This document shows, one piece after another, positions 1-49,768 of a stretch of DNA of 49,768 nt. Under the pieces are notes generated by a model. That model did no database searches and had not been told where the DNA came from. It saw only the letters and a list, made by a program, of their open reading frames with translations. A program made the position numbers and the translations under genes. The DNA is taken from assembly GCA_013538855.1 (NCBI GenBank), contig JABXJS010000112.1:1-49768 (forward strand), in the 5' to 3' direction. The first letter of the stretch is position 1; the number at the start of each line of letters is the position of its first letter. The stretch is from Herpetosiphonaceae bacterium (GTDB taxonomy: Bacteria > Chloroflexota > Chloroflexia > Chloroflexales > Herpetosiphonaceae).

Positions 1-1412
1 AGATCGCTGAGTTTCATCGCGGCAATGCCATCGTCAATGTCGGCGGCGGATGGGTGCAGCTGGAACACGCCATCGCCAGCGTTGAGCCACACATCGCCGC
101 AGCTGGCTAGGCACTGCGGCCTGGTGCCGACGATATCGAGGTCGCCGTCAGCGTCGAGATCGCCGAACGCGATCCTTGTTGGTGTGGACAAAAAGCTCGG
201 CGGCTGGGTTGGATGCAGGCTGAGGTCGCCGTTGCCAGCGTTGAGCCAGAGCGCGTTGGTGCTGCTGATCCCGGTGGTGAGCACGTCGATGGCTCCATCG
301 CCGTTGACGTCGGCGAGCGCGCTGGCCGATAGCAGCTGGGCTGGCGCGCTGAATGGAATGCTCGCTGCTGGCGCGAAGCTGGCTGCGCCGTCGTTGCGCC
401 AGACGGTGACCGTTTGGGCGTCATGGTCGCTGAGCAGCAGATCGAGGTGGCCGTCGCCGTTCAGATCGCCAAGCGCCTCGAAGACCAACGTGCTGCTCAG
501 CGGCGCGCTGGTGAAGCTGTGGGCGCTGAATACTGCTTGGCCGTCGTTCAGGCAGAGCGTGACCTGCGGGCGACGGCAGACCGCGTCAAGGTCGCCGTCG
601 CTATCCAGGTCGCCAAGCGCGAGCGGCACGAGCGCGCTGCCGACTAGTGGTGCTGTTGGATGGAAATCGAAGACACCGCCGTTGTTGAGCAGCACCGTTC
701 CCGTGACCCTGCCGCTGACAATCACGTCAATGTCGCCGTCGCCGTCGAGATCGCCGACGAGCGGTACCCCGCTATGGCTGAGGAGCGCTGGCTGGAGGTT
801 CATGGTGCTGAAATCGCCGCTGCCATCATTGTGCCGCATCACCAGTGTATAGTCGTCTGCCGAACCTGTAGCGGATTCCAATAAAACATACAGCATGTCT
901 AGATCACCGTCGCCATCTGTGTCCGCCAGCCCTAGCGGTGCCTGCACAGCGCCTACATGGCTAAGCTGGTGCGGGTACGGCACGAGCTGGCCCCAGCCAG
1001 TACCACCACTGGCGGCGGTGAACTGCCAGGTGCTGGGCTGGAGGCTGGCCCCGGTGGCGCTCTGCACAGCGCTGGTGGCGACAACCTGCACCTGCTCGCC
1101 GGGCTTGAAGGGCTGATGATCGCTGAGCACGGCGGTGTTGGTTTGGCTCAGCGTGAGCGTCCCGGTGTACAGGCCGGTCTGGGCACCAAAGATGCGCAGG
1201 CTGCTTGCGGAGAGGCTGGCTGCATCGAGGGTCGCGCTCGTGCTGAAGCCGACTGGTGCGGCGAGCGCGGTGCTGGGGCTGTGGTGTGGCGGCTGGGTGC
1301 TGGTGATGGTGACGCCAAGGCCCTGCGGCTGACTGGCGGCGGCGCTGAGGGTGGTCAAGGTTGCCAATAGCATGGCGAGCACGCCACGCACAACAGCGGT
1401 GGTGCGAAGCAC
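1..1412 (-). CDS. Secreted FG-GAP/VCBS repeat protein (3' end outside window)
   Basis: About 470 residues are visible and the frame stays open to the left edge, so the C terminus is missing. I start it at GTG 1412, preceded by an AAAGGA ribosome site; the product begins MLRTTAVVRGVLAMLLATL, a signal peptide with an Ala-rich cleavage region. Residues of roughly 30-130 look like a bacterial Ig-like (Big_5/SbsA-type) domain. After that come at least six blades, each with a calcium-binding loop of the form DxDGDGDxD or DxNGDGxxD and the 'LNDG/LNAG' strand typical of FG-GAP/VCBS beta-propellers. The family is extracellular and usually adhesive or ligand-binding; the exact role is unknown. Overlapping ORFs on the plus strand through this segment are shadows caused by the repeated GC-rich codons. 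Confidence 0.88.
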   Translation of the reverse strand, partial: MLRTTAVVRGVLAMLLATLTTLSAAASQPQGLGVTITSTQPPHHSPSTALAAPVGFSTSATLDAASLSASSLRIFGAQTGLYTGTLTLSQTNTAVLSDHQPFKPGEQVQVVATSAVQSATGASLQPSTWQFTAASGGTGWGQLVPYPHQLSHVGAVQAPLGLADTDGDGDLDMLYVLLESATGSADDYTLVMRHNDGSGDFSTMNLQPALLSHSGVPLVGDLDGDGDIDVIVSGRVTGTVLLNNGGVFDFHPTAPLVGSALVPLALGDLDSDGDLDAVCRRPQVTLCLNDGQAVFSAHSFTSAPLSSTLVFEALGDLNGDGHLDLLLSDHDAQTVTVWRNDGAASFAPAASIPFSAPAQLLSASALADVNGDGAIDVLTTGISSTNALWLNAGNGDLSLHPTQPPSFLSTPTRIAFGDLDADGDLDIVGTRPQCLASCGDVWLNAGDGVFQLHPSAADIDDGIAAMKLSD

Positions 1413-1449
1413 AGAAGGTCCTTTCTCTCATTCCTAACAATCGTCGCAT

Positions 1450-1479
1450 AGCATACCACTAGCGTATGCGTGGGGGCAA
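1450..1479 (-). promoter_or_regulatory. Candidate sigma70-type promoter of the FG-GAP gene
   Basis: On the minus strand a TTGCCC box (1474-1479) is followed after 18 bases by TATGCT (1450-1455), about 40 bases before the GTG start. An imperfect inverted repeat (GCATAC...GTATGC) lies over the -10 and spacer. The boxes are only fair matches, so this is tentative. Confidence 0.4.
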
Positions 1480-1835
1480 GATTAAGTTGAAAAGATGCGC
1501 TGTGCTGCCGCCAGCGTGGTTTCAGGCCTGAGTCGGCGCTGGTGCCCGCCCGCCCGTTCACGGGTGGGTCGCCGGAGCTGCGGGTGGGGCGCGGCCCGGC
1601 GGTGGTTGGCGCTCCGTCGTCGCCGCCAGCGGCGCTGTGGTGTGCTGCTGGGCGCAGGGCGGCGCAGGTGCAGTGGGCTATGGGCTGCTAGCAGCGCTGG
1701 TGTGCGTGGCCTGGTCTATTCAGTGGCGGTGAAACTTTGCTAGGGAGATGTGTGTAACACGTGCATCTTTTTGGGGAAGTCATGGGGTTGAGATCGAGCG
1801 GACGATGGGCTAGCATGCTCCAGTAAGGCGATGGG

Positions 1836-1889
1836 GATGCTGGATCTGCGCAGTACGAGGTGGCACTGGCGATCCAGCATCTCTTTTTT
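1836..1889 (+). terminator. Hairpin followed by T6 on the plus strand
   Basis: GATGCTGGATC (1836-1846) pairs perfectly with GATCCAGCATC (1871-1881) across a 24-base loop and is followed by TCTTTTTT. It reads as an intrinsic terminator on the plus strand, although no plus-strand gene ends here. It could instead slow minus-strand readthrough from the SDR gene, or end a small plus-strand RNA. Confidence 0.4.
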
Positions 1890-1900
1890 AGCCGCTGCTG

Positions 1901-2653
1901 CTAGGCGTTGAGCGACAGCCCACCGTCGATGGTCAGCTCTGCGCCGACGATAAAAGCGGACTCGGCGGCGGCCAAGAAGACGGCGGCCTGCGCGATCTCT
2001 TCGGGCTGGCCGAAGCGCTTGACGGGCAGGCGCTGCGTCATGCTGGTAGCGAAGCCACTGAGCACCTCCTGGGGCATGCCAAGCTTGCCATAGATCGGCG
2101 TTTCAACCGGGCCGATGTTCAGCGTGTTGATGCGGACCGAGCGCTCGGCCAGCTCTGCGGCGAGTGTGCGCGTCAGCGAGTGCAGCGCGGCCTTGCTGGC
2201 GGCGTAGACCGATGATCCGGCCATGCCGATGTGCGCGTTGACCGAGCCGGCCATAATGATTGATGCGCCGGGATTGAGCAGTGGCAGTGCGCGCTGGATG
2301 GTGAAGAAGGCCCCCTTGACATTGATGTCGAAGACAGAGTCGTACAGCGCTTCGCTGATGGCTTCGAGCGGCCCAAACTTGGCGATGCCCGCATTGATAA
2401 ACAGCACATCAATGCCGCCGAACGTAGCTTTGACTTGCTCCATCAAGGTGCTGATCGCCGCTAGGTTGCTTGTGTCGGACTGAACCGCCAGCACGTTCGG
2501 GCCAAGCTCGGCGGCGGCGCTCTGGAGCGCCTCGGCGTTGCGCCCGGTGATGACGACGCGCGCCCCCTCGGCGACAAATGCCTGGGCTGTCGCACGCCCG
2601 ATGCCGCTGTTCCCGCCGGTGACCACCGCTACTTTGCCTGCAAGCTTATTCAT
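1901..2653 (-). CDS. SDR-family NAD(P)-dependent oxidoreductase
   Basis: A 250-residue classical short-chain dehydrogenase/reductase. Seen: cofactor loop TGGNSGIG (residues 12-19), NAG (87-89), and the catalytic set Asn111, Ser137, Tyr150 and Lys154 (YAASK). Length and motif order are standard for the cytoplasmic classical SDRs that reduce ketones, aldehydes or quinones; substrate cannot be told. The start has an AAAGGTG site upstream. It sits directly downstream of a TetR-family gene, and two copies of the same palindrome that overlaps the tetR promoter lie in its upstream region, so it is very likely the regulator's target, induced by some small molecule. Confidence 0.93.
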   Translation of the reverse strand: MNKLAGKVAVVTGGNSGIGRATAQAFVAEGARVVITGRNAEALQSAAAELGPNVLAVQSDTSNLAAISTLMEQVKATFGGIDVLFINAGIAKFGPLEAISEALYDSVFDINVKGAFFTIQRALPLLNPGASIIMAGSVNAHIGMAGSSVYAASKAALHSLTRTLAAELAERSVRINTLNIGPVETPIYGKLGMPQEVLSGFATSMTQRLPVKRFGQPEEIAQAAVFLAAAESAFIVGAELTIDGGLSLNA

Positions 2654-2670
2654 CGTCGCCTACACCTTTC

Positions 2671-2686
2671 TTGAGTGATTGATCAA
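2671..2686. promoter_or_regulatory. TetR-family operator, copy near the SDR start
   Basis: TTGAGTGATTGATCAA lies 18 bases before the SDR start codon. It is an imperfect copy of the palindromes at 2736 and 3387 and would block initiation or early transcription of the SDR gene. Confidence 0.55.
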
Positions 2687-2730
2687 AAACATACCTATAC
2701 AGAAAACCGCTACCGGACAGTGAGTGGCTA

Positions 2731-2756
2731 AGAATTTGAGCGATCGCTCAAATTCT
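2731..2756. promoter_or_regulatory. TetR-family operator, perfect 26-bp palindrome
   Basis: Positions 2731-2756 read the same on both strands. The core TTGAGCGATCGCTCAA (2736-2751) matches the sites at 2671 and 3387. It lies between tetR and the SDR gene, upstream of the likely SDR promoter. It has no loop and no following T-run on the tetR strand, so an operator fits better than a terminator. Confidence 0.65.
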
Positions 2757-2769
2757 GCGATAAAAAAAG

Positions 2770-3348
2770 TTAATCGAGTGCACGGAGTGTTGTCTCAGCG
2801 ATGAGGCGCAGCGTCGTTGGCTCGCGGCTGACCTTTGCCGTAACCTGAAAGCCGAAGATAGCATTGACCAAAAAGGTTGCTAAGGCGTATGGATCGCGCT
2901 CGTGCGGAATATCGCCGGCCGCCTGGCCAGCGCGGATTGAATGCTCGAATGCGGCGATCAGCGCGGTGCGATCGGCCTCGACCTGCGCACGGACCTGTGG
3001 GTCGTGTGCGGCTAGCTCGGCAGCGCTGTTGACCATAAAGCAGCCAGGCGTATTGGGCTGGCTGGCGCGGGCAACCAGCTGCTCAAAGACCAGCTCAAGC
3101 GCCTGCTTGCCAGCGAGCGGACCTTGCAGCAGCGCATACGTATCACAGCTATGCTGCTGCTGATAGCACGCCAGCGTTTCTAGAAAGAGCGAGTGTTTAT
3201 CGTGAAAGGCATTATAGAGACTGCCAGGCTTCAACCCAAGCGCGCGCGTAAGGTCTTGGATTGAGGTTGCCTCGTAGCCCTGCTCCCAGAATACCTGCAT
3301 TGCCTGGGCGACTGCCTCTTCACGGTCAAATTCTTTTGGTCGAGCCAT
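2770..3348 (-). CDS. TetR/AcrR-family transcriptional regulator
   Basis: 192 residues when started at MARPKEFDREEA, which has AGGAGTG eight bases upstream; a longer in-frame start (to 3429) would run through the promoter and is rejected. Residues 10-55 form the usual TetR helix-turn-helix (ALxVFWEQGYEATSIQDLTRALGLKPGSLYNAFHDK), followed by a helical ligand-binding and dimer domain of normal length. Family members are repressors released by small ligands. The promoter carries an operator-like palindrome over its -35 box, and two more copies lie before the adjacent SDR gene, suggesting autoregulation plus control of the SDR enzyme. The inducer is unknown. Confidence 0.92.
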   Translation of the reverse strand: MARPKEFDREEAVAQAMQVFWEQGYEATSIQDLTRALGLKPGSLYNAFHDKHSLFLETLACYQQQHSCDTYALLQGPLAGKQALELVFEQLVARASQPNTPGCFMVNSAAELAAHDPQVRAQVEADRTALIAAFEHSIRAGQAAGDIPHERDPYALATFLVNAIFGFQVTAKVSREPTTLRLIAETTLRALD

Positions 3349-3373
3349 TGCTATCACTCCTGTGCTGCTGGGG

Positions 3374-3402
3374 AGTATACACGTTTTTGAGTGATCAGTC
3401 AA
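3374..3402 (-). promoter_or_regulatory. tetR promoter with overlapping operator
   Basis: On the minus strand TTGACT (3397-3402), a 17-base spacer and TATACT (3374-3379) make a near-consensus sigma70-type promoter. The palindrome TTGAGTGATCAGTCAA (3387-3402, plus-strand reading) covers the -35 box and half the spacer. This arrangement is typical of an autorepressed TetR gene. Confidence 0.75.
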
Positions 3403-3415
3403 TAATAGGTATCGT

Positions 3416-3446
3416 CTGCGCTGCGTCAATTGGGGACGCAGCGCAG
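3416..3446 (-). terminator. Hairpin after the alpha/beta hydrolase operon
   Basis: CTGCGCTGCGTC (3416-3427) pairs perfectly with GACGCAGCGCAG (3435-3446) over a seven-base loop, just after the hydrolase stop and before the tetR promoter. It lacks a T-run, so it may be a weak or factor-assisted terminator. Confidence 0.5.
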
Positions 3447-3456
3447 GCAGGGGGTG

Positions 3457-4404
3457 CTACTGCATGGCGGCTTGGCTGCCAAGGTGCTGCTGGAAGAACG
3501 TGCCGACGCGCTCCAGGTAGGCCGCCTGATCGTGCTTAAAGCCTTTGACGTGCCAAGAGTCTGGCACGAGATAGAAGGTTGCTGGGTCAATATCACCGCT
3601 GCCGTAGCGCGCATGCCAGATTTGTTCGCTGTTAGCTGGGGGAATAAAATCATCCTGCGCGCCGTGAATGACGAAGAGCGGTCGCTCGCCGAGCTGGGCG
3701 GCGGCATCGGCCGGGATGACGCCCCAGGCGTCGATGCCATACATCACACGCGCCATCAGCAGCACGCCGGGGGTAAAGATCGACGGCAGGCCGCTGCGCT
3801 TGGGAATCTCAACGCTCATCAGATCGGGCAAATCGGCGTAGGCGCTATCTTCGACCAGCGCCTCGACAGCTGGCTCTTGGGCTGTGGCGAGCAAGCTCGA
3901 GGCTGCGCCCATTGAAAAGCCAAGCACCCCGATGTGTTGAAAGCCCTGCTGCTGGGCAAAGCGAATTGCGCCACGCACGTCGTTTTGCTCATACCAGCCA
4001 AGCGAAAAACGATCGCCTGCGGAGCTGCCGTAGCCGCGCAAATCAAACATCAACACGCTGAAGTGCTGCTCCAGCAGCCCCTGCGCGAGCGGATACAGGC
4101 CGGTATTGGGATCATCGCGGCCCGAGTTATAGCCGTGGACCATCACAATCACCCGGCTTTGATCGTCGTCGGCATGGAGCAGCCAGCCGCTCAGCTGAGT
4201 GTCGTCGCCATAGCTGCTGAACGTCACATCTTCGACATTCAGGCCGTCGGCCTGCGGATCGGACTCGAGCGCGTGGCGCTGCGTCAAGGTGAGCTGCGAT
4301 GCGACATAGGCGGCGACACCAAAGTAGCCAACCACAAGCACGAGCAGCAGGGCCAGCCCGCCGCGCACGAGCCAGCGTCGCCAGCGAGAACGTTGTGCTG
4401 TCAT
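3457..4404 (-). CDS. Membrane-anchored alpha/beta hydrolase
   Basis: 315 residues starting at MTAQRSRWRR, with AGGAGG upstream and a four-base ATGA overlap with the VWA gene, so the two are translationally coupled. One N-terminal membrane segment (about residues 13-35) follows basic residues, putting the catalytic domain outside the cytoplasm. The oxyanion region VHGYNSGRDD (89-98), nucleophile GFSMGA with Ser164, acid Asp251/252 in HGAQDDFIPP and His285 complete the triad. It resembles the YqkD/COG1073 hydrolases (BAAT or prolyl-oligopeptidase-like fold). Substrate unknown. It closes a run of envelope-linked genes. Confidence 0.9.
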   Translation of the reverse strand: MTAQRSRWRRWLVRGGLALLLVLVVGYFGVAAYVASQLTLTQRHALESDPQADGLNVEDVTFSSYGDDTQLSGWLLHADDDQSRVIVMVHGYNSGRDDPNTGLYPLAQGLLEQHFSVLMFDLRGYGSSAGDRFSLGWYEQNDVRGAIRFAQQQGFQHIGVLGFSMGAASSLLATAQEPAVEALVEDSAYADLPDLMSVEIPKRSGLPSIFTPGVLLMARVMYGIDAWGVIPADAAAQLGERPLFVIHGAQDDFIPPANSEQIWHARYGSGDIDPATFYLVPDSWHVKGFKHDQAAYLERVGTFFQQHLGSQAAMQ

Positions 4405-6191
4405 GAGCGACCTCCTACAGTGCGACGGATCGGTAGCCCCCGTCGCTGGGTGATATACCACCATTCAAAGCCGAGCACGCCAAGCCCCGCCAGCACAAGC
4501 AGCGGCCAGAGCGGCCAGGTTGTGGTGCTGGTGGCAGGGATGGCCACATCAAGCGGCGTGACGGTGACCGTTGGCAGCGGCTGTGGGCTAAGCTGTGCCT
4601 CCGCTTGATCACCAAAGTTTACCGCGACCGCGCCCTGGGCGTCCGGCAGGCGATACAGCCCCGGCAGATCAAGGCGGGGGCCAACTGGGCGACCATCAGG
4701 CCGCAGCAGGTCGGCGGCTGGAGCGGGGCTGCCCGGCTCCAGCGTGGCCGGCAGCGCGCCAGTGGTCAACACATCGACGCTGGCGGCGGTAAGCAGCGGA
4801 AACGCCAGCTTGGCTGGCAAGTTCGATGCATCGGGATCGAAGGCCCAGACCACCGCAGGCTGGCCAGCGACCGCGCCGCTGGCGACCAGCGGCATGCCAT
4901 TGATATTTTCCAGCATCGGCTGCAGCGTTGGCGTAAGGGCCAGCAGCGGGTATGCGCGCTGCCACTGCACGCTGGAGAGATCGACATTGGCGAAGGCGCT
5001 GGCCAGCGCGGCGCTTTGCGCAGGAGCGCTATCGAAGCCGTCGAAGCTGCCGAGGCGCTGATCGGCCGGTGGATTGACGATCAGCACTGCGCCCGCAGGC
5101 AGTGGATCAGGCAGCACGCCATTGAGGACGGTCAGATCAACTGGCGCGGCTTGTTCGCTGACCGTGTCGGCCACGCGCACGCTGAGGCCAGGCAGCGCCG
5201 CGAGCGCCCGCTCAAGCGCCGTCTTCTGCTCGCTGACCAGCCGCACGCGCACAGAGCGACCGATGGTGAGCGGCAGCAGCGCCCGATCATCAGCAGGCAA
5301 AACATCATCGCTGTCAATCTGCACCTCGGCCTGGGTGCTGCCGCTTGGAATGCGCCAGACAAACTCTTGGCTGCTGTCGGTGGCGATAGCGACCGCCTGG
5401 CTGCTAAACTCAGCGCCATCGACCAGCAGGCTGACTGTGCGCGCCAGCGGCAGCATGCCGGCGTTGGTGATGCGCGCATACACAGCGATTTCACCATTGG
5501 GGATGCGACGGGCCTCGAACGCCACCACCGCTAGATTGGGCGTGCTGGTGCCCCATGTGCGCCACTCCAGCTCGGCCACAGCGGTGAGCGGCGTGCTCGG
5601 GGCGCTAAATGCCGCATCGGTGAGCACAAGCATACGATTGCGTTTATCTGCCACGAGCGTGCTGTTGGCAAGCTGGAGCGCCTGGGCTAGATCAACGCCA
5701 GTGCCAGCTGGATTGAGGCTGCTGACGGCGGCGCGTAGCTGCTGGGCGTCGGCGGCGCTGCCGGTGATCAGCAGGCGCGGATGCCGGTCAAGCGCGATCA
5801 GCGTGAGCGCGTCGTTGGGGCCAAGATCGTCGATAAGCTCCAGAGCTGCCTGCTGGGCCTTGGCGAAGCGTGAGGGCTTGACATCGCTTGCGCCCATGCT
5901 CGACGAAAGATCAATGATGGCGATGATATGCTGCGGTGCGCTCGCTGCGCCTGGGCGCAGGGCCGGGTTCGTCAGCGCTAGGGCCAGGGCGGCGGCGGCG
6001 AGTAAGTGCAGCAGCAGCAGCGTTGTCCACGGCAGCGTGCGGATACGCTGCTCCGGTGGCACCTTCAGCTGCTGCCAAAGCAGCAGGGTTGGCACTTGGA
6101 GGCGGCGGCGGCGCTGGCGCACAAGGTGCAGGGCGGCGATAATCGGCAGCGCGACGAGCGCCAGCAGGCCCAGGGGAAACAGCAACGTCAT
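4401..6191 (-). CDS. BatA-like VWA-domain membrane protein
   Basis: 596 residues. An N-terminal BatA (aerotolerance) segment has membrane helices at about 3-22 and 57-74; a von Willebrand A domain follows from about 88, with the MIDAS start DLSSS at 94-98 and the later Thr/Asp motifs (TGVDLAQAL, LTDAAF). A long beta-rich extracellular part leads to a C-terminal helix near 563-581 and a basic cytoplasmic tail. Family members sit in the membrane next to DUF58 proteins and usually MoxR ATPases; proposed roles are stress tolerance or assembly of membrane complexes. Here it starts three bases after the DUF58 stop and overlaps the hydrolase. MoxR is not seen nearby. Confidence 0.9.
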   Translation of the reverse strand: MTLLFPLGLLALVALPIIAALHLVRQRRRRLQVPTLLLWQQLKVPPEQRIRTLPWTTLLLLHLLAAAALALALTNPALRPGAASAPQHIIAIIDLSSSMGASDVKPSRFAKAQQAALELIDDLGPNDALTLIALDRHPRLLITGSAADAQQLRAAVSSLNPAGTGVDLAQALQLANSTLVADKRNRMLVLTDAAFSAPSTPLTAVAELEWRTWGTSTPNLAVVAFEARRIPNGEIAVYARITNAGMLPLARTVSLLVDGAEFSSQAVAIATDSSQEFVWRIPSGSTQAEVQIDSDDVLPADDRALLPLTIGRSVRVRLVSEQKTALERALAALPGLSVRVADTVSEQAAPVDLTVLNGVLPDPLPAGAVLIVNPPADQRLGSFDGFDSAPAQSAALASAFANVDLSSVQWQRAYPLLALTPTLQPMLENINGMPLVASGAVAGQPAVVWAFDPDASNLPAKLAFPLLTAASVDVLTTGALPATLEPGSPAPAADLLRPDGRPVGPRLDLPGLYRLPDAQGAVAVNFGDQAEAQLSPQPLPTVTVTPLDVAIPATSTTTWPLWPLLVLAGLGVLGFEWWYITQRRGLPIRRTVGGRS

Positions 6192-6194
6192 GGT

Positions 6195-7094
6195 TTATCC
6201 TAGTACAGCGCGACGGCGCAAGACAGGCACAATGGCGCGCTCAAGCGAGCGGTCGGTGCGCACGCCGACGTAGGTTGCGCCGCGATCACGGCATGTGCGC
6301 TCGATGGCGCGCACCCAGCCGATCAAGCGCTCGTAGTAGGCGCGACGAGCGGCCTCGTCGACCAGCAGGCTGATCGTCGCACCAGTCTCGCTGTCCTCAA
6401 GCTCAATCGGGCCGTCGAGCCGTGGGCGAATCTCATCGGGGTGCAGCACGTGCAGCACGACAGTTTGCCAGCGTGGAGCCGCCGCTGTCTTGAGCAGCGC
6501 ATCAAGCCCGGCTTTGGTCCATAAGTCCGAGATCAGCACGAGCAGCCCGCCGCTCCGATTGCGTAGGCCGCGCGTAATGGCTGGTAGATGCGTCTGACCA
6601 GCGAACGGCAGCTGGCTGAGAAAGCGCAGCAGATCTGGTGTGCGCCCGCGGCCGGTCGCTGGTCCAAACTGCTTGAGCAGGCGGGTCTGAAACGGCCACA
6701 GCTGCACATGGTCATTGGAGGCCAGCGCCACCGCGCCAACGAGGGCAGCCAGCCGCAGGGCGTACACGGCCTTATGGCGCTGACCCTGGCCCCAGTTGAG
6801 CGACTGCGAGGTGTCGAGCGCGATCAGCACATCGATGTCCTGCTCGGTCTCGCCGAGCTTCAGGTGCAGCTCCTGATGGCGGGCGTAGGCTGGCCAGTCG
6901 ATGTGCCGCAGATCGTCGCCTGGTGAGTACGCGCGATGATCGCTGAACGTTGGGGCGGGCAAGTGCCGTCGCGAGGCATGCTCACCGCTCAGCCCACCAC
7001 GTAAAAGACGGCTTGACTGGAGGGTCAGCCGCTCGATCCGTGCCAAGAAAGCTGGGTCAAAAACCTCAATGTTCGAAATAATTCTGGATGGCAT
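6195..7094 (-). CDS. DUF58 domain-containing protein
   Basis: 299 residues from ATG 7094. The DUF58 signature YSPGDDLRHIDWPAYAR is at 56-72 and a VWA-like metal site DTSQS at 94-98. No membrane segment, so it is cytosolic. A longer open frame to 7418 would run far into the upstream gene and gives a low-complexity Ala/Arg-rich tail, so I reject it. The chosen start overlaps the upstream gene by 29 bases and lacks a strong ribosome site, which suggests coupled translation. DUF58 proteins are almost always partnered with BatA-like proteins, as here, and often with MoxR ATPases, which are absent. Confidence 0.88.
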   Translation of the reverse strand: MPSRIISNIEVFDPAFLARIERLTLQSSRLLRGGLSGEHASRRHLPAPTFSDHRAYSPGDDLRHIDWPAYARHQELHLKLGETEQDIDVLIALDTSQSLNWGQGQRHKAVYALRLAALVGAVALASNDHVQLWPFQTRLLKQFGPATGRGRTPDLLRFLSQLPFAGQTHLPAITRGLRNRSGGLLVLISDLWTKAGLDALLKTAAAPRWQTVVLHVLHPDEIRPRLDGPIELEDSETGATISLLVDEAARRAYYERLIGWVRAIERTCRDRGATYVGVRTDRSLERAIVPVLRRRAVLG

Positions 7095-8445
7095 CGCGAA
7101 GCTCTGGTGGAATAGTCGCCGGATCAGAGATATTGTCAGCCACGTTGCCGCCAGGCGTGCCTGCGCCGGAGCCGCCGGAGCCACTGGTGCTGCCCGGCAG
7201 GGTGACAGCGGCGCTGCCATTGCCCCCAGGCGTCGTCTGGCCCTCGGGATCGGGCGCTGGTGGCAGCGGCACATCCTGACCAGGCTGACTGGCTGGCGGC
7301 ACGCTGCGCGTCGCGCCCGCATTTTGATTCCCGCTGCCGGAGCCAGCCTGCTCTGGCTGGTCGCTAGTGGCGTTGCTGGAGCTGCCGCTGCCTGGCTGCG
7401 GCTGGCCGCTCTGGTCACCAGACTGATTATCAGCGACTGGTGGTCGACCCTGACCGTTGAGATTGTCGATGGATTGCGCGAGGTCCTCTAGTCCGCGCAC
7501 TGTGGTGGAGCCGCCCTCGCGGATGGCACGCGCCTGCTGCTGCAGCTGCTGGGCCTGCTCTGGCTGGCTGGCGCTAAGCTTGTCGGCGGCTGTCTGGAGC
7601 GAGTCGGCGATCTCGTTGCGCGCCGCGGGTGAGAGCTGGTCGGCGCGGTCGGCGAGCTGGCGGATGGCGCTAGCGGCGGCCTGGGTATCGCCGCGATCAA
7701 GCGCATCGGCGGCGGCGCGGGTGGCTCCGTTGTCGCGCAGGGCATCGGCGATCGCGGCGGCTGTCTCGCTTGCCGCTGGATCGAGCTGTGGTGTTTGGCC
7801 GCCGCTGGTCTGGCGCTCTGCCTGCCCGCCGCCGTTCGTTTGCTCGGTCTGCTGTTGTTGGGCCGACTGCTGCTCTGGTGGCTCGACAGCGGCAGGCAGC
7901 TCAGGGAGCTGTGGCAGCTCGGCGCTGCCGGTGCCAGCTGGCAAGCTGTGGCTGATGGTGGTGATGAGCAGCATCCCTGCGCAGAGCATCAGCGCCAGCG
8001 CCAGCGTTTGAAGCTCTAGGCGCAGTGGCTCGGCGGTGCTTTTGCGCACATCAGGGATGATGAGGGCCAGCTTACGCCGCGCCTCATCGGTGAGGGTGAA
8101 GGCGAAGCCCTCGCGCTCGCCGCGCGCGCTTAGCTCCAGCGCGGTGGCCAGATTGGCATCAAGCCCAAAGGCGCGATCAAGCGCCCGCGCCGTGCCGCTG
8201 GCGTGGCGGGCTGGAACGAACGCATAAACTAGCCCCAGCAGCCAAACCAGACCGCCGATGATCGCGATCTCCAGGCTGCTAAGGCCGATATGGAGCCAGT
8301 AGCGCACCCCTAGGCACAGCGCCACAGCCAGCAGGGCAATCCAGGTGGCGCGCAGAGCGAGGCGGAGCCGCCGCTGCTGCGTTAGCTCGCGATCAAGACT
8401 GCTGAGCTGGCTGATGAGCTGTCGTCCCTCAGGGGTGATCAACAT
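7066..8445 (-). CDS. Three-TM membrane protein with Q/G/S-rich extracellular part
   Basis: 459 residues from ATG 8445, chosen because GGAG lies just upstream; a second ATG at 8457 would add only four residues. Three membrane helices lie at about 32-50, 58-78 and 146-164. The remainder is a helical Ala/Gln-rich stretch (repeated ADALRDNGATRAAADALDRGD-like segments of varying sequence) and then a Gly/Ser/Pro/Gln low-complexity region before a conserved-looking end PPELRDAIQNYFEH. I do not recognise a named family; architecture recalls DUF4175-type proteins found in MoxR/DUF58/VWA clusters. Its place directly before DUF58 and BatA-like genes suggests it belongs to the same envelope complex. Confidence 0.85.
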   Translation of the reverse strand: MLITPEGRQLISQLSSLDRELTQQRRLRLALRATWIALLAVALCLGVRYWLHIGLSSLEIAIIGGLVWLLGLVYAFVPARHASGTARALDRAFGLDANLATALELSARGEREGFAFTLTDEARRKLALIIPDVRKSTAEPLRLELQTLALALMLCAGMLLITTISHSLPAGTGSAELPQLPELPAAVEPPEQQSAQQQQTEQTNGGGQAERQTSGGQTPQLDPAASETAAAIADALRDNGATRAAADALDRGDTQAAASAIRQLADRADQLSPAARNEIADSLQTAADKLSASQPEQAQQLQQQARAIREGGSTTVRGLEDLAQSIDNLNGQGRPPVADNQSGDQSGQPQPGSGSSSNATSDQPEQAGSGSGNQNAGATRSVPPASQPGQDVPLPPAPDPEGQTTPGGNGSAAVTLPGSTSGSGGSGAGTPGGNVADNISDPATIPPELRDAIQNYFEH

Positions 8446-8499
8446 GATCTGCTCCATGGCGCATAGATGTTCGCTCTCCAGTGTACCATGATCGACGCG

Positions 8500-9540
8500 T
8501 TACACGCTGACTTTCGCCCCATCTTGCGCGTTCGAGCGCCGCCCGGCATCGAGAATCTGCTGATTGCGCAGCCCATCCGCAAAGGTAGCCGCCGGATCGA
8601 GCGCAGCTGCATCGCCGTTGGCCCAGGCGACAAGGGCATGGGCTAGATAGACGGTGCTGAGCGGAAAGAGGCCGCTGATACCTTGGGGAATGGCTACGCT
8701 GGGCACAAACGGCTGGAGCTCCCACTCGCCATTCAGCGCTGCTAGCTCTAGGCCGCTGGAGGTGATGCGTAGGGCACCCTCGGTGCCGTGGATGGTCATC
8801 TGATCTGGCTCGTTGCGGGCGGCGACGGTGCTCAGCACACAGACGGCGCTGGCTCCGTTGTGCAGCGTAAAGCGGGCGGTGGCATAGTCATCGCTTGTTA
8901 CCTGGCGCGGGCCAGTGTCGCTGGGCCGCTCGCCGACAAACGTGCGCAGATCGGCGCTGACGCTGGTGATCTCTCCACAGAGATAGCGCAGGGTATCGAT
9001 CTGATGCGAGCCGATCGCGCCCCAGGTGCCGCCGCCCTGCGCCGCATCGCTCCACCATGTCCACGGCTGCGTGCGGTTGGCCCGGCCGCTGCTGGTGATC
9101 GTGCTGGTGATATGGCGGACACTGCCGATCTTGCCGCTGCGGATACTTGTTCGCGCCTGAAGCAGGAGCGGGAAGAAGCGCAGTTCATGGTCGATCAGAG
9201 CCAGCTGGTCTGGGTGCGCGCTGGCGACGGCGGCCATCTCCTCGGCTTGGCTAGCATCAAGGGCGGTGGGCTTTTCACACAGCACATGGTTGCCCGCCTT
9301 GAGGGCGGCGATGGCCATCTCGCGGTGCAGGCTGGGCGGTGTAACAATGCTCACCAGCTCGATGTCGCTTGCAATCAGCGCCTGCCAATCGGCAAAGGGC
9401 TGGGTCTCTAGCTCGGCGGCAATCTTTGCGGTCTTGTCCTGGTTGTGCCCGGCGATGCCAGCGACGGTTAGGCCGGCGGAGCGAAAGGCGGGCACTTGCA
9501 CCCGCACGCCCCAGCCAGTGCCGATAATTCCAACGCGCAT
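8500..9540 (-). CDS. Gfo/Idh/MocA-family oxidoreductase
   Basis: 346 residues with AAGGAGG before the ATG. The N-terminal Rossmann fold has GTGWG (7-11) and the EKP motif with the catalytic-type Lys (89-91); a C-terminal alpha/beta dimer domain contains the GxxGSHQID segment (174-182) seen in sugar dehydrogenases. The family uses NAD(P)(H) to oxidise or reduce sugars, inositols or bile pigments; substrate cannot be assigned. It starts 19 bases after a peptide-binding lipoprotein gene and ends 54 bases before the membrane-protein gene, so it may be part of one transcript. Confidence 0.92.
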   Translation of the reverse strand: MRVGIIGTGWGVRVQVPAFRSAGLTVAGIAGHNQDKTAKIAAELETQPFADWQALIASDIELVSIVTPPSLHREMAIAALKAGNHVLCEKPTALDASQAEEMAAVASAHPDQLALIDHELRFFPLLLQARTSIRSGKIGSVRHITSTITSSGRANRTQPWTWWSDAAQGGGTWGAIGSHQIDTLRYLCGEITSVSADLRTFVGERPSDTGPRQVTSDDYATARFTLHNGASAVCVLSTVAARNEPDQMTIHGTEGALRITSSGLELAALNGEWELQPFVPSVAIPQGISGLFPLSTVYLAHALVAWANGDAAALDPAATFADGLRNQQILDAGRRSNAQDGAKVSV

Positions 9541-9559
9541 GAATCCTCCTTATACCATA

Positions 9560-11233
9560 TCACTCTGTAGTGCGCTTAATACTGTGCCAGTTGGGCACGG
9601 CGATGCCCAGCGGCGTAACGCTGATGCCCTGAATATCGGGCCGAATAAGCGTATTGAAGGTTGGATAGAACAGCGGCAGCCAGCCAACCTCATCGATCAC
9701 AATCTGCTCGGCGTTGACATAGAGCTGCAGGCGACGATCAAAGTCCTCGGCCTTGCCTTGTCGATCAGCCTCGTCGACCAGATTATCGAAGGCGATGTTT
9801 GAGTAGTGCCCATTGTTGTTAGGCGAGCCAGTGCGCAGCTGCTGCGACAGGAAGTTCTGCGGGTCAGGGTAGTCGGCCCCCCACACGCTGAGATACATTT
9901 GCAGCCCCGCGCTGGGTGTGTAGTAGGTGGTGTTGAGCATCTGCTCGAAATCATGCAAGGCATAGGCCTTGAGCGCAACGTCGATGCCGAGGTGCTCCTG
10001 CCAATCCTGCTGCAGATAAGCGGCCACCGCTGCGTTATCGCCCTCGTCGGCGTAGGCCAGCGTTACACTGGGAACATCGCTGCCGGCGATGTAGCCGGCG
10101 TGCTGCATATCGAGCACCGCTGCGCCTGGATCGAACTTCAGCGGCCGGATGGGCAGATCGGAGCCAACGAGGCCGGTGGGCAGAATGCGCGTAGCTGGCT
10201 CGGCTGCACCAGCGAGCACAGTATCGACCAGCTTTTCTTTATCAATCGACTGTGCGAAGGCGCGCCGCATGGCGACACGGTCAAATGGCGCTAGCTCGTT
10301 GTTGAAGCCAATATAGCGCGTGACCAGCGCGGCACTGGTGCGGAAGTCAGGCAGCTGCTTTACTTCCTCCAGACGATTGGTCGGGATCGGGTTCTGCTGG
10401 CCGCCCATGATATCAAGCTTGCCGGCGAGATAGTCGTCAAGCGCCTTCTCGCTATCGGGGTAGAAGTATAGCTCCACCTGCGGCATGCCAGCGCGGCCAT
10501 GCCAGTAGTGCTCGTTGGCGGTCAGCACAATCTTCTCGCCGTGAATCCACTCTTTCACCTGATATGGGCCAGTGCCAAAGGCCTGCTCGTGCCAGTCGCC
10601 CCCGCTCTCGACCAGCTGGCGGGGCACCACATAGGTGTAGGAGTAGCCAAGCTGCGACAAGAAAAACGCCTGCGGCTGCTTCAGTCGAATCTCCAGCGTG
10701 TGGGCATCGAGCGCGCGCACGCCGCTGGCGCTGTCCGCCGCACCGGCGGCCACCTCCTCTGCGCCCTCGATCTGAGCTAGCTGGTAGCTGGCATCATAGG
10801 TCAGCTCAGGCGAGAGCGCCCGATTGATCGAGTATACAAAATCTGCGGCGGTAACCGGCGTGCCATCGGCGAACTGTAGGTCTGGGCGCAGGAAAAAGGT
10901 GTACACACGACCGTCTGGGCTAACCTCCCAGCGCTCAGCGGCCTCCGGCTGCACCTCGAGGTTCGCATCGAGGCGGATAAGTCCGCCGTAGACCAGGCCA
11001 ATCACTATGTTGGTTGGGTTGTTGATTGGTTTGGCTGGATCAAGCGCTGCAAGGTCTTCGACCCCTTCCAACGACCAGCGCAGTGTGTCGTTTGGCGTGT
11101 CGGCCGTTGCTGTTGCTGGTACTGTTGTTGCTGCAGGTTGCGTGGGCACAGCTGCGGGAGCCGTACACGCCAGCATACTACAGAGTACGCCAATCCAAAT
11201 GAGGCTTGTTCCAATTCGGTGCGCTCGGCGCAT
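9560..11233 (-). CDS. ABC transporter substrate-binding lipoprotein, peptide/nickel type (SBP_bac_5)
   Basis: 557 residues from MRRAHRIGTS, preceded by AAGGGAG; the longer frame to 11353 runs into the divergent promoter region. A lipobox (SMLAC, Cys23) marks it as a lipoprotein, followed by an Ala/Thr/Pro-rich linker. The mature part is a complete family 5 binding protein (VYTFFLRPDLQFADGTPVTAADFVYS and the 'GADYPDPQNFL' region), the kind that binds oligopeptides in OppA/DppA systems. No permease or ATPase of this transporter lies nearby, so it is an orphan binding protein and may deliver to components encoded elsewhere. Confidence 0.92.
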   Translation of the reverse strand: MRRAHRIGTSLIWIGVLCSMLACTAPAAVPTQPAATTVPATATADTPNDTLRWSLEGVEDLAALDPAKPINNPTNIVIGLVYGGLIRLDANLEVQPEAAERWEVSPDGRVYTFFLRPDLQFADGTPVTAADFVYSINRALSPELTYDASYQLAQIEGAEEVAAGAADSASGVRALDAHTLEIRLKQPQAFFLSQLGYSYTYVVPRQLVESGGDWHEQAFGTGPYQVKEWIHGEKIVLTANEHYWHGRAGMPQVELYFYPDSEKALDDYLAGKLDIMGGQQNPIPTNRLEEVKQLPDFRTSAALVTRYIGFNNELAPFDRVAMRRAFAQSIDKEKLVDTVLAGAAEPATRILPTGLVGSDLPIRPLKFDPGAAVLDMQHAGYIAGSDVPSVTLAYADEGDNAAVAAYLQQDWQEHLGIDVALKAYALHDFEQMLNTTYYTPSAGLQMYLSVWGADYPDPQNFLSQQLRTGSPNNNGHYSNIAFDNLVDEADRQGKAEDFDRRLQLYVNAEQIVIDEVGWLPLFYPTFNTLIRPDIQGISVTPLGIAVPNWHSIKRTTE

Positions 11234-11270
11234 AGTACACTCCCTTGGGTTGTAGTGGTTGATTGGTGCT

Positions 11271-11298
11271 GTGACGTCACGAATTCCCACAGTATAAT
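11271..11298 (+). promoter_or_regulatory. Divergent promoter region with TATAAT and a perfect palindrome
   Basis: TATAAT (11293-11298) lies 37 bases before the start of the plus-strand secreted protein; read on the other strand the same bases give TATACT-like sequence facing the binding-protein gene. GTGACGTCAC (11271-11280) is a perfect ten-base palindrome between the two genes. The -35 elements are weak, so strand-specific assignments are uncertain. Confidence 0.4.
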
Positions 11299-11335
11299 CG
11301 CTGTGTCCCTGTATTGTAGACCAGAAGGAGGATCT

Positions 11336-13576
11336 ATGTTTCGATGGCCGCAACGTTTTGTGCTGGCTCCGCTGTTCCTTATTGGCCTGATTAGTCTCTT
11401 AGGCCTGGGCACAGTGGCCCAAGCAATGTTTACCCGTGCTGCCCCTGCATCTCCTTCGTCAATCCAAGGACTTCCTGTTGGTTTCGCCCCCGGCAACTTA
11501 GTTGTCGTCCGCGTCGGCGATGGCTCGGCCGCCCTTTCTGGTGCCGCAGCTCCGGTGTTCCTTGATGAGGTGCGCCCCGAGGGCAGCGTGGTGCAGAGCG
11601 TCGCCATGCCCACCAGCGTGATGACCGACAACGCACGCCTGACCCTCTCCGGCAGCGCAACATCCGAGGGCTTTCTGAGTCGCTCTGCGGATGGCCGCTA
11701 TCTCGTGTTGGCTGGCTATGATGCTGATGTTGGCACGGCCTCGGTTGTCAATACCTCCGCTGCGGTTGTTAATCGTGTTGTTGCACGTGTGGATGCCGTG
11801 CTCAATGTTGATACGTCAACACGCATCATCGATGGCTTCAACAACGCGAATGTGCGCAGTGTTGCCTCCGATGATGGCTCCCGCTTCTGGGTTGCTGGCA
11901 ATGGTGCGCTTGGCACTGGCGGCATTCGCTATGTTCCGCTGGGCAATGTGCTCTCCACAACGCAGGTGCTCACAACGCCCAACAACGCGCGCGTCGCCGA
12001 GATTTTCCACGACCAGCTGTATCTCTCGACTGGCTCAAGCCCCTACAATGGCGTGAACCTGGTTGGGATGGGCTTGCCCACCACGCCAACCACCGCCACG
12101 CTGATCACGGCGACCACCAGCACCAGCCCCTACGACTATGTCTTCCTTGATCGCTCCGCCGCCGTGGACGGCGACGACACGCTGTATGTCGCGAGCCAAA
12201 ATAATGGTTTGCTCAAATACTCTTATGATGGCAGTCAGTGGACGAGCCAGGGCTCCCTCAGTGGCGTGATGAGCGGCATCGTTGGCGTGATCAGTGGCAC
12301 CGAGGCGCTGCTCTACGCCACCAGCGGCTCAAGTACGAGCACCATCACCGCTGTTGTGCGGCTGGTGGATAGTGCCTTTTATGATCAGCCGCTCGACATC
12401 ACATCCAACACCACCGTGATCACCGCTGCCAATAATGCGCGGTTCCGCGGCCTGGCCTGGGCACCCTCACAGCCGCCAACGATCACCGCTGTGAACCCAG
12501 ACAACACACTGGCTGGCCTCAGCTCGACGCCAAACGTGGTGATCAGCGGCATCAACTTTAGCTTTAATGCGCAGGTCTATTTTGGCACACAGCTGGCCAC
12601 ATGTGTAGTGGAAGATAGTACTCGTATCGTATGCGACGCTCCGGCTAACTTCAGCGTCGGCTCTGTCGATGTTACGGTGCTGAATCCTGGCGCAAGCGGC
12701 GACACGCTCGTCGATGGCTTCACCTACACCGGCGTCGCCAACGAGAGCGATACGCCCGGCGAGGCCGACTACTGCGTCCTACAGTTCCCGCCCACGCTGA
12801 GCGTCACGAGCACGATGACTACGCCTCCGATCTATGGCCGCATCTACGAGGCTGGAGTGACCGAACCGGCTGGTGCGCCGGCTGGTGTCACCGCCGAGGT
12901 CGGCTACGGCCCCGATGGCTCCGACCCAACGTTGAGCAATGCGTGGCACTTCTTCGCTACAACCTACAATGTTCAGGCCGGTAATGACGACGAGTTCCAG
13001 GGCATGTTTATGGCTCCGACGGTTGCGACAACCACAACCTTCGCCTACGCCTATCGCTTCTCGCTCGACGGCGGCCAGAACTTCACCTACTGCGATCTCA
13101 ATGGCGCAGGCTCCAACGCTGGGCTGACCTTCGAGCCAAGCCAGCTCGGCGAGCTAACGGTGCTTCCACAGGCTGGCAGTACGACGCCGACGCCGACGAT
13201 GACGCCAACACCAGGCACGATCACGCCGACGGCGACCACGACACCGACGATGACGACCACGCCAGGCACGATCACGCCGACGGCGACCACGACGCCGACG
13301 ATGACGACGACGCCAGGCACGATCACGCCAACGGCGACCACGACGCCGACGATGACGACGACGCCAGGCACGATCACGCCAACGACGACGCCGACGCCGA
13401 CGATGACGACGACGCCAGGCACGATCACGCCAACGACGACCACGACGCCGACGATGACGACCACGCCAGGCACGATCACGCCAACGACGACGACCACGCC
13501 AGGCACGCCGACGCCGACGGCGACACCGCAGACCAACCTGCCGTTTAAGGTGTATCTGCCGCTTGTGCTCAAGTAA
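11336..13576 (+). CDS. Secreted TIG-domain protein with Thr/Pro repeat linker and VYLPLVLK tail
   Basis: 746 residues from ATG 11336 with AAGGAGG upstream; the longer frame to 11138 overlaps the divergent gene. A signal peptide (FVLAPLFLIGLISLLGLGTVAQA) begins the product. The first half looks like a beta-propeller-type beta-strand protein. A TIG/IPT domain (PPTITAVNPDNTLAGLSSTP and DGFTYT) lies at about residues 380-465, followed by a second beta domain. Then come six 17-residue units of the kind TMTTTPGTITPTATTTP and the C terminus PFKVYLPLVLK. Similar terminal motifs are common on secreted Chloroflexi proteins, from memory. It is likely cell-surface or extracellular; ligand unknown. Confidence 0.88.
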   Translation: MFRWPQRFVLAPLFLIGLISLLGLGTVAQAMFTRAAPASPSSIQGLPVGFAPGNLVVVRVGDGSAALSGAAAPVFLDEVRPEGSVVQSVAMPTSVMTDNARLTLSGSATSEGFLSRSADGRYLVLAGYDADVGTASVVNTSAAVVNRVVARVDAVLNVDTSTRIIDGFNNANVRSVASDDGSRFWVAGNGALGTGGIRYVPLGNVLSTTQVLTTPNNARVAEIFHDQLYLSTGSSPYNGVNLVGMGLPTTPTTATLITATTSTSPYDYVFLDRSAAVDGDDTLYVASQNNGLLKYSYDGSQWTSQGSLSGVMSGIVGVISGTEALLYATSGSSTSTITAVVRLVDSAFYDQPLDITSNTTVITAANNARFRGLAWAPSQPPTITAVNPDNTLAGLSSTPNVVISGINFSFNAQVYFGTQLATCVVEDSTRIVCDAPANFSVGSVDVTVLNPGASGDTLVDGFTYTGVANESDTPGEADYCVLQFPPTLSVTSTMTTPPIYGRIYEAGVTEPAGAPAGVTAEVGYGPDGSDPTLSNAWHFFATTYNVQAGNDDEFQGMFMAPTVATTTTFAYAYRFSLDGGQNFTYCDLNGAGSNAGLTFEPSQLGELTVLPQAGSTTPTPTMTPTPGTITPTATTTPTMTTTPGTITPTATTTPTMTTTPGTITPTATTTPTMTTTPGTITPTTTPTPTMTTTPGTITPTTTTTPTMTTTPGTITPTTTTTPGTPTPTATPQTNLPFKVYLPLVLK
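13196..13501 (+). repeat. Six tandem 51-bp repeats inside the secreted protein gene
   Basis: Units start at 13196, 13247, 13298, 13349, 13400 and 13451 and keep the reading frame, each coding 17 residues of Thr/Pro linker with a Gly-Thr-Ile core. The units differ mainly by synonymous or Ala/Thr changes. Such linkers are usually glycosylated spacers; the unit number could vary between strains. Confidence 0.9.
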
Positions 13577-13622
13577 CGCCAAGGGCATACATACTCAGAG
13601 AATTTAGAGCTGGCTACAATCA

Positions 13623-13664
13623 CCAGCGTGTGCTTGCCTGGAAAGGCGAGCACACGCTGGTTTA
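13623..13664 (+). terminator. Intrinsic terminator after the secreted protein gene
   Basis: CCAGCGTGTGCTTGCC (13623-13638) pairs with GGCGAGCACACGCTGG (13645-13660), with one G-T pair and a TGGAAA loop, followed by TTTAAT. A 16-bp stem this close to the stop (47 bases) is a strong terminator candidate. Confidence 0.85.
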
Positions 13665-13732
13665 ATATGCCGATATGGCTAGAATGTTTGCCGAGCAGGT
13701 CGCGCATGGTGCGCAAACGTGGGCTAAAAATT

Positions 13733-13761
13733 TTGCGTTCTGCGGCTTCTTCTCGTATGAT
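13733..13761 (+). promoter_or_regulatory. Promoter of the sensor phosphatase gene
   Basis: TTGCGT (13733-13738), 17 bases, TATGAT (13756-13761), 46 bases before the ATG at 13807. Because these boxes lie inside the longer open frame beginning at 13675, they also support the downstream start. Confidence 0.6.
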
Positions 13762-13806
13762 ACACACTCTAAGGATTGCTCTCTTGCTGCTCAAAGGATT
13801 GCGGCT

Positions 13807-16524
13807 ATGGATCAGCCGGTCGAATCCAAGCAACGGCGTTTTGTCTCCCTGCATCGGCGCCTCATTGTGCTTCTGTTGCTGGTTGGGCTGCTGCCGCTGC
13901 TTGTGGTGGCGATGCTCAATAACCTTCAATCAGCGCGCACGCTCACCGACCTAGCGAACTCTCAGCTGCGAGAGTTGGCTGTTTCATCCATGGAAAAAAT
14001 CGAGCGCGATCTCTTTGATCGCTACGGCAATGTGCAAGCCTTTGCCAACAGCGATGGCGCGCGCGCGATGGACCCGCTGCGCATCATTCCGCTAATGACG
14101 CGCATGACCAACATCTACGCGCCGTTCTATCGTCTGATGATTGTCGCCGACAGCAGCGGCACCGTCATCGCCGCGAGCAGCGCCCGTCCCGATGGCACGT
14201 ATCTCGATGGTGCGAGCTTGATTGGCCAGACGGTGCGCGGCGAGGAGTGGTTCGAGATCTGGCAGGAGCGCCGTATTCGCCCTGGCACCGTTTTTGTCGA
14301 TGATGTGCATGTAGATCGGCGGGTGGCGCGGCTCTACGGCGATGATGGCTATGTGGTCGGGTTCTCGCATGGTATTTTCAACCAGTCAGGCACCCTGATC
14401 GGTGTGTGGCTTAACTTGGTCGATTGGAACACCGAGCAGGCGATTCTGCGCACCGCTGAGCAGCGCCCGCAGGATGAAGGTGCAACCACCGTGCGCCTAA
14501 CGCTTGTCAACCGCGATGGCCTGATTCTTTCCAATAGCGCTGATGTGCCGCCGCTGAGCCGCTCGTATGTGCCCGATCCCGGCGTGCTGGTTGAGCAGGC
14601 ACAGTCGCAGGGCTATGCCGATAAAGATTTCGGCCTCAACTGGAGCGTTATCGCCACGCAGCAGCGCACCGAGGCGCTGGCCACCGCCCAGCGCCAGACG
14701 CTGCAGACGCTGCTTTCGGCGGTTGGTCTGGGCGTGCTGGTTGTGCTGGTTGGCCTGCTGGCAGCACGCCTGATCACCCGGCCGCTGCAGACGCTGCAGG
14801 TCGCTGCTGATCAAGTTGCAGCCGGCAATCTGCAGGTCAATGTGCCGGTTGGCCCTGGCGAGATCGGCCAAGTGGCGCAAGCCTTTAACTCGATGACCAG
14901 CCAGCTGCGCGGTCTCTATGCCAGCCTGGAGGAGCAGGTCACACAGCGCACCGCCCAGCTTGAGGTTACGCTCAACGATTTGCAGCAGCGCTCGGTCGAG
15001 CTACAGCTCTCGCAGGAGCAGCTGAGCGCCACTAATCGCACGCTCGCCGAGTCCGAGCAGCGCTATCGTTCGCTGTTTGAGCGCACGCAGGAGGTGCTGA
15101 ACGAAACCGAGGTGCTGTACCGGACCGCGCGCTCGCTGATCGGCTCAGAGCAGCTGGGGACGGTGCTCCAGTCGGTGGTTGATGGCGCGGTCGATGCGAT
15201 CAGTGCGAACGCTGTATCGCTGATGACAATCGATATGGACGCCCGCGAGGTCACAAGCTTTGTGCGCGGCGGCCCTGGCAGCGCTGCAATTGAGCTGGTC
15301 GCGTTCGACGAGCTGCTCGATGGCCTGAGCGGCTGGGTGCTGCGCCACGAAAAGCCTGCGCTCTCCCCTGGCAGCGCGCCCGATCCACGTGAGAGCACGT
15401 CCGTGCAGCAGCGCCGCGTTGCGCTGGACAACGGCTCGATTATTGTCGTGCCGCTGCTCTACCGCAGCACCATGCTGGGCACCATGACAGCGATCAATCG
15501 CCGTGACCAGCGCGAGTTTACACCCCACGATGTCGAGCTGCTGGTAACCATGGCCAATCAGGCCGCTGTGGCGCTGCAGAATGCGCGCCTGTACGCCGCA
15601 GCCCAGCAGGAGCTTGCCGAGCGCCGCCGTGTCGAGGAGGAGCTGCGCTCGTACCAAGAGCACCTGGAGGAGCAAGTGGCGACGCGCACGGCAGAGCTGG
15701 CCCAGGTAGCGGCGGAGCTCGGCGTGATCAACCAGCATCTGCGCGAGGGCGTCGCGCTCGCCCGCGATATCCAGGTGGGCCTGCTGCCGGATCGACCGCC
15801 ATGGGATCTGCAGCAGCTCAATGTCTTTGGCATGTCGCTGGCGGCCTCCGAGGTTGGCGGTGATTTCTACACCTATATCGCCACGCCCAACCACGCTGGC
15901 GGCATGGTCGCCGTGGGCGATATCTCCGGCAAAGGCATCGGTGCTGCGCTGATGATGGCGCTGACGACCAGCGCGCTCGAGACCGAGGCGCGCACAACGA
16001 CCGCTCCCGCTGTGCTCTTGAATACGCTTAATCAGACGCTTGCTGCGCGGCTGCGTGGGAATCAGATGAATGCGGCCGTGCTGCTTGTGTCGATCGATCA
16101 AGATCGCCAGGAGATCGTCGCTGCCAACGCTGGCATGATCGCGCCGCTGCTCATTCGTGATGGCGCGGTGCACTACATCGATGTGAGCGGGTTTCCGCTT
16201 GGCACCGCTCAGCACACCTATCAGGAGCTACGCATCGCCTTTGAGCCCAATGATCTGCTGCTTTTAGTGAGCGACGGTGTGGTTGAGGCCCACAATAGCG
16301 CTGCTGAGCTGTATGGGTTCGAGCGCCTGGAGCACTGTATTCGTGCGATTGATCCAGCGATTTCACTCAACACATTGATCGAGCAGATCATGGTCGATAT
16401 TCTACGCTTCACTGGTTCATCGGAACAACACGATGATATTACGGTGGTTGCCCTGCGCCCGGCTAGCCCGCTGATGGCGTATACCTTAGTGAGTCCATCA
16501 ACCTCGGACGAAGTGACGGGGTAG
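13807..16524 (+). CDS. Sensor PP2C-type phosphatase (dCACHE-like, HAMP, GAF, SpoIIE)
   Basis: 905 residues from MDQPVESKQRR with AAAGGA upstream. Membrane helix about 18-36; an extracytoplasmic sensor resembling a dCACHE domain to about 300; second helix near 303-323; HAMP to about 377; coiled coil; GAF domain about 450-595; another coiled coil; then a SpoIIE/PP2C phosphatase from about 650 with the metal-binding segments SEVGGDFYTY and AVGDISGKGIGAALMM, and a late 'DDIT' near the end. Such RsbU-like proteins dephosphorylate anti-anti-sigma factors in response to signals. No RsbW/RsbV-type partner is adjacent, so its target is elsewhere. Confidence 0.92.
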   Translation: MDQPVESKQRRFVSLHRRLIVLLLLVGLLPLLVVAMLNNLQSARTLTDLANSQLRELAVSSMEKIERDLFDRYGNVQAFANSDGARAMDPLRIIPLMTRMTNIYAPFYRLMIVADSSGTVIAASSARPDGTYLDGASLIGQTVRGEEWFEIWQERRIRPGTVFVDDVHVDRRVARLYGDDGYVVGFSHGIFNQSGTLIGVWLNLVDWNTEQAILRTAEQRPQDEGATTVRLTLVNRDGLILSNSADVPPLSRSYVPDPGVLVEQAQSQGYADKDFGLNWSVIATQQRTEALATAQRQTLQTLLSAVGLGVLVVLVGLLAARLITRPLQTLQVAADQVAAGNLQVNVPVGPGEIGQVAQAFNSMTSQLRGLYASLEEQVTQRTAQLEVTLNDLQQRSVELQLSQEQLSATNRTLAESEQRYRSLFERTQEVLNETEVLYRTARSLIGSEQLGTVLQSVVDGAVDAISANAVSLMTIDMDAREVTSFVRGGPGSAAIELVAFDELLDGLSGWVLRHEKPALSPGSAPDPRESTSVQQRRVALDNGSIIVVPLLYRSTMLGTMTAINRRDQREFTPHDVELLVTMANQAAVALQNARLYAAAQQELAERRRVEEELRSYQEHLEEQVATRTAELAQVAAELGVINQHLREGVALARDIQVGLLPDRPPWDLQQLNVFGMSLAASEVGGDFYTYIATPNHAGGMVAVGDISGKGIGAALMMALTTSALETEARTTTAPAVLLNTLNQTLAARLRGNQMNAAVLLVSIDQDRQEIVAANAGMIAPLLIRDGAVHYIDVSGFPLGTAQHTYQELRIAFEPNDLLLLVSDGVVEAHNSAAELYGFERLEHCIRAIDPAISLNTLIEQIMVDILRFTGSSEQHDDITVVALRPASPLMAYTLVSPSTSDEVTG

Positions 16525-16564
16525 CCTGCGTCTCAAGGGCGTTGCGCCAACCTCGTAATTCTGG

Positions 16565-16588
16565 CACGCTAGGATACGGACTAGCGTG
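16565..16588 (+). terminator. Small perfect hairpin between phosphatase and ABC genes
   Basis: CACGCTAG (16565-16572) pairs with CTAGCGTG (16581-16588), followed by AATTT. It could be a weak terminator or an attenuator before the ABC operon, 28 bases before its start. Confidence 0.4.
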
Positions 16589-16616
16589 AATTTGCTGTGC
16601 TTTGGAGGACAGTTGT

Positions 16617-17528
16617 ATGACCCCGCTTATTCAAGTTGAAAATGTTAAAAAATCTTTTGCTGGCGTTGACGCTGTGCGCGGCGTGAGCTTTCAAGTGAAT
16701 CAGGGCGAGCTGTTTGGCATGCTTGGCCACAACGGTGCCGGCAAAACCACAACGATTCGCATGATTCTCGATATTCTGCGCCCCGACAGCGGCTCAATCG
16801 CCGTTCTCGGCGGCCCGATCAGCGAAGAGAAGAAAAATAAAATCGGCTACTTGCCCGAGGAGCGTGGTCTCTATCGTAATCTGAAGGTGGTGGACTGCAT
16901 GGTCTACCTCGCGTCGCTCAAGGGCCTCGAGCGCAACGAGGCGCGCCGCCGCGCCATGGACTATCTGGAGCGCGTGGATCTAGCGCAGGTTGCCAACAAG
17001 AAGGTCAGCGAGCTGAGCCGCGGTATGCAGCAGAAGGTTCAGTTTGGCACCACGATTCTCCACGAGCCGGAGATCGTGATCATCGACGAGCCATTCGCCG
17101 CCCTCGATCCGGTCAACACCCGCCTGGTCAAAGAGCTGCTGCTCGATATTCGCCGCTCTGGCCGCGCGGTGCTGATGTGCACCCACCAGATGCACCTAGT
17201 TGAGGAGATGTGCGACCGCTTGGTCATGTTCAGCAAGGGCAAGATTGTGCTCCACGGCTCGCTCAAGGAGGTGAAGCGCCGCTTTGCGCCCAACGCAGTG
17301 CTGGTTGAGGGCACTGGCAACTTTGCCGATGTTCCCGGCGTGCTCAGCGTCCAGGCGCACAACGGGAGCCAGCAGCTCAACCTTGATGATAGCATCTCGC
17401 CGCAGGCCGTGCTGCAAACCTTGGCCGCGCGGTCAGATGTAACGATCGAGCGCTTTGAGGTGGCTGTGCCGTCGCTCGACGATATCTTTGTGCGCGTGGT
17501 CAGCGGCGAGGCGACGGACCATGAATAA
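16617..17528 (+). CDS. ABC transporter ATP-binding protein (NatA-like)
   Basis: 303 residues from MTPLIQVENV with GGAGGA eight bases upstream. Walker A GHNGAGKTT (37-45), signature LSRGMQQK (133-140), Walker B IVIIDEP (153-159) and switch His190 are intact. The last 80 residues match the C-terminal extension (DUF4162 type) of NatA-like exporters. It drives the two permeases that follow; it overlaps the first by eight bases. Family members export sodium, antibiotics or other compounds; the cargo is unknown. Confidence 0.95.
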   Translation: MTPLIQVENVKKSFAGVDAVRGVSFQVNQGELFGMLGHNGAGKTTTIRMILDILRPDSGSIAVLGGPISEEKKNKIGYLPEERGLYRNLKVVDCMVYLASLKGLERNEARRRAMDYLERVDLAQVANKKVSELSRGMQQKVQFGTTILHEPEIVIIDEPFAALDPVNTRLVKELLLDIRRSGRAVLMCTHQMHLVEEMCDRLVMFSKGKIVLHGSLKEVKRRFAPNAVLVEGTGNFADVPGVLSVQAHNGSQQLNLDDSISPQAVLQTLAARSDVTIERFEVAVPSLDDIFVRVVSGEATDHE

Positions 17529-18750
17529 GCCGAAGTGGTGGGTGATCGCTGCCCACGAGTTTGCAATTAACGTGCGGCGCAAGGCGTTTATTTGGATGAC
17601 GCTGGGCTTGCCGGTGTTGCTGCTGGCAGGCTTCGGCCTAATCGTCTTCTTCATTAGTCGCGGCGAAACGGTGACAGGCATCGGCTATATCGATCAGAGC
17701 GGCATCGCCAGCAGCCAGCCCGACCGCGTGGTCATCACCGATACGCTCCAGCCCGATGTGCCGCTGCTGCGTGTTGCCGATGAGTCCGCCGCCCGCGCCA
17801 TGATCGAGGCCGACACGCTCGATGGCTATGTGGTTATTCCTGCTGACTATCTGCAGACAGGCGCGATCAAGGCCTATGCTCCCGATGGTCAGCTCGCCGA
17901 CTTGGCCCAGAGCGCTATCGGCAAGTTTATTGAGCGCAGCTTGGCCAGCGGCAGCGATCCGCTGGTGAACAAGCGCCTGCAGGAGCCAGTCGCTGAGTTG
18001 CTGCAGCGCAACCTGCAAAATAACCGCGAGGTCAACGAAGGTCAAGGCTTTTTGCTGTTCTTTGTGCCCTATCTGTTCGGGTTTTTCCTTGTGCTGTCGG
18101 TGATGTTCTCCGGATCATACCTGATGACGGCCGTGGTCGAGGAAAAAGAGAACCGGATCATGGAGATCTTGGCCACCTCGGTGCGGCCGTTCTCATTGAT
18201 GGCGGGCAAGATCATCGGCCTTGGCATGGTCGGCATTGTACAGATCGCCGCGTGGTCGGCAAGCGTGGTCGCGATTTTCTTTGTGGCCCGCGCTCTGTTT
18301 GAGCCGCTGCAGACGCTGAGTCTGCCGCTCGATGTGCTGCTGCTGGCTGGCCTCTATTTTATTCCGATCTACTTGCTGGTCGCGGCGGCGCTTGGCTCTG
18401 TCGGCGCGGCGGTGACAGCAGTGCAGGAGGGCCAGCAGCTCTCTGGCGTGGTGAGTCTGTTGCTGTTTTTGCCGGTGTGGCTGCTGACATTGATCATCGA
18501 GAATCCCAATGGACCGCTGGCGGTGCTGGTGAGCCTGGCACCGTTTACCGCGCCGATATCGATGCTGCAGCGTGTAGCGATCACCGCTGTACCGCTCTGG
18601 CAGGTGGTGGCATCACTCGCCATCCAGTGCTTGGCGGCGCTGGGCATGGTCTGGATCGCTGGGCGGGTGCTGCGGATTGGAATGCTGCGCTATGGCAAGC
18701 GCTTGTCGCTGCGTGATTTTTCGGCAGCTGTGCGGGGTGAACGATCATGA
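17521..18750 (+). CDS. ABC transporter permease 1 (NatB-like, ABC2 family)
   Basis: 409 residues from MNKPKWWVIA, overlapping the ATPase stop by eight bases. One helix near the N terminus, a large extracytoplasmic domain of about 150 residues, then about five helices, with the VVEEKENRIMEILATSV segment typical of ABC2/NatB permeases. It probably pairs with the next gene to form a heterodimeric exporter, since the two proteins share topology and the EEKENR motif. Confidence 0.93.
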   Translation: MNKPKWWVIAAHEFAINVRRKAFIWMTLGLPVLLLAGFGLIVFFISRGETVTGIGYIDQSGIASSQPDRVVITDTLQPDVPLLRVADESAARAMIEADTLDGYVVIPADYLQTGAIKAYAPDGQLADLAQSAIGKFIERSLASGSDPLVNKRLQEPVAELLQRNLQNNREVNEGQGFLLFFVPYLFGFFLVLSVMFSGSYLMTAVVEEKENRIMEILATSVRPFSLMAGKIIGLGMVGIVQIAAWSASVVAIFFVARALFEPLQTLSLPLDVLLLAGLYFIPIYLLVAAALGSVGAAVTAVQEGQQLSGVVSLLLFLPVWLLTLIIENPNGPLAVLVSLAPFTAPISMLQRVAITAVPLWQVVASLAIQCLAALGMVWIAGRVLRIGMLRYGKRLSLRDFSAAVRGERS

Positions 18751-20024
18751 TGAAGGTTTTAACAATTGCCCGAACGGAGTTTTTGAAGCATCTGCGCAAG
18801 CCCTCGTTTTGGTTTGTGCTCGTGCTTATTCCTGCCGTGATGGGCTTTATGAGCTTGAGCAATGGCTCAGGCTCCGGTAACTCTAGCGATAGCGGTATTC
18901 CTGGCATTGCCTTGCCTGAGCAGACGCTGGCGAAGTTTCAGTCCGGCGAGCCTGTGATCAACTTTATCGATCAAAGCGGCCTGGTCCCAAGCGTGCCCGC
19001 TGCACTGCCTGCCGAAACAGCCGCCCTATTTCAGCGCTACGACTCGGAGCCAGTGGCGCAGGCCGCGCTCGACAGCGCGGCGATCGATAGCTACTATGTG
19101 ATACCAGCCGACTATCTTGAGTCGGGGGATATTGTGCGCTACAGCCGTGATTTTGATCCGTTCGGCGGCGCACTCGAGGGTGATCTCATGCAGCTGCTGC
19201 TCACCACGAGCTTGCTGCCTGATCCTAGCCCGGAGGTTGCGCGTGCCTTGCTCCAGCCAACAGCGGGCATGACCATCGAGCCGCTCGAATCCAACGGCCA
19301 AGCAGCGGTCAAAAGCAGCGATGAGCGTATGAGTTCGGTGTTTCAGCTGGGCATGATGTTTACCATGCTGCTCTACGGCTCGATCTTCATCTCGGCGAGC
19401 TGGCTGCTCCAGGCGCTGATCGAAGAAAAAGAAAACCGCGTGATTGAGGTGGTGCTGTCCTCGGTCACATCGCAGCAGCTGCTGGCTGGCAAGATCATCG
19501 GTCTGGGTTTGCTGGGCCTGCTGGAGCTCGTGATCTGGGGTGCGGCTGCATCGGTGTTTCTTGGCGGCAAGCTAAGCTTCTTGCCCTCGCTGAAGGACAT
19601 TGATCTGGCACCTACGGTGTGGGTGCTGGTGGCGGTGTGCTTCGCCTGCGGCTATGCGATCTACGGCTCGCTGATGGCTGGGATTGGCGCGCTGGCCAAT
19701 ACGATGCGCGAAAGCTCGCAGCTCTCGATCGTGATGGCCGTTCCGGTGATGCTGCCGCTGTTCTTTATGTCGGTGATTGTGACGCAGCCAAATGGGGTGC
19801 TCTCGACGGTGCTAAGCATCGTGCCATTTACCGCGCCGATTGTGCTGGTGGTGCGGGCCGCGATTGGTTCGCTGCCGCTCTGGCTGCTCGGCACGTCGCT
19901 GCTGTTGATGGTGGGAACGGTGCTGGGGATGCAGTGGCTCGCCGCGCGTATGTTCCGCTCGCAGAATCTCCTCGGCGATCTGCAGCCGTCGTGGAAGAGT
20001 CTTGGGCGCGCGCTGCGCGGCTAG
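18747..20024 (+). CDS. ABC transporter permease 2 (NatB-like, ABC2 family)
   Basis: 425 residues beginning MMKVLTIARTEFLKHLRK, joined to permease 1 by an ATGA overlap. Same layout as permease 1: N-terminal helix, extracytoplasmic domain, EEKENRVIEVVLSSV motif, then several helices. The two are evidently paralogues from an old duplication. The three-gene unit ends in a hairpin. Confidence 0.93.
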   Translation: MMKVLTIARTEFLKHLRKPSFWFVLVLIPAVMGFMSLSNGSGSGNSSDSGIPGIALPEQTLAKFQSGEPVINFIDQSGLVPSVPAALPAETAALFQRYDSEPVAQAALDSAAIDSYYVIPADYLESGDIVRYSRDFDPFGGALEGDLMQLLLTTSLLPDPSPEVARALLQPTAGMTIEPLESNGQAAVKSSDERMSSVFQLGMMFTMLLYGSIFISASWLLQALIEEKENRVIEVVLSSVTSQQLLAGKIIGLGLLGLLELVIWGAAASVFLGGKLSFLPSLKDIDLAPTVWVLVAVCFACGYAIYGSLMAGIGALANTMRESSQLSIVMAVPVMLPLFFMSVIVTQPNGVLSTVLSIVPFTAPIVLVVRAAIGSLPLWLLGTSLLLMVGTVLGMQWLAARMFRSQNLLGDLQPSWKSLGRALRG

Positions 20025-20052
20025 ACAGACTGCACGTTTATGATGAAGGGAG

Positions 20053-20092
20053 ACAGCGGCCCTGCTGGCATATGCCGGGGGCCGCTGCTGTT
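20053..20092. terminator. Bidirectional terminator between convergent genes
   Basis: ACAGCGGCCC (from 20053) pairs with GGGCCGCTG-GT-type sequence (20078-20090), with an inner GGCATATGCC palindrome as loop, and is followed by TTTAAT. It lies between the ABC operon and the convergent minus-strand gene at 20092. Confidence 0.65.
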
Positions 20093-20706
20093 TAATCTTC
20101 CTCGGCGGCGGCGCGATTACGCTCGTCGCGCAGCAGGCGCACAAGGTTGTCGGGGTCGTCAATGGCGTGCAAAATTGCTGCGATGATCACCGTATCGGTT
20201 GGGTCGAGGTCGGCCAGCAGGCGCTCGCGCTGTGTAGAGCCAGCGAGGATCAGGCGGATGCGCTGGGCCAGCGTCTGCCACTCATCCTGCTGCTCGAGCT
20301 GCGGCAAGAAGCCGTCGATGTCTTGGCGCGCTTGGTTGATGTCCAGCGCCGCTGCTGCTACGGTGAGGATCACTGGCCGCCAGCTGGCGATAACCTGGGC
20401 GATGCGATCCGCCTCGGGGTCTGGCGCGTAGTGCTCGATGGCGTCCAGTGTGGCACTGATAATCGCAGCGCTGTTGCTGTCGAGGCCGCTGGTTAGCGCT
20501 GCGCGATCACGCTCGCCGGCCCAGATACGCTGGACAGCGGCGCTGATGTGCCAGCCATTGTTATCGAGCTGCGGCAGCAGATACTCGATCTCGGCACGGC
20601 GCGTGGTGTCGCCGTTGGCGATGGCTGCAATCACGCTGATCAGCGGCGCAAAGTGCGCCACAGCATCGTGGGCAGCGCGGGGAAAGAGTGGGTGGAGTTC
20701 GGGCAT
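20092..20706 (-). CDS. Hypothetical protein with a tandemly duplicated domain
   Basis: 204 residues from MPELHPLFPR, chosen because AAGGA lies upstream; the frame extends six codons further. No membrane segment or signal. Two similar halves are seen: 'LISVIAAIANGD...LLPQLDNN...RIWAG...LDSNSAAIISATLDAIE' (about 20-95) and 'VILTVAAAALDI...FLPQLEQQ...LILAG...LDPTDTVIIAAILHAID' (about 110-185). Both are helical and share LPQL, LAG and IIxAxLxAI. I do not recognise the family and assign no function. It ends in the convergent terminator. Confidence 0.8.
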   Translation of the reverse strand: MPELHPLFPRAAHDAVAHFAPLISVIAAIANGDTTRRAEIEYLLPQLDNNGWHISAAVQRIWAGERDRAALTSGLDSNSAAIISATLDAIEHYAPDPEADRIAQVIASWRPVILTVAAAALDINQARQDIDGFLPQLEQQDEWQTLAQRIRLILAGSTQRERLLADLDPTDTVIIAAILHAIDDPDNLVRLLRDERNRAAAEED

Positions 20707-20769
20707 AGCTGTTCCTTCCTGCAAGCAAATGCTGCGCTCATGCTACCATGGCCGACAGGCTTTGCCGAC

Positions 20770-20808
20770 AAAAAAAAGCCCCGGACTCCGTCGTTGGAGT
20801 CCGGGGCT
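20770..20808 (-). terminator. Intrinsic terminator of the CBM48 gene
   Basis: On the minus strand a perfect 13-bp stem (20796-20808 with 20777-20789) is followed directly by eight T. The T-run makes this one of the clearest terminators in the window. Confidence 0.93.
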
Positions 20809-20818
20809 ATAATCTAGC

Positions 20819-21106
20819 TTAGGTGCGCACGACTGAATCATCGCCACCAAGCGCGTTAGGCACGTAGTAATCGGCATTCCAATCATTCATCCAAACGTGC
20901 CCATCGGCCAAGTAGCGGTACTGGTACTCGCGTCCGCGCGGTAGATCAAGGGTAATAGTCCAGCCATCGGTAGTTTTGTTGAGGGGAGTAGCGGTTTCAT
21001 TCCAGCCATTAAATTCGCCAACTACCGTAACGGTGCTGGCCTTAATGATCGCTGGGATAGAGAAGGTAACCGTAGTGGTGGCTCCCAATTTCTGCTTTCG
21101 TAACAT
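20819..21106 (-). CDS. Small standalone glycogen-binding (CBM48/AMPK-beta type) protein
   Basis: 95 residues from MLRKQKLGATTTVTF with AAAGGAG upstream. A longer frame from TTG 21184 is rejected because the promoter lies inside it. Residues 13-85 fit the early-set CBM48 fold: 'VTVVGEFNGWNETATPL' and 'GREYQYRYLADGHVWMNDWNADY' hold the conserved Trp and Tyr residues. In this family such domains bind glycogen or starch and are usually attached to branching enzymes or AMPK subunits. Here the domain is nearly the whole protein, so it may act as an adaptor or glycogen sensor. Confidence 0.88.
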   Translation of the reverse strand: MLRKQKLGATTTVTFSIPAIIKASTVTVVGEFNGWNETATPLNKTTDGWTITLDLPRGREYQYRYLADGHVWMNDWNADYYVPNALGGDDSVVRT

Positions 21107-21155
21107 TCTACGCACTCCTTTGTGCACAACGCCTTTGTTGTTCACTCTATCAAAA

Positions 21156-21184
21156 ATCGTACCGATAAAACGCCGTATCGTCAA
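21156..21184 (-). promoter_or_regulatory. Promoter of the CBM48 gene
   Basis: On the minus strand TTGACG (21179-21184), exactly 17 bases, and TACGAT (21156-21161), about 50 bases before ATG 21106. It lies in the region shared with the divergent ribD gene. No FMN riboswitch was seen before ribD. Confidence 0.65.
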
Positions 21185-21213
21185 GGGTTTTTAGTCATGT
21201 TTACGGAGGAACC

Positions 21214-22323
21214 ATGGAGGTTAAGCTGCATCCGGCGATGCAGGCGGCGCTGGCTGCGGCCGATCAGGCGCTCGGCCGCACCAGCCCCAATCCGCCTGTT
21301 GGCGCGGCTGTGTGGGCGGCAGATACGCTCATTAGCACGGGCTGGACACAGCCGCCAGGTGGGCCACACGCCGAGGTGGTGGCGCTGCAGACAGCTGGTT
21401 CACGTGCGCGCGGGGCCGAGCTGTATGTCACGCTAGAGCCATGTACAATTTGGGGCCGCACGCCGCCATGCACCGACGCAATTGTTGCCGCTGGCATCCG
21501 GCGCGTGGTGATTGCTAGCCGTGATCCTAACCCGCGCTTTGAGCGCGATGCGGCTAGTGTGCTGCAGGCGGCTGGCATCGAGGTGGCCTTCGATCCCGCC
21601 GCGCAGCCACACGCCGAAGTGCAGACCGAGGCGTTTCGCCGCTGGATCACCACCAAGCGGCCTTTCGTGAGCGTTAAGTACGCCATGACCCTGGACGGCA
21701 AGATCGCCACCTATACCGGCGACTCACGCTGGATCACCAGCCCGCCTGCGCGACAGCGCGTCCATGCGTGGCGCGACCAGGTCGATGCGATCCTGGTTGG
21801 CGTGGGTACGCTGCTGGCCGATGATCCACTGCTGACCACACGGATCGATCAGCACTGGCGGCCGGTGCGCCATCCGCTGCGCGTGATCGTTGATGCCCAT
21901 GGTCGCACCCCGGCGAGCGCGGCCATGCTCCAGCCAGCTGTGCCTGGCACCACCGTGATCGCAACGACGGCGGCGGCTACGCCAGTATGGCGTGCCAGCA
22001 TCGCCAATGCTGAGATCATCGAGTTGCCTGCCAATCCCGCTGGTCAGGTGGAGCTTGGCGCGCTGTTGGATTGGCTCGGTCAGCATGACATAACATCGCT
22101 CATGGTTGAGGGTGGCGGCACCATCATCGCCAGCTTTCTGGCGGCTGGGCTGATCGATAAGCTGCTGGTGTGGATCGCGCCGAAGCTCATTGGCGGAGCC
22201 AGCGCGCCGACGCCAGTTGGTGGGCCTGGCATTGCGCTGATGCAGCAGGCGCACACCTTCACCTGGCAGCAGATCGAAACCATCGGCCCAGATTTGCTCG
22301 CCGTGGCCTATCCCGTCCGGTGA
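21214..22323 (+). CDS. ribD: Bifunctional riboflavin deaminase/reductase
   Basis: 369 residues, ATG preceded by GGAGGAACC. The deaminase half has the zinc site HAE (52-54), Cys77 and Cys86 (EPCTIWGRTPPC); the reductase half begins near 148 with the 'PFVSVKYAMTLDGKIAT' segment and ends with the VEGGG and 'GPDLLAVAYP' parts. It converts the product of GTP cyclohydrolase II to 5-amino-6-ribitylamino-uracil phosphate. First gene of the riboflavin operon; ordinary length. Confidence 0.96.
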   Translation: MEVKLHPAMQAALAAADQALGRTSPNPPVGAAVWAADTLISTGWTQPPGGPHAEVVALQTAGSRARGAELYVTLEPCTIWGRTPPCTDAIVAAGIRRVVIASRDPNPRFERDAASVLQAAGIEVAFDPAAQPHAEVQTEAFRRWITTKRPFVSVKYAMTLDGKIATYTGDSRWITSPPARQRVHAWRDQVDAILVGVGTLLADDPLLTTRIDQHWRPVRHPLRVIVDAHGRTPASAAMLQPAVPGTTVIATTAAATPVWRASIANAEIIELPANPAGQVELGALLDWLGQHDITSLMVEGGGTIIASFLAAGLIDKLLVWIAPKLIGGASAPTPVGGPGIALMQQAHTFTWQQIETIGPDLLAVAYPVR

Positions 22324-22388
22324 TACAATAAAATCAGGTTTTTGTGCAGATTGCTGTCACCATCAGGATTTTTAAACAGGGAGCACGC

Positions 22389-22994
22389 ATGTTTACGGGA
22401 ATTGTGGAAGAAATTGGCTCAGTGCGCGAAGCGCTGACCGGACGCGAGCGCGATAACGAGCTTGTGATCGCGTGCTCGACGGTGCTTGGCGATGTGCGGC
22501 TTGGCGACAGCATCGCGGTCAGCGGCGTCTGTCTGACAGTAACCGCCTGGGGTGAGGATTGGTTTCGGGTCGGGCTGGCCCCCGAGACACTGCGGCGCAC
22601 CACGCTCGGCCAGCTGCGCGCTGGCGATCCGGTCAATCTAGAGCGTGCAGTGGCGGCGGGGCAGCGCATGGGCGGCCACTATGTTCAGGGCCATGTCGAT
22701 GCGACAGGCACAATTGTCGCTATTGGCCGCGAAGGTGAGTCGAAGATTATTACGATCGAGGCTCCACAGGCGCTGATGCCGTATATTGTTGAGAAAGGCT
22801 TTATCGCTGTCGATGGCACAAGCCTGACGATCACCGCCACCACCGCGCACACCTTCAGCCTGGCCATCATCGCGCATACGCAGGAGTGGGCGATTATTGG
22901 CCGTCAAACGGTCGGCGATCAGGTTAATCTGGAGGTCGATATTCTGGCGAAGTACGTTGAGAATATTCTGCTGCGGCGCGAGCAGACGGTCTAG
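22389..22994 (+). CDS. ribE: Riboflavin synthase alpha chain
   Basis: 201 residues starting MFTGIVEEIGSV, the hallmark N terminus, with AGGGAG upstream; the longer frame to 22344 lacks support. Two lumazine-binding repeats are seen, the second with MGGHYVQGHVDATG and a late 'VNLEVDILAKYVE'. It dismutates two lumazines into riboflavin and the pyrimidine. Called ribE here (ribC in E. coli naming). Confidence 0.95.
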   Translation: MFTGIVEEIGSVREALTGRERDNELVIACSTVLGDVRLGDSIAVSGVCLTVTAWGEDWFRVGLAPETLRRTTLGQLRAGDPVNLERAVAAGQRMGGHYVQGHVDATGTIVAIGREGESKIITIEAPQALMPYIVEKGFIAVDGTSLTITATTAHTFSLAIIAHTQEWAIIGRQTVGDQVNLEVDILAKYVENILLRREQTV

Positions 22995-22996
22995 CG

Positions 22997-23749
22997 ATGT
23001 ATAGCGCCTATGCCCGCTACTACGATGCCGGCCAGCTGCACTTCAGCGTGCTCATGTACACCTATTTGGCCGATATTCTCGATCAGCATGCGCCATGCGA
23101 GCAGCCTGGACGCTGGGTTGATCTCGCCTGTGGCACAGGGACGCTGGCGCTGATGCTGGCCGACGATGGCTGGGATGTGCTGGGCATCGATGCGGCGACA
23201 GCGATGCTGCAGGAGGCACAGCGTAAGGCCCGCCGCAGTGCTGGTCTGCAGCGCTCAGTGCGCTTTCGGCGCGCCGATATGCGCGACTGGCAAGTTGACA
23301 CGCCGGTGGATGTGGTCTCGTGCTGCTTCGATAGCCTGAACTACTTGCTCGACCTAGCCGATATCGAGGCAACGTTTCGCGCCGTGCATGCGGCGCTGCG
23401 GCCACAGGGGCTGTGGCTGTTCGATATGAACACACCATATTTCTTAGAAACAGTCTGGCAGCCGGTTGAGGTCGAGGAGCGTGCAGGCTATGCGCATGTG
23501 ATGCGCTCCGATTTCGATGCCGAGCGCTGCATCTCGTGGCTTACACTGATTGGCTTTTCGCGCCGCGCCGACGGCCTGTATGCTCGCTTTGAAGAGCAAC
23601 ATGCCGAGCGCGGCTATTCCGCTGCGACTGTGCAGCACGCTTTAGAGGCAGTCGGCTTCAGCATTGAGGCCTGCTACGACTGCTTTGTGCTGAGCGAGCC
23701 AGTGCCCGAGAGCCACCGCTGGTTCTGGGTGGCGCGCAAAGCACCTTAA
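22997..23749 (+). CDS. Class I SAM-dependent methyltransferase inside the riboflavin operon
   Basis: 250 residues from [10 protein letters not shown], starting two bases after ribE. Motif [16 protein letters not shown] (about 42-56), acidic motif II '[15 protein letters not shown]', and '[12 protein letters not shown]' (binding of adenine) are clear; it resembles the Methyltransf_25/UbiE-like group used on small molecules. Not a known step of riboflavin synthesis. Its close spacing on both sides says it is co-transcribed with rib genes. Substrate unknown. Confidence 0.9.
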
Positions 23750-23769
23750 TTCTCACGCAGGAGTTAATA

Positions 23770-24978
23770 ATGACCCTAGCAACAGTTGAAGCTGCCATTG
23801 CGGACTACGCCGCTGGCAAGATGGTGATCATCGTTGATGATGAGGATCGTGAAAACGAGGGCGATCTGGCCTGTGCGGCGCAGTTTGTGACGCCGCAGTC
23901 GATCAACTTCATGGCCAAGGAAGGCCGTGGCTTGATTTGCCTCGCGATCACCGGCGATCGGCTCGACGAGCTGGAGATCCCGATGATGGTCGGCTCGAAT
24001 AACTCGAAGTTTGGCACCAACTTCACCGTGTCGATCGAGGCTGCTCACGGTGTGACCACCGGCATCTCGGCCCATGATCGCGCCCATACGATTCAGACCG
24101 TGCTCAATCCTTCATCGACGCCCGATGATATTGCGCGGCCTGGCCACGTCTTCCCACTGCGCGCTGTCGAGGGCGGCGTGCTGCGGCGCGCTGGTCAGAC
24201 CGAGGCCTCGGTTGATCTGGCGCGGCTGGCGGGCCTGTACCCAGCCGGCGTGATCTGCGAGATTATGAACGATGATGGCACCATGGCGCGCATGCCGCAG
24301 CTAGAGGAGTTTGCCGCCAAGCATGACTTAAAGATCATCAGCGTTGCCCAGCTGATCGCCTATCGTCGCCAGCGTGAGTCGTTGGTGCGACGCACGGCAG
24401 AGGCGCGCCTGCCCACGCGCTACGGCGAGTTCAAGATTGTGGCCTACGATACCGATCTGGAGCCAAACGAGGCGGTTGCGCTCGTGATGGGCGACATCAG
24501 CACCGCCGACCCTGTGCTTGTGCGCGTACACTCCGAGTGCCTCACCGGCGATGCCTTCGGCTCGCTGCGCTGCGACTGTGGACCACAGCTCGACCACGCC
24601 ATGCATCTGATTGCCGAGGAGGGTCGCGGCGTGCTGCTCTATCTGCGTCAGGAGGGCCGCGGCATCGGGCTGACCAACAAGGTGCGCGCGTACATGCTGC
24701 AGGATGAGGGCCTGGATACGATCGAGGCCAACGAGAAGCTGGGCTTCCCGGCTGACCTGCGCGACTACGGCGTGGGCGCGCAGATCCTCGCCGATCTTGG
24801 CCTGCGCAAGCTGCGCCTGCTGACCAATAATCCCAAGAAGATTATTGGCTTCGATGGCCACGGCCTTGAGGTCGTCGAGCAGCTGCCGCTCAATACGCCA
24901 TCTAACCCCGAGAATCGCGAGTATCTGCGCACAAAGCGCGAGCGCATGGGACACACCTTGTTGTTGGAGAACGAATAG
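23770..24978 (+). CDS. ribBA: Bifunctional DHBP synthase / GTP cyclohydrolase II
   Basis: 402 residues. The N half (to about 200) carries the DHBP synthase motif [11 protein letters not shown] and '[30 protein letters not shown]'. The C half is GTP cyclohydrolase II with '[18 protein letters not shown]' (zinc Cys residues near 257 and 268-270) and '[13 protein letters not shown]'. Both halves look complete, so the enzyme supplies both branches of riboflavin synthesis. It starts 20 bases after the methyltransferase and abuts ribH. Confidence 0.96.
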
Positions 24979-25446
24979 ATGCAGACCTACGAAGGCAACT
25001 TGATCGGCACCGATCTACGCATCGGCATTGTCGTGGCGCGCTGGAACGAGTTCATCGGCGGCAATCTGCTGGCAGGCGCGCTTGATACCCTGCGCCGCCA
25101 CGGCGTAAATGAGGCCAATGTCGATGTGGCCTGGTGTCCTGGCTCGTTTGAGATACCGCTTGTCGCGCAGCAGATGGCCGCCAGCGGTCGCTACGATGCG
25201 GTCATCACGCTTGGAGCTGTCATTCGTGGTGCAACCTCGCACTACGATATTGTGGCCAACGGCGTCGCCAGCGGCGTGGCCCATGCGATGCAGACCACCG
25301 GCGTGCCGATCTTGCTCGGTGTCCTGACCACCGACACCATCGAGCAGGCGATCGAGCGCGCGGGCACCAAGGCTGGCAACAAAGGCTCCGAGTGCGCCGT
25401 CGCCGCGATCGAGATGGTTAATCTGCTGCGGCAGATCAAGGGCTAG
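24979..25446 (+). CDS. ribH: 6,7-dimethyl-8-ribityllumazine synthase
   Basis: 155 residues beginning one base after ribBA. Conserved parts: 'ARWNEFI', 'CPGSFEIPL', '[16 protein letters not shown]' and the late '[14 protein letters not shown]' . It joins ribitylaminouracil with dihydroxybutanone phosphate, forming an icosahedral or pentameric shell in the family. Last gene of the operon, followed by a hairpin. Confidence 0.96.
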
Positions 25447-25463
25447 CGCTCCTACCCGTCCTG

Positions 25464-25499
25464 AGCCAGGTGCTGCCACAGTGCAGGGCCTGGCTTTTG
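25464..25499 (+). terminator. Terminator of the riboflavin operon
   Basis: AGCCAGG (25464-25470) and an inner CTGC pair with GCAG and CCTGGCT (25489-25495), followed by TTTTG, 18 bases after the ribH stop. Confidence 0.7.
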
Positions 25500-25522
25500 C
25501 CATGTATCAAAGCGCGGTAGTG

Positions 25523-25528
25523 TATAAT
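25523..25528 (+). promoter_or_regulatory. Possible -10 box before fabF
   Basis: TATAAT 32 bases before the fabF start, just after the riboflavin terminator. No convincing -35 box at 16-18 bases. Confidence 0.35.
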
Positions 25529-25559
25529 TGAATCTACACTACTAGCCAGGAGGTTATCT

Positions 25560-26801
25560 ATGAAGCCACGGGTCGTTGTCACTGGGATGGGGGCTGTCAG
25601 TCCCTTAGGGCTGGATGTTCCATCGCTGTGGCAAGGGATCGTTGAGGCCCGCTCAGCAGTTGGGCGGATCACGCAATTTGATCCAACAGAGTTTTCGTGT
25701 CAGATTGCTGCTGAGGTTAAGGATTTCGATCCAACCAACTATATGGATCGCAAGGAGGCGCGGCGCAACTCGCGCTTTGTCCAGTTCGCCGTCGCGGCCA
25801 CCAAAGAGGCGCTGCGCTCGGCCGACTTCACGATCACCGATGCGAACGCCGACGACGTTGGTGTGATTATTGGCTCAGGCATCGGTGGCATGGAGAACTT
25901 CTCCTCACAGTTTCGCGTGATGGAGAGCAAAGGCCCCGACCGCGTCAGCCCGTTTCTGATCCCGATGATGATCGTCGATATGGCTGGTGGCTTTGTCGCT
26001 ATCGAGATCGGGGCGCGTGGCCCCAACTTCTGCCCGGTGTCGGCCTGTGCTACGGCGGGCAATGCGATCGGCGAGGCGATGCATATCATCCAGCGCGGTG
26101 AGGCGAAAGTAATCCTGGCTGGCGGAACAGAGGCGGCGATTACTGAGATCGGCATTGCTGCGTTTGGTAGCGCGCGCGCGCTATCAACCCGCAACGATGA
26201 TCCGGCCACCGCCTCGCGCCCCTTCGATGCAGATCGCGATGGATTTGTGATGGGCGAGGGCGCTGGCGTGCTGGTGCTCGAAGACTATGAGCACGCCGTT
26301 GCCCGTGGCGCGACGATCTTGGCCGAGCTGGTGGGCTATGGCGTTAGCACCGACGCCTATCACGTGACGATGCCAGCCGAGGGCGGCGTTGGCGCGGTCA
26401 AGGCGATGCGCATGGCCTTGCGTATGGCCACTATGCAGCCTCACGAGCTACACTACCTCAACGCTCACGGCACCTCAACGCCGGTCAACGATCGCACCGA
26501 GACCCAGGCGATCAAAACCGTGTTTGGCGACTATGCGCCGCAGCTGGCGATTAGCTCAACGAAGTCGCAGTTTGGCCATACGCTTGGCGCTGGTGGCGCA
26601 CTTGAGGCGATTGTGTGTATCAAGGCCATGCAAGAGGGCCTGATTCCTGCGACGATCAACTACACCACGCCAGACCCAGAGTGCGACCTCAACTACACGC
26701 CTAACACGCCGCAGCCAGCCACGCTGACATCGGCGATGAGCAACTCCTTTGGTTTCGGTGGGCATAACGTGAGTCTTTTATTCCGACGGTTCGAGGACTG
26801 A
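25560..26801 (+). CDS. fabF: Beta-ketoacyl-ACP synthase II
   Basis: 413 residues; AGGAGG before the ATG. Thiolase fold with nucleophile Cys163 (CPVSACATAG), His303 (NAHGTSTPVNDRTE), Lys335 and His340 (KSQFGHTLGAGG), the full KAS II set. It elongates acyl-ACP in fatty acid synthesis. Its stop shares one base with the rnc start (TGATG), so these are coupled. The fabF-rnc pairing is also known in other bacteria. Confidence 0.96.
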   Translation: MKPRVVVTGMGAVSPLGLDVPSLWQGIVEARSAVGRITQFDPTEFSCQIAAEVKDFDPTNYMDRKEARRNSRFVQFAVAATKEALRSADFTITDANADDVGVIIGSGIGGMENFSSQFRVMESKGPDRVSPFLIPMMIVDMAGGFVAIEIGARGPNFCPVSACATAGNAIGEAMHIIQRGEAKVILAGGTEAAITEIGIAAFGSARALSTRNDDPATASRPFDADRDGFVMGEGAGVLVLEDYEHAVARGATILAELVGYGVSTDAYHVTMPAEGGVGAVKAMRMALRMATMQPHELHYLNAHGTSTPVNDRTETQAIKTVFGDYAPQLAISSTKSQFGHTLGAGGALEAIVCIKAMQEGLIPATINYTTPDPECDLNYTPNTPQPATLTSAMSNSFGFGGHNVSLLFRRFED

Positions 26802-27526
26802 TGAATCTTGCACCACTGATGGAAGCGCTGGGCTACACGTTTAATGACGCCGCCTTGCTTGAGGCGGCGCTCACCCATCGCTCCTTTGCGCATGAAAATG
26901 GGGCGACTGTCTACCTCGACAATGAGCGCCTGGAGTTCCTTGGTGATGCGCTGCTCAACTTTATCACCGGGCAGATGCTGTTCCATGGCTATCCCGAGCA
27001 CGGCGAGGGCGATCTGACTGTCATGCGCGCTGCCTTGGTCCAAACGCGCACGCTGGCCTCTTTCTCTAGGCGCTTTAACTTGCAGCAGTATATTCGTATT
27101 AGCCGCGGCGAGGAGCGCTCTGGCGCACGCAAGCGCGTTAATCTGCTGGCCGATACGTTTGAAGCGCTGATCGCGGCTATCGCGATCGATGGCGGCTGGG
27201 AGTCAGCGCGCGATTTTGTCGAGCCGCTGCTGCGCGAGGAGCTGAAGCGCATTGATGCCGGCCACGCCACCACCGTTGACTATAAGACCGCCCTGCAGCA
27301 TAAAGTTCAGGCCGCGATTGGCGTTACGCCTACCTATCGGCAGGTGGCGGTCAGCGGCCCCGACCATAATCGCGTCTGGACGATTGAGGTGTGGGTTGGC
27401 GAGCTGCGGCTTGGCTCCGGTACTGGCAGCTCTAAGCAGCTGGCTTCGCAGTCGGCGGCGCAGGCGGCGATCGAGCTGCTCGATGGCCCGAATCCTCCAG
27501 AGCTGCCGCTAGATGGAGACCCCTAA
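26801..27526 (+). CDS. rnc: Ribonuclease III
   Basis: 241 residues. Catalytic signature NERLEFLGDALL (41-52) with Glu and Asp metal ligands, a second conserved segment ADTFEALIAAIAIDGG, and a C-terminal dsRNA-binding domain (about 160-232). It cuts double-stranded RNA, including rRNA precursors. Overlaps fabF by one base and the epimerase by one base (TAATG). Confidence 0.96.
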   Translation: MNLAPLMEALGYTFNDAALLEAALTHRSFAHENGATVYLDNERLEFLGDALLNFITGQMLFHGYPEHGEGDLTVMRAALVQTRTLASFSRRFNLQQYIRISRGEERSGARKRVNLLADTFEALIAAIAIDGGWESARDFVEPLLREELKRIDAGHATTVDYKTALQHKVQAAIGVTPTYRQVAVSGPDHNRVWTIEVWVGELRLGSGTGSSKQLASQSAAQAAIELLDGPNPPELPLDGDP

Positions 27527-28404
27527 TGACCTTGTTGATCACTGGTGGCGCTGGCTATCTCGGTCGCCGTGTTGCTGCACTTGCTCTCCAGAGCTGGTCG
27601 CAGGTGGCTGTTTCTGTCCATCGCCAGCCTGTGACGCGGCACGATCTGACGGCGCTGGCGATCGATCTGACGCAGGCAGATGCCGTTGTTGCGGCGCTCG
27701 ATGCGCTCAATCCGCAGGCGATTATTCATACAGCGGCGGTCACGCCTGCCATGGGCGCAGCGATGACGCCAGAGGCGCTGTGGGCCGTGAATGTGCTGGG
27801 CAGCGCTACGCTGGCGCGCTGGGCACACATCCATGGCTGCCGCTTGGTGCACGTCTCGTCAGATGCGATCTGGGGCGGCCGCGAGCACGACTACACCGAG
27901 CACGATGTGCCTAGCCCGATCACGCCCTATGGGGCCTCCAAGGCCGCCGCCGAGGCGCTGGTCGCTACGCTCTGCCCGTCGGCAGCGCTGGCCCGCACCT
28001 CGCTGATCTACGGCCACACGCCGCCAGACCCGAACACGCTGATGGCCCAGGAATTTAGCACCGGCGCTCGTAAAGGCGCACTCTTCACCGATGAGATTCG
28101 CTGCCCAGTTTTTGTAGACGACCTGGCACTGGCTCTGCTAGAATTAAGTCAACGCGATGACGCGGGGCCATTCCATCTGGTTGGATCTCAGGCTCTGAGC
28201 CGCTATGAGTTTGGCACGGCGCTAGTGCGCTGGGCCGGCGGCGACCCAACCTCCATTCCAGCGACAACAACCCAGGCGAGTGGACTGCGCCGTCCCTCAC
28301 GCGTTGTGCTGCGAAACGATCACACTCAGGCAATGCTGAAGACCCCGCTGCGCGGTGTTGCTGAGGTGACGCAGAAGGAGGTATATGGTGGAAGATACAC
28401 CTAG
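27526..28404 (+). CDS. NAD-dependent epimerase/dehydratase (RfbD-like)
   Basis: 292 residues. Rossmann motif TGGAGYLG (6-13), SSD (111-113), Tyr135 and Lys139 in PYGASKAAAE. It most resembles dTDP-4-dehydrorhamnose reductase-like proteins that act on nucleotide-linked sugars. Translation is coupled to rnc by TAATG, and its 3' end overlaps the next gene by 20 bases. No other sugar-pathway gene adjoins, so its substrate is open. Confidence 0.88.
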   Translation: MTLLITGGAGYLGRRVAALALQSWSQVAVSVHRQPVTRHDLTALAIDLTQADAVVAALDALNPQAIIHTAAVTPAMGAAMTPEALWAVNVLGSATLARWAHIHGCRLVHVSSDAIWGGREHDYTEHDVPSPITPYGASKAAAEALVATLCPSAALARTSLIYGHTPPDPNTLMAQEFSTGARKGALFTDEIRCPVFVDDLALALLELSQRDDAGPFHLVGSQALSRYEFGTALVRWAGGDPTSIPATTTQASGLRRPSRVVLRNDHTQAMLKTPLRGVAEVTQKEVYGGRYT

Positions 28405-29086
28405 AGCAATCGCTCGCTTAGTCGCTGACCTACAGCACGCTGACGATTTTGTGCGCTCGCAGGCCGCGTTTGCCCTGGGCTTGCTTGGCAAGCCTGCTGT
28501 GCCGCTGCTGATCCCGCTCCTGCGCCATGCCCAGCGCGATGTGCGCCTGCGCGCCGCCTGGACACTTGGTGTCATCGGCGGGCCAGCTATCCCCGAGCTG
28601 CTGGAGCTGCTGCACGCGCCAAGTCGGCAGGTGCGCATCGAGGTGATCCGCATCCTGGGCGTTATCGGCGAGGCGCGCGCGCTGAACCACCTGTTTCAGG
28701 CGCTCACCGACTTCGATCCGGAGATCGCCGCCCGTGCGGCGCGCTCGCTGGGCAAGATCGGCGATGCCCGCGCCTTCCACCCGCTGGTGACGGCGCTGCG
28801 GCATCCCGATGCCGATGTGCGCCACGAGGCCGTGCTCGCGCTGGGCATGCTGCATGTTCCCGAGGCGCAGCAGCCCATCCAGACGGCTCTGCTGCGCGAG
28901 CACGAGGAGACCACCTGGGGCGCGTCTGTGGCCGAGGCCATGCGCCGTGCGCTGGCTGAGCTCGACACCCCGCCGGATCGCTCGCTTGAGGACGATCTGG
29001 CGCACCTCGCAGCGATGCACCAGTATCTTGAGCGCCATGCTGAAGAGTCCGCCGATGACACCGATACAGCGGACGACGATTCTTGA
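28385..29086 (+). CDS. HEAT-repeat (PBS lyase-like) protein
   Basis: 233 residues from MVEDTPRAIA, with AAGGAGG inside the end of the epimerase gene. Five or so HEAT repeats of about 31 residues, e.g. 'DVRLRAAWTLGVIGGPAIPELLELL' and 'DADVRHEAVLALGMLHVPEAQ' with the Ala-Leu-Gly signature, then an acidic tail. Such proteins are adaptor scaffolds, some of them bilin lyases. No partner is apparent. Confidence 0.9.
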   Translation: MVEDTPRAIARLVADLQHADDFVRSQAAFALGLLGKPAVPLLIPLLRHAQRDVRLRAAWTLGVIGGPAIPELLELLHAPSRQVRIEVIRILGVIGEARALNHLFQALTDFDPEIAARAARSLGKIGDARAFHPLVTALRHPDADVRHEAVLALGMLHVPEAQQPIQTALLREHEETTWGASVAEAMRRALAELDTPPDRSLEDDLAHLAAMHQYLERHAEESADDTDTADDDS

Positions 29087-29118
29087 TCCCGACGAGCTAG
29101 CTTTTTTGAGGAGGTATC

Positions 29119-30096
29119 GTGAGCCGTTTTGATGAGTTGCGGATCTTCAGCGGGACGAACAATCCTGCGCTAACCCAGGGCATCTGCTCGTATCTTGGTC
29201 TGCGGCAAGGCGAGGTGGAGATACGCACGTTTCCGAACGATAATATTTTTGTGAAGATCCACGAGAGCGTGCGCGAGCAGGATGTGTTTGTGGTGCAGTC
29301 GCTGGGACTGCCGCTGAGCCACACGATCATGGAGTTGCTGATCCTGCTCGATACGCTGCGGCGCTCCTCGGCTGGCCGCATCACGGCGGTGCTGCCCTAC
29401 TTCGCCTATGGTCGCACCGATAAAAAAGATCAGCCGCGCGTGCCGATCACGGCGCGCCTGCTGGCCGACCTGATCGTGACCGCTGGGGCGCAGCGCGTGC
29501 TCACGCTCGATCTCCACGCCGGTCAGATTCAAGGCTTCTTCTCTGTTCCTGTCGATGAGATGAGCGCGGTGCACCTGCTGATCTCTGAGGTGCGCTCATG
29601 GGGCTTGGAGCAGCCGATTATTGTTTCGCCTGGCCTGGGCTTTGCCAAGCGCGCCCGCAACTTCGCCGAGGCGCTGGAATACCCGCTGGCCCTGGTTGAG
29701 AAGCGGCGGGTCAACCATCAAGATGGCTCCGTTGGCCACCTGATGGTGCTTGGCGATGTCGCCGGCCGCGACTGTGTGATCGTCGATGATGAGGTTGCCA
29801 CCGCCCACACCATTACGCGCGTAGCAGAGCTGCTGATGAGCCAAGGCGCGCGCAGCGTTCAGGCCTGCTGCATTCATCCCATCCTCTGCGCAGGTGCGAT
29901 TGAGCGTATTCGCGCTAGCGCAATCACCCGCTTTGTCACCACCGATACGCTCGATATTCCCGAAGATCAGCGCTGGGATGGCCTGACTGTGAAGTCGGTG
30001 GCACCACTGCTGGGCGAGGTGATTCAGCGCATCCATACCGGCATCTCGGTCGGCGCGATGTTTCCCGAAGGGCAGCCCCAGGTTGGGCGCTGGTAG
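29119..30096 (+). CDS. prs: Ribose-phosphate pyrophosphokinase-like protein (PRPP synthetase family)
   Basis: 325 residues from GTG with AGGAGG upstream. ATP region 'PYFAYGRTDKKDQPRVPITAR', 'LDLHAGQIQGFF' and 'KRR' are present. However, the ribose-phosphate loop reads VDDEVATAHT where the usual form is DDMIDTAGT, and the 'SPDxGG' segment reads SPGLGFAKRA. These are departures from the classical catalytic enzyme and from the paralogue class I know best. It may be a divergent functional copy or a regulatory paralogue. Symbol given with caution. Confidence 0.8.
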   Translation: MSRFDELRIFSGTNNPALTQGICSYLGLRQGEVEIRTFPNDNIFVKIHESVREQDVFVVQSLGLPLSHTIMELLILLDTLRRSSAGRITAVLPYFAYGRTDKKDQPRVPITARLLADLIVTAGAQRVLTLDLHAGQIQGFFSVPVDEMSAVHLLISEVRSWGLEQPIIVSPGLGFAKRARNFAEALEYPLALVEKRRVNHQDGSVGHLMVLGDVAGRDCVIVDDEVATAHTITRVAELLMSQGARSVQACCIHPILCAGAIERIRASAITRFVTTDTLDIPEDQRWDGLTVKSVAPLLGEVIQRIHTGISVGAMFPEGQPQVGRW

Positions 30097-30110
30097 TTTG
30101 GTAATACACT

Positions 30111-31754
30111 ATGACCTCTGTGCAAACCCGCACGACGGATGTACTGGTGATCGGCGGCGGCGCGACTGGCACCGGCGTTCTGCGCGACCTGGCGCTGCGG
30201 GGCATTCGCGCCCTGCTGGTCGAGCGCCGCGATCTGGCCGATGGCACGACCGGGCGCTATCACGGCCTGCTGCACTCTGGCGCACGCTATGTGCAGCGTG
30301 ACGCCGAGGCCGCCCGCGACTGCGCCCGCGAGAATCAGGTGCTGCGCCGCATCATTCCCCATTGCATCGAGGATACGGGCGGCCTGTTTGTCTCGACGCC
30401 CTGGGACCCGCTGCGCTACGCCGAGGACTTCGCCGGCCTGTGCTACGCCGCTGGTGTGAAGGCAGAGCCGGTGAGCCTGCGCGAGCTGCGCAAGCGTGAG
30501 CCAAACCTGCACCCGCATATCTCGCACGCCTTTGCTGTGCCCGATGCCGCCGCAGACTCCTTTTTGACGGTCGAGGCCAATGTGCGCTCGGCCCGCGAGT
30601 ACGGGGCCGAGGTGCTGCGCTACCACACCGTGCGCGCGCTGCACGTTCACGGCGGCCGTGTCCTAGGGGCGCTGCTGGAGAACACGCGCACCGGCGAGGA
30701 GCTGCGCATCAACTGCGCCTATGTGATCAACGCCGCTGGCGCATGGGCTGGGCAGATCGGGCACATGGCCGGTGTGCCCATCGACATCGTGGCCGGCAAG
30801 GGCGTGATGATCGCCTTCAATCACCGGCTCGTCAACACCGTCGTCAATCGCTGTAAGCCGCCTGGCGACGGCGATATTATGGTGCCAATTCGCACCGTGG
30901 CGGTCGCTGGCACCACCGACGAGGCGGTGCCGAACCCCGACGACCGCTCGATTACCGCTGCCGAGATCGACTTGATCATGGAGGAGGGCGAGCGCATGAT
31001 CCCGGGCCTGCTGCAGGCACGCATGTTGCGTGCATGGGCTGGGGTTCGCCCGCTCTACCGTGAGTCGAGCGCCGTCGATGATCGTGACCTGAGCCGTGAT
31101 TTCAAGGTGCTCGATCACCAGACGCGCGATGGGGTTGCTGGCCTCGTCTCGATTGTTGGCGGGAAGTACACCACCTACCGCCTGATGGCCGAGCGCACCG
31201 TCGATGTCGTCGCTGGCTACTTGGGTGTGACGACGGCCTGCCAAACTGCTGTCGAGGTGATCCCGCCGCCGCAGCAGCGGCGCTTGTTTACGCAGGGCCA
31301 GCCGCTGGCGCAGGTCGAGGCCGCCGCTGCTTTCGGTGATCCCGTCTGTGAGTGCGAGCTGGTCTCGCGCCAGCAGGTCGAGGCCGCCTGGCGCGGCGAC
31401 GCCACCAGCATCGACGATCTGCGCCGCGATACGCGCGTGGGCATGGGGCCATGCCAGGGCGGCTTCTGCACCTATCGCGCCGCCGCCTTGCGCCACGAGG
31501 TTGGGCGCGCCGACGCTGGCGCTAGCGTGCAGGCCATCCGGCGCTTTTTACAGGAACGTTGGCGCGGCGTCGCCCCGGTGCTCTGGGGCGATCAGCTGCG
31601 CCAGGCCCGCTTGGATGAGCTGATCTTCCAGGGCCTTTTGAATGTCGCGGAGGATGAGGATGTGTGGACGCTATTCGATCACGACCGATCCGCAGAAGCT
31701 AGCGCAGCGCTTCCAGGCCAAGCTGCCGACGGAGCCGATCCCAACCCACTATAA
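30111..31754 (+). CDS. glpA: Anaerobic glycerol-3-phosphate dehydrogenase subunit A-like (FAD)
   Basis: 547 residues. FAD site GGGATGTG (15-22), the DAO-type core, 'GGKYTTYRLMAE', then a BFD-like domain with Cys pairs (CECE near 405 and GPCQGGFC near 450) that binds an iron-sulfur cluster in the family. E. coli GlpA is of similar length. It oxidises glycerol-3-phosphate to DHAP. No glpB or glpC is next to it. The last ~31 residues (from about 517) overlap the SRAP gene in another frame; homologous GlpA usually ends near 'FQGLLN', so this tail looks like an extension. Confidence 0.88.
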   Translation: MTSVQTRTTDVLVIGGGATGTGVLRDLALRGIRALLVERRDLADGTTGRYHGLLHSGARYVQRDAEAARDCARENQVLRRIIPHCIEDTGGLFVSTPWDPLRYAEDFAGLCYAAGVKAEPVSLRELRKREPNLHPHISHAFAVPDAAADSFLTVEANVRSAREYGAEVLRYHTVRALHVHGGRVLGALLENTRTGEELRINCAYVINAAGAWAGQIGHMAGVPIDIVAGKGVMIAFNHRLVNTVVNRCKPPGDGDIMVPIRTVAVAGTTDEAVPNPDDRSITAAEIDLIMEEGERMIPGLLQARMLRAWAGVRPLYRESSAVDDRDLSRDFKVLDHQTRDGVAGLVSIVGGKYTTYRLMAERTVDVVAGYLGVTTACQTAVEVIPPPQQRRLFTQGQPLAQVEAAAAFGDPVCECELVSRQQVEAAWRGDATSIDDLRRDTRVGMGPCQGGFCTYRAAALRHEVGRADAGASVQAIRRFLQERWRGVAPVLWGDQLRQARLDELIFQGLLNVAEDEDVWTLFDHDRSAEASAALPGQAADGADPNPL

Positions 31755-32319
31755 CGCTGCGCCGACCCAGCGCCTGCCCGTTGTGGTGCTGGCAGACGAG
31801 CGCCAGATTGAGCTGTTTCGCTGGGGCCTCGTGCCCCACTGGGCCGATGATCCTGGCATCGGCAATCGCCTGATCAACGCACGCGCCGAGACGGTGGCGC
31901 AAAAGCCCGCCTTCCGCGATGCCTTCAAGCAGCACCGCTGCTTGGTGCTCGCCGACAGCTACTATGAGTGGCAGGCCGGTGCCAACGGTAAGACGCCCTA
32001 TCGCTTTGTGCTGGACTCCGGCGAGCCGTTCGCGTTTGCTGGTCTTTGGGCCGAGTGGAAGGATGCCAACGGCGATCCGCTGCGCTCGTTCACGTTGATC
32101 ACCACCAGCCCCAACGCCACCACCGCGCCAGTGCATAACCGCATGCCGGTTATCTTGCGGCCTGAGGCCGAGGCGCGCTGGCTTGATCCCGCTACCCACC
32201 CCGCCGAGCTGCACGAGCTGCTCCAGCCCTATCCCGATGACCAGATGCACGCCTATGCGGTCTCGAAGCTGATCAACTCACCAAGCAACGACTCACCGGC
32301 GGTCATTGAGCCGGCCTAG
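31660..32319 (+). CDS. SRAP (SOS response-associated peptidase/HMCES) protein
   Basis: 219 residues from ATG 31660, chosen because MCGRY places the catalytic Cys at residue 2 after Met removal, as required in this family; GGAGGATGAGG lies upstream. The segments 'NARAETV', 'RCLVLADSYYEWQ', 'FAFAGLWAEW' and 'TTSPNATTAPVHNRMPVIL' (conserved Asn, Glu, His) match. SRAP proteins covalently protect abasic sites in single-stranded DNA. It overlaps glpA by 95 bases in a different frame. YedK is the E. coli homologue, from family knowledge. Confidence 0.95.
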   Translation: MCGRYSITTDPQKLAQRFQAKLPTEPIPTHYNAAPTQRLPVVVLADERQIELFRWGLVPHWADDPGIGNRLINARAETVAQKPAFRDAFKQHRCLVLADSYYEWQAGANGKTPYRFVLDSGEPFAFAGLWAEWKDANGDPLRSFTLITTSPNATTAPVHNRMPVILRPEAEARWLDPATHPAELHELLQPYPDDQMHAYAVSKLINSPSNDSPAVIEPA

Positions 32320-32352
32320 ACCTGCTGCGTTAAGCTCTCGATTACGCACTTT

Positions 32353-32395
32353 AAGCGCCCAATGCCTACGTGATTCTTAGGCGTTGGGCGCTTTT
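32353..32395 (+). terminator. Terminator after the SRAP gene
   Basis: AAGCGCCCAATGCCTA (32353-32368) pairs with TAGGCGTTGGGCGCTT (32378-32393) with one mismatch, followed by TT and a short CGCTTTT repeat set (32390-32420). Confidence 0.75.
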
Positions 32396-32493
32396 GGGTC
32401 GCTTTTGGGCCGCTTTTAGGCCGCCACAAGCCAGTTCAGCTTTGCTATGGTTAGAGGTGCATCCCACCCTTTTAAGCATAGCGAGGTACTGTT

Positions 32494-34287
32494 ATGGTGT
32501 ACAAACGGATCAAACGCTGCTGGATTGTGCTCGCTCTTCTCCTGTTCTGTGTGCCTGGTCTCCCTGCGGCAACCTCTGCGCAAAGTACGCTTGGCACCTA
32601 CTCCGCTGGCCCACCTGGTGTGCGCTGGGGGCAAGATCGCATCAATCAGCGCTATGGGCCGCTCGATACCAACGCTAGCCTTGGCAGCCACACTGGCAGT
32701 AGTGTGCATGTGTTTGTTCTCGACACGGGCATCAACTACAACCACAACGAGTTTGTGCGTGCGCCTGGCGGACCGTTTGATCGCAACATCGATCTCAATG
32801 GCAGCCGCAACTTTGTGCCTGATCGGCCCGTCAATCAGCCGATTACGCAGGCCAACGTTGGTGATATTTTTGACTGCGATGGGCATGGAACGGCCACCGC
32901 TTCGATCATCGGCGGTCGCTATCGCGGGATTGCGCCGAATGTCACTCTGCACATTGTGCGTGTTGCCGGATGTGCCGGGAGTGTGAACTCGACCGCCGTG
33001 CAGATTGCTGGCATTAACTATGTCGCCAACACCGTGGCTGCTTGGCGCGGCAGCGGCTGGAATCAGCCGGTGATGGCGGTGCTCAATATCGGCGGCGTGC
33101 GCCAGGCCGAGAACCCCAATGACTACGCCCAGTATGTCGCTGCGGTCAATAACCTGGCCAATGGTGTTGGTGTGCCCACCTTCGTGACGGCCCACAACTA
33201 CAATACTGGCGCATGTGCGCCCTACGGTGCCAACGCCGCCCTGGCGACGGTGCCGCACGTGATCACGGTTGGCGCAGTCAATCGCCTCGATCAGCGCCCG
33301 CGCCTGCTCAACAGCGATGTCTCGCCGCCATACACGCAGGCCAACTGGACGCTCAATGGCTCTGGCACTGGCTGGGGCAGCTGCGTGGACTTGCTGGCTC
33401 CCAATGATGGCGAGTATGTGGCGACTATCAGCGGCGGCCTGTGCTATACAGCACCCGATGGTGTGGATCGCTCTAATCGCTGCTCAAGCTACTTTTTTGG
33501 CGGCTCCTCGGCGGCAATGCCGCACGCCGCTGGTATCGCCGCCCTGTGGCTGGAGCAAAATCACGGCTACGGCCAAAGCGCCTCGGGCGCGGCCGCCCTG
33601 GAGGTCGATATGATCCGCGCAGCAACCAAGGGCGTGCTCTACAACGCCTCCAATAGCGCTTCCGCTGGCAGCGCCGCCACACCGGCGAGCCTTGGTCCGG
33701 GCACGCCCAATCGGCTGCTGTTCGCCTTCCCAGTCGCTCCTAGCGCGAATGCCTGGGGGCCGCTGCGCCGCTACTACAACGCAACAACCCACAAGCATTG
33801 GGTCAGCACGCTGCCACCGCCGCCGGGCTTTGTGCAGGAGGCTGCCTGGGGTATCGAGGAGGGTTCTGTGGTGCACGTGGTCAACGCCCCTGGCGGCGTG
33901 CGCTTGCCCTGGCTGCCCGATGGCGCGACGCTGCCCAATAGCGGTGGGTTTGTGGAAACCTACACCTCGCTGACTCGTCCGCTCTACAGCTGCATCGTCT
34001 ACAATCCGCTCGATCCGGCAGGCAGCGTGCGCACGATCCCCTCGCTGGACCCTGGCTGCGAGGGGCTGCCCAATAACCATCCCAACCCGAGCTATCGCCA
34101 TATCCAGATTGGCCATATCTTCGCTTTTCCGGCCAATGGGGCGACACTGGCCCTGTACCGCTGTATCACCTTTGATGGCCAGGATCACTACCTCTCGCCT
34201 GCTGCGAACTGCGAGGGTGCCGGAACGTCGGAGGGCCGCACGCCCAGCGGCGCTCCCGCCCCAATCGGCTACGTCTTTGGCAATTGA
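32494..34287 (+). CDS. Secreted subtilase (S8 peptidase) with C-terminal repeat domain
   Basis: 597 residues with a signal peptide (about 1-29). Catalytic Asp77 (VLDTGIN), His131 (DGHGTATAS) and Ser339 (GGSSAAMPH) are in order; the Ser motif is GSS rather than the usual GTS, and the oxyanion Asn is within 'TAHNYNTG'. After residue 420 the protein has two or three repeats of the 'LYRYYN...HWVST' kind, comparable to DUF5648-like domains known from extracellular enzymes. It is probably an exported protease. Promoter boxes were not clear; GAGG lies before the ATG. Confidence 0.92.
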   Translation: MVYKRIKRCWIVLALLLFCVPGLPAATSAQSTLGTYSAGPPGVRWGQDRINQRYGPLDTNASLGSHTGSSVHVFVLDTGINYNHNEFVRAPGGPFDRNIDLNGSRNFVPDRPVNQPITQANVGDIFDCDGHGTATASIIGGRYRGIAPNVTLHIVRVAGCAGSVNSTAVQIAGINYVANTVAAWRGSGWNQPVMAVLNIGGVRQAENPNDYAQYVAAVNNLANGVGVPTFVTAHNYNTGACAPYGANAALATVPHVITVGAVNRLDQRPRLLNSDVSPPYTQANWTLNGSGTGWGSCVDLLAPNDGEYVATISGGLCYTAPDGVDRSNRCSSYFFGGSSAAMPHAAGIAALWLEQNHGYGQSASGAAALEVDMIRAATKGVLYNASNSASAGSAATPASLGPGTPNRLLFAFPVAPSANAWGPLRRYYNATTHKHWVSTLPPPPGFVQEAAWGIEEGSVVHVVNAPGGVRLPWLPDGATLPNSGGFVETYTSLTRPLYSCIVYNPLDPAGSVRTIPSLDPGCEGLPNNHPNPSYRHIQIGHIFAFPANGATLALYRCITFDGQDHYLSPAANCEGAGTSEGRTPSGAPAPIGYVFGN

Positions 34288-34307
34288 TGCTAGAGTAAGC
34301 TGCATAT

Positions 34308-34344
34308 ATGCAATGAGGCGGCTCGCCGAGCCGCCTCATTGCAT
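34308..34344. terminator. Perfect 18-bp hairpin between convergent genes
   Basis: Positions 34308-34325 pair with 34327-34344 around one centre base (34326). It lies 20 bases after the subtilase stop and 17 bases before the end of the minus-strand gene, so it can end both. No clear T-run on either side. Confidence 0.8.
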
Positions 34345-34360
34345 GTAGCGCACTGCGCTG

Positions 34361-34909
34361 CTACAGCTTGAGCGCATTCGACTGGCGCACCCGCTCCAGT
34401 ACGTTGATTGTGCGCTGCTCGGCGGTGCTGTCGATCTGCTTGTTGATGCTTGTCGCAATGTAGCGCTTGATCTGGCCGTCAAGGTCGGTGAACTGCTGAA
34501 CAAGGCTCAGACCGTTTTGGCCGCTTGTGCGCACGTTGATTGCGTCGGCCTTAACTGGCGCGACATCCAGCCACAGGACCAACATCGGCTGCGCCCGCAG
34601 CGTTAGCTGTAGCTCGGTGCTGACCTGGATCGTATAGCTCTCTGAGTACAGCCCAGCTAGCCCGATGCTCAGGTCAAGGTCGATGCCGAGTGGTGCGCAG
34701 AAGACGATCTCGCGCTGGATTTGGCCGCTGTTCAGGCGCTCGACGCTGCCAACAGCAACGCTGCCGCTGCCGCTAATGCCGGTCGTGTCGACCTGCACGT
34801 CTGGCTTGATTATCCGCCGCAGGTTGGCCTCGACCAGCTCTGGCGTGATGACCAGATCCATCCACTGCTCGCCCCACTCGGCGAAGCTAATCGTGCGCTC
34901 TTGGGTCAT
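34361..34909 (-). CDS. Hypothetical protein, 182 residues
   Basis: AAGGAGATACGT upstream supports the ATG. No signal peptide, membrane segment or recognised motif; the sequence mixes beta-rich strands (IDLDLSIGLAGLYSES, QLTLRAQPMLVLWLDV) and a helical C-terminal end. Pattern is that of a soluble, possibly lipid-binding beta protein but I would not assign that. Nothing in the neighbourhood decides it. Confidence 0.75.
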   Translation of the reverse strand: MTQERTISFAEWGEQWMDLVITPELVEANLRRIIKPDVQVDTTGISGSGSVAVGSVERLNSGQIQREIVFCAPLGIDLDLSIGLAGLYSESYTIQVSTELQLTLRAQPMLVLWLDVAPVKADAINVRTSGQNGLSLVQQFTDLDGQIKRYIATSINKQIDSTAEQRTINVLERVRQSNALKL

Positions 34910-35030
34910 ACGTATCTCCTTCGTAGTTGCTAGCCTGCCTCATTGCAATGTCTGTGCCAACTAGTTTTTAACCAGATGGCGGCTGTGGTATCATACTGCA
35001 AAGAGATTTCCTGCATGGAGGACTACGATC

Positions 35031-36959
35031 ATGGCTGAGCTGCCCCTGCGACGTCTCGTGCTCTACAAGCACGGTGTTGGCTATTTCGAGCGCCGTGGCA
35101 CGTTTGAAGGTACTTCGCTGTCGCTGCACTTCAGCCGCGAGGCCATGGACGATGTTCTCAAAAGCTTGATCGTCATTGAAATGTCCGAGGGCCGCGTCCG
35201 CGGCATCGACTACGAGCGCCCCGAGTCGTGGAGCGGACGCCGCATGGACCTTGGCCCCGACCGCACCATCCGCGATCTTATTCGCGAGCTGCGCGGCCGC
35301 AAGGTGCGCGTGGCCCTCAACGATGAGTCGGTCGTCGATGGCCTGATGATGGGCATCGACGAGGTCGAGGCCGACGAGCCGCTTGCCGCCAGCCTTGTCT
35401 CGGTCTACCGCGCCGATGTGCGCCAGGTCGTCACCTACGCGCTCGGCACTCTGCGCGGTATTCAGCTGCTGGACAGCGCCGCCGATGAGGTCTCCTGGTC
35501 GCTGCGCTCCGGTGCCGAGGTCAGCGAGGATCGCACGGCCACCATCCAGCTCGATCCTGGCAAGCACGAGCTGCTTGTGGCCTACCTGGCCCCAGCCCCT
35601 AGCTGGCGCGTGAGCTACCGCCTGATGGTCGATAAGATCAACGAGGAGATCCCCGAGCTGCTGCTGCAGGGCTGGGGCCTGATCGACAATGTGCTCAACG
35701 AGGACCTTAACGATGTGCGCCTATCGCTGGTCGCTGGCCGCCCGGTCTCGTTCCGCTATGCGCTCTATGAGCCGCAGCAGCCGCAGCGTCCGCTGCTGAC
35801 CGACTTGGTCGCGCCAACGCCGCCCCCGCCGCCGATGCGCAAGCGCGCGATGGCCCCGCCCGCCGCGCCCATGGCCGCCGCCTTCTCCCTATCTGCCGAT
35901 GAGGCCGACGAAGTACACTCGCTGATGGATCAGGCCGCCGAGGCCGCACCCGCCGCCGCTGAGGGTGCGGCGCAGGGCACGCTCTTCCGCTACGATGTGC
36001 GCGAGCCGATCAGCGTTGGCCGCGGGCGCTCGGCGCTGGTGCCGCTGCTCAATCTGCGCACCAACTGCCGCCGCGAGCTCGTCTACGTCGGTCGCCAGCG
36101 CGAGCGCCACCCCATGACCTTGGTGCGCTTCGATAACACCAGCGGCTTTGCCCTGGAGCGCGGCCCCGTCACCATCATCGAGCAGCGCTCCTACGGCGGC
36201 GAGGCGGTTATTCCCTGGACGGTCGAGGGCGGCGAGGTCAGCATCCGCTACTCGCTGGCCCTGGAGTTGACCGTGCGCGAGGAGTATAAGTCCGAGCAGT
36301 GGACCCGCCGCCTGCGCCTCGGCCGCGACCTGCTCATCCACGAGGTCGAGGACTGCCTCACGACGATCTATGTTGCCGCCAACACCGCCAGCGAGGAGCG
36401 CGTCATCAGCATCGAGCATCCGATCAGCACCGGCTATGAGATCTTCGACACCGCAGTGCCCGAGGAACAAACCTCCAACACCGCTGTCTGGCGTATTCCG
36501 GTGCCTGCGCGCGGCGAGGCCGCCCTGCGCGTGCGCGAGCGCCGCCTCATCGAGCGCTCCGAGGCCATTCGTAATCTTTCGTTCGATCAGCTGCGCCGCT
36601 ACCTCAGCGAGCGCATGCTCGACCAGACCACCGTCACCGAGCTGCGCAGTGTGCTCAGTATCTACGCCCGTCTCGACGCCATTCGCCAGCGCTATGCCGA
36701 GCTAGAGCAGCGCCGCAAGCAGCTCCACGAGCAGCAAACCCAGGTGCGCGGCAACCTCGATGTCCTGCACACCGAGGGCGAGGAGGGCGAGCTGCGCACC
36801 CGCTACATCGCCACCCTCGCCGCCAGCGAGGACGAGCTGGTCAAGCTGCGCGAGGAGGAGACCACCCTGCGCGCCGAGGAGCAGCAGCGCCGCAGCGAGC
36901 TAGAGGCGTACCTGCGCACCTTCGGCGGCTCCGAGGGCGGCGCGGCCTATCCCGCTTAG
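35031..36959 (+). CDS. DUF4139-domain protein
   Basis: 642 residues from MAELPLRRLVLYKHGVGYFERRG, with GGAGG upstream. Beta-rich DUF4139-like regions (about 165-240 and 310-500) flank an Ala/Pro-rich linker (about 265-310). The end (about 540-630) is a long coiled coil rich in Glu, Arg and Gln. In the better known 'mucoidy inhibitor A' proteins the coiled coil precedes DUF4139; here it follows it. No signal peptide, so probably cytosolic. Function unknown. Confidence 0.85.
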   Translation: MAELPLRRLVLYKHGVGYFERRGTFEGTSLSLHFSREAMDDVLKSLIVIEMSEGRVRGIDYERPESWSGRRMDLGPDRTIRDLIRELRGRKVRVALNDESVVDGLMMGIDEVEADEPLAASLVSVYRADVRQVVTYALGTLRGIQLLDSAADEVSWSLRSGAEVSEDRTATIQLDPGKHELLVAYLAPAPSWRVSYRLMVDKINEEIPELLLQGWGLIDNVLNEDLNDVRLSLVAGRPVSFRYALYEPQQPQRPLLTDLVAPTPPPPPMRKRAMAPPAAPMAAAFSLSADEADEVHSLMDQAAEAAPAAAEGAAQGTLFRYDVREPISVGRGRSALVPLLNLRTNCRRELVYVGRQRERHPMTLVRFDNTSGFALERGPVTIIEQRSYGGEAVIPWTVEGGEVSIRYSLALELTVREEYKSEQWTRRLRLGRDLLIHEVEDCLTTIYVAANTASEERVISIEHPISTGYEIFDTAVPEEQTSNTAVWRIPVPARGEAALRVRERRLIERSEAIRNLSFDQLRRYLSERMLDQTTVTELRSVLSIYARLDAIRQRYAELEQRRKQLHEQQTQVRGNLDVLHTEGEEGELRTRYIATLAASEDELVKLREEETTLRAEEQQRRSELEAYLRTFGGSEGGAAYPA

Positions 36960-36986
36960 CTCCAGCGCTTGACGTCTATTCGCCGT

Positions 36987-37018
36987 GTGCGCCCCAGCCC
37001 GAGGCTCGGCGCACGGTA
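36987..37018 (+). terminator. Possible terminator after the DUF4139 gene
   Basis: GTGCGCC (36987-36993) pairs with GGCGCAC (37008-37014), with inner AGCC/GGCT, then GGTATTTA. Imperfect hairpin, weak T-run. Confidence 0.45.
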
Positions 37019-37088
37019 TTTACTGTTCCCCTGCCCGCCTGTGCGCGGCGCTACGTGCGCCACATGTCCGCTGGCTGCGTGGTGCCGC

Positions 37089-37369
37089 CCGCAGCGCTGT
37101 GGGCTGTTGGGCCATGGTTGTTGAGAAAAAGAATCGTCGTGCTAGCCGCCAGCGGCTCAGACAGCAGGGCTAGCTTCGTCAGCGTCCCGCTCGTGACGGC
37201 GGCACAAGGCCGATAGCGCCCCGCTAGTCAGCCCACACCGTCCGCAGCGCTGTGGGCTGTTGGGCCATGGTTGTAGAGCAAAAGCATCGTCGTGCTAGCC
37301 GCCAGCGGCTCAGAGGCCGGGGACCCTTTGGGTGGTGCCAGCTTCGTCAGCGTCCCGCTCGTGACGGCG
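37089..37369. repeat. Two tandem copies of a 113-128-bp segment
   Basis: Copy 1 runs 37089-37201 and copy 2 37242-37369. The first 73 bases of each differ at only three positions; after an insert of 10 or so bases in copy 1 and 25 in copy 2, the last 30 bases (37172-37201 and 37340-37369) are identical. CAGCCCACA and TGTGGGCTG (37229-37259) also form a hairpin over the junction. Confidence 0.85.
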
Positions 37370-37970
37370 ACCAGAAACTCGGTGGCGTTGAGCGGCTTCT
37401 GGCGTGACCCTGGCCGCAGGTGAGCGGACTCAGTGTGGATTGTATTTACATAATAAAAAGCGACACTGAGTGCTTTGACCACGTTGACCCACCTTGAGAG
37501 GCAGCACCGCTACGCCGAGCAGGTGAACATGTGGCAGGCTCTACTGGCTGTTTACTTGTAATTTGACATAGTGTTATCTATCAACGCTGCTCAATCTGTG
37601 CACAAGGCAGATCGACTCGTCTGTGCAATCCAAGTAGGCCGTCATGAGTGCAGCAGCGCACGCGCCACACCATTCAATACCACTCCCAGTGATGATACGA
37701 TGCGCCCCACAGAAACTTGACATAGTGCAAGACAGCCACTGCCACCGAGCAGGCGACCATGACGCAGCACCAGGCCTGCGCCGCCCTGCTGCTGCGGCGA
37801 GCGCCACCTAGTGCCAGGCGGCGACGGCGACGTGCCACAGTTAACGCGCAGCCCACCCGCAGCGACGGTAAGCCAACGGGGAACGGGCGAGACAGCACCA
37901 GCGCCGACTCTGCGCGCTGAGCTGTGCTGATGAACCACTGACGCATTTTTTAACATAATCGGCACAGCAT

Positions 37971-38006
37971 AAAAAAACGCCCGTGCGAGCATAGAGCGCA
38001 CGGGCG
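37971..38006 (-). terminator. Intrinsic terminator of the amphipathic-helix protein gene
   Basis: On the minus strand a perfect ten-base stem (37997-38006 with 37978-37987) is followed by seven T (37971-37977), 25 bases after the stop at 38031. Confidence 0.92.
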
Positions 38007-38030
38007 GAGTAGTTTGAGCGGGTGAGCGGC

Positions 38031-39224
38031 CTACTCGGTCACAAAGACGCGGTTGACCAGGCGCTCGAAGAGGTTGCGCAGATCGCGGCGAACAGCCTCG
38101 CCAGCCTGTGGCGTTGTCAGCAGGCCGATGGCCAGGCCAAGCACGAAGGAGCGCAGCCCGGTCTGGGCGCGGCGGCCCTTGCGGCCGGTCTCTTTGGCGA
38201 TGGCGCTGGCCTTATCGGCGACGGCGTTGGCAACCTCGTGGCTGCGCTCGCTGGCATCGTCGAGGATTGGCTTGACAGAGCTGCGCACATCGTTGGCCGC
38301 CTCGCGCGTCTTGCTGCTCACTACGTGGGCGGCCTCGTTGACCCGCGGCTGGACGGACTTGCGCACGTCCTTGGCGGCGTCGAGCGCGCGCTCACCGACC
38401 ATGGCGGCAGCGCCGACCACCGCCGGCTTGACCACGTGTGCCCCAACCTCGCGCGACTTCTCGGCCAACTCCTGGGCGGCGGAGCGGATGGTCTCCGGCC
38501 CGTTTTCACGTAGCTCCTCGATGGTCTCGCGGGCCTTCTCGCCGAGCGTGCTGATGACCGAGCGCAGCTCGGCGGGCTTTTCTGTGGCGACCTCGCGCAC
38601 GCGGCTGCCAACATTGGCGGCGCGCTCGCGCACGCTGTGCAGCGTCTCGGGCGTCTTCTCGGCGAGCTTGCGCACGCGCGACTCGGCTCCGTCGGCCAGC
38701 GGCACGGCGTGCTCGCGGGTGGACTCGAGCGTATCTTGCACAAAATCCACAACGCGATTCACAATATTGCCAGCTTTGGCTTGGGCGGCAACAGCGGCGA
38801 CAGAGCCAGTCGCGGCAGCCGTGCCAGTGACATCCTCGACACGCTCACGGGCTTGGTCCATCTGGCTGATAACCTGCTTTGTGGCCGACTGCACACCGGC
38901 GCGCACCGAGTCAACGACGTGCTCGACCTTGTCGCGGCCCTGATTGAGCGAGGCCTGCATGGTCTTGCTCGAGTGCTTGGTGGCCTTGCGCAGCTTCTTC
39001 TGCTCTTTGCGTAGCTGTTTGCGCGCCCGCTTGCTGAGGGCCTGCACATAGTCGCCGGCATCGTCGATGTGCTCGCCAAGCACCCCGGCTAGTGCGGCTC
39101 CTTGCGCCTGTAGCTTCTCCCCCATCGTCCGCTTGCGCTTTGGCCGCAGGGCGACCCCGAGCGCGCCACCGACGAGCGCACCTGCGAGGACACCTGCAGA
39201 GAGTAGCTCATTGTTTTCGCGCAT
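38031..39224 (-). CDS. Long amphipathic-helix (YtxH/apolipoprotein-like) envelope protein
   Basis: 397 residues, AAGGAG upstream. A short N-terminal hydrophobic helix (about 8-26, VLAGALVGGALGVAL) resembles YtxH-family anchors; then roughly 300 residues of heptad-like and 11-residue Ala/Glu/Lys/Arg-rich amphipathic helices ('VVDSVRAGVQSATKQVISQMDQARERVEDV'-like, shown in shorter pieces); a second weakly hydrophobic segment near the end (about 360-373). It resembles LEA or apolipoprotein A-type proteins that line membranes or protect against stress. No recognised enzyme motif. It is likely bound to the membrane. Confidence 0.85.
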   Translation of the reverse strand: MRENNELLSAGVLAGALVGGALGVALRPKRKRTMGEKLQAQGAALAGVLGEHIDDAGDYVQALSKRARKQLRKEQKKLRKATKHSSKTMQASLNQGRDKVEHVVDSVRAGVQSATKQVISQMDQARERVEDVTGTAAATGSVAAVAAQAKAGNIVNRVVDFVQDTLESTREHAVPLADGAESRVRKLAEKTPETLHSVRERAANVGSRVREVATEKPAELRSVISTLGEKARETIEELRENGPETIRSAAQELAEKSREVGAHVVKPAVVGAAAMVGERALDAAKDVRKSVQPRVNEAAHVVSSKTREAANDVRSSVKPILDDASERSHEVANAVADKASAIAKETGRKGRRAQTGLRSFVLGLAIGLLTTPQAGEAVRRDLRNLFERLVNRVFVTE

Positions 39225-39313
39225 ACTTGTTAAACTCCTTGCATGTACACGCTATACTAGCCTGTACTGCGATTCTACTGTCACTCACCATAGCAAAAAC
39301 TATACCATGAGCG

Positions 39314-39427
39314 CTATGACTTGCGCCGCAGCGACCGAATCAGCATAAATAGCAGCCCGGCGATGATTGCGGCAAAGATGGCCGGCCACTCAACGTTCAG
39401 CAGCGACCACTCCGATCCAATAACCAT
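39314..39427 (-). CDS. 37-residue single-span membrane protein
   Basis: MVIGSEWSLLNVEWPAIF..., ending 'LIRSLRRKS', has one hydrophobic helix (about 13-31) with a basic tail. GAGGAGG lies six bases before the ATG, one of the best ribosome sites in the window. Short, but codon pattern and SD make it real. It lies upstream of and codirectional with the amphipathic-helix protein gene (90 bases apart). Orientation would put the Arg/Lys tail in the cytoplasm. Confidence 0.8.
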   Translation of the reverse strand: MVIGSEWSLLNVEWPAIFAAIIAGLLFMLIRSLRRKS

Positions 39428-39547
39428 ACAGCGCCTCCTCGTGGCCGCTATGGGCCTGGCTCTATTGTCAACGCAGGGCTGGTGTTCGTCAACTGATCCA
39501 TTCAAGCTAGACTATATTCAGTGGTAGCATGGCTCCAGGCAGACACT

Positions 39548-40108
39548 ATGAGCAAGCGAGCATCTATGAATCACATCATTATTGTGGACTACCGCGACGA
39601 GTGGCCAGAGCAATTTCGTGCGCTTGGCGGGCGGCTGCGCGGCGCGCTGGGGTCGCTCGTGCTGCGCATCGACCACATTGGCTCGACGTCCGTGCCGGGG
39701 CTGGCGGCCAAGCCGGTGATCGACGTGCAGGTGTCGGTGCTGAGCTTTGAGCCGATCACCAAGCTGCAGAACGCGCTGGCCAGCGTCGGCTTTGTCTGGC
39801 GTGCCGATAACCCCGATTTGACCAAGCGCTACTTTCGCGAGGTGCCGGGCCAGCCGCGCACGCACATCCACGTGCGCCGCGCTGGCTCCTGGTCAGAGCA
39901 GCTGGCGCTGCTGTTTCGTGACTATCTGCGCGCCCATCACGCGGTTGCCGCCGACTACGCGCAGCTCAAGCGCCAGCTCGCTGCGCAGTTTCGCGATGAT
40001 CGATCAGCCTACACGGCGGCCAAGAGTCCCTTTATCTGGCAGGTGCTGCGCCAGGCCGACGAGTGGGCGCAGCTGAGCGGCTGGGTGCCAGCGCCGAGCG
40101 ACTGTTAA
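39548..40108 (+). CDS. GrpB-family (UPF0157) protein
   Basis: 186 residues from ATG 39548; ATG 39566 (MNHIIIVDYRD) is an equally plausible start, since neither has a strong ribosome site. Conserved GrpB features: 'VDYRDEWPEQF', 'IDHIGSTSVPGLAAKPVIDVQVSV' and 'RTHIHVRRAGS...LLFRDYLRAH'. The family has the nucleotidyltransferase-like fold related to dephospho-CoA kinase fusions; no function is established. Not part of an obvious operon. Confidence 0.9.
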   Translation: MSKRASMNHIIIVDYRDEWPEQFRALGGRLRGALGSLVLRIDHIGSTSVPGLAAKPVIDVQVSVLSFEPITKLQNALASVGFVWRADNPDLTKRYFREVPGQPRTHIHVRRAGSWSEQLALLFRDYLRAHHAVAADYAQLKRQLAAQFRDDRSAYTAAKSPFIWQVLRQADEWAQLSGWVPAPSDC

Positions 40109-40151
40109 TAACCTATTAAGCATTGACAGCTACACTCCATACTGAAGGCAC

Positions 40152-40180
40152 GCCTGCTTGCACGGCAAGCTAGGCCGTTT
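40152..40180 (+). terminator. Possible terminator after the GrpB gene
   Basis: GCCTGCTTGC (40152-40161) pairs with GCAAGC-T-AGGC (40165-40175) over an ACG loop, followed by CGTTT. Confidence 0.55.
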
Positions 40181-40288
40181 GCAGTTGACACTCCCCCCGT
40201 TTTATTGATTGGCTGCGCAAGAACACGTACTTTTCCCACCTACCTGAGAGGACGAAGGGCAGCGTGGCCCCACCATGGAGGATGCTGT

Positions 40289-41584
40289 ATGTCGTTTCGT
40301 CGCGGACTCGTTCGGCTGCTCGTGGTTCTGACTGTTTTGAGTGGTAGTTTCGCCTGGGCTGCATCTCCGCTGCCCACCTTCGCTGTGGCTGGCAAGCACC
40401 TTGTGCTGGTCGGCGGCCATCTAGAAGATACCAACGCCGATATCTATCACGCTATTATCGACCGCGCTGGCGGTCCTGGCGTCGCACGCATCGGCATCAT
40501 CACCGCCGCCTCCATTCCCGAGAGCGAAGACCCCGACGCTGGCACCAGCGCCGCCAGCAACTCGCGCGCCAACGGCGAGTACTACGCCAATCTCTTCATC
40601 CAGTACGGTGCCGCCGACGCGCAGTGGATTCCGATCGACCTCGACCACATCAGCAACAACGCCGACCCGGCGGTGATCAGCCAGATCAACAGCATGACCG
40701 GCTTTTTCTTTGGCGGCGGCGACCAGACGCGCCTGATCACCTGTTTGATGAACAGCAACCGCAGCGACTCACCGGCGCTGGCGGCGATTCGCGCGAGCTA
40801 TGCCAACGGCGAGGTGGTGTCGGGCACAAGCGCAGGCACCGCGATTATGGCTGCTGCGCCGATGATCACCGGCGGCGAGAGCTACGACGCGCTGCGCTAT
40901 GGCTCCTACACCACGCCGGGCGGCGACGATCTGTCCTACGATCCCGCTGGCGGCTTTGGCTTTTTCGCCTACGGACTGCTCGACACACACTTCAGCGAGC
41001 GTGGGCGGCAGGGCCGCCTTGTGCGGCTGGCGGCGGATCGCAACAAGACGATGGCCTACGGCGTTGATGAAAATACGGCGCTCGTGGTCGACAACGCCGA
41101 CACAAGCAGCGTGCAGATGCAGGTGATCGGCCAGAATGGCGTGTTTATCTTCGACCTAGGCGCGGCGAGCGTCGGCTCAGGCTCGTACTGGTCGATCAGC
41201 GGCGTGAAGGCAACCTATCTGACGGTTGGTGATCGCTACAACCCGCTGGCTAAGACGGCCAGCATCGACAGCCGCAAGACATCGCTGGCCGGGCGCGAGT
41301 ACTATGACTATGCGCTCAGCCCAACCCGCGATATCTTCAGCAGCCCCAACAACAGCGGCGCGAATGGTCGCCGCAACCCGCGCGAGTTTGTGCGCGTCTC
41401 GACCGATCTGTTCGACAGCTACTACTCGACCTCGACCTACGGCCTAACCTACGAGCGCAACCCGCGCTTTGAAGTTGTGCTGACCAAGAGTTCCACGGTT
41501 GGGTCGCAGGGCTACCAGGGCTATATCAACGGCGTCAACACCTACTCCTACGTTAATCTGCTGGTTGATATGCAGCGCTACTAG
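40289..41584 (+). CDS. Secreted cyanophycinase (S51 peptidase family)
   Basis: 431 residues from MSFRRGLVRLLVVLTVL with GGAGG upstream; a signal peptide ends near residue 25. The S51 core is clear: 'LVLVGGHLED', 'IGIITAASIPES', 'GFFFGGGDQTRLI' and nucleophile Ser181 in VSGTSAGTAIMAA. The C-terminal third (from about 330) is not typical of intracellular cyanophycinase. Cyanophycinases release Asp-Arg dipeptide from cyanophycin; this exported type (CphE-like) would digest polymer from other cells. Confidence 0.9.
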   Translation: MSFRRGLVRLLVVLTVLSGSFAWAASPLPTFAVAGKHLVLVGGHLEDTNADIYHAIIDRAGGPGVARIGIITAASIPESEDPDAGTSAASNSRANGEYYANLFIQYGAADAQWIPIDLDHISNNADPAVISQINSMTGFFFGGGDQTRLITCLMNSNRSDSPALAAIRASYANGEVVSGTSAGTAIMAAAPMITGGESYDALRYGSYTTPGGDDLSYDPAGGFGFFAYGLLDTHFSERGRQGRLVRLAADRNKTMAYGVDENTALVVDNADTSSVQMQVIGQNGVFIFDLGAASVGSGSYWSISGVKATYLTVGDRYNPLAKTASIDSRKTSLAGREYYDYALSPTRDIFSSPNNSGANGRRNPREFVRVSTDLFDSYYSTSTYGLTYERNPRFEVVLTKSSTVGSQGYQGYINGVNTYSYVNLLVDMQRY

Positions 41585-41596
41585 GGTCTAAAGTCT

Positions 41597-41638
41597 GCGG
41601 GCCGCAGCTCGGCTGAGCTGCGGCCCGCTGCTGGTTTT
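41597..41638. terminator. Bidirectional terminator
   Basis: GCGGGCCGCAGCTC (41597-41610) pairs perfectly with GAGCTGCGGCCCGC (41615-41628) over a GGCT loop; TTTT follows at 41635. Lies between convergent cyanophycinase and sulfotransferase genes. Confidence 0.88.
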
Positions 41639-41643
41639 AGCCG

Positions 41644-42372
41644 CTAGGCTGCCCGGCGCTGGCGCAGGAGGCCCACGGCGGCGGCGAGCGCCAAGCCCAG
41701 CCCTAGCCGCCGGAGCGTCTTGCGCGGCAGCGACGAGTTTTGACGCAGCATCTTCTGGAAGGAGTCGCGGTCGTTGAGGTGCGGGAAGGGCTCGTCGGGC
41801 ACCGGCACCTCCAAAAAGGCGCATAGCGGCTCCCAGCCTTCCTTGACCGAGTAGATCAGCAGCTTGTCGGCGGGCACCGTCTGGCGCACTGCGGTATTGT
41901 GGGCGTTGAACACGCTGATGGCGTAGTCCTTGTCGTCGAAGCGGCCGTCGAATGTGCCGTGCCAGATCAGGTTATCGAGCATTTGGCCAATGCGACGGAT
42001 CGGCGGCGCAAGTCTGCGCATGAGCTTGAAGGCGCGGCGGTTGGACACACCATAGATCGTGTCGATGCAGCTCTCGTACCATTTTTCAGGATCGCGCACC
42101 GAGAGCAGCACCTTGGCCTCGGGGAACGCCTGCATAAGCTCGTGGTAGTAGGTGCAGCCGGGCCAGTCGACGGTCGCCTGGTAGTCGGCGAAGAACGCCT
42201 GCCAGTCGGGGAGGTCGCCCTGCGTTGCGGCGAGCCACTGCTGCACGTGGTCTGGATTGCGCATCACCTCGGTCATGTGGTAGCACGGGCCGTAGCCTAG
42301 CCGCTCGAGGGCGGCCTGGAGCGACTTCGTGCCGGTGCGACCAAAGCCAGCTCCGATGAGCTTTAATCCCAT
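41644..42372 (-). CDS. Sulfotransferase-family protein with C-terminal membrane segment
   Basis: 242 residues, AGGAG upstream. The PAPS-binding P-loop 'GAGFGRTGTKSL' (7-18) and the 3'-phosphate region 'LLSVRDPEKWYES' are in place; family resembles Sulfotransfer_4 (PF17784). A weak hydrophobic stretch follows basic residues near the end (about 221-237, LGLGLALAAAVGLL), suggesting a tail anchor. Acceptor unknown. Confidence 0.88.
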   Translation of the reverse strand: MGLKLIGAGFGRTGTKSLQAALERLGYGPCYHMTEVMRNPDHVQQWLAATQGDLPDWQAFFADYQATVDWPGCTYYHELMQAFPEAKVLLSVRDPEKWYESCIDTIYGVSNRRAFKLMRRLAPPIRRIGQMLDNLIWHGTFDGRFDDKDYAISVFNAHNTAVRQTVPADKLLIYSVKEGWEPLCAFLEVPVPDEPFPHLNDRDSFQKMLRQNSSLPRKTLRRLGLGLALAAAVGLLRQRRAA

Positions 42373-42514
42373 ACATTGCTCCTATTCTCTGATACTTGGG
42401 CGCTTGTGCTGCAATGTGCGGTTCCAAAGTGCGCTCTGATTGTACCTGCTCTGGGGCAAAAGCAAAAGCCCAGAGCGATGGCTCCGGGCTTTGCACAGGG
42501 CTTGGGGCCTGCGG

Positions 42515-44074
42515 CTACATATTCGAGAACTCGGCGAAGCTTTCGTCGAGCTGCGGGGCGACAATATCGACCCAGATGCGGCCCTCGCGCTTCTGCGACA
42601 GGTCGGTGTGGATGTGCTTGACCTCGGTGTAGGCATCGAGCGCGTTCGGCCCTAGCTCGCGACCGATGCCGCTGTCTTTGTAGCCGCCGAAGGGCGCGCG
42701 GGCGTTGATCAGGTGGTGATCGTTGATCCAGACCGTGCCAGCGCGGATGCGGCGGGCGATCTCTTGGGCCTCGATCAGATCGCGGCTCCAGACGCTGGCG
42801 GCGAGGCCGTAGCTCGTATCGTTGGCGATGTTGATCGCCTCGCTGATATGCTCGTACTTGATCACGCACAGCACCGGGCCAAAGATCTCCTCTTGGGCGA
42901 TGCGCATGCTGTTTTTTACATCGGTGAAGACCGTCGGGCGCACAAAGTGGCCATTGGCCAGCTCTGGATCGTCGATGCCGCCGATGCCGCCGCAGCGCAG
43001 CGTAGCGCCCTCGGCGAGGCCGAGCTTGATGTACTCCTCGACGGTGCGCTTCTGCGCCGCCGAGACCAGCGGGCCGATGTCGGTGGTCAGATCGTGTGGA
43101 TCGCCGATGACCAGCTGCTCGACGCGATTGACCAGGCGCTCGACGAACTCGTCGTGCAGGCTGCTGGGCAGGAGCAGGCGCGTGCCCGCCTCGCAGCTCT
43201 GGCCGGAGTGCATAAATGCGGCCCAGATCGCGCCATCGACCGTGATGTCGAGGTCGGCATCTGGCAGCACGACAACCGGCGACTTGCCGCCAAGCTCCAG
43301 CGTGACGCGCTTGAGATTGCGCCCGGCGACCTCGGCGATGTGGCGTCCAACCTCGGTGGAGCCAGTGAAGGCAACTTTATCTATATCTGGATGCTCGATC
43401 AGCCGCTCGCCTACCACGCTGCCAGCGCCGGTGAGCACGTTGAGCACGCCTGGCGGCAGCAGCCCGGCCTCGTCGATCAGCTCGGCCATGCGCAGCGCCG
43501 TGAGCGGCGTGAGCGAGGCGGGCTTGAGCACCACGCTGTTGCCAGCCGCAAGCGCGGGACCGATCTTCCAGATCGCCATCAGGAACGGATAGTTCCAGGG
43601 GATGATCTGGCCGCAGACACCAATTGGCTCGCGCCACATGGCGTTTGCGCTTGGCAGCGGAAAATCAATGTAGGGCAGATTTTTGCGCGGGTGCTCGCGG
43701 GCTAGCTCGGCGAAGTAGCGCAGGTGATCGATGCCGACCGGGATGTCGAGCAGCGAGGTCTTGCGCACAGTCGCGCCGCCGTTGAGCGTCTCCAGCACCG
43801 AGAGCTGATCGACATGCTCCTCAAGCAGGTCGGCGATGGCGGAGAGCACGCGGGCGCGCTCGGCCCCATCGACGTTTGACCATGAGCCAAGATGGAAGCT
43901 GTGGCGGGCTGCCGCGATCGCGCGGTCCGTGTCGGCTTGGGTCGCTCGCGCGACAATGGCAACAGGCTCACCATTGGCAGGGTTATACAGCGTCTCTGTT
44001 GCGGCATCGCTGCTGGGCGACCATGCCCCGTTGATGTACAAACCATAGGTTGAGATGGATGCTCTTTGGGTCAT
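42515..44074 (-). CDS. Aldehyde dehydrogenase
   Basis: 519 residues from MTQRASISTYG (44074) with GGAGA upstream; the longer frame to 44521 lacks sense. ALDH superfamily signature 'LELGGKSP' with Glu near 260, catalytic Cys294 in GQSCEAG, plus 'IIPWNYPFLM' and 'GGYKDSGIGRE'. It oxidises aldehydes to acids with NAD(P)+. A C-terminal tail past 'TDLSQKREG' may extend beyond typical family ends. No adjoining pathway genes to give the substrate. Confidence 0.95.
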   Translation of the reverse strand: MTQRASISTYGLYINGAWSPSSDAATETLYNPANGEPVAIVARATQADTDRAIAAARHSFHLGSWSNVDGAERARVLSAIADLLEEHVDQLSVLETLNGGATVRKTSLLDIPVGIDHLRYFAELAREHPRKNLPYIDFPLPSANAMWREPIGVCGQIIPWNYPFLMAIWKIGPALAAGNSVVLKPASLTPLTALRMAELIDEAGLLPPGVLNVLTGAGSVVGERLIEHPDIDKVAFTGSTEVGRHIAEVAGRNLKRVTLELGGKSPVVVLPDADLDITVDGAIWAAFMHSGQSCEAGTRLLLPSSLHDEFVERLVNRVEQLVIGDPHDLTTDIGPLVSAAQKRTVEEYIKLGLAEGATLRCGGIGGIDDPELANGHFVRPTVFTDVKNSMRIAQEEIFGPVLCVIKYEHISEAINIANDTSYGLAASVWSRDLIEAQEIARRIRAGTVWINDHHLINARAPFGGYKDSGIGRELGPNALDAYTEVKHIHTDLSQKREGRIWVDIVAPQLDESFAEFSNM

Positions 44075-44225
44075 CGGACAATCTCCGTTGATTAGCGAGG
44101 GCCAACGTATGTGAGGTGCTTGTATGATACCCCAAGCCAGTTTATGACGCAAGGTGTCAGGCACGGGTTGTGCGGGTGCGCTCGCTTGTATAGCGCCTGC
44201 AGCGCCACGCATCACATCGTTAACA

Positions 44226-44254
44226 TTGACCTGGCCGCAGCCGCTTTCTACAAT
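44226..44254 (+). promoter_or_regulatory. Promoter of the DUF3298-like lipoprotein gene
   Basis: TTGACC (44226-44231), exactly 17 bases, TACAAT (44249-44254); 37 bases before the start at 44292. Close to sigma70 consensus. Confidence 0.72.
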
Positions 44255-44291
44255 AGGTGCGTTTGCCAATCGATTCTTTAAGGAGATGTCT

Positions 44292-45182
44292 ATGTCCAAG
44301 CGCATGATTGCCCTGCTGCTGATCTGTGGGCTGCTGCTCGCTGGCTGTGGCGAGGAGATGTTCCCAACTGCCACGCCAGCCCCAGCCGAAGACACATCTG
44401 CGGCCGCCCCCACCGCGCTGCCTACGGAGGTGCCACCGAGCGCAGAGCCAACAACAGTCGCGCCCGTCGAGGAGCCAACTGCCCAGCCTGTGGAGCCAAC
44501 GACCGCAGCTCCGAGTGACACCGAGCCGGTCGCTCAGCTCACGCTTGAATCACGCAGCACCGCCGAGTCGAATCCTGAGCCGCCCTATGCGGTGACCATT
44601 GTGCAGCCGGTGCTACAGCCGGAGACGAACCCAACGGCGCAACTGTTCAATCGCGCCGTCGATGAGCGCCTGGGCGCGGCTGTGGACGGCTTTGTGGCCG
44701 ATGCGCCGCCGTCCGCCTCTGCGCCCGAGGGCTTGGGCGTATCTGAGAGCACCTTGGATGTGAGCTACGAGGTGCTGCTGGATCAGGCCGATCTCGACAG
44801 CGTGCGCATGTTGATCAGCACCTACTTCTTAGGGGCCGCGCATCCCTTCGGCAGCTATGCCACCATCAACTTCGATCAGCGCACTGGCTATGTGCTGGAG
44901 CTGGCCGACCTGTTCGAGATTAACTCGCCCTACCTGGACACGATCGCCGCCTACTGCAAGCAGGAGCTGACCAAGCGTGACATGCTCTTCTTCGAGGAGG
45001 GCGTTGAGCCAACCTACGAGAACTATCAGCGCTGGAATCTCACGCCTGATGGGCTACTGATCTCGTTCGATCCCTATCAGGTTGCACCGTACGCCGCTGG
45101 CCCGCAGGAGGTGCTGATCCCCTACAGCGAGCTGACGACGCTGATCGATCCCGCAGGCCCACTGCCGCGCCTGATCAAGTAG
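44292..45182 (+). CDS. Lipoprotein with Pro/Thr linker and RsiV/DUF3298-like domain
   Basis: 296 residues from MSKRMIALLLICG, with AAGGAG upstream; two ATGs (44286, 44292) exist and the second has the better spacing. Lipobox LLAGC (Cys18 or so). A Pro/Thr/Glu-rich linker to about 80 leads into a domain comparable to RsiV/PdaC C-terminal domains ('YEVLLDQADLDSVRMLISTYFLGAAHPFG', 'INFDQRTGYVLELADLF' and 'YSELTTLIDPAGPL'). Extracytoplasmic and membrane-anchored. No sigma factor is adjacent, so the RsiV-type role is not supported here; ligand unknown. Confidence 0.87.
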   Translation: MSKRMIALLLICGLLLAGCGEEMFPTATPAPAEDTSAAAPTALPTEVPPSAEPTTVAPVEEPTAQPVEPTTAAPSDTEPVAQLTLESRSTAESNPEPPYAVTIVQPVLQPETNPTAQLFNRAVDERLGAAVDGFVADAPPSASAPEGLGVSESTLDVSYEVLLDQADLDSVRMLISTYFLGAAHPFGSYATINFDQRTGYVLELADLFEINSPYLDTIAAYCKQELTKRDMLFFEEGVEPTYENYQRWNLTPDGLLISFDPYQVAPYAAGPQEVLIPYSELTTLIDPAGPLPRLIK

Positions 45183-45199
45183 CAGCGCTGCACACAGTT

Positions 45200-45231
45200 A
45201 AGCCGCGTACCCTTCAACAGGTGCGCGGCTT
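45200..45231. terminator. Hairpin between convergent genes
   Basis: AAGCCGCGTACC (45200-45211) pairs with GGTGCGCGGCTT (45220-45231), one G-T pair, eight-base loop. T-runs are poor on both sides; it may still end both the lipoprotein and the gene at 45255. Confidence 0.55.
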
Positions 45232-45254
45232 GATTGGGCCAAGCGCCAGCGGCC

Positions 45255-45542
45255 TTAGTCGCTCGAGTCGCGGTTAACCAGCTTGAAGAAGGTGCTGGTT
45301 TCGCCATCGGCCTTCTTGTCTTGGTACAGGAAGGCCAGCTTGTTATCCTCAAAGGCTTTAAACCACGCCTCCCACGAGATATGCTCTAGCCGATCCTCGC
45401 CTGCGCCGCCGGGGAAGTCGATGCGCAGCACGCCGGGATTTTGCGCCGAGCCAGTTTGGCGCACGGTGGCGGGCGTGCCGTCGCGCTGCTCGCACCATGT
45501 GCGAATCGTGTCATGGTTGGTGGTTGTCTGCGCTGAGCTCAT
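45255..45542 (-). CDS. Small conserved protein, 95 residues
   Basis: AAGGAGG before the ATG. The part 'TIRTWCEQRDGTPATVRQTG...PGVLRIDFPGG...LEHISWEAWFKAFEDNKLAFLYQDKKADGETSTFFKLV' resembles a widespread small soluble family, from memory often without assigned function in databases. Unlike most of its neighbours it has no membrane segment. I give no function. Confidence 0.8.
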   Translation of the reverse strand: MSSAQTTTNHDTIRTWCEQRDGTPATVRQTGSAQNPGVLRIDFPGGAGEDRLEHISWEAWFKAFEDNKLAFLYQDKKADGETSTFFKLVNRDSSD

Positions 45543-45736
45543 ACAGTTCCTCCTTGCTGTTCACTTCACACTCGCCATGTCGGCAGATCGCGTACCACGG
45601 CTAGGTTGGCAACGCCTTTGCAAGCCATGGGCATATGATGTGCGTGCTCAACGCGCGATCTCGCCAGCGGCATACACTTTGCTTGCATCCCTTTTACTTT
45701 TAGCCCTGCCAGGGCTGCCTAGCGAAGGAGGATGGG

Positions 45737-45871
45737 ATGCCGCGATTGGAAGGAAAGCGCTCGAATACGGGCCTGTATGTGGCTGGCTTTGTGCTCGCCG
45801 TCTTGCTGGTTTTATTAATCTTAGAGCTAACTGGAGCGATGAACCTCATCGCTGGTTTTGGCGCAGCGTAA
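45737..45871 (+). CDS. 44-residue membrane protein
   Basis: Starts MPRLEGKRSNTGLYVAGF and has a single hydrophobic stretch (about 13-31) followed by a short hydrophobic end, 'LTGAMNLIAGFGAA'. AAGGAGG sits seven bases before the ATG and the next gene begins ten bases after its stop, so it is translated in an operon with the PRC-barrel gene. Too short for most gene finders. Function unknown; could be a small envelope-stress peptide. Confidence 0.82.
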   Translation: MPRLEGKRSNTGLYVAGFVLAVLLVLLILELTGAMNLIAGFGAA

Positions 45872-45880
45872 GGAGCAGGT

Positions 45881-47212
45881 ATGCGCAAAGGTACAGATAT
45901 TATTGGCAAAGATGTTGTTGCGCTTAACTCCGGTGCGAAGCTCAACAGCATCAACGATCTTGTGTTCGATCAGGACGCGAACCAAGTGCTCGGCTTTGTT
46001 GTTGACGAAGGCGGCTGGTCATCCAACGCCAAGGTGATCCCCTTGCAGGCCATCCACTCGATTGGCCCCGATGCGCTGATTGTGGCCGATGCGAGCGCCA
46101 TTGTTGATGCAGGGCGTATTCCTGAAATCTACGCCATTCTAGAGCGCGACAACGTGCTCAATGGCACGACGCTCATGACCACCGACGGCCGCGATCTGGG
46201 CCAGCTCACCGACTTGTTCTTCGCCGAGGACAGCGGTGAGGTCGAGGGCTACGAGACCAGCGGCGGCATCTTTGACGATCTGTCAACCGGTCGCGCGTTT
46301 ATCCCTGCGCAGCGGACGCTGCAGATCGGCGATGCGACTGCGTTTGTGCCGCCGGAGGTCGCCAATCTGCTCAGCGAGATACAGCGCCAGCGTGAGCAGC
46401 AAAAGGCTGAGCAGTCACACGCTGCGACCAGCCAGCAGCGCCAGCTGCTTGGGCGCGTTGCCGATAAAACCGTTGCTGCTGACGATGGCACCATGATTCT
46501 GGCCCGCGGCGAGCAGGTCACGCCGCTCACAATTGAGATCGCGCAGCGGCACCAGTGCCTCGATGCCGTCTATGCAGCCACCGGCACTGCGCCAGCCACC
46601 AGCAGCACGCCAGCGCTCGCTGATGCTGTAGGCCGTGTTGCCGATGAAGCGGTGCGCACAGATACCGGCCACTATGTGGTTGCTGCTGGTCAGATCGTCA
46701 CCCAGCGCCAGATCGCCCGCGCCCAACAGTGGCACAAAGAGCGAGCGCTGCTGCGCTCGGTTGGGCTGCTCAAATCAGCCGACAAAACCGATGCGTACCG
46801 TGATCGGCTGGCTGCTGGGACCCAAACCGTCAAGGACGAGGCGAGCAGCGCTTGGGATTCGCTCAAGGAGACGTTCTCTGACTGGCGTGAGCGTGCGGCT
46901 GAGCAGACGCAAGCAAAGCGCATCGAGCACGCTCTGGGACGGCCGGTGAACCGAGTGATTCTTGATCGACAGGATCAAGTGATCCTCAACACCGGCGAGA
47001 TCATCACCCATAAAGCGGTGCAGCTCGCCCGTGAGAACGACGCCCTCGATATGCTGCTCAGCTCGGTCTACGATCACGAGCCGCCGTTGACAGTGGATAA
47101 GGCACGCGCCGCAGGCTCCGGTGAGGCGGCGCTTGAGCCGCCGTCCGACAGCCAGCCTGCGCATGACCAGAGCGCAGCGTCCCGTCAGCAGCGTGAGCAG
47201 CCCGAGCAGTAG
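45881..47212 (+). CDS. PRC-barrel domain protein
   Basis: 443 residues; AAGGAGC before the ATG. Two PRC-barrel domains, at about 1-80 (GKDVVALNSGAKLNSINDLVFDQ) and 85-165, followed by a charged, Gln/Ala-rich helical part with two further conserved 'VADEAVRTDTGHYVVAAGQ'-like regions and a low-complexity C terminus. PRC barrels are found in RNA processing, photosynthetic reaction-centre and stress proteins; here there is no photosynthetic neighbour. Operon with the 44-residue protein. Confidence 0.88.
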   Translation: MRKGTDIIGKDVVALNSGAKLNSINDLVFDQDANQVLGFVVDEGGWSSNAKVIPLQAIHSIGPDALIVADASAIVDAGRIPEIYAILERDNVLNGTTLMTTDGRDLGQLTDLFFAEDSGEVEGYETSGGIFDDLSTGRAFIPAQRTLQIGDATAFVPPEVANLLSEIQRQREQQKAEQSHAATSQQRQLLGRVADKTVAADDGTMILARGEQVTPLTIEIAQRHQCLDAVYAATGTAPATSSTPALADAVGRVADEAVRTDTGHYVVAAGQIVTQRQIARAQQWHKERALLRSVGLLKSADKTDAYRDRLAAGTQTVKDEASSAWDSLKETFSDWRERAAEQTQAKRIEHALGRPVNRVILDRQDQVILNTGEIITHKAVQLARENDALDMLLSSVYDHEPPLTVDKARAAGSGEAALEPPSDSQPAHDQSAASRQQREQPEQ

Positions 47213-47235
47213 TACCAAGCGCCCGCCTGCACCGC

Positions 47236-47270
47236 CCAAAAACGTCACACTCCGTGGCGTTTTTGGTTGT
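47236..47270 (+). terminator. Terminator of the PRC-barrel operon
   Basis: CCAAAAACGTCAC (47236-47248) pairs with GTGGCGTTTTTGG (47254-47266), one G-T pair, five-base loop. The T-run is part of the stem, 24 bases after the stop. Confidence 0.85.
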
Positions 47271-47329
47271 CGGTGGCTGTCGTAGTACACTGCGCCTATG
47301 CTGATGTGCCTTAGTGAACAGGAGTAGTT

Positions 47330-48304
47330 GTGAAGACATTGACCCTTTCGCAGAGTGGTATTGCGCTGTCGGCGCTTGGCTACGGCTGTATGAACATCGG
47401 CGGCGCGTGGAATGCTGCGACTTGGACTGCTGCCGATCGTGCGCAGGCCGAGCGCGCGGTCCAGACGGCGTTGGAGCACGGTATCACGCTGTTTGATCAC
47501 GCTGATATCTACGGCCGGGGCAAATCCGAGGCGATCTTTGGCCAGATTCTCAAGGCGCAGCCGCACCTGCGCGATCAGATCGTGCTCCAGTCGAAGTGTG
47601 GCATTCGGCTTGCCGATGAGCCGACGCCGGGCATGCCGCCACGCTACGACTTCAGCTATGACCACATCGTCGCCTCGGTCGAAGCGAGCCTCGACCGTCT
47701 GCAGACTGATCGGCTGGATATACTGCTGCTGCATCGACCCGATCCGCTGATGGAGCCAACAGAGGTAGCGCGTGCATTTGATCACCTGCACACACACGGC
47801 AAGGTGCGTGCGTTTGGCGTCAGCAACCACACGCCTGGCCAGATCGAGCTGCTGCGGCGGGCGGTTGATCAGCCGCTGGAGATCAATCAGATCGAGCTAA
47901 GCCTGCTGCATGTGGGCGCGCTGAGCGCCGGCGTTGATGCCAATCGGCGCGGCCTAGAGTACACTGCCGCCGATGGTGTGTTGGAGTACTGTCGATTAAA
48001 CGCCATCCTGGTGCAAGCGTGGTCGCCGCTAGCTGGCGGTCGGCTGAGCGCGCCAGCGGAAACAGCATCTGTGGTCGAGCGAGCGACCGCTGGGCTAATC
48101 AGCGCACTGGCAAGCGCCAAGGCGTGTAGCGTCGAGGCGGTCCAGCTCGCTTGGCTGATGCGCTACCCTGGCCCAGTGCAGCCGATCATCGGCACCACCA
48201 ACCCACAGCGCATCGCTGCCTGCGCCGAGGCCGACCAGCTGACGCTTACTCGTGAGGAGTGGTATCAGCTCTTCAATGCCGCACGCGGTGTCAACATTCC
48301 CTAG
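47330..48304 (+). CDS. Aldo/keto reductase (YdhF-like)
   Basis: 324 residues from GTG 47330, with CAGGAG upstream. AKR fold with Asp56, Tyr61 (FDHADIYG), Lys89 and His in 'ILLLHRPDP' forming the catalytic set, and NADPH segments 'GVSNHTPGQ' and 'IIGTTNP'. Reduces carbonyls with NADPH. No adjacent pathway. An oxidoreductase of broad-specificity type, E. coli YdhF being the nearest known relative from memory. Confidence 0.94.
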   Translation: MKTLTLSQSGIALSALGYGCMNIGGAWNAATWTAADRAQAERAVQTALEHGITLFDHADIYGRGKSEAIFGQILKAQPHLRDQIVLQSKCGIRLADEPTPGMPPRYDFSYDHIVASVEASLDRLQTDRLDILLLHRPDPLMEPTEVARAFDHLHTHGKVRAFGVSNHTPGQIELLRRAVDQPLEINQIELSLLHVGALSAGVDANRRGLEYTAADGVLEYCRLNAILVQAWSPLAGGRLSAPAETASVVERATAGLISALASAKACSVEAVQLAWLMRYPGPVQPIIGTTNPQRIAACAEADQLTLTREEWYQLFNAARGVNIP

Positions 48305-48328
48305 CCTGTAGCACCAATGTACGATGAG

Positions 48329-48353
48329 GCCCAACACTAGCGGGCAGTTTTTT
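48329..48353 (+). terminator. Possible terminator after the aldo/keto reductase gene
   Basis: GCCC (48329-48332) and GGGC (48342-48345) form a short stem followed by six T (48348-48353). The stem is short, so only moderately convincing. Confidence 0.4.
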
Positions 48354-48509
48354 ACCCAAACTGTGGGATGTTCATGGCTACTATCAATTCACGTTGGATA
48401 CGCTGCAATGCGCGGCAGTTTGGGGCGCAGCACCACGCCCCCGGCCGGGTTGCACCCTGCACCTGCTCCAGGGTGAATTGCTATAAAGTAGGATACGTTG
48501 AAATAATGC

Positions 48510-48539
48510 TTGACAGAAAAAGAACATTTGTGCTATAGT
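48510..48539 (+). promoter_or_regulatory. Strong promoter of the Sak4-like ATPase gene
   Basis: TTGACA (48510-48515), 18 bases, TATAGT (48534-48539). It is the closest to consensus in the window, and would give a leader of about 78 bases before ATG 48624. Confidence 0.8.
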
Positions 48540-48557
48540 GCGTATGGTTGAGCTACA

Positions 48558-48612
48558 TACCAGGCGCAAGCCTATGGGTAACCGAGTACATGGCCCGAGC
48601 AGGCCCACAGAA
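48558..48612 (+). promoter_or_regulatory. Structured 5' leader of the ATPase gene
   Basis: TACC-AGGC-GCAA-GCCT-ATG-GGTA (48558-48580) folds as a nested hairpin capped by a GCAA (GNRA) tetraloop with a three-base bulge. A second hairpin, GGCC-CGAGCA-GGCC, lies at about 48592-48605, just before the ribosome site AAAGGAA. It could be a regulatory leader. It matches no riboswitch class that I recognise. Confidence 0.45.
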
Positions 48613-48623
48613 AGGAATGGACG

Positions 48624-49535
48624 ATGTTTCAGCCGCTAGATGAATTGATCACAGGGAGCCTGTTTATTCTCACAGGCTTGGCTGGAGCGGGTAAATCGCA
48701 CTTAGCGGCAAGCTCTCGCCGCAACGGCACCGTCTGGATTCTCGACACCGAGGGTGCGGCCAAGAACCTCCTTGGCAAGCCTGGCGTCCACAAGAGCATC
48801 CAAGCAGTTCAAACCCTCTCACTCAACACACTGCTGCAAGCGATGGAAGAAATCAAAAGCCATGGCAAGCCTGGCGACACCGTGGTCCTCGACTCAATCT
48901 CAAAGATTTTCCAAGCGATGCGCGCCCACGCGCAGCAGCGGGCTGGTGCGGAGATTAACCGCAAGGTTGACATCGATTTCGACGAGTACGCATCGTTCAA
49001 CCGCAACCTCCAAACAATTTACACTGGCCTGACGGAGCTTAAGCAAGCTGGATTCCACGTTATTATCATTGGCCATCTCGCCCGCAAGTACCAAGGCGAC
49101 GACCACTCGCGCGAGGATATCGGGCTACGCGTGCTCGCCGATGAGAACATCACCTATGAGGCCGATGCCATCCTGCTGGTGGAGCGCGATGGCGACGAGC
49201 GCTCGATCCGCCCGATCATTAAGCCGCCGCGCCCGATGCACTTGCAGATGGGCCAGCTATACCAGGCCAAGCTGGGTACGCTCTATCCGGAGCTGGCGCT
49301 TGAAGAGGCTTTTGGCGCACCAGCCAGCGAGCGCTCTAACCGCCCAATCAGCCCCGCCGAGGCCGAGAAGCGCTTCTTTGCCCGCTATAGCGACGTCATT
49401 GGCGGCACATCGTGGAGCGCTGTTCAAAAATATTTAGGCACTCGGGATCGCAAACCGAGTACGATCGAAGGTTGGATTGAGGTGGCGGAGGCCGTGCGCA
49501 ATGCGCAGGCGAATCCCCCCGCTATGGCGGCTTGA
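48624..49535 (+). CDS. RecA-fold ATPase (AAA_24/Sak4-like)
   Basis: 303 residues. P-loop GLAGAGKS (18-25), Walker B-type VVLDS (87-91), and 'FHVIIIGHLARK' (about 144-155), with a C-terminal extension from about 220 ('RFFARYSDVIGGT...KPSTIEGWIEVAEAV'). Fold and length suit AAA_24/Sak4-type proteins, known from phages as single-strand annealing recombinases. No other phage gene is seen in the window, so this is either a phage-derived island beginning at the right edge or a chromosomal recombination gene. Confidence 0.82.
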   Translation: MFQPLDELITGSLFILTGLAGAGKSHLAASSRRNGTVWILDTEGAAKNLLGKPGVHKSIQAVQTLSLNTLLQAMEEIKSHGKPGDTVVLDSISKIFQAMRAHAQQRAGAEINRKVDIDFDEYASFNRNLQTIYTGLTELKQAGFHVIIIGHLARKYQGDDHSREDIGLRVLADENITYEADAILLVERDGDERSIRPIIKPPRPMHLQMGQLYQAKLGTLYPELALEEAFGAPASERSNRPISPAEAEKRFFARYSDVIGGTSWSAVQKYLGTRDRKPSTIEGWIEVAEAVRNAQANPPAMAA

Positions 49536-49554
49536 TCCATTCCTCTCCTGCTCA

Positions 49555-49586
49555 ACACACCTAGGCGCACGCCTAGGTGTGTTTTT
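49555..49586 (+). terminator. Terminator of the ATPase gene
   Basis: ACACACCTAGGC (49555-49566) pairs perfectly with GCCTAGGTGTGT (49571-49582) over a GCAC loop, with a following T-run. 20 bases after the stop. Confidence 0.92.
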
Positions 49587-49682
49587 GGATTTTAGCACTC
49601 CCCTCATATTCATAGCCGGAGAAGGCTGCTACAATGAATAAGAACTATCTCTCACGTATACCTGAGGAGCAATATCAGTAGA

Positions 49683-49768
49683 TCACAGGATTGGCTCGGG
49701 TGGCGTGTAGGGTCGGTACGGTGCGAGCGGGATAGCCCGAACCATGCCGTAGATGGCCGTTACGGCAT
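49683..49768 (-). CDS. Possible 3' end of a minus-strand gene
   Basis: Read on the minus strand from the right edge, a frame of 27 codons ends 'AIPLAPYRPYTPPEPIL' and TGA (49683-49685). The residue pattern looks protein-like but the segment is short and without homology evidence, so this is tentative. It would converge on the ATPase gene. Confidence 0.3.
   Translation of the reverse strand, partial: AVTAIYGMVRAIPLAPYRPYTPPEPIL

Follow-up and report, generated by a model that had tools for sequence, protein, structure and literature searches.

A 95-base same-strand overlap of glpA with a SRAP gene in a Herpetosiphonaceae bacterium, probably a passive result of a changed downstream neighbour

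In the DNA of the Herpetosiphonaceae bacterium analysed here (the window, meaning the whole stretch of 49,768 nucleotides), a glpA open reading frame of 547 aa stays open up to a TAA that lies inside the next gene, which encodes a SRAP protein, and the two genes therefore have 95 bases in common (31660-31754, including the glpA stop), read in different frames (Table 1). An earlier note had described this overprint of a GlpA tail on the start of SRAP, and it is indeed present. We consider it probable that the overlap is real and passive, a by-product of a changed downstream neighbour, and it looks ordinary, a long phase-1 overlap produced when the upstream gene is extended at its 3' end, with no new kind of gene arrangement. 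For comparison, nine genomes of the family were searched, six of which belong to one genus that we take to be Herpetosiphon and supply the nearest relatives of the window GlpA in the set; among the nine, none besides the window's own genome (6.3 Mb in 285 contigs) is of the window's genus, and two others (about 75% complete) hold no close GlpA.

Table 1. Features of the glpA-SRAP region in window coordinates.
Feature	Position	Strand	Description
prs-like gene, ribose-phosphate pyrophosphokinase	29119-30096	+	Pribosyltran_N and relatives; conserved upstream neighbour of glpA
glpA ORF with read-through tail	30111-31754	+	anaerobic glycerol-3-phosphate dehydrogenase subunit A; shares 71-72% identity with GlpA of the Herpetosiphon genus over the common part
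Junction	31647-31659	+	closing glpA codons just ahead of the overlap, at the place where relatives' GlpA nears its end (sequence against relatives' ends)
Shine-Dalgarno-like GGAGG	31649-31653	+	6 bases ahead of the SRAP ATG-TGT at 31660
Out-of-frame TGA	31655-31657	+	would become the glpA stop, 2 bases ahead of the SRAP ATG, if the frame were shifted by one base within 31647-31655
SRAP (YedK/HMCES family) gene	31660-32319	+	219 aa; MCGRY start; 56-57% identical to six Herpetosiphon-genus SRAPs
95-base overlap	31660-31754	+	one frame encodes the GlpA tail and the other the SRAP N-terminus; of the two, only the SRAP frame has a positive codon score
TAA ending glpA	31752-31754	+	made by the TAT-AAC codons of the SRAP HYN motif

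Read from 31660, the SRAP frame covers PF02586 from end to end (1-214 of 214, E 7.6e-77), and at 219 aa its product matches the lengths of 217-219 aa found at the Herpetosiphon loci read. The translation shows MCGRY, NARAE, YYEW and HNRMP, as expected of the SRAP family, and we presume that these motifs hold the counterparts of Cys2, Glu105 and His160 of YedK. Those three residues are the ones given for YedK in the part of PMC9436759 drawn on here, which also describes a chemistry that uses the α-amino group and the thiol of Cys2 once Met is removed. While the ORF finder put the SRAP start at 31642 (MSRRMRMCGRY), such a start is unlikely, since the family chemistry needs Cys2 directly after Met, and this need, together with the GGAGG, favours 31660. 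In this respect, the earlier description of a frame that begins at MCGRY and keeps its Cys2 is confirmed, and, judged from its sequence, the protein most likely works like other YedK/HMCES proteins.

As for the upstream gene, its product passes the cut-offs of both TIGR03377 (644.8 against 552.8 bits) and NF008313 (509 against 425 bits), and contains a DAO domain (residues 10-356) followed by a Fer2_BFD domain (BFD-like [2Fe-2S], residues 412-459), in other words the combination of FAD and [2Fe-2S] parts by which GlpA is recognised. It had been called a metabolic oxidase, though the match (TIGR03377) is to a dehydrogenase subunit instead. All of the Pfam-recognised domains finish before the overlap. 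Similarity to the GlpA of relatives stays in frame through LLNV, which ends at 31646, and similarity to SRAP runs from 31660 onward. At all six Herpetosiphon-genus loci, GlpA ends 15-16 residues past WGDQLRQARLDE, which is 6-7 residues past LLNV, whereas the window GlpA goes on for 44 residues past the WGDQLRQxRLDE motif, against 15-16 in these relatives. Elsewhere in the order, at 21 further loci, GlpA reaches 26-40 residues past the same motif, and the window GlpA is only 4-18 residues longer (the motif is present in 28 of the 30 loci compared; L021 and L027, which do not have it, were left out). That the tail extends beyond the usual GlpA end thus holds within the family (6/6), but not against these 21 loci, whose tail is different by eye. 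With a glpA that exceeds its Herpetosiphon-genus orthologs at the 3' end and a downstream SRAP of normal length, the pair has the form of a 3' extension.

A kinship between the window tail and the tails of the order's other 21 loci was considered and rejected, as these look unrelated (by eye only). An apparent tblastn hit of the tail to L004, extending to query residue 545, is an artefact whose alignment crosses the stop codon of that gene. In other families, the GlpA tail is often GGGLVTxHPAxATE, with a GlpB-like gene then following in most of the 21 loci; the Herpetosiphon-genus GlpA proteins (6/6) have no tail of this kind, and three of their genomes, checked for glpB, carry it at another place. 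Possibly, the presence of a tail in GlpA is linked to the adjacency of glpB.

Upstream, the gene order is conserved, in that prs adjoins glpA in the window and at 6/6 Herpetosiphon-genus loci (L003-L008), with about 77% identity. At the glpA end of these loci, the stop overlaps the start of the next gene by one base (TAATG) in L003, L006, and L007, and by four bases (ATGA) in L004, L005, and L008, the last of which was read by eye, the automated comparison having taken a longer ORF there. In L143, the one Herpetosiphon-genus locus scanned, the gene after glpA is DUF1232, and the only match to the DUF1232 protein in the window genome (54% identical) is on another contig, C116; the window genome's glpB is on contig C205. 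Among the order's other 21 loci, a GlpB-like gene follows glpA in most (by eye), and in the two genomes where this was checked, G011 and G013, its score exceeds the cut-off of TIGR03378. The Herpetosiphon-genus SRAP gene, for its part, is on a different contig from glpA or more than 1.6 Mb away from it (6/6), and in the regions read its neighbours are other genes. Given that prs-glpA is kept, this comparison of neighbours means that the gene after glpA differs between lineages, and that the window glpA is without a stop at the junction. As a separate observation, the C116 DUF1232 gene follows lspA-like and aldolase-like genes (named by eye) in L149 (minus strand; 1495-1896 and 1857-2462), where, with the longest-ORF start, it overlaps the aldolase-like gene by 40 bases.

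Across 152 loci, SRAP is present in 113 and glpA, at an identity of 45% or higher, in 35, and both occur together only in L001 and L002, which are the window itself, though many of the 152 have just 1.5 kb of flank. The proposal that the pairing links metabolism with DNA protection is therefore not borne out in this set, and its 152 loci gave no sign that GlpA and SRAP are functionally connected.

A codon model was trained on the window genes outside 30000-32400. By this model, the GlpA tail scores -0.08 bits per codon, where 31-codon windows along GlpA have a minimum of 0.15 and a median of 0.39. The overlap itself scores 0.30 bits per codon in the SRAP frame (GC3 0.80) and -0.13 in the glpA frame (GC3 0.50). 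Hence the SRAP frame carries an ordinary coding signal, and the tail falls below every GlpA window. Moreover, the length of the tail is not unusual once the stop is gone, because, of 88 other SRAP genes, 19 likewise keep this frame open over 31 codons or more (the median for the 88 is 14), and 7 have its first stop at the same Tyr-Asn place (L035 and L116 being one genome). These 88 genes are not all independent, since two collections were searched and some Herpetosiphon genomes are present twice; they remain from 108 SRAP loci after 20 were dropped by reading the plus strand only and requiring an ATG-TGY-GG start and a histidine motif. Among 101 SRAP loci that include 400 or more bases of upstream sequence, three (L038, L067, and L083) have a long ORF sharing 20 or more bases with the SRAP gene; these ORFs were taken as spurious, having no Pfam match.

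Two more same-strand overlaps occur in the window when longest-ORF starts are used, one of 64 bases at 4401-4464 (minus strand) and one of 74 bases at 17455-17528 (plus strand), and both are perhaps mispredicted downstream starts. Five coding-like ORFs have no Pfam match at 0.001, namely 7066-8457 (463 aa), which, as called, shares 353 bases with a DUF58 gene, 11138-13576 (812 aa), 20092-20724 (210 aa), 34361-34909 (182 aa), and 35031-36959 (642 aa), the last with a high GC3 (0.86). A riboflavin gene cluster spans 21214-25446 (RibD-like, lumazine-binding, DHBP synthase/GTP cyclohydrolase II, and DMRL synthase) and has a methyltransferase gene at 22997-23749 inside it. No Rfam matches at gathering score and no tRNAs were found in the window.

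Two papers on overlapping genes serve here as the reference, PMC3887535, which we take to be Fonseca et al. 2013, and PMC2478687, presumably Palleja et al. 2008. According to the parts of PMC3887535 used, long phase-1 overlaps need no selection, and phase 1 is the phase where long overlaps predominate; the window overlap, 95 being 2 modulo 3, is of phase 1 as we read the examples given there. Like the 3'-extension overlaps in that source, the window pair has an upstream gene whose stop is lost and whose frame reaches its first in-frame stop inside the second gene, but, unlike the cases described in those parts, it has a downstream gene other than the one found in relatives. Because of this difference, the junction was more probably rearranged than altered by a mere point mutation in the stop. 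In the portions of PMC2478687 consulted, 715 co-directional overlaps longer than 60 bp are all put down to error, with no real case, and the long overlaps of its class iii have a mean of 121 bp; whereas class iii is counted as error there, the changed neighbour in the window offers a possible biological reason. Another close comparison is with the glpA/DUF1232 junction of the Herpetosiphon genus, where prs-glpA is likewise followed directly by a gene that starts at the glpA stop, though the window has another downstream gene, no glpA stop at that place, and 95 shared bases as against 1 or 4.

As we reconstruct it, the prs-glpA pair conserved in the family has SRAP as its downstream neighbour in the window lineage, with the junction in the last glpA codons, where the relatives' stop overlaps their own next gene. 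The change of neighbour at this junction would have removed the glpA stop, and the glpA frame now crosses the initial 31 SRAP codons and ends at the TAA that the HYN motif supplies with its Tyr-Asn codons. SRAP would be translated from its own Shine-Dalgarno and ATG, with Cys2 kept, and the GlpA tail would be a tolerated, unselected C-terminal extension, neutral in its effect.

A stop loss or a sequence error were the explanations put forward in the earlier note, and these are the right two to compare, even if the accompanying idea that the stop loss exposed the SRAP start finds no support, SRAP having its own GGAGG and ATG and being a separate gene in 6/6 Herpetosiphon-genus genomes. We think it unlikely that one base is wrong within 31647-31655, so that the true glpA stop is the TGA at 31655 and there is no overlap. 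Such an error would be confined to these nine bases because GlpA similarity stays in frame through LLNV, and the TGA is rightly placed, a lost or misread base giving an ordinary junction at the very point where relatives' glpA finishes with its one- or four-base overlaps. In fact, relatives that end glpA near 31650, along with reads supporting a frameshift, had been named beforehand as what would speak against an overlap, and the first half of this holds, in that the family relatives do end there (6/6). Extension of the 3' end by frameshift or stop mutation also makes up 68 of the 715 long co-directional overlaps counted as error, going by the same portions of PMC2478687. Yet chance alone often puts a stop of another frame within a few codons, perhaps 1 time in 5 by a rough, uncomputed estimate, and homopolymers in the nine bases are no longer than 2, as they are throughout the junction, where GAGGAT stands twice in tandem at 31650-31661. 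Sequence quality elsewhere argues in the same direction, though as a weak test of a single site: internal stops occur in 0 of the 96 ABC_tran matches listed for the genome (150 of 259 candidates scored, six matches partial, and nonsense codons detected better than frameshifts), and 25 of the 30 window ORFs scanned match a Pfam family.

Selection on the overlap, whether through a constrained GlpA tail or through glpA ribosomes that regulate SRAP as they cross its Shine-Dalgarno and start, appears very improbable to us. The 26-40 residues past the motif at the order's other 21 loci are a point in its favour, and they do indicate that a C-terminal tail of roughly such length is tolerated, but those tails appear unrelated by eye, the codon use of the window tail lies under that of every GlpA window, the pairing is limited, among the 152 loci, to the window's own, and the folding of the 31610-31700 RNA does not stand out from that of shuffled sequences (z 0.29). 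A fuller version, in which the GlpA tail would be truly made and kept, glpA translation across the SRAP start would tune the dose of an abasic-site protection protein, and the SRAP Tyr-Asn codons would fix the end of the overlap, is very improbable as well. Least probable of all is that glpA and SRAP form a functional operon uniting glycerol metabolism and the protection of abasic sites. Both genes do lie overlapping on the same strand, and a consensus scan of the plus strand from 29244 to 32700 gave no sigma-70-like site, which makes co-transcription of glpA and SRAP plausible; against such an operon stand the occurrence of the two genes together, among the 152 loci, in the window's only and the other neighbours of SRAP in the Herpetosiphon-genus regions read.

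For annotation, the SRAP gene should begin at 31660 and not at 31642. With passive read-through as the preferred explanation, the glpA-SRAP pair is one easily followed case of the way in which genes on the same strand may come to overlap at length where a touching stop/start junction gets a different neighbour, and it warns against reading meaning into the C-terminal extension of the window GlpA.
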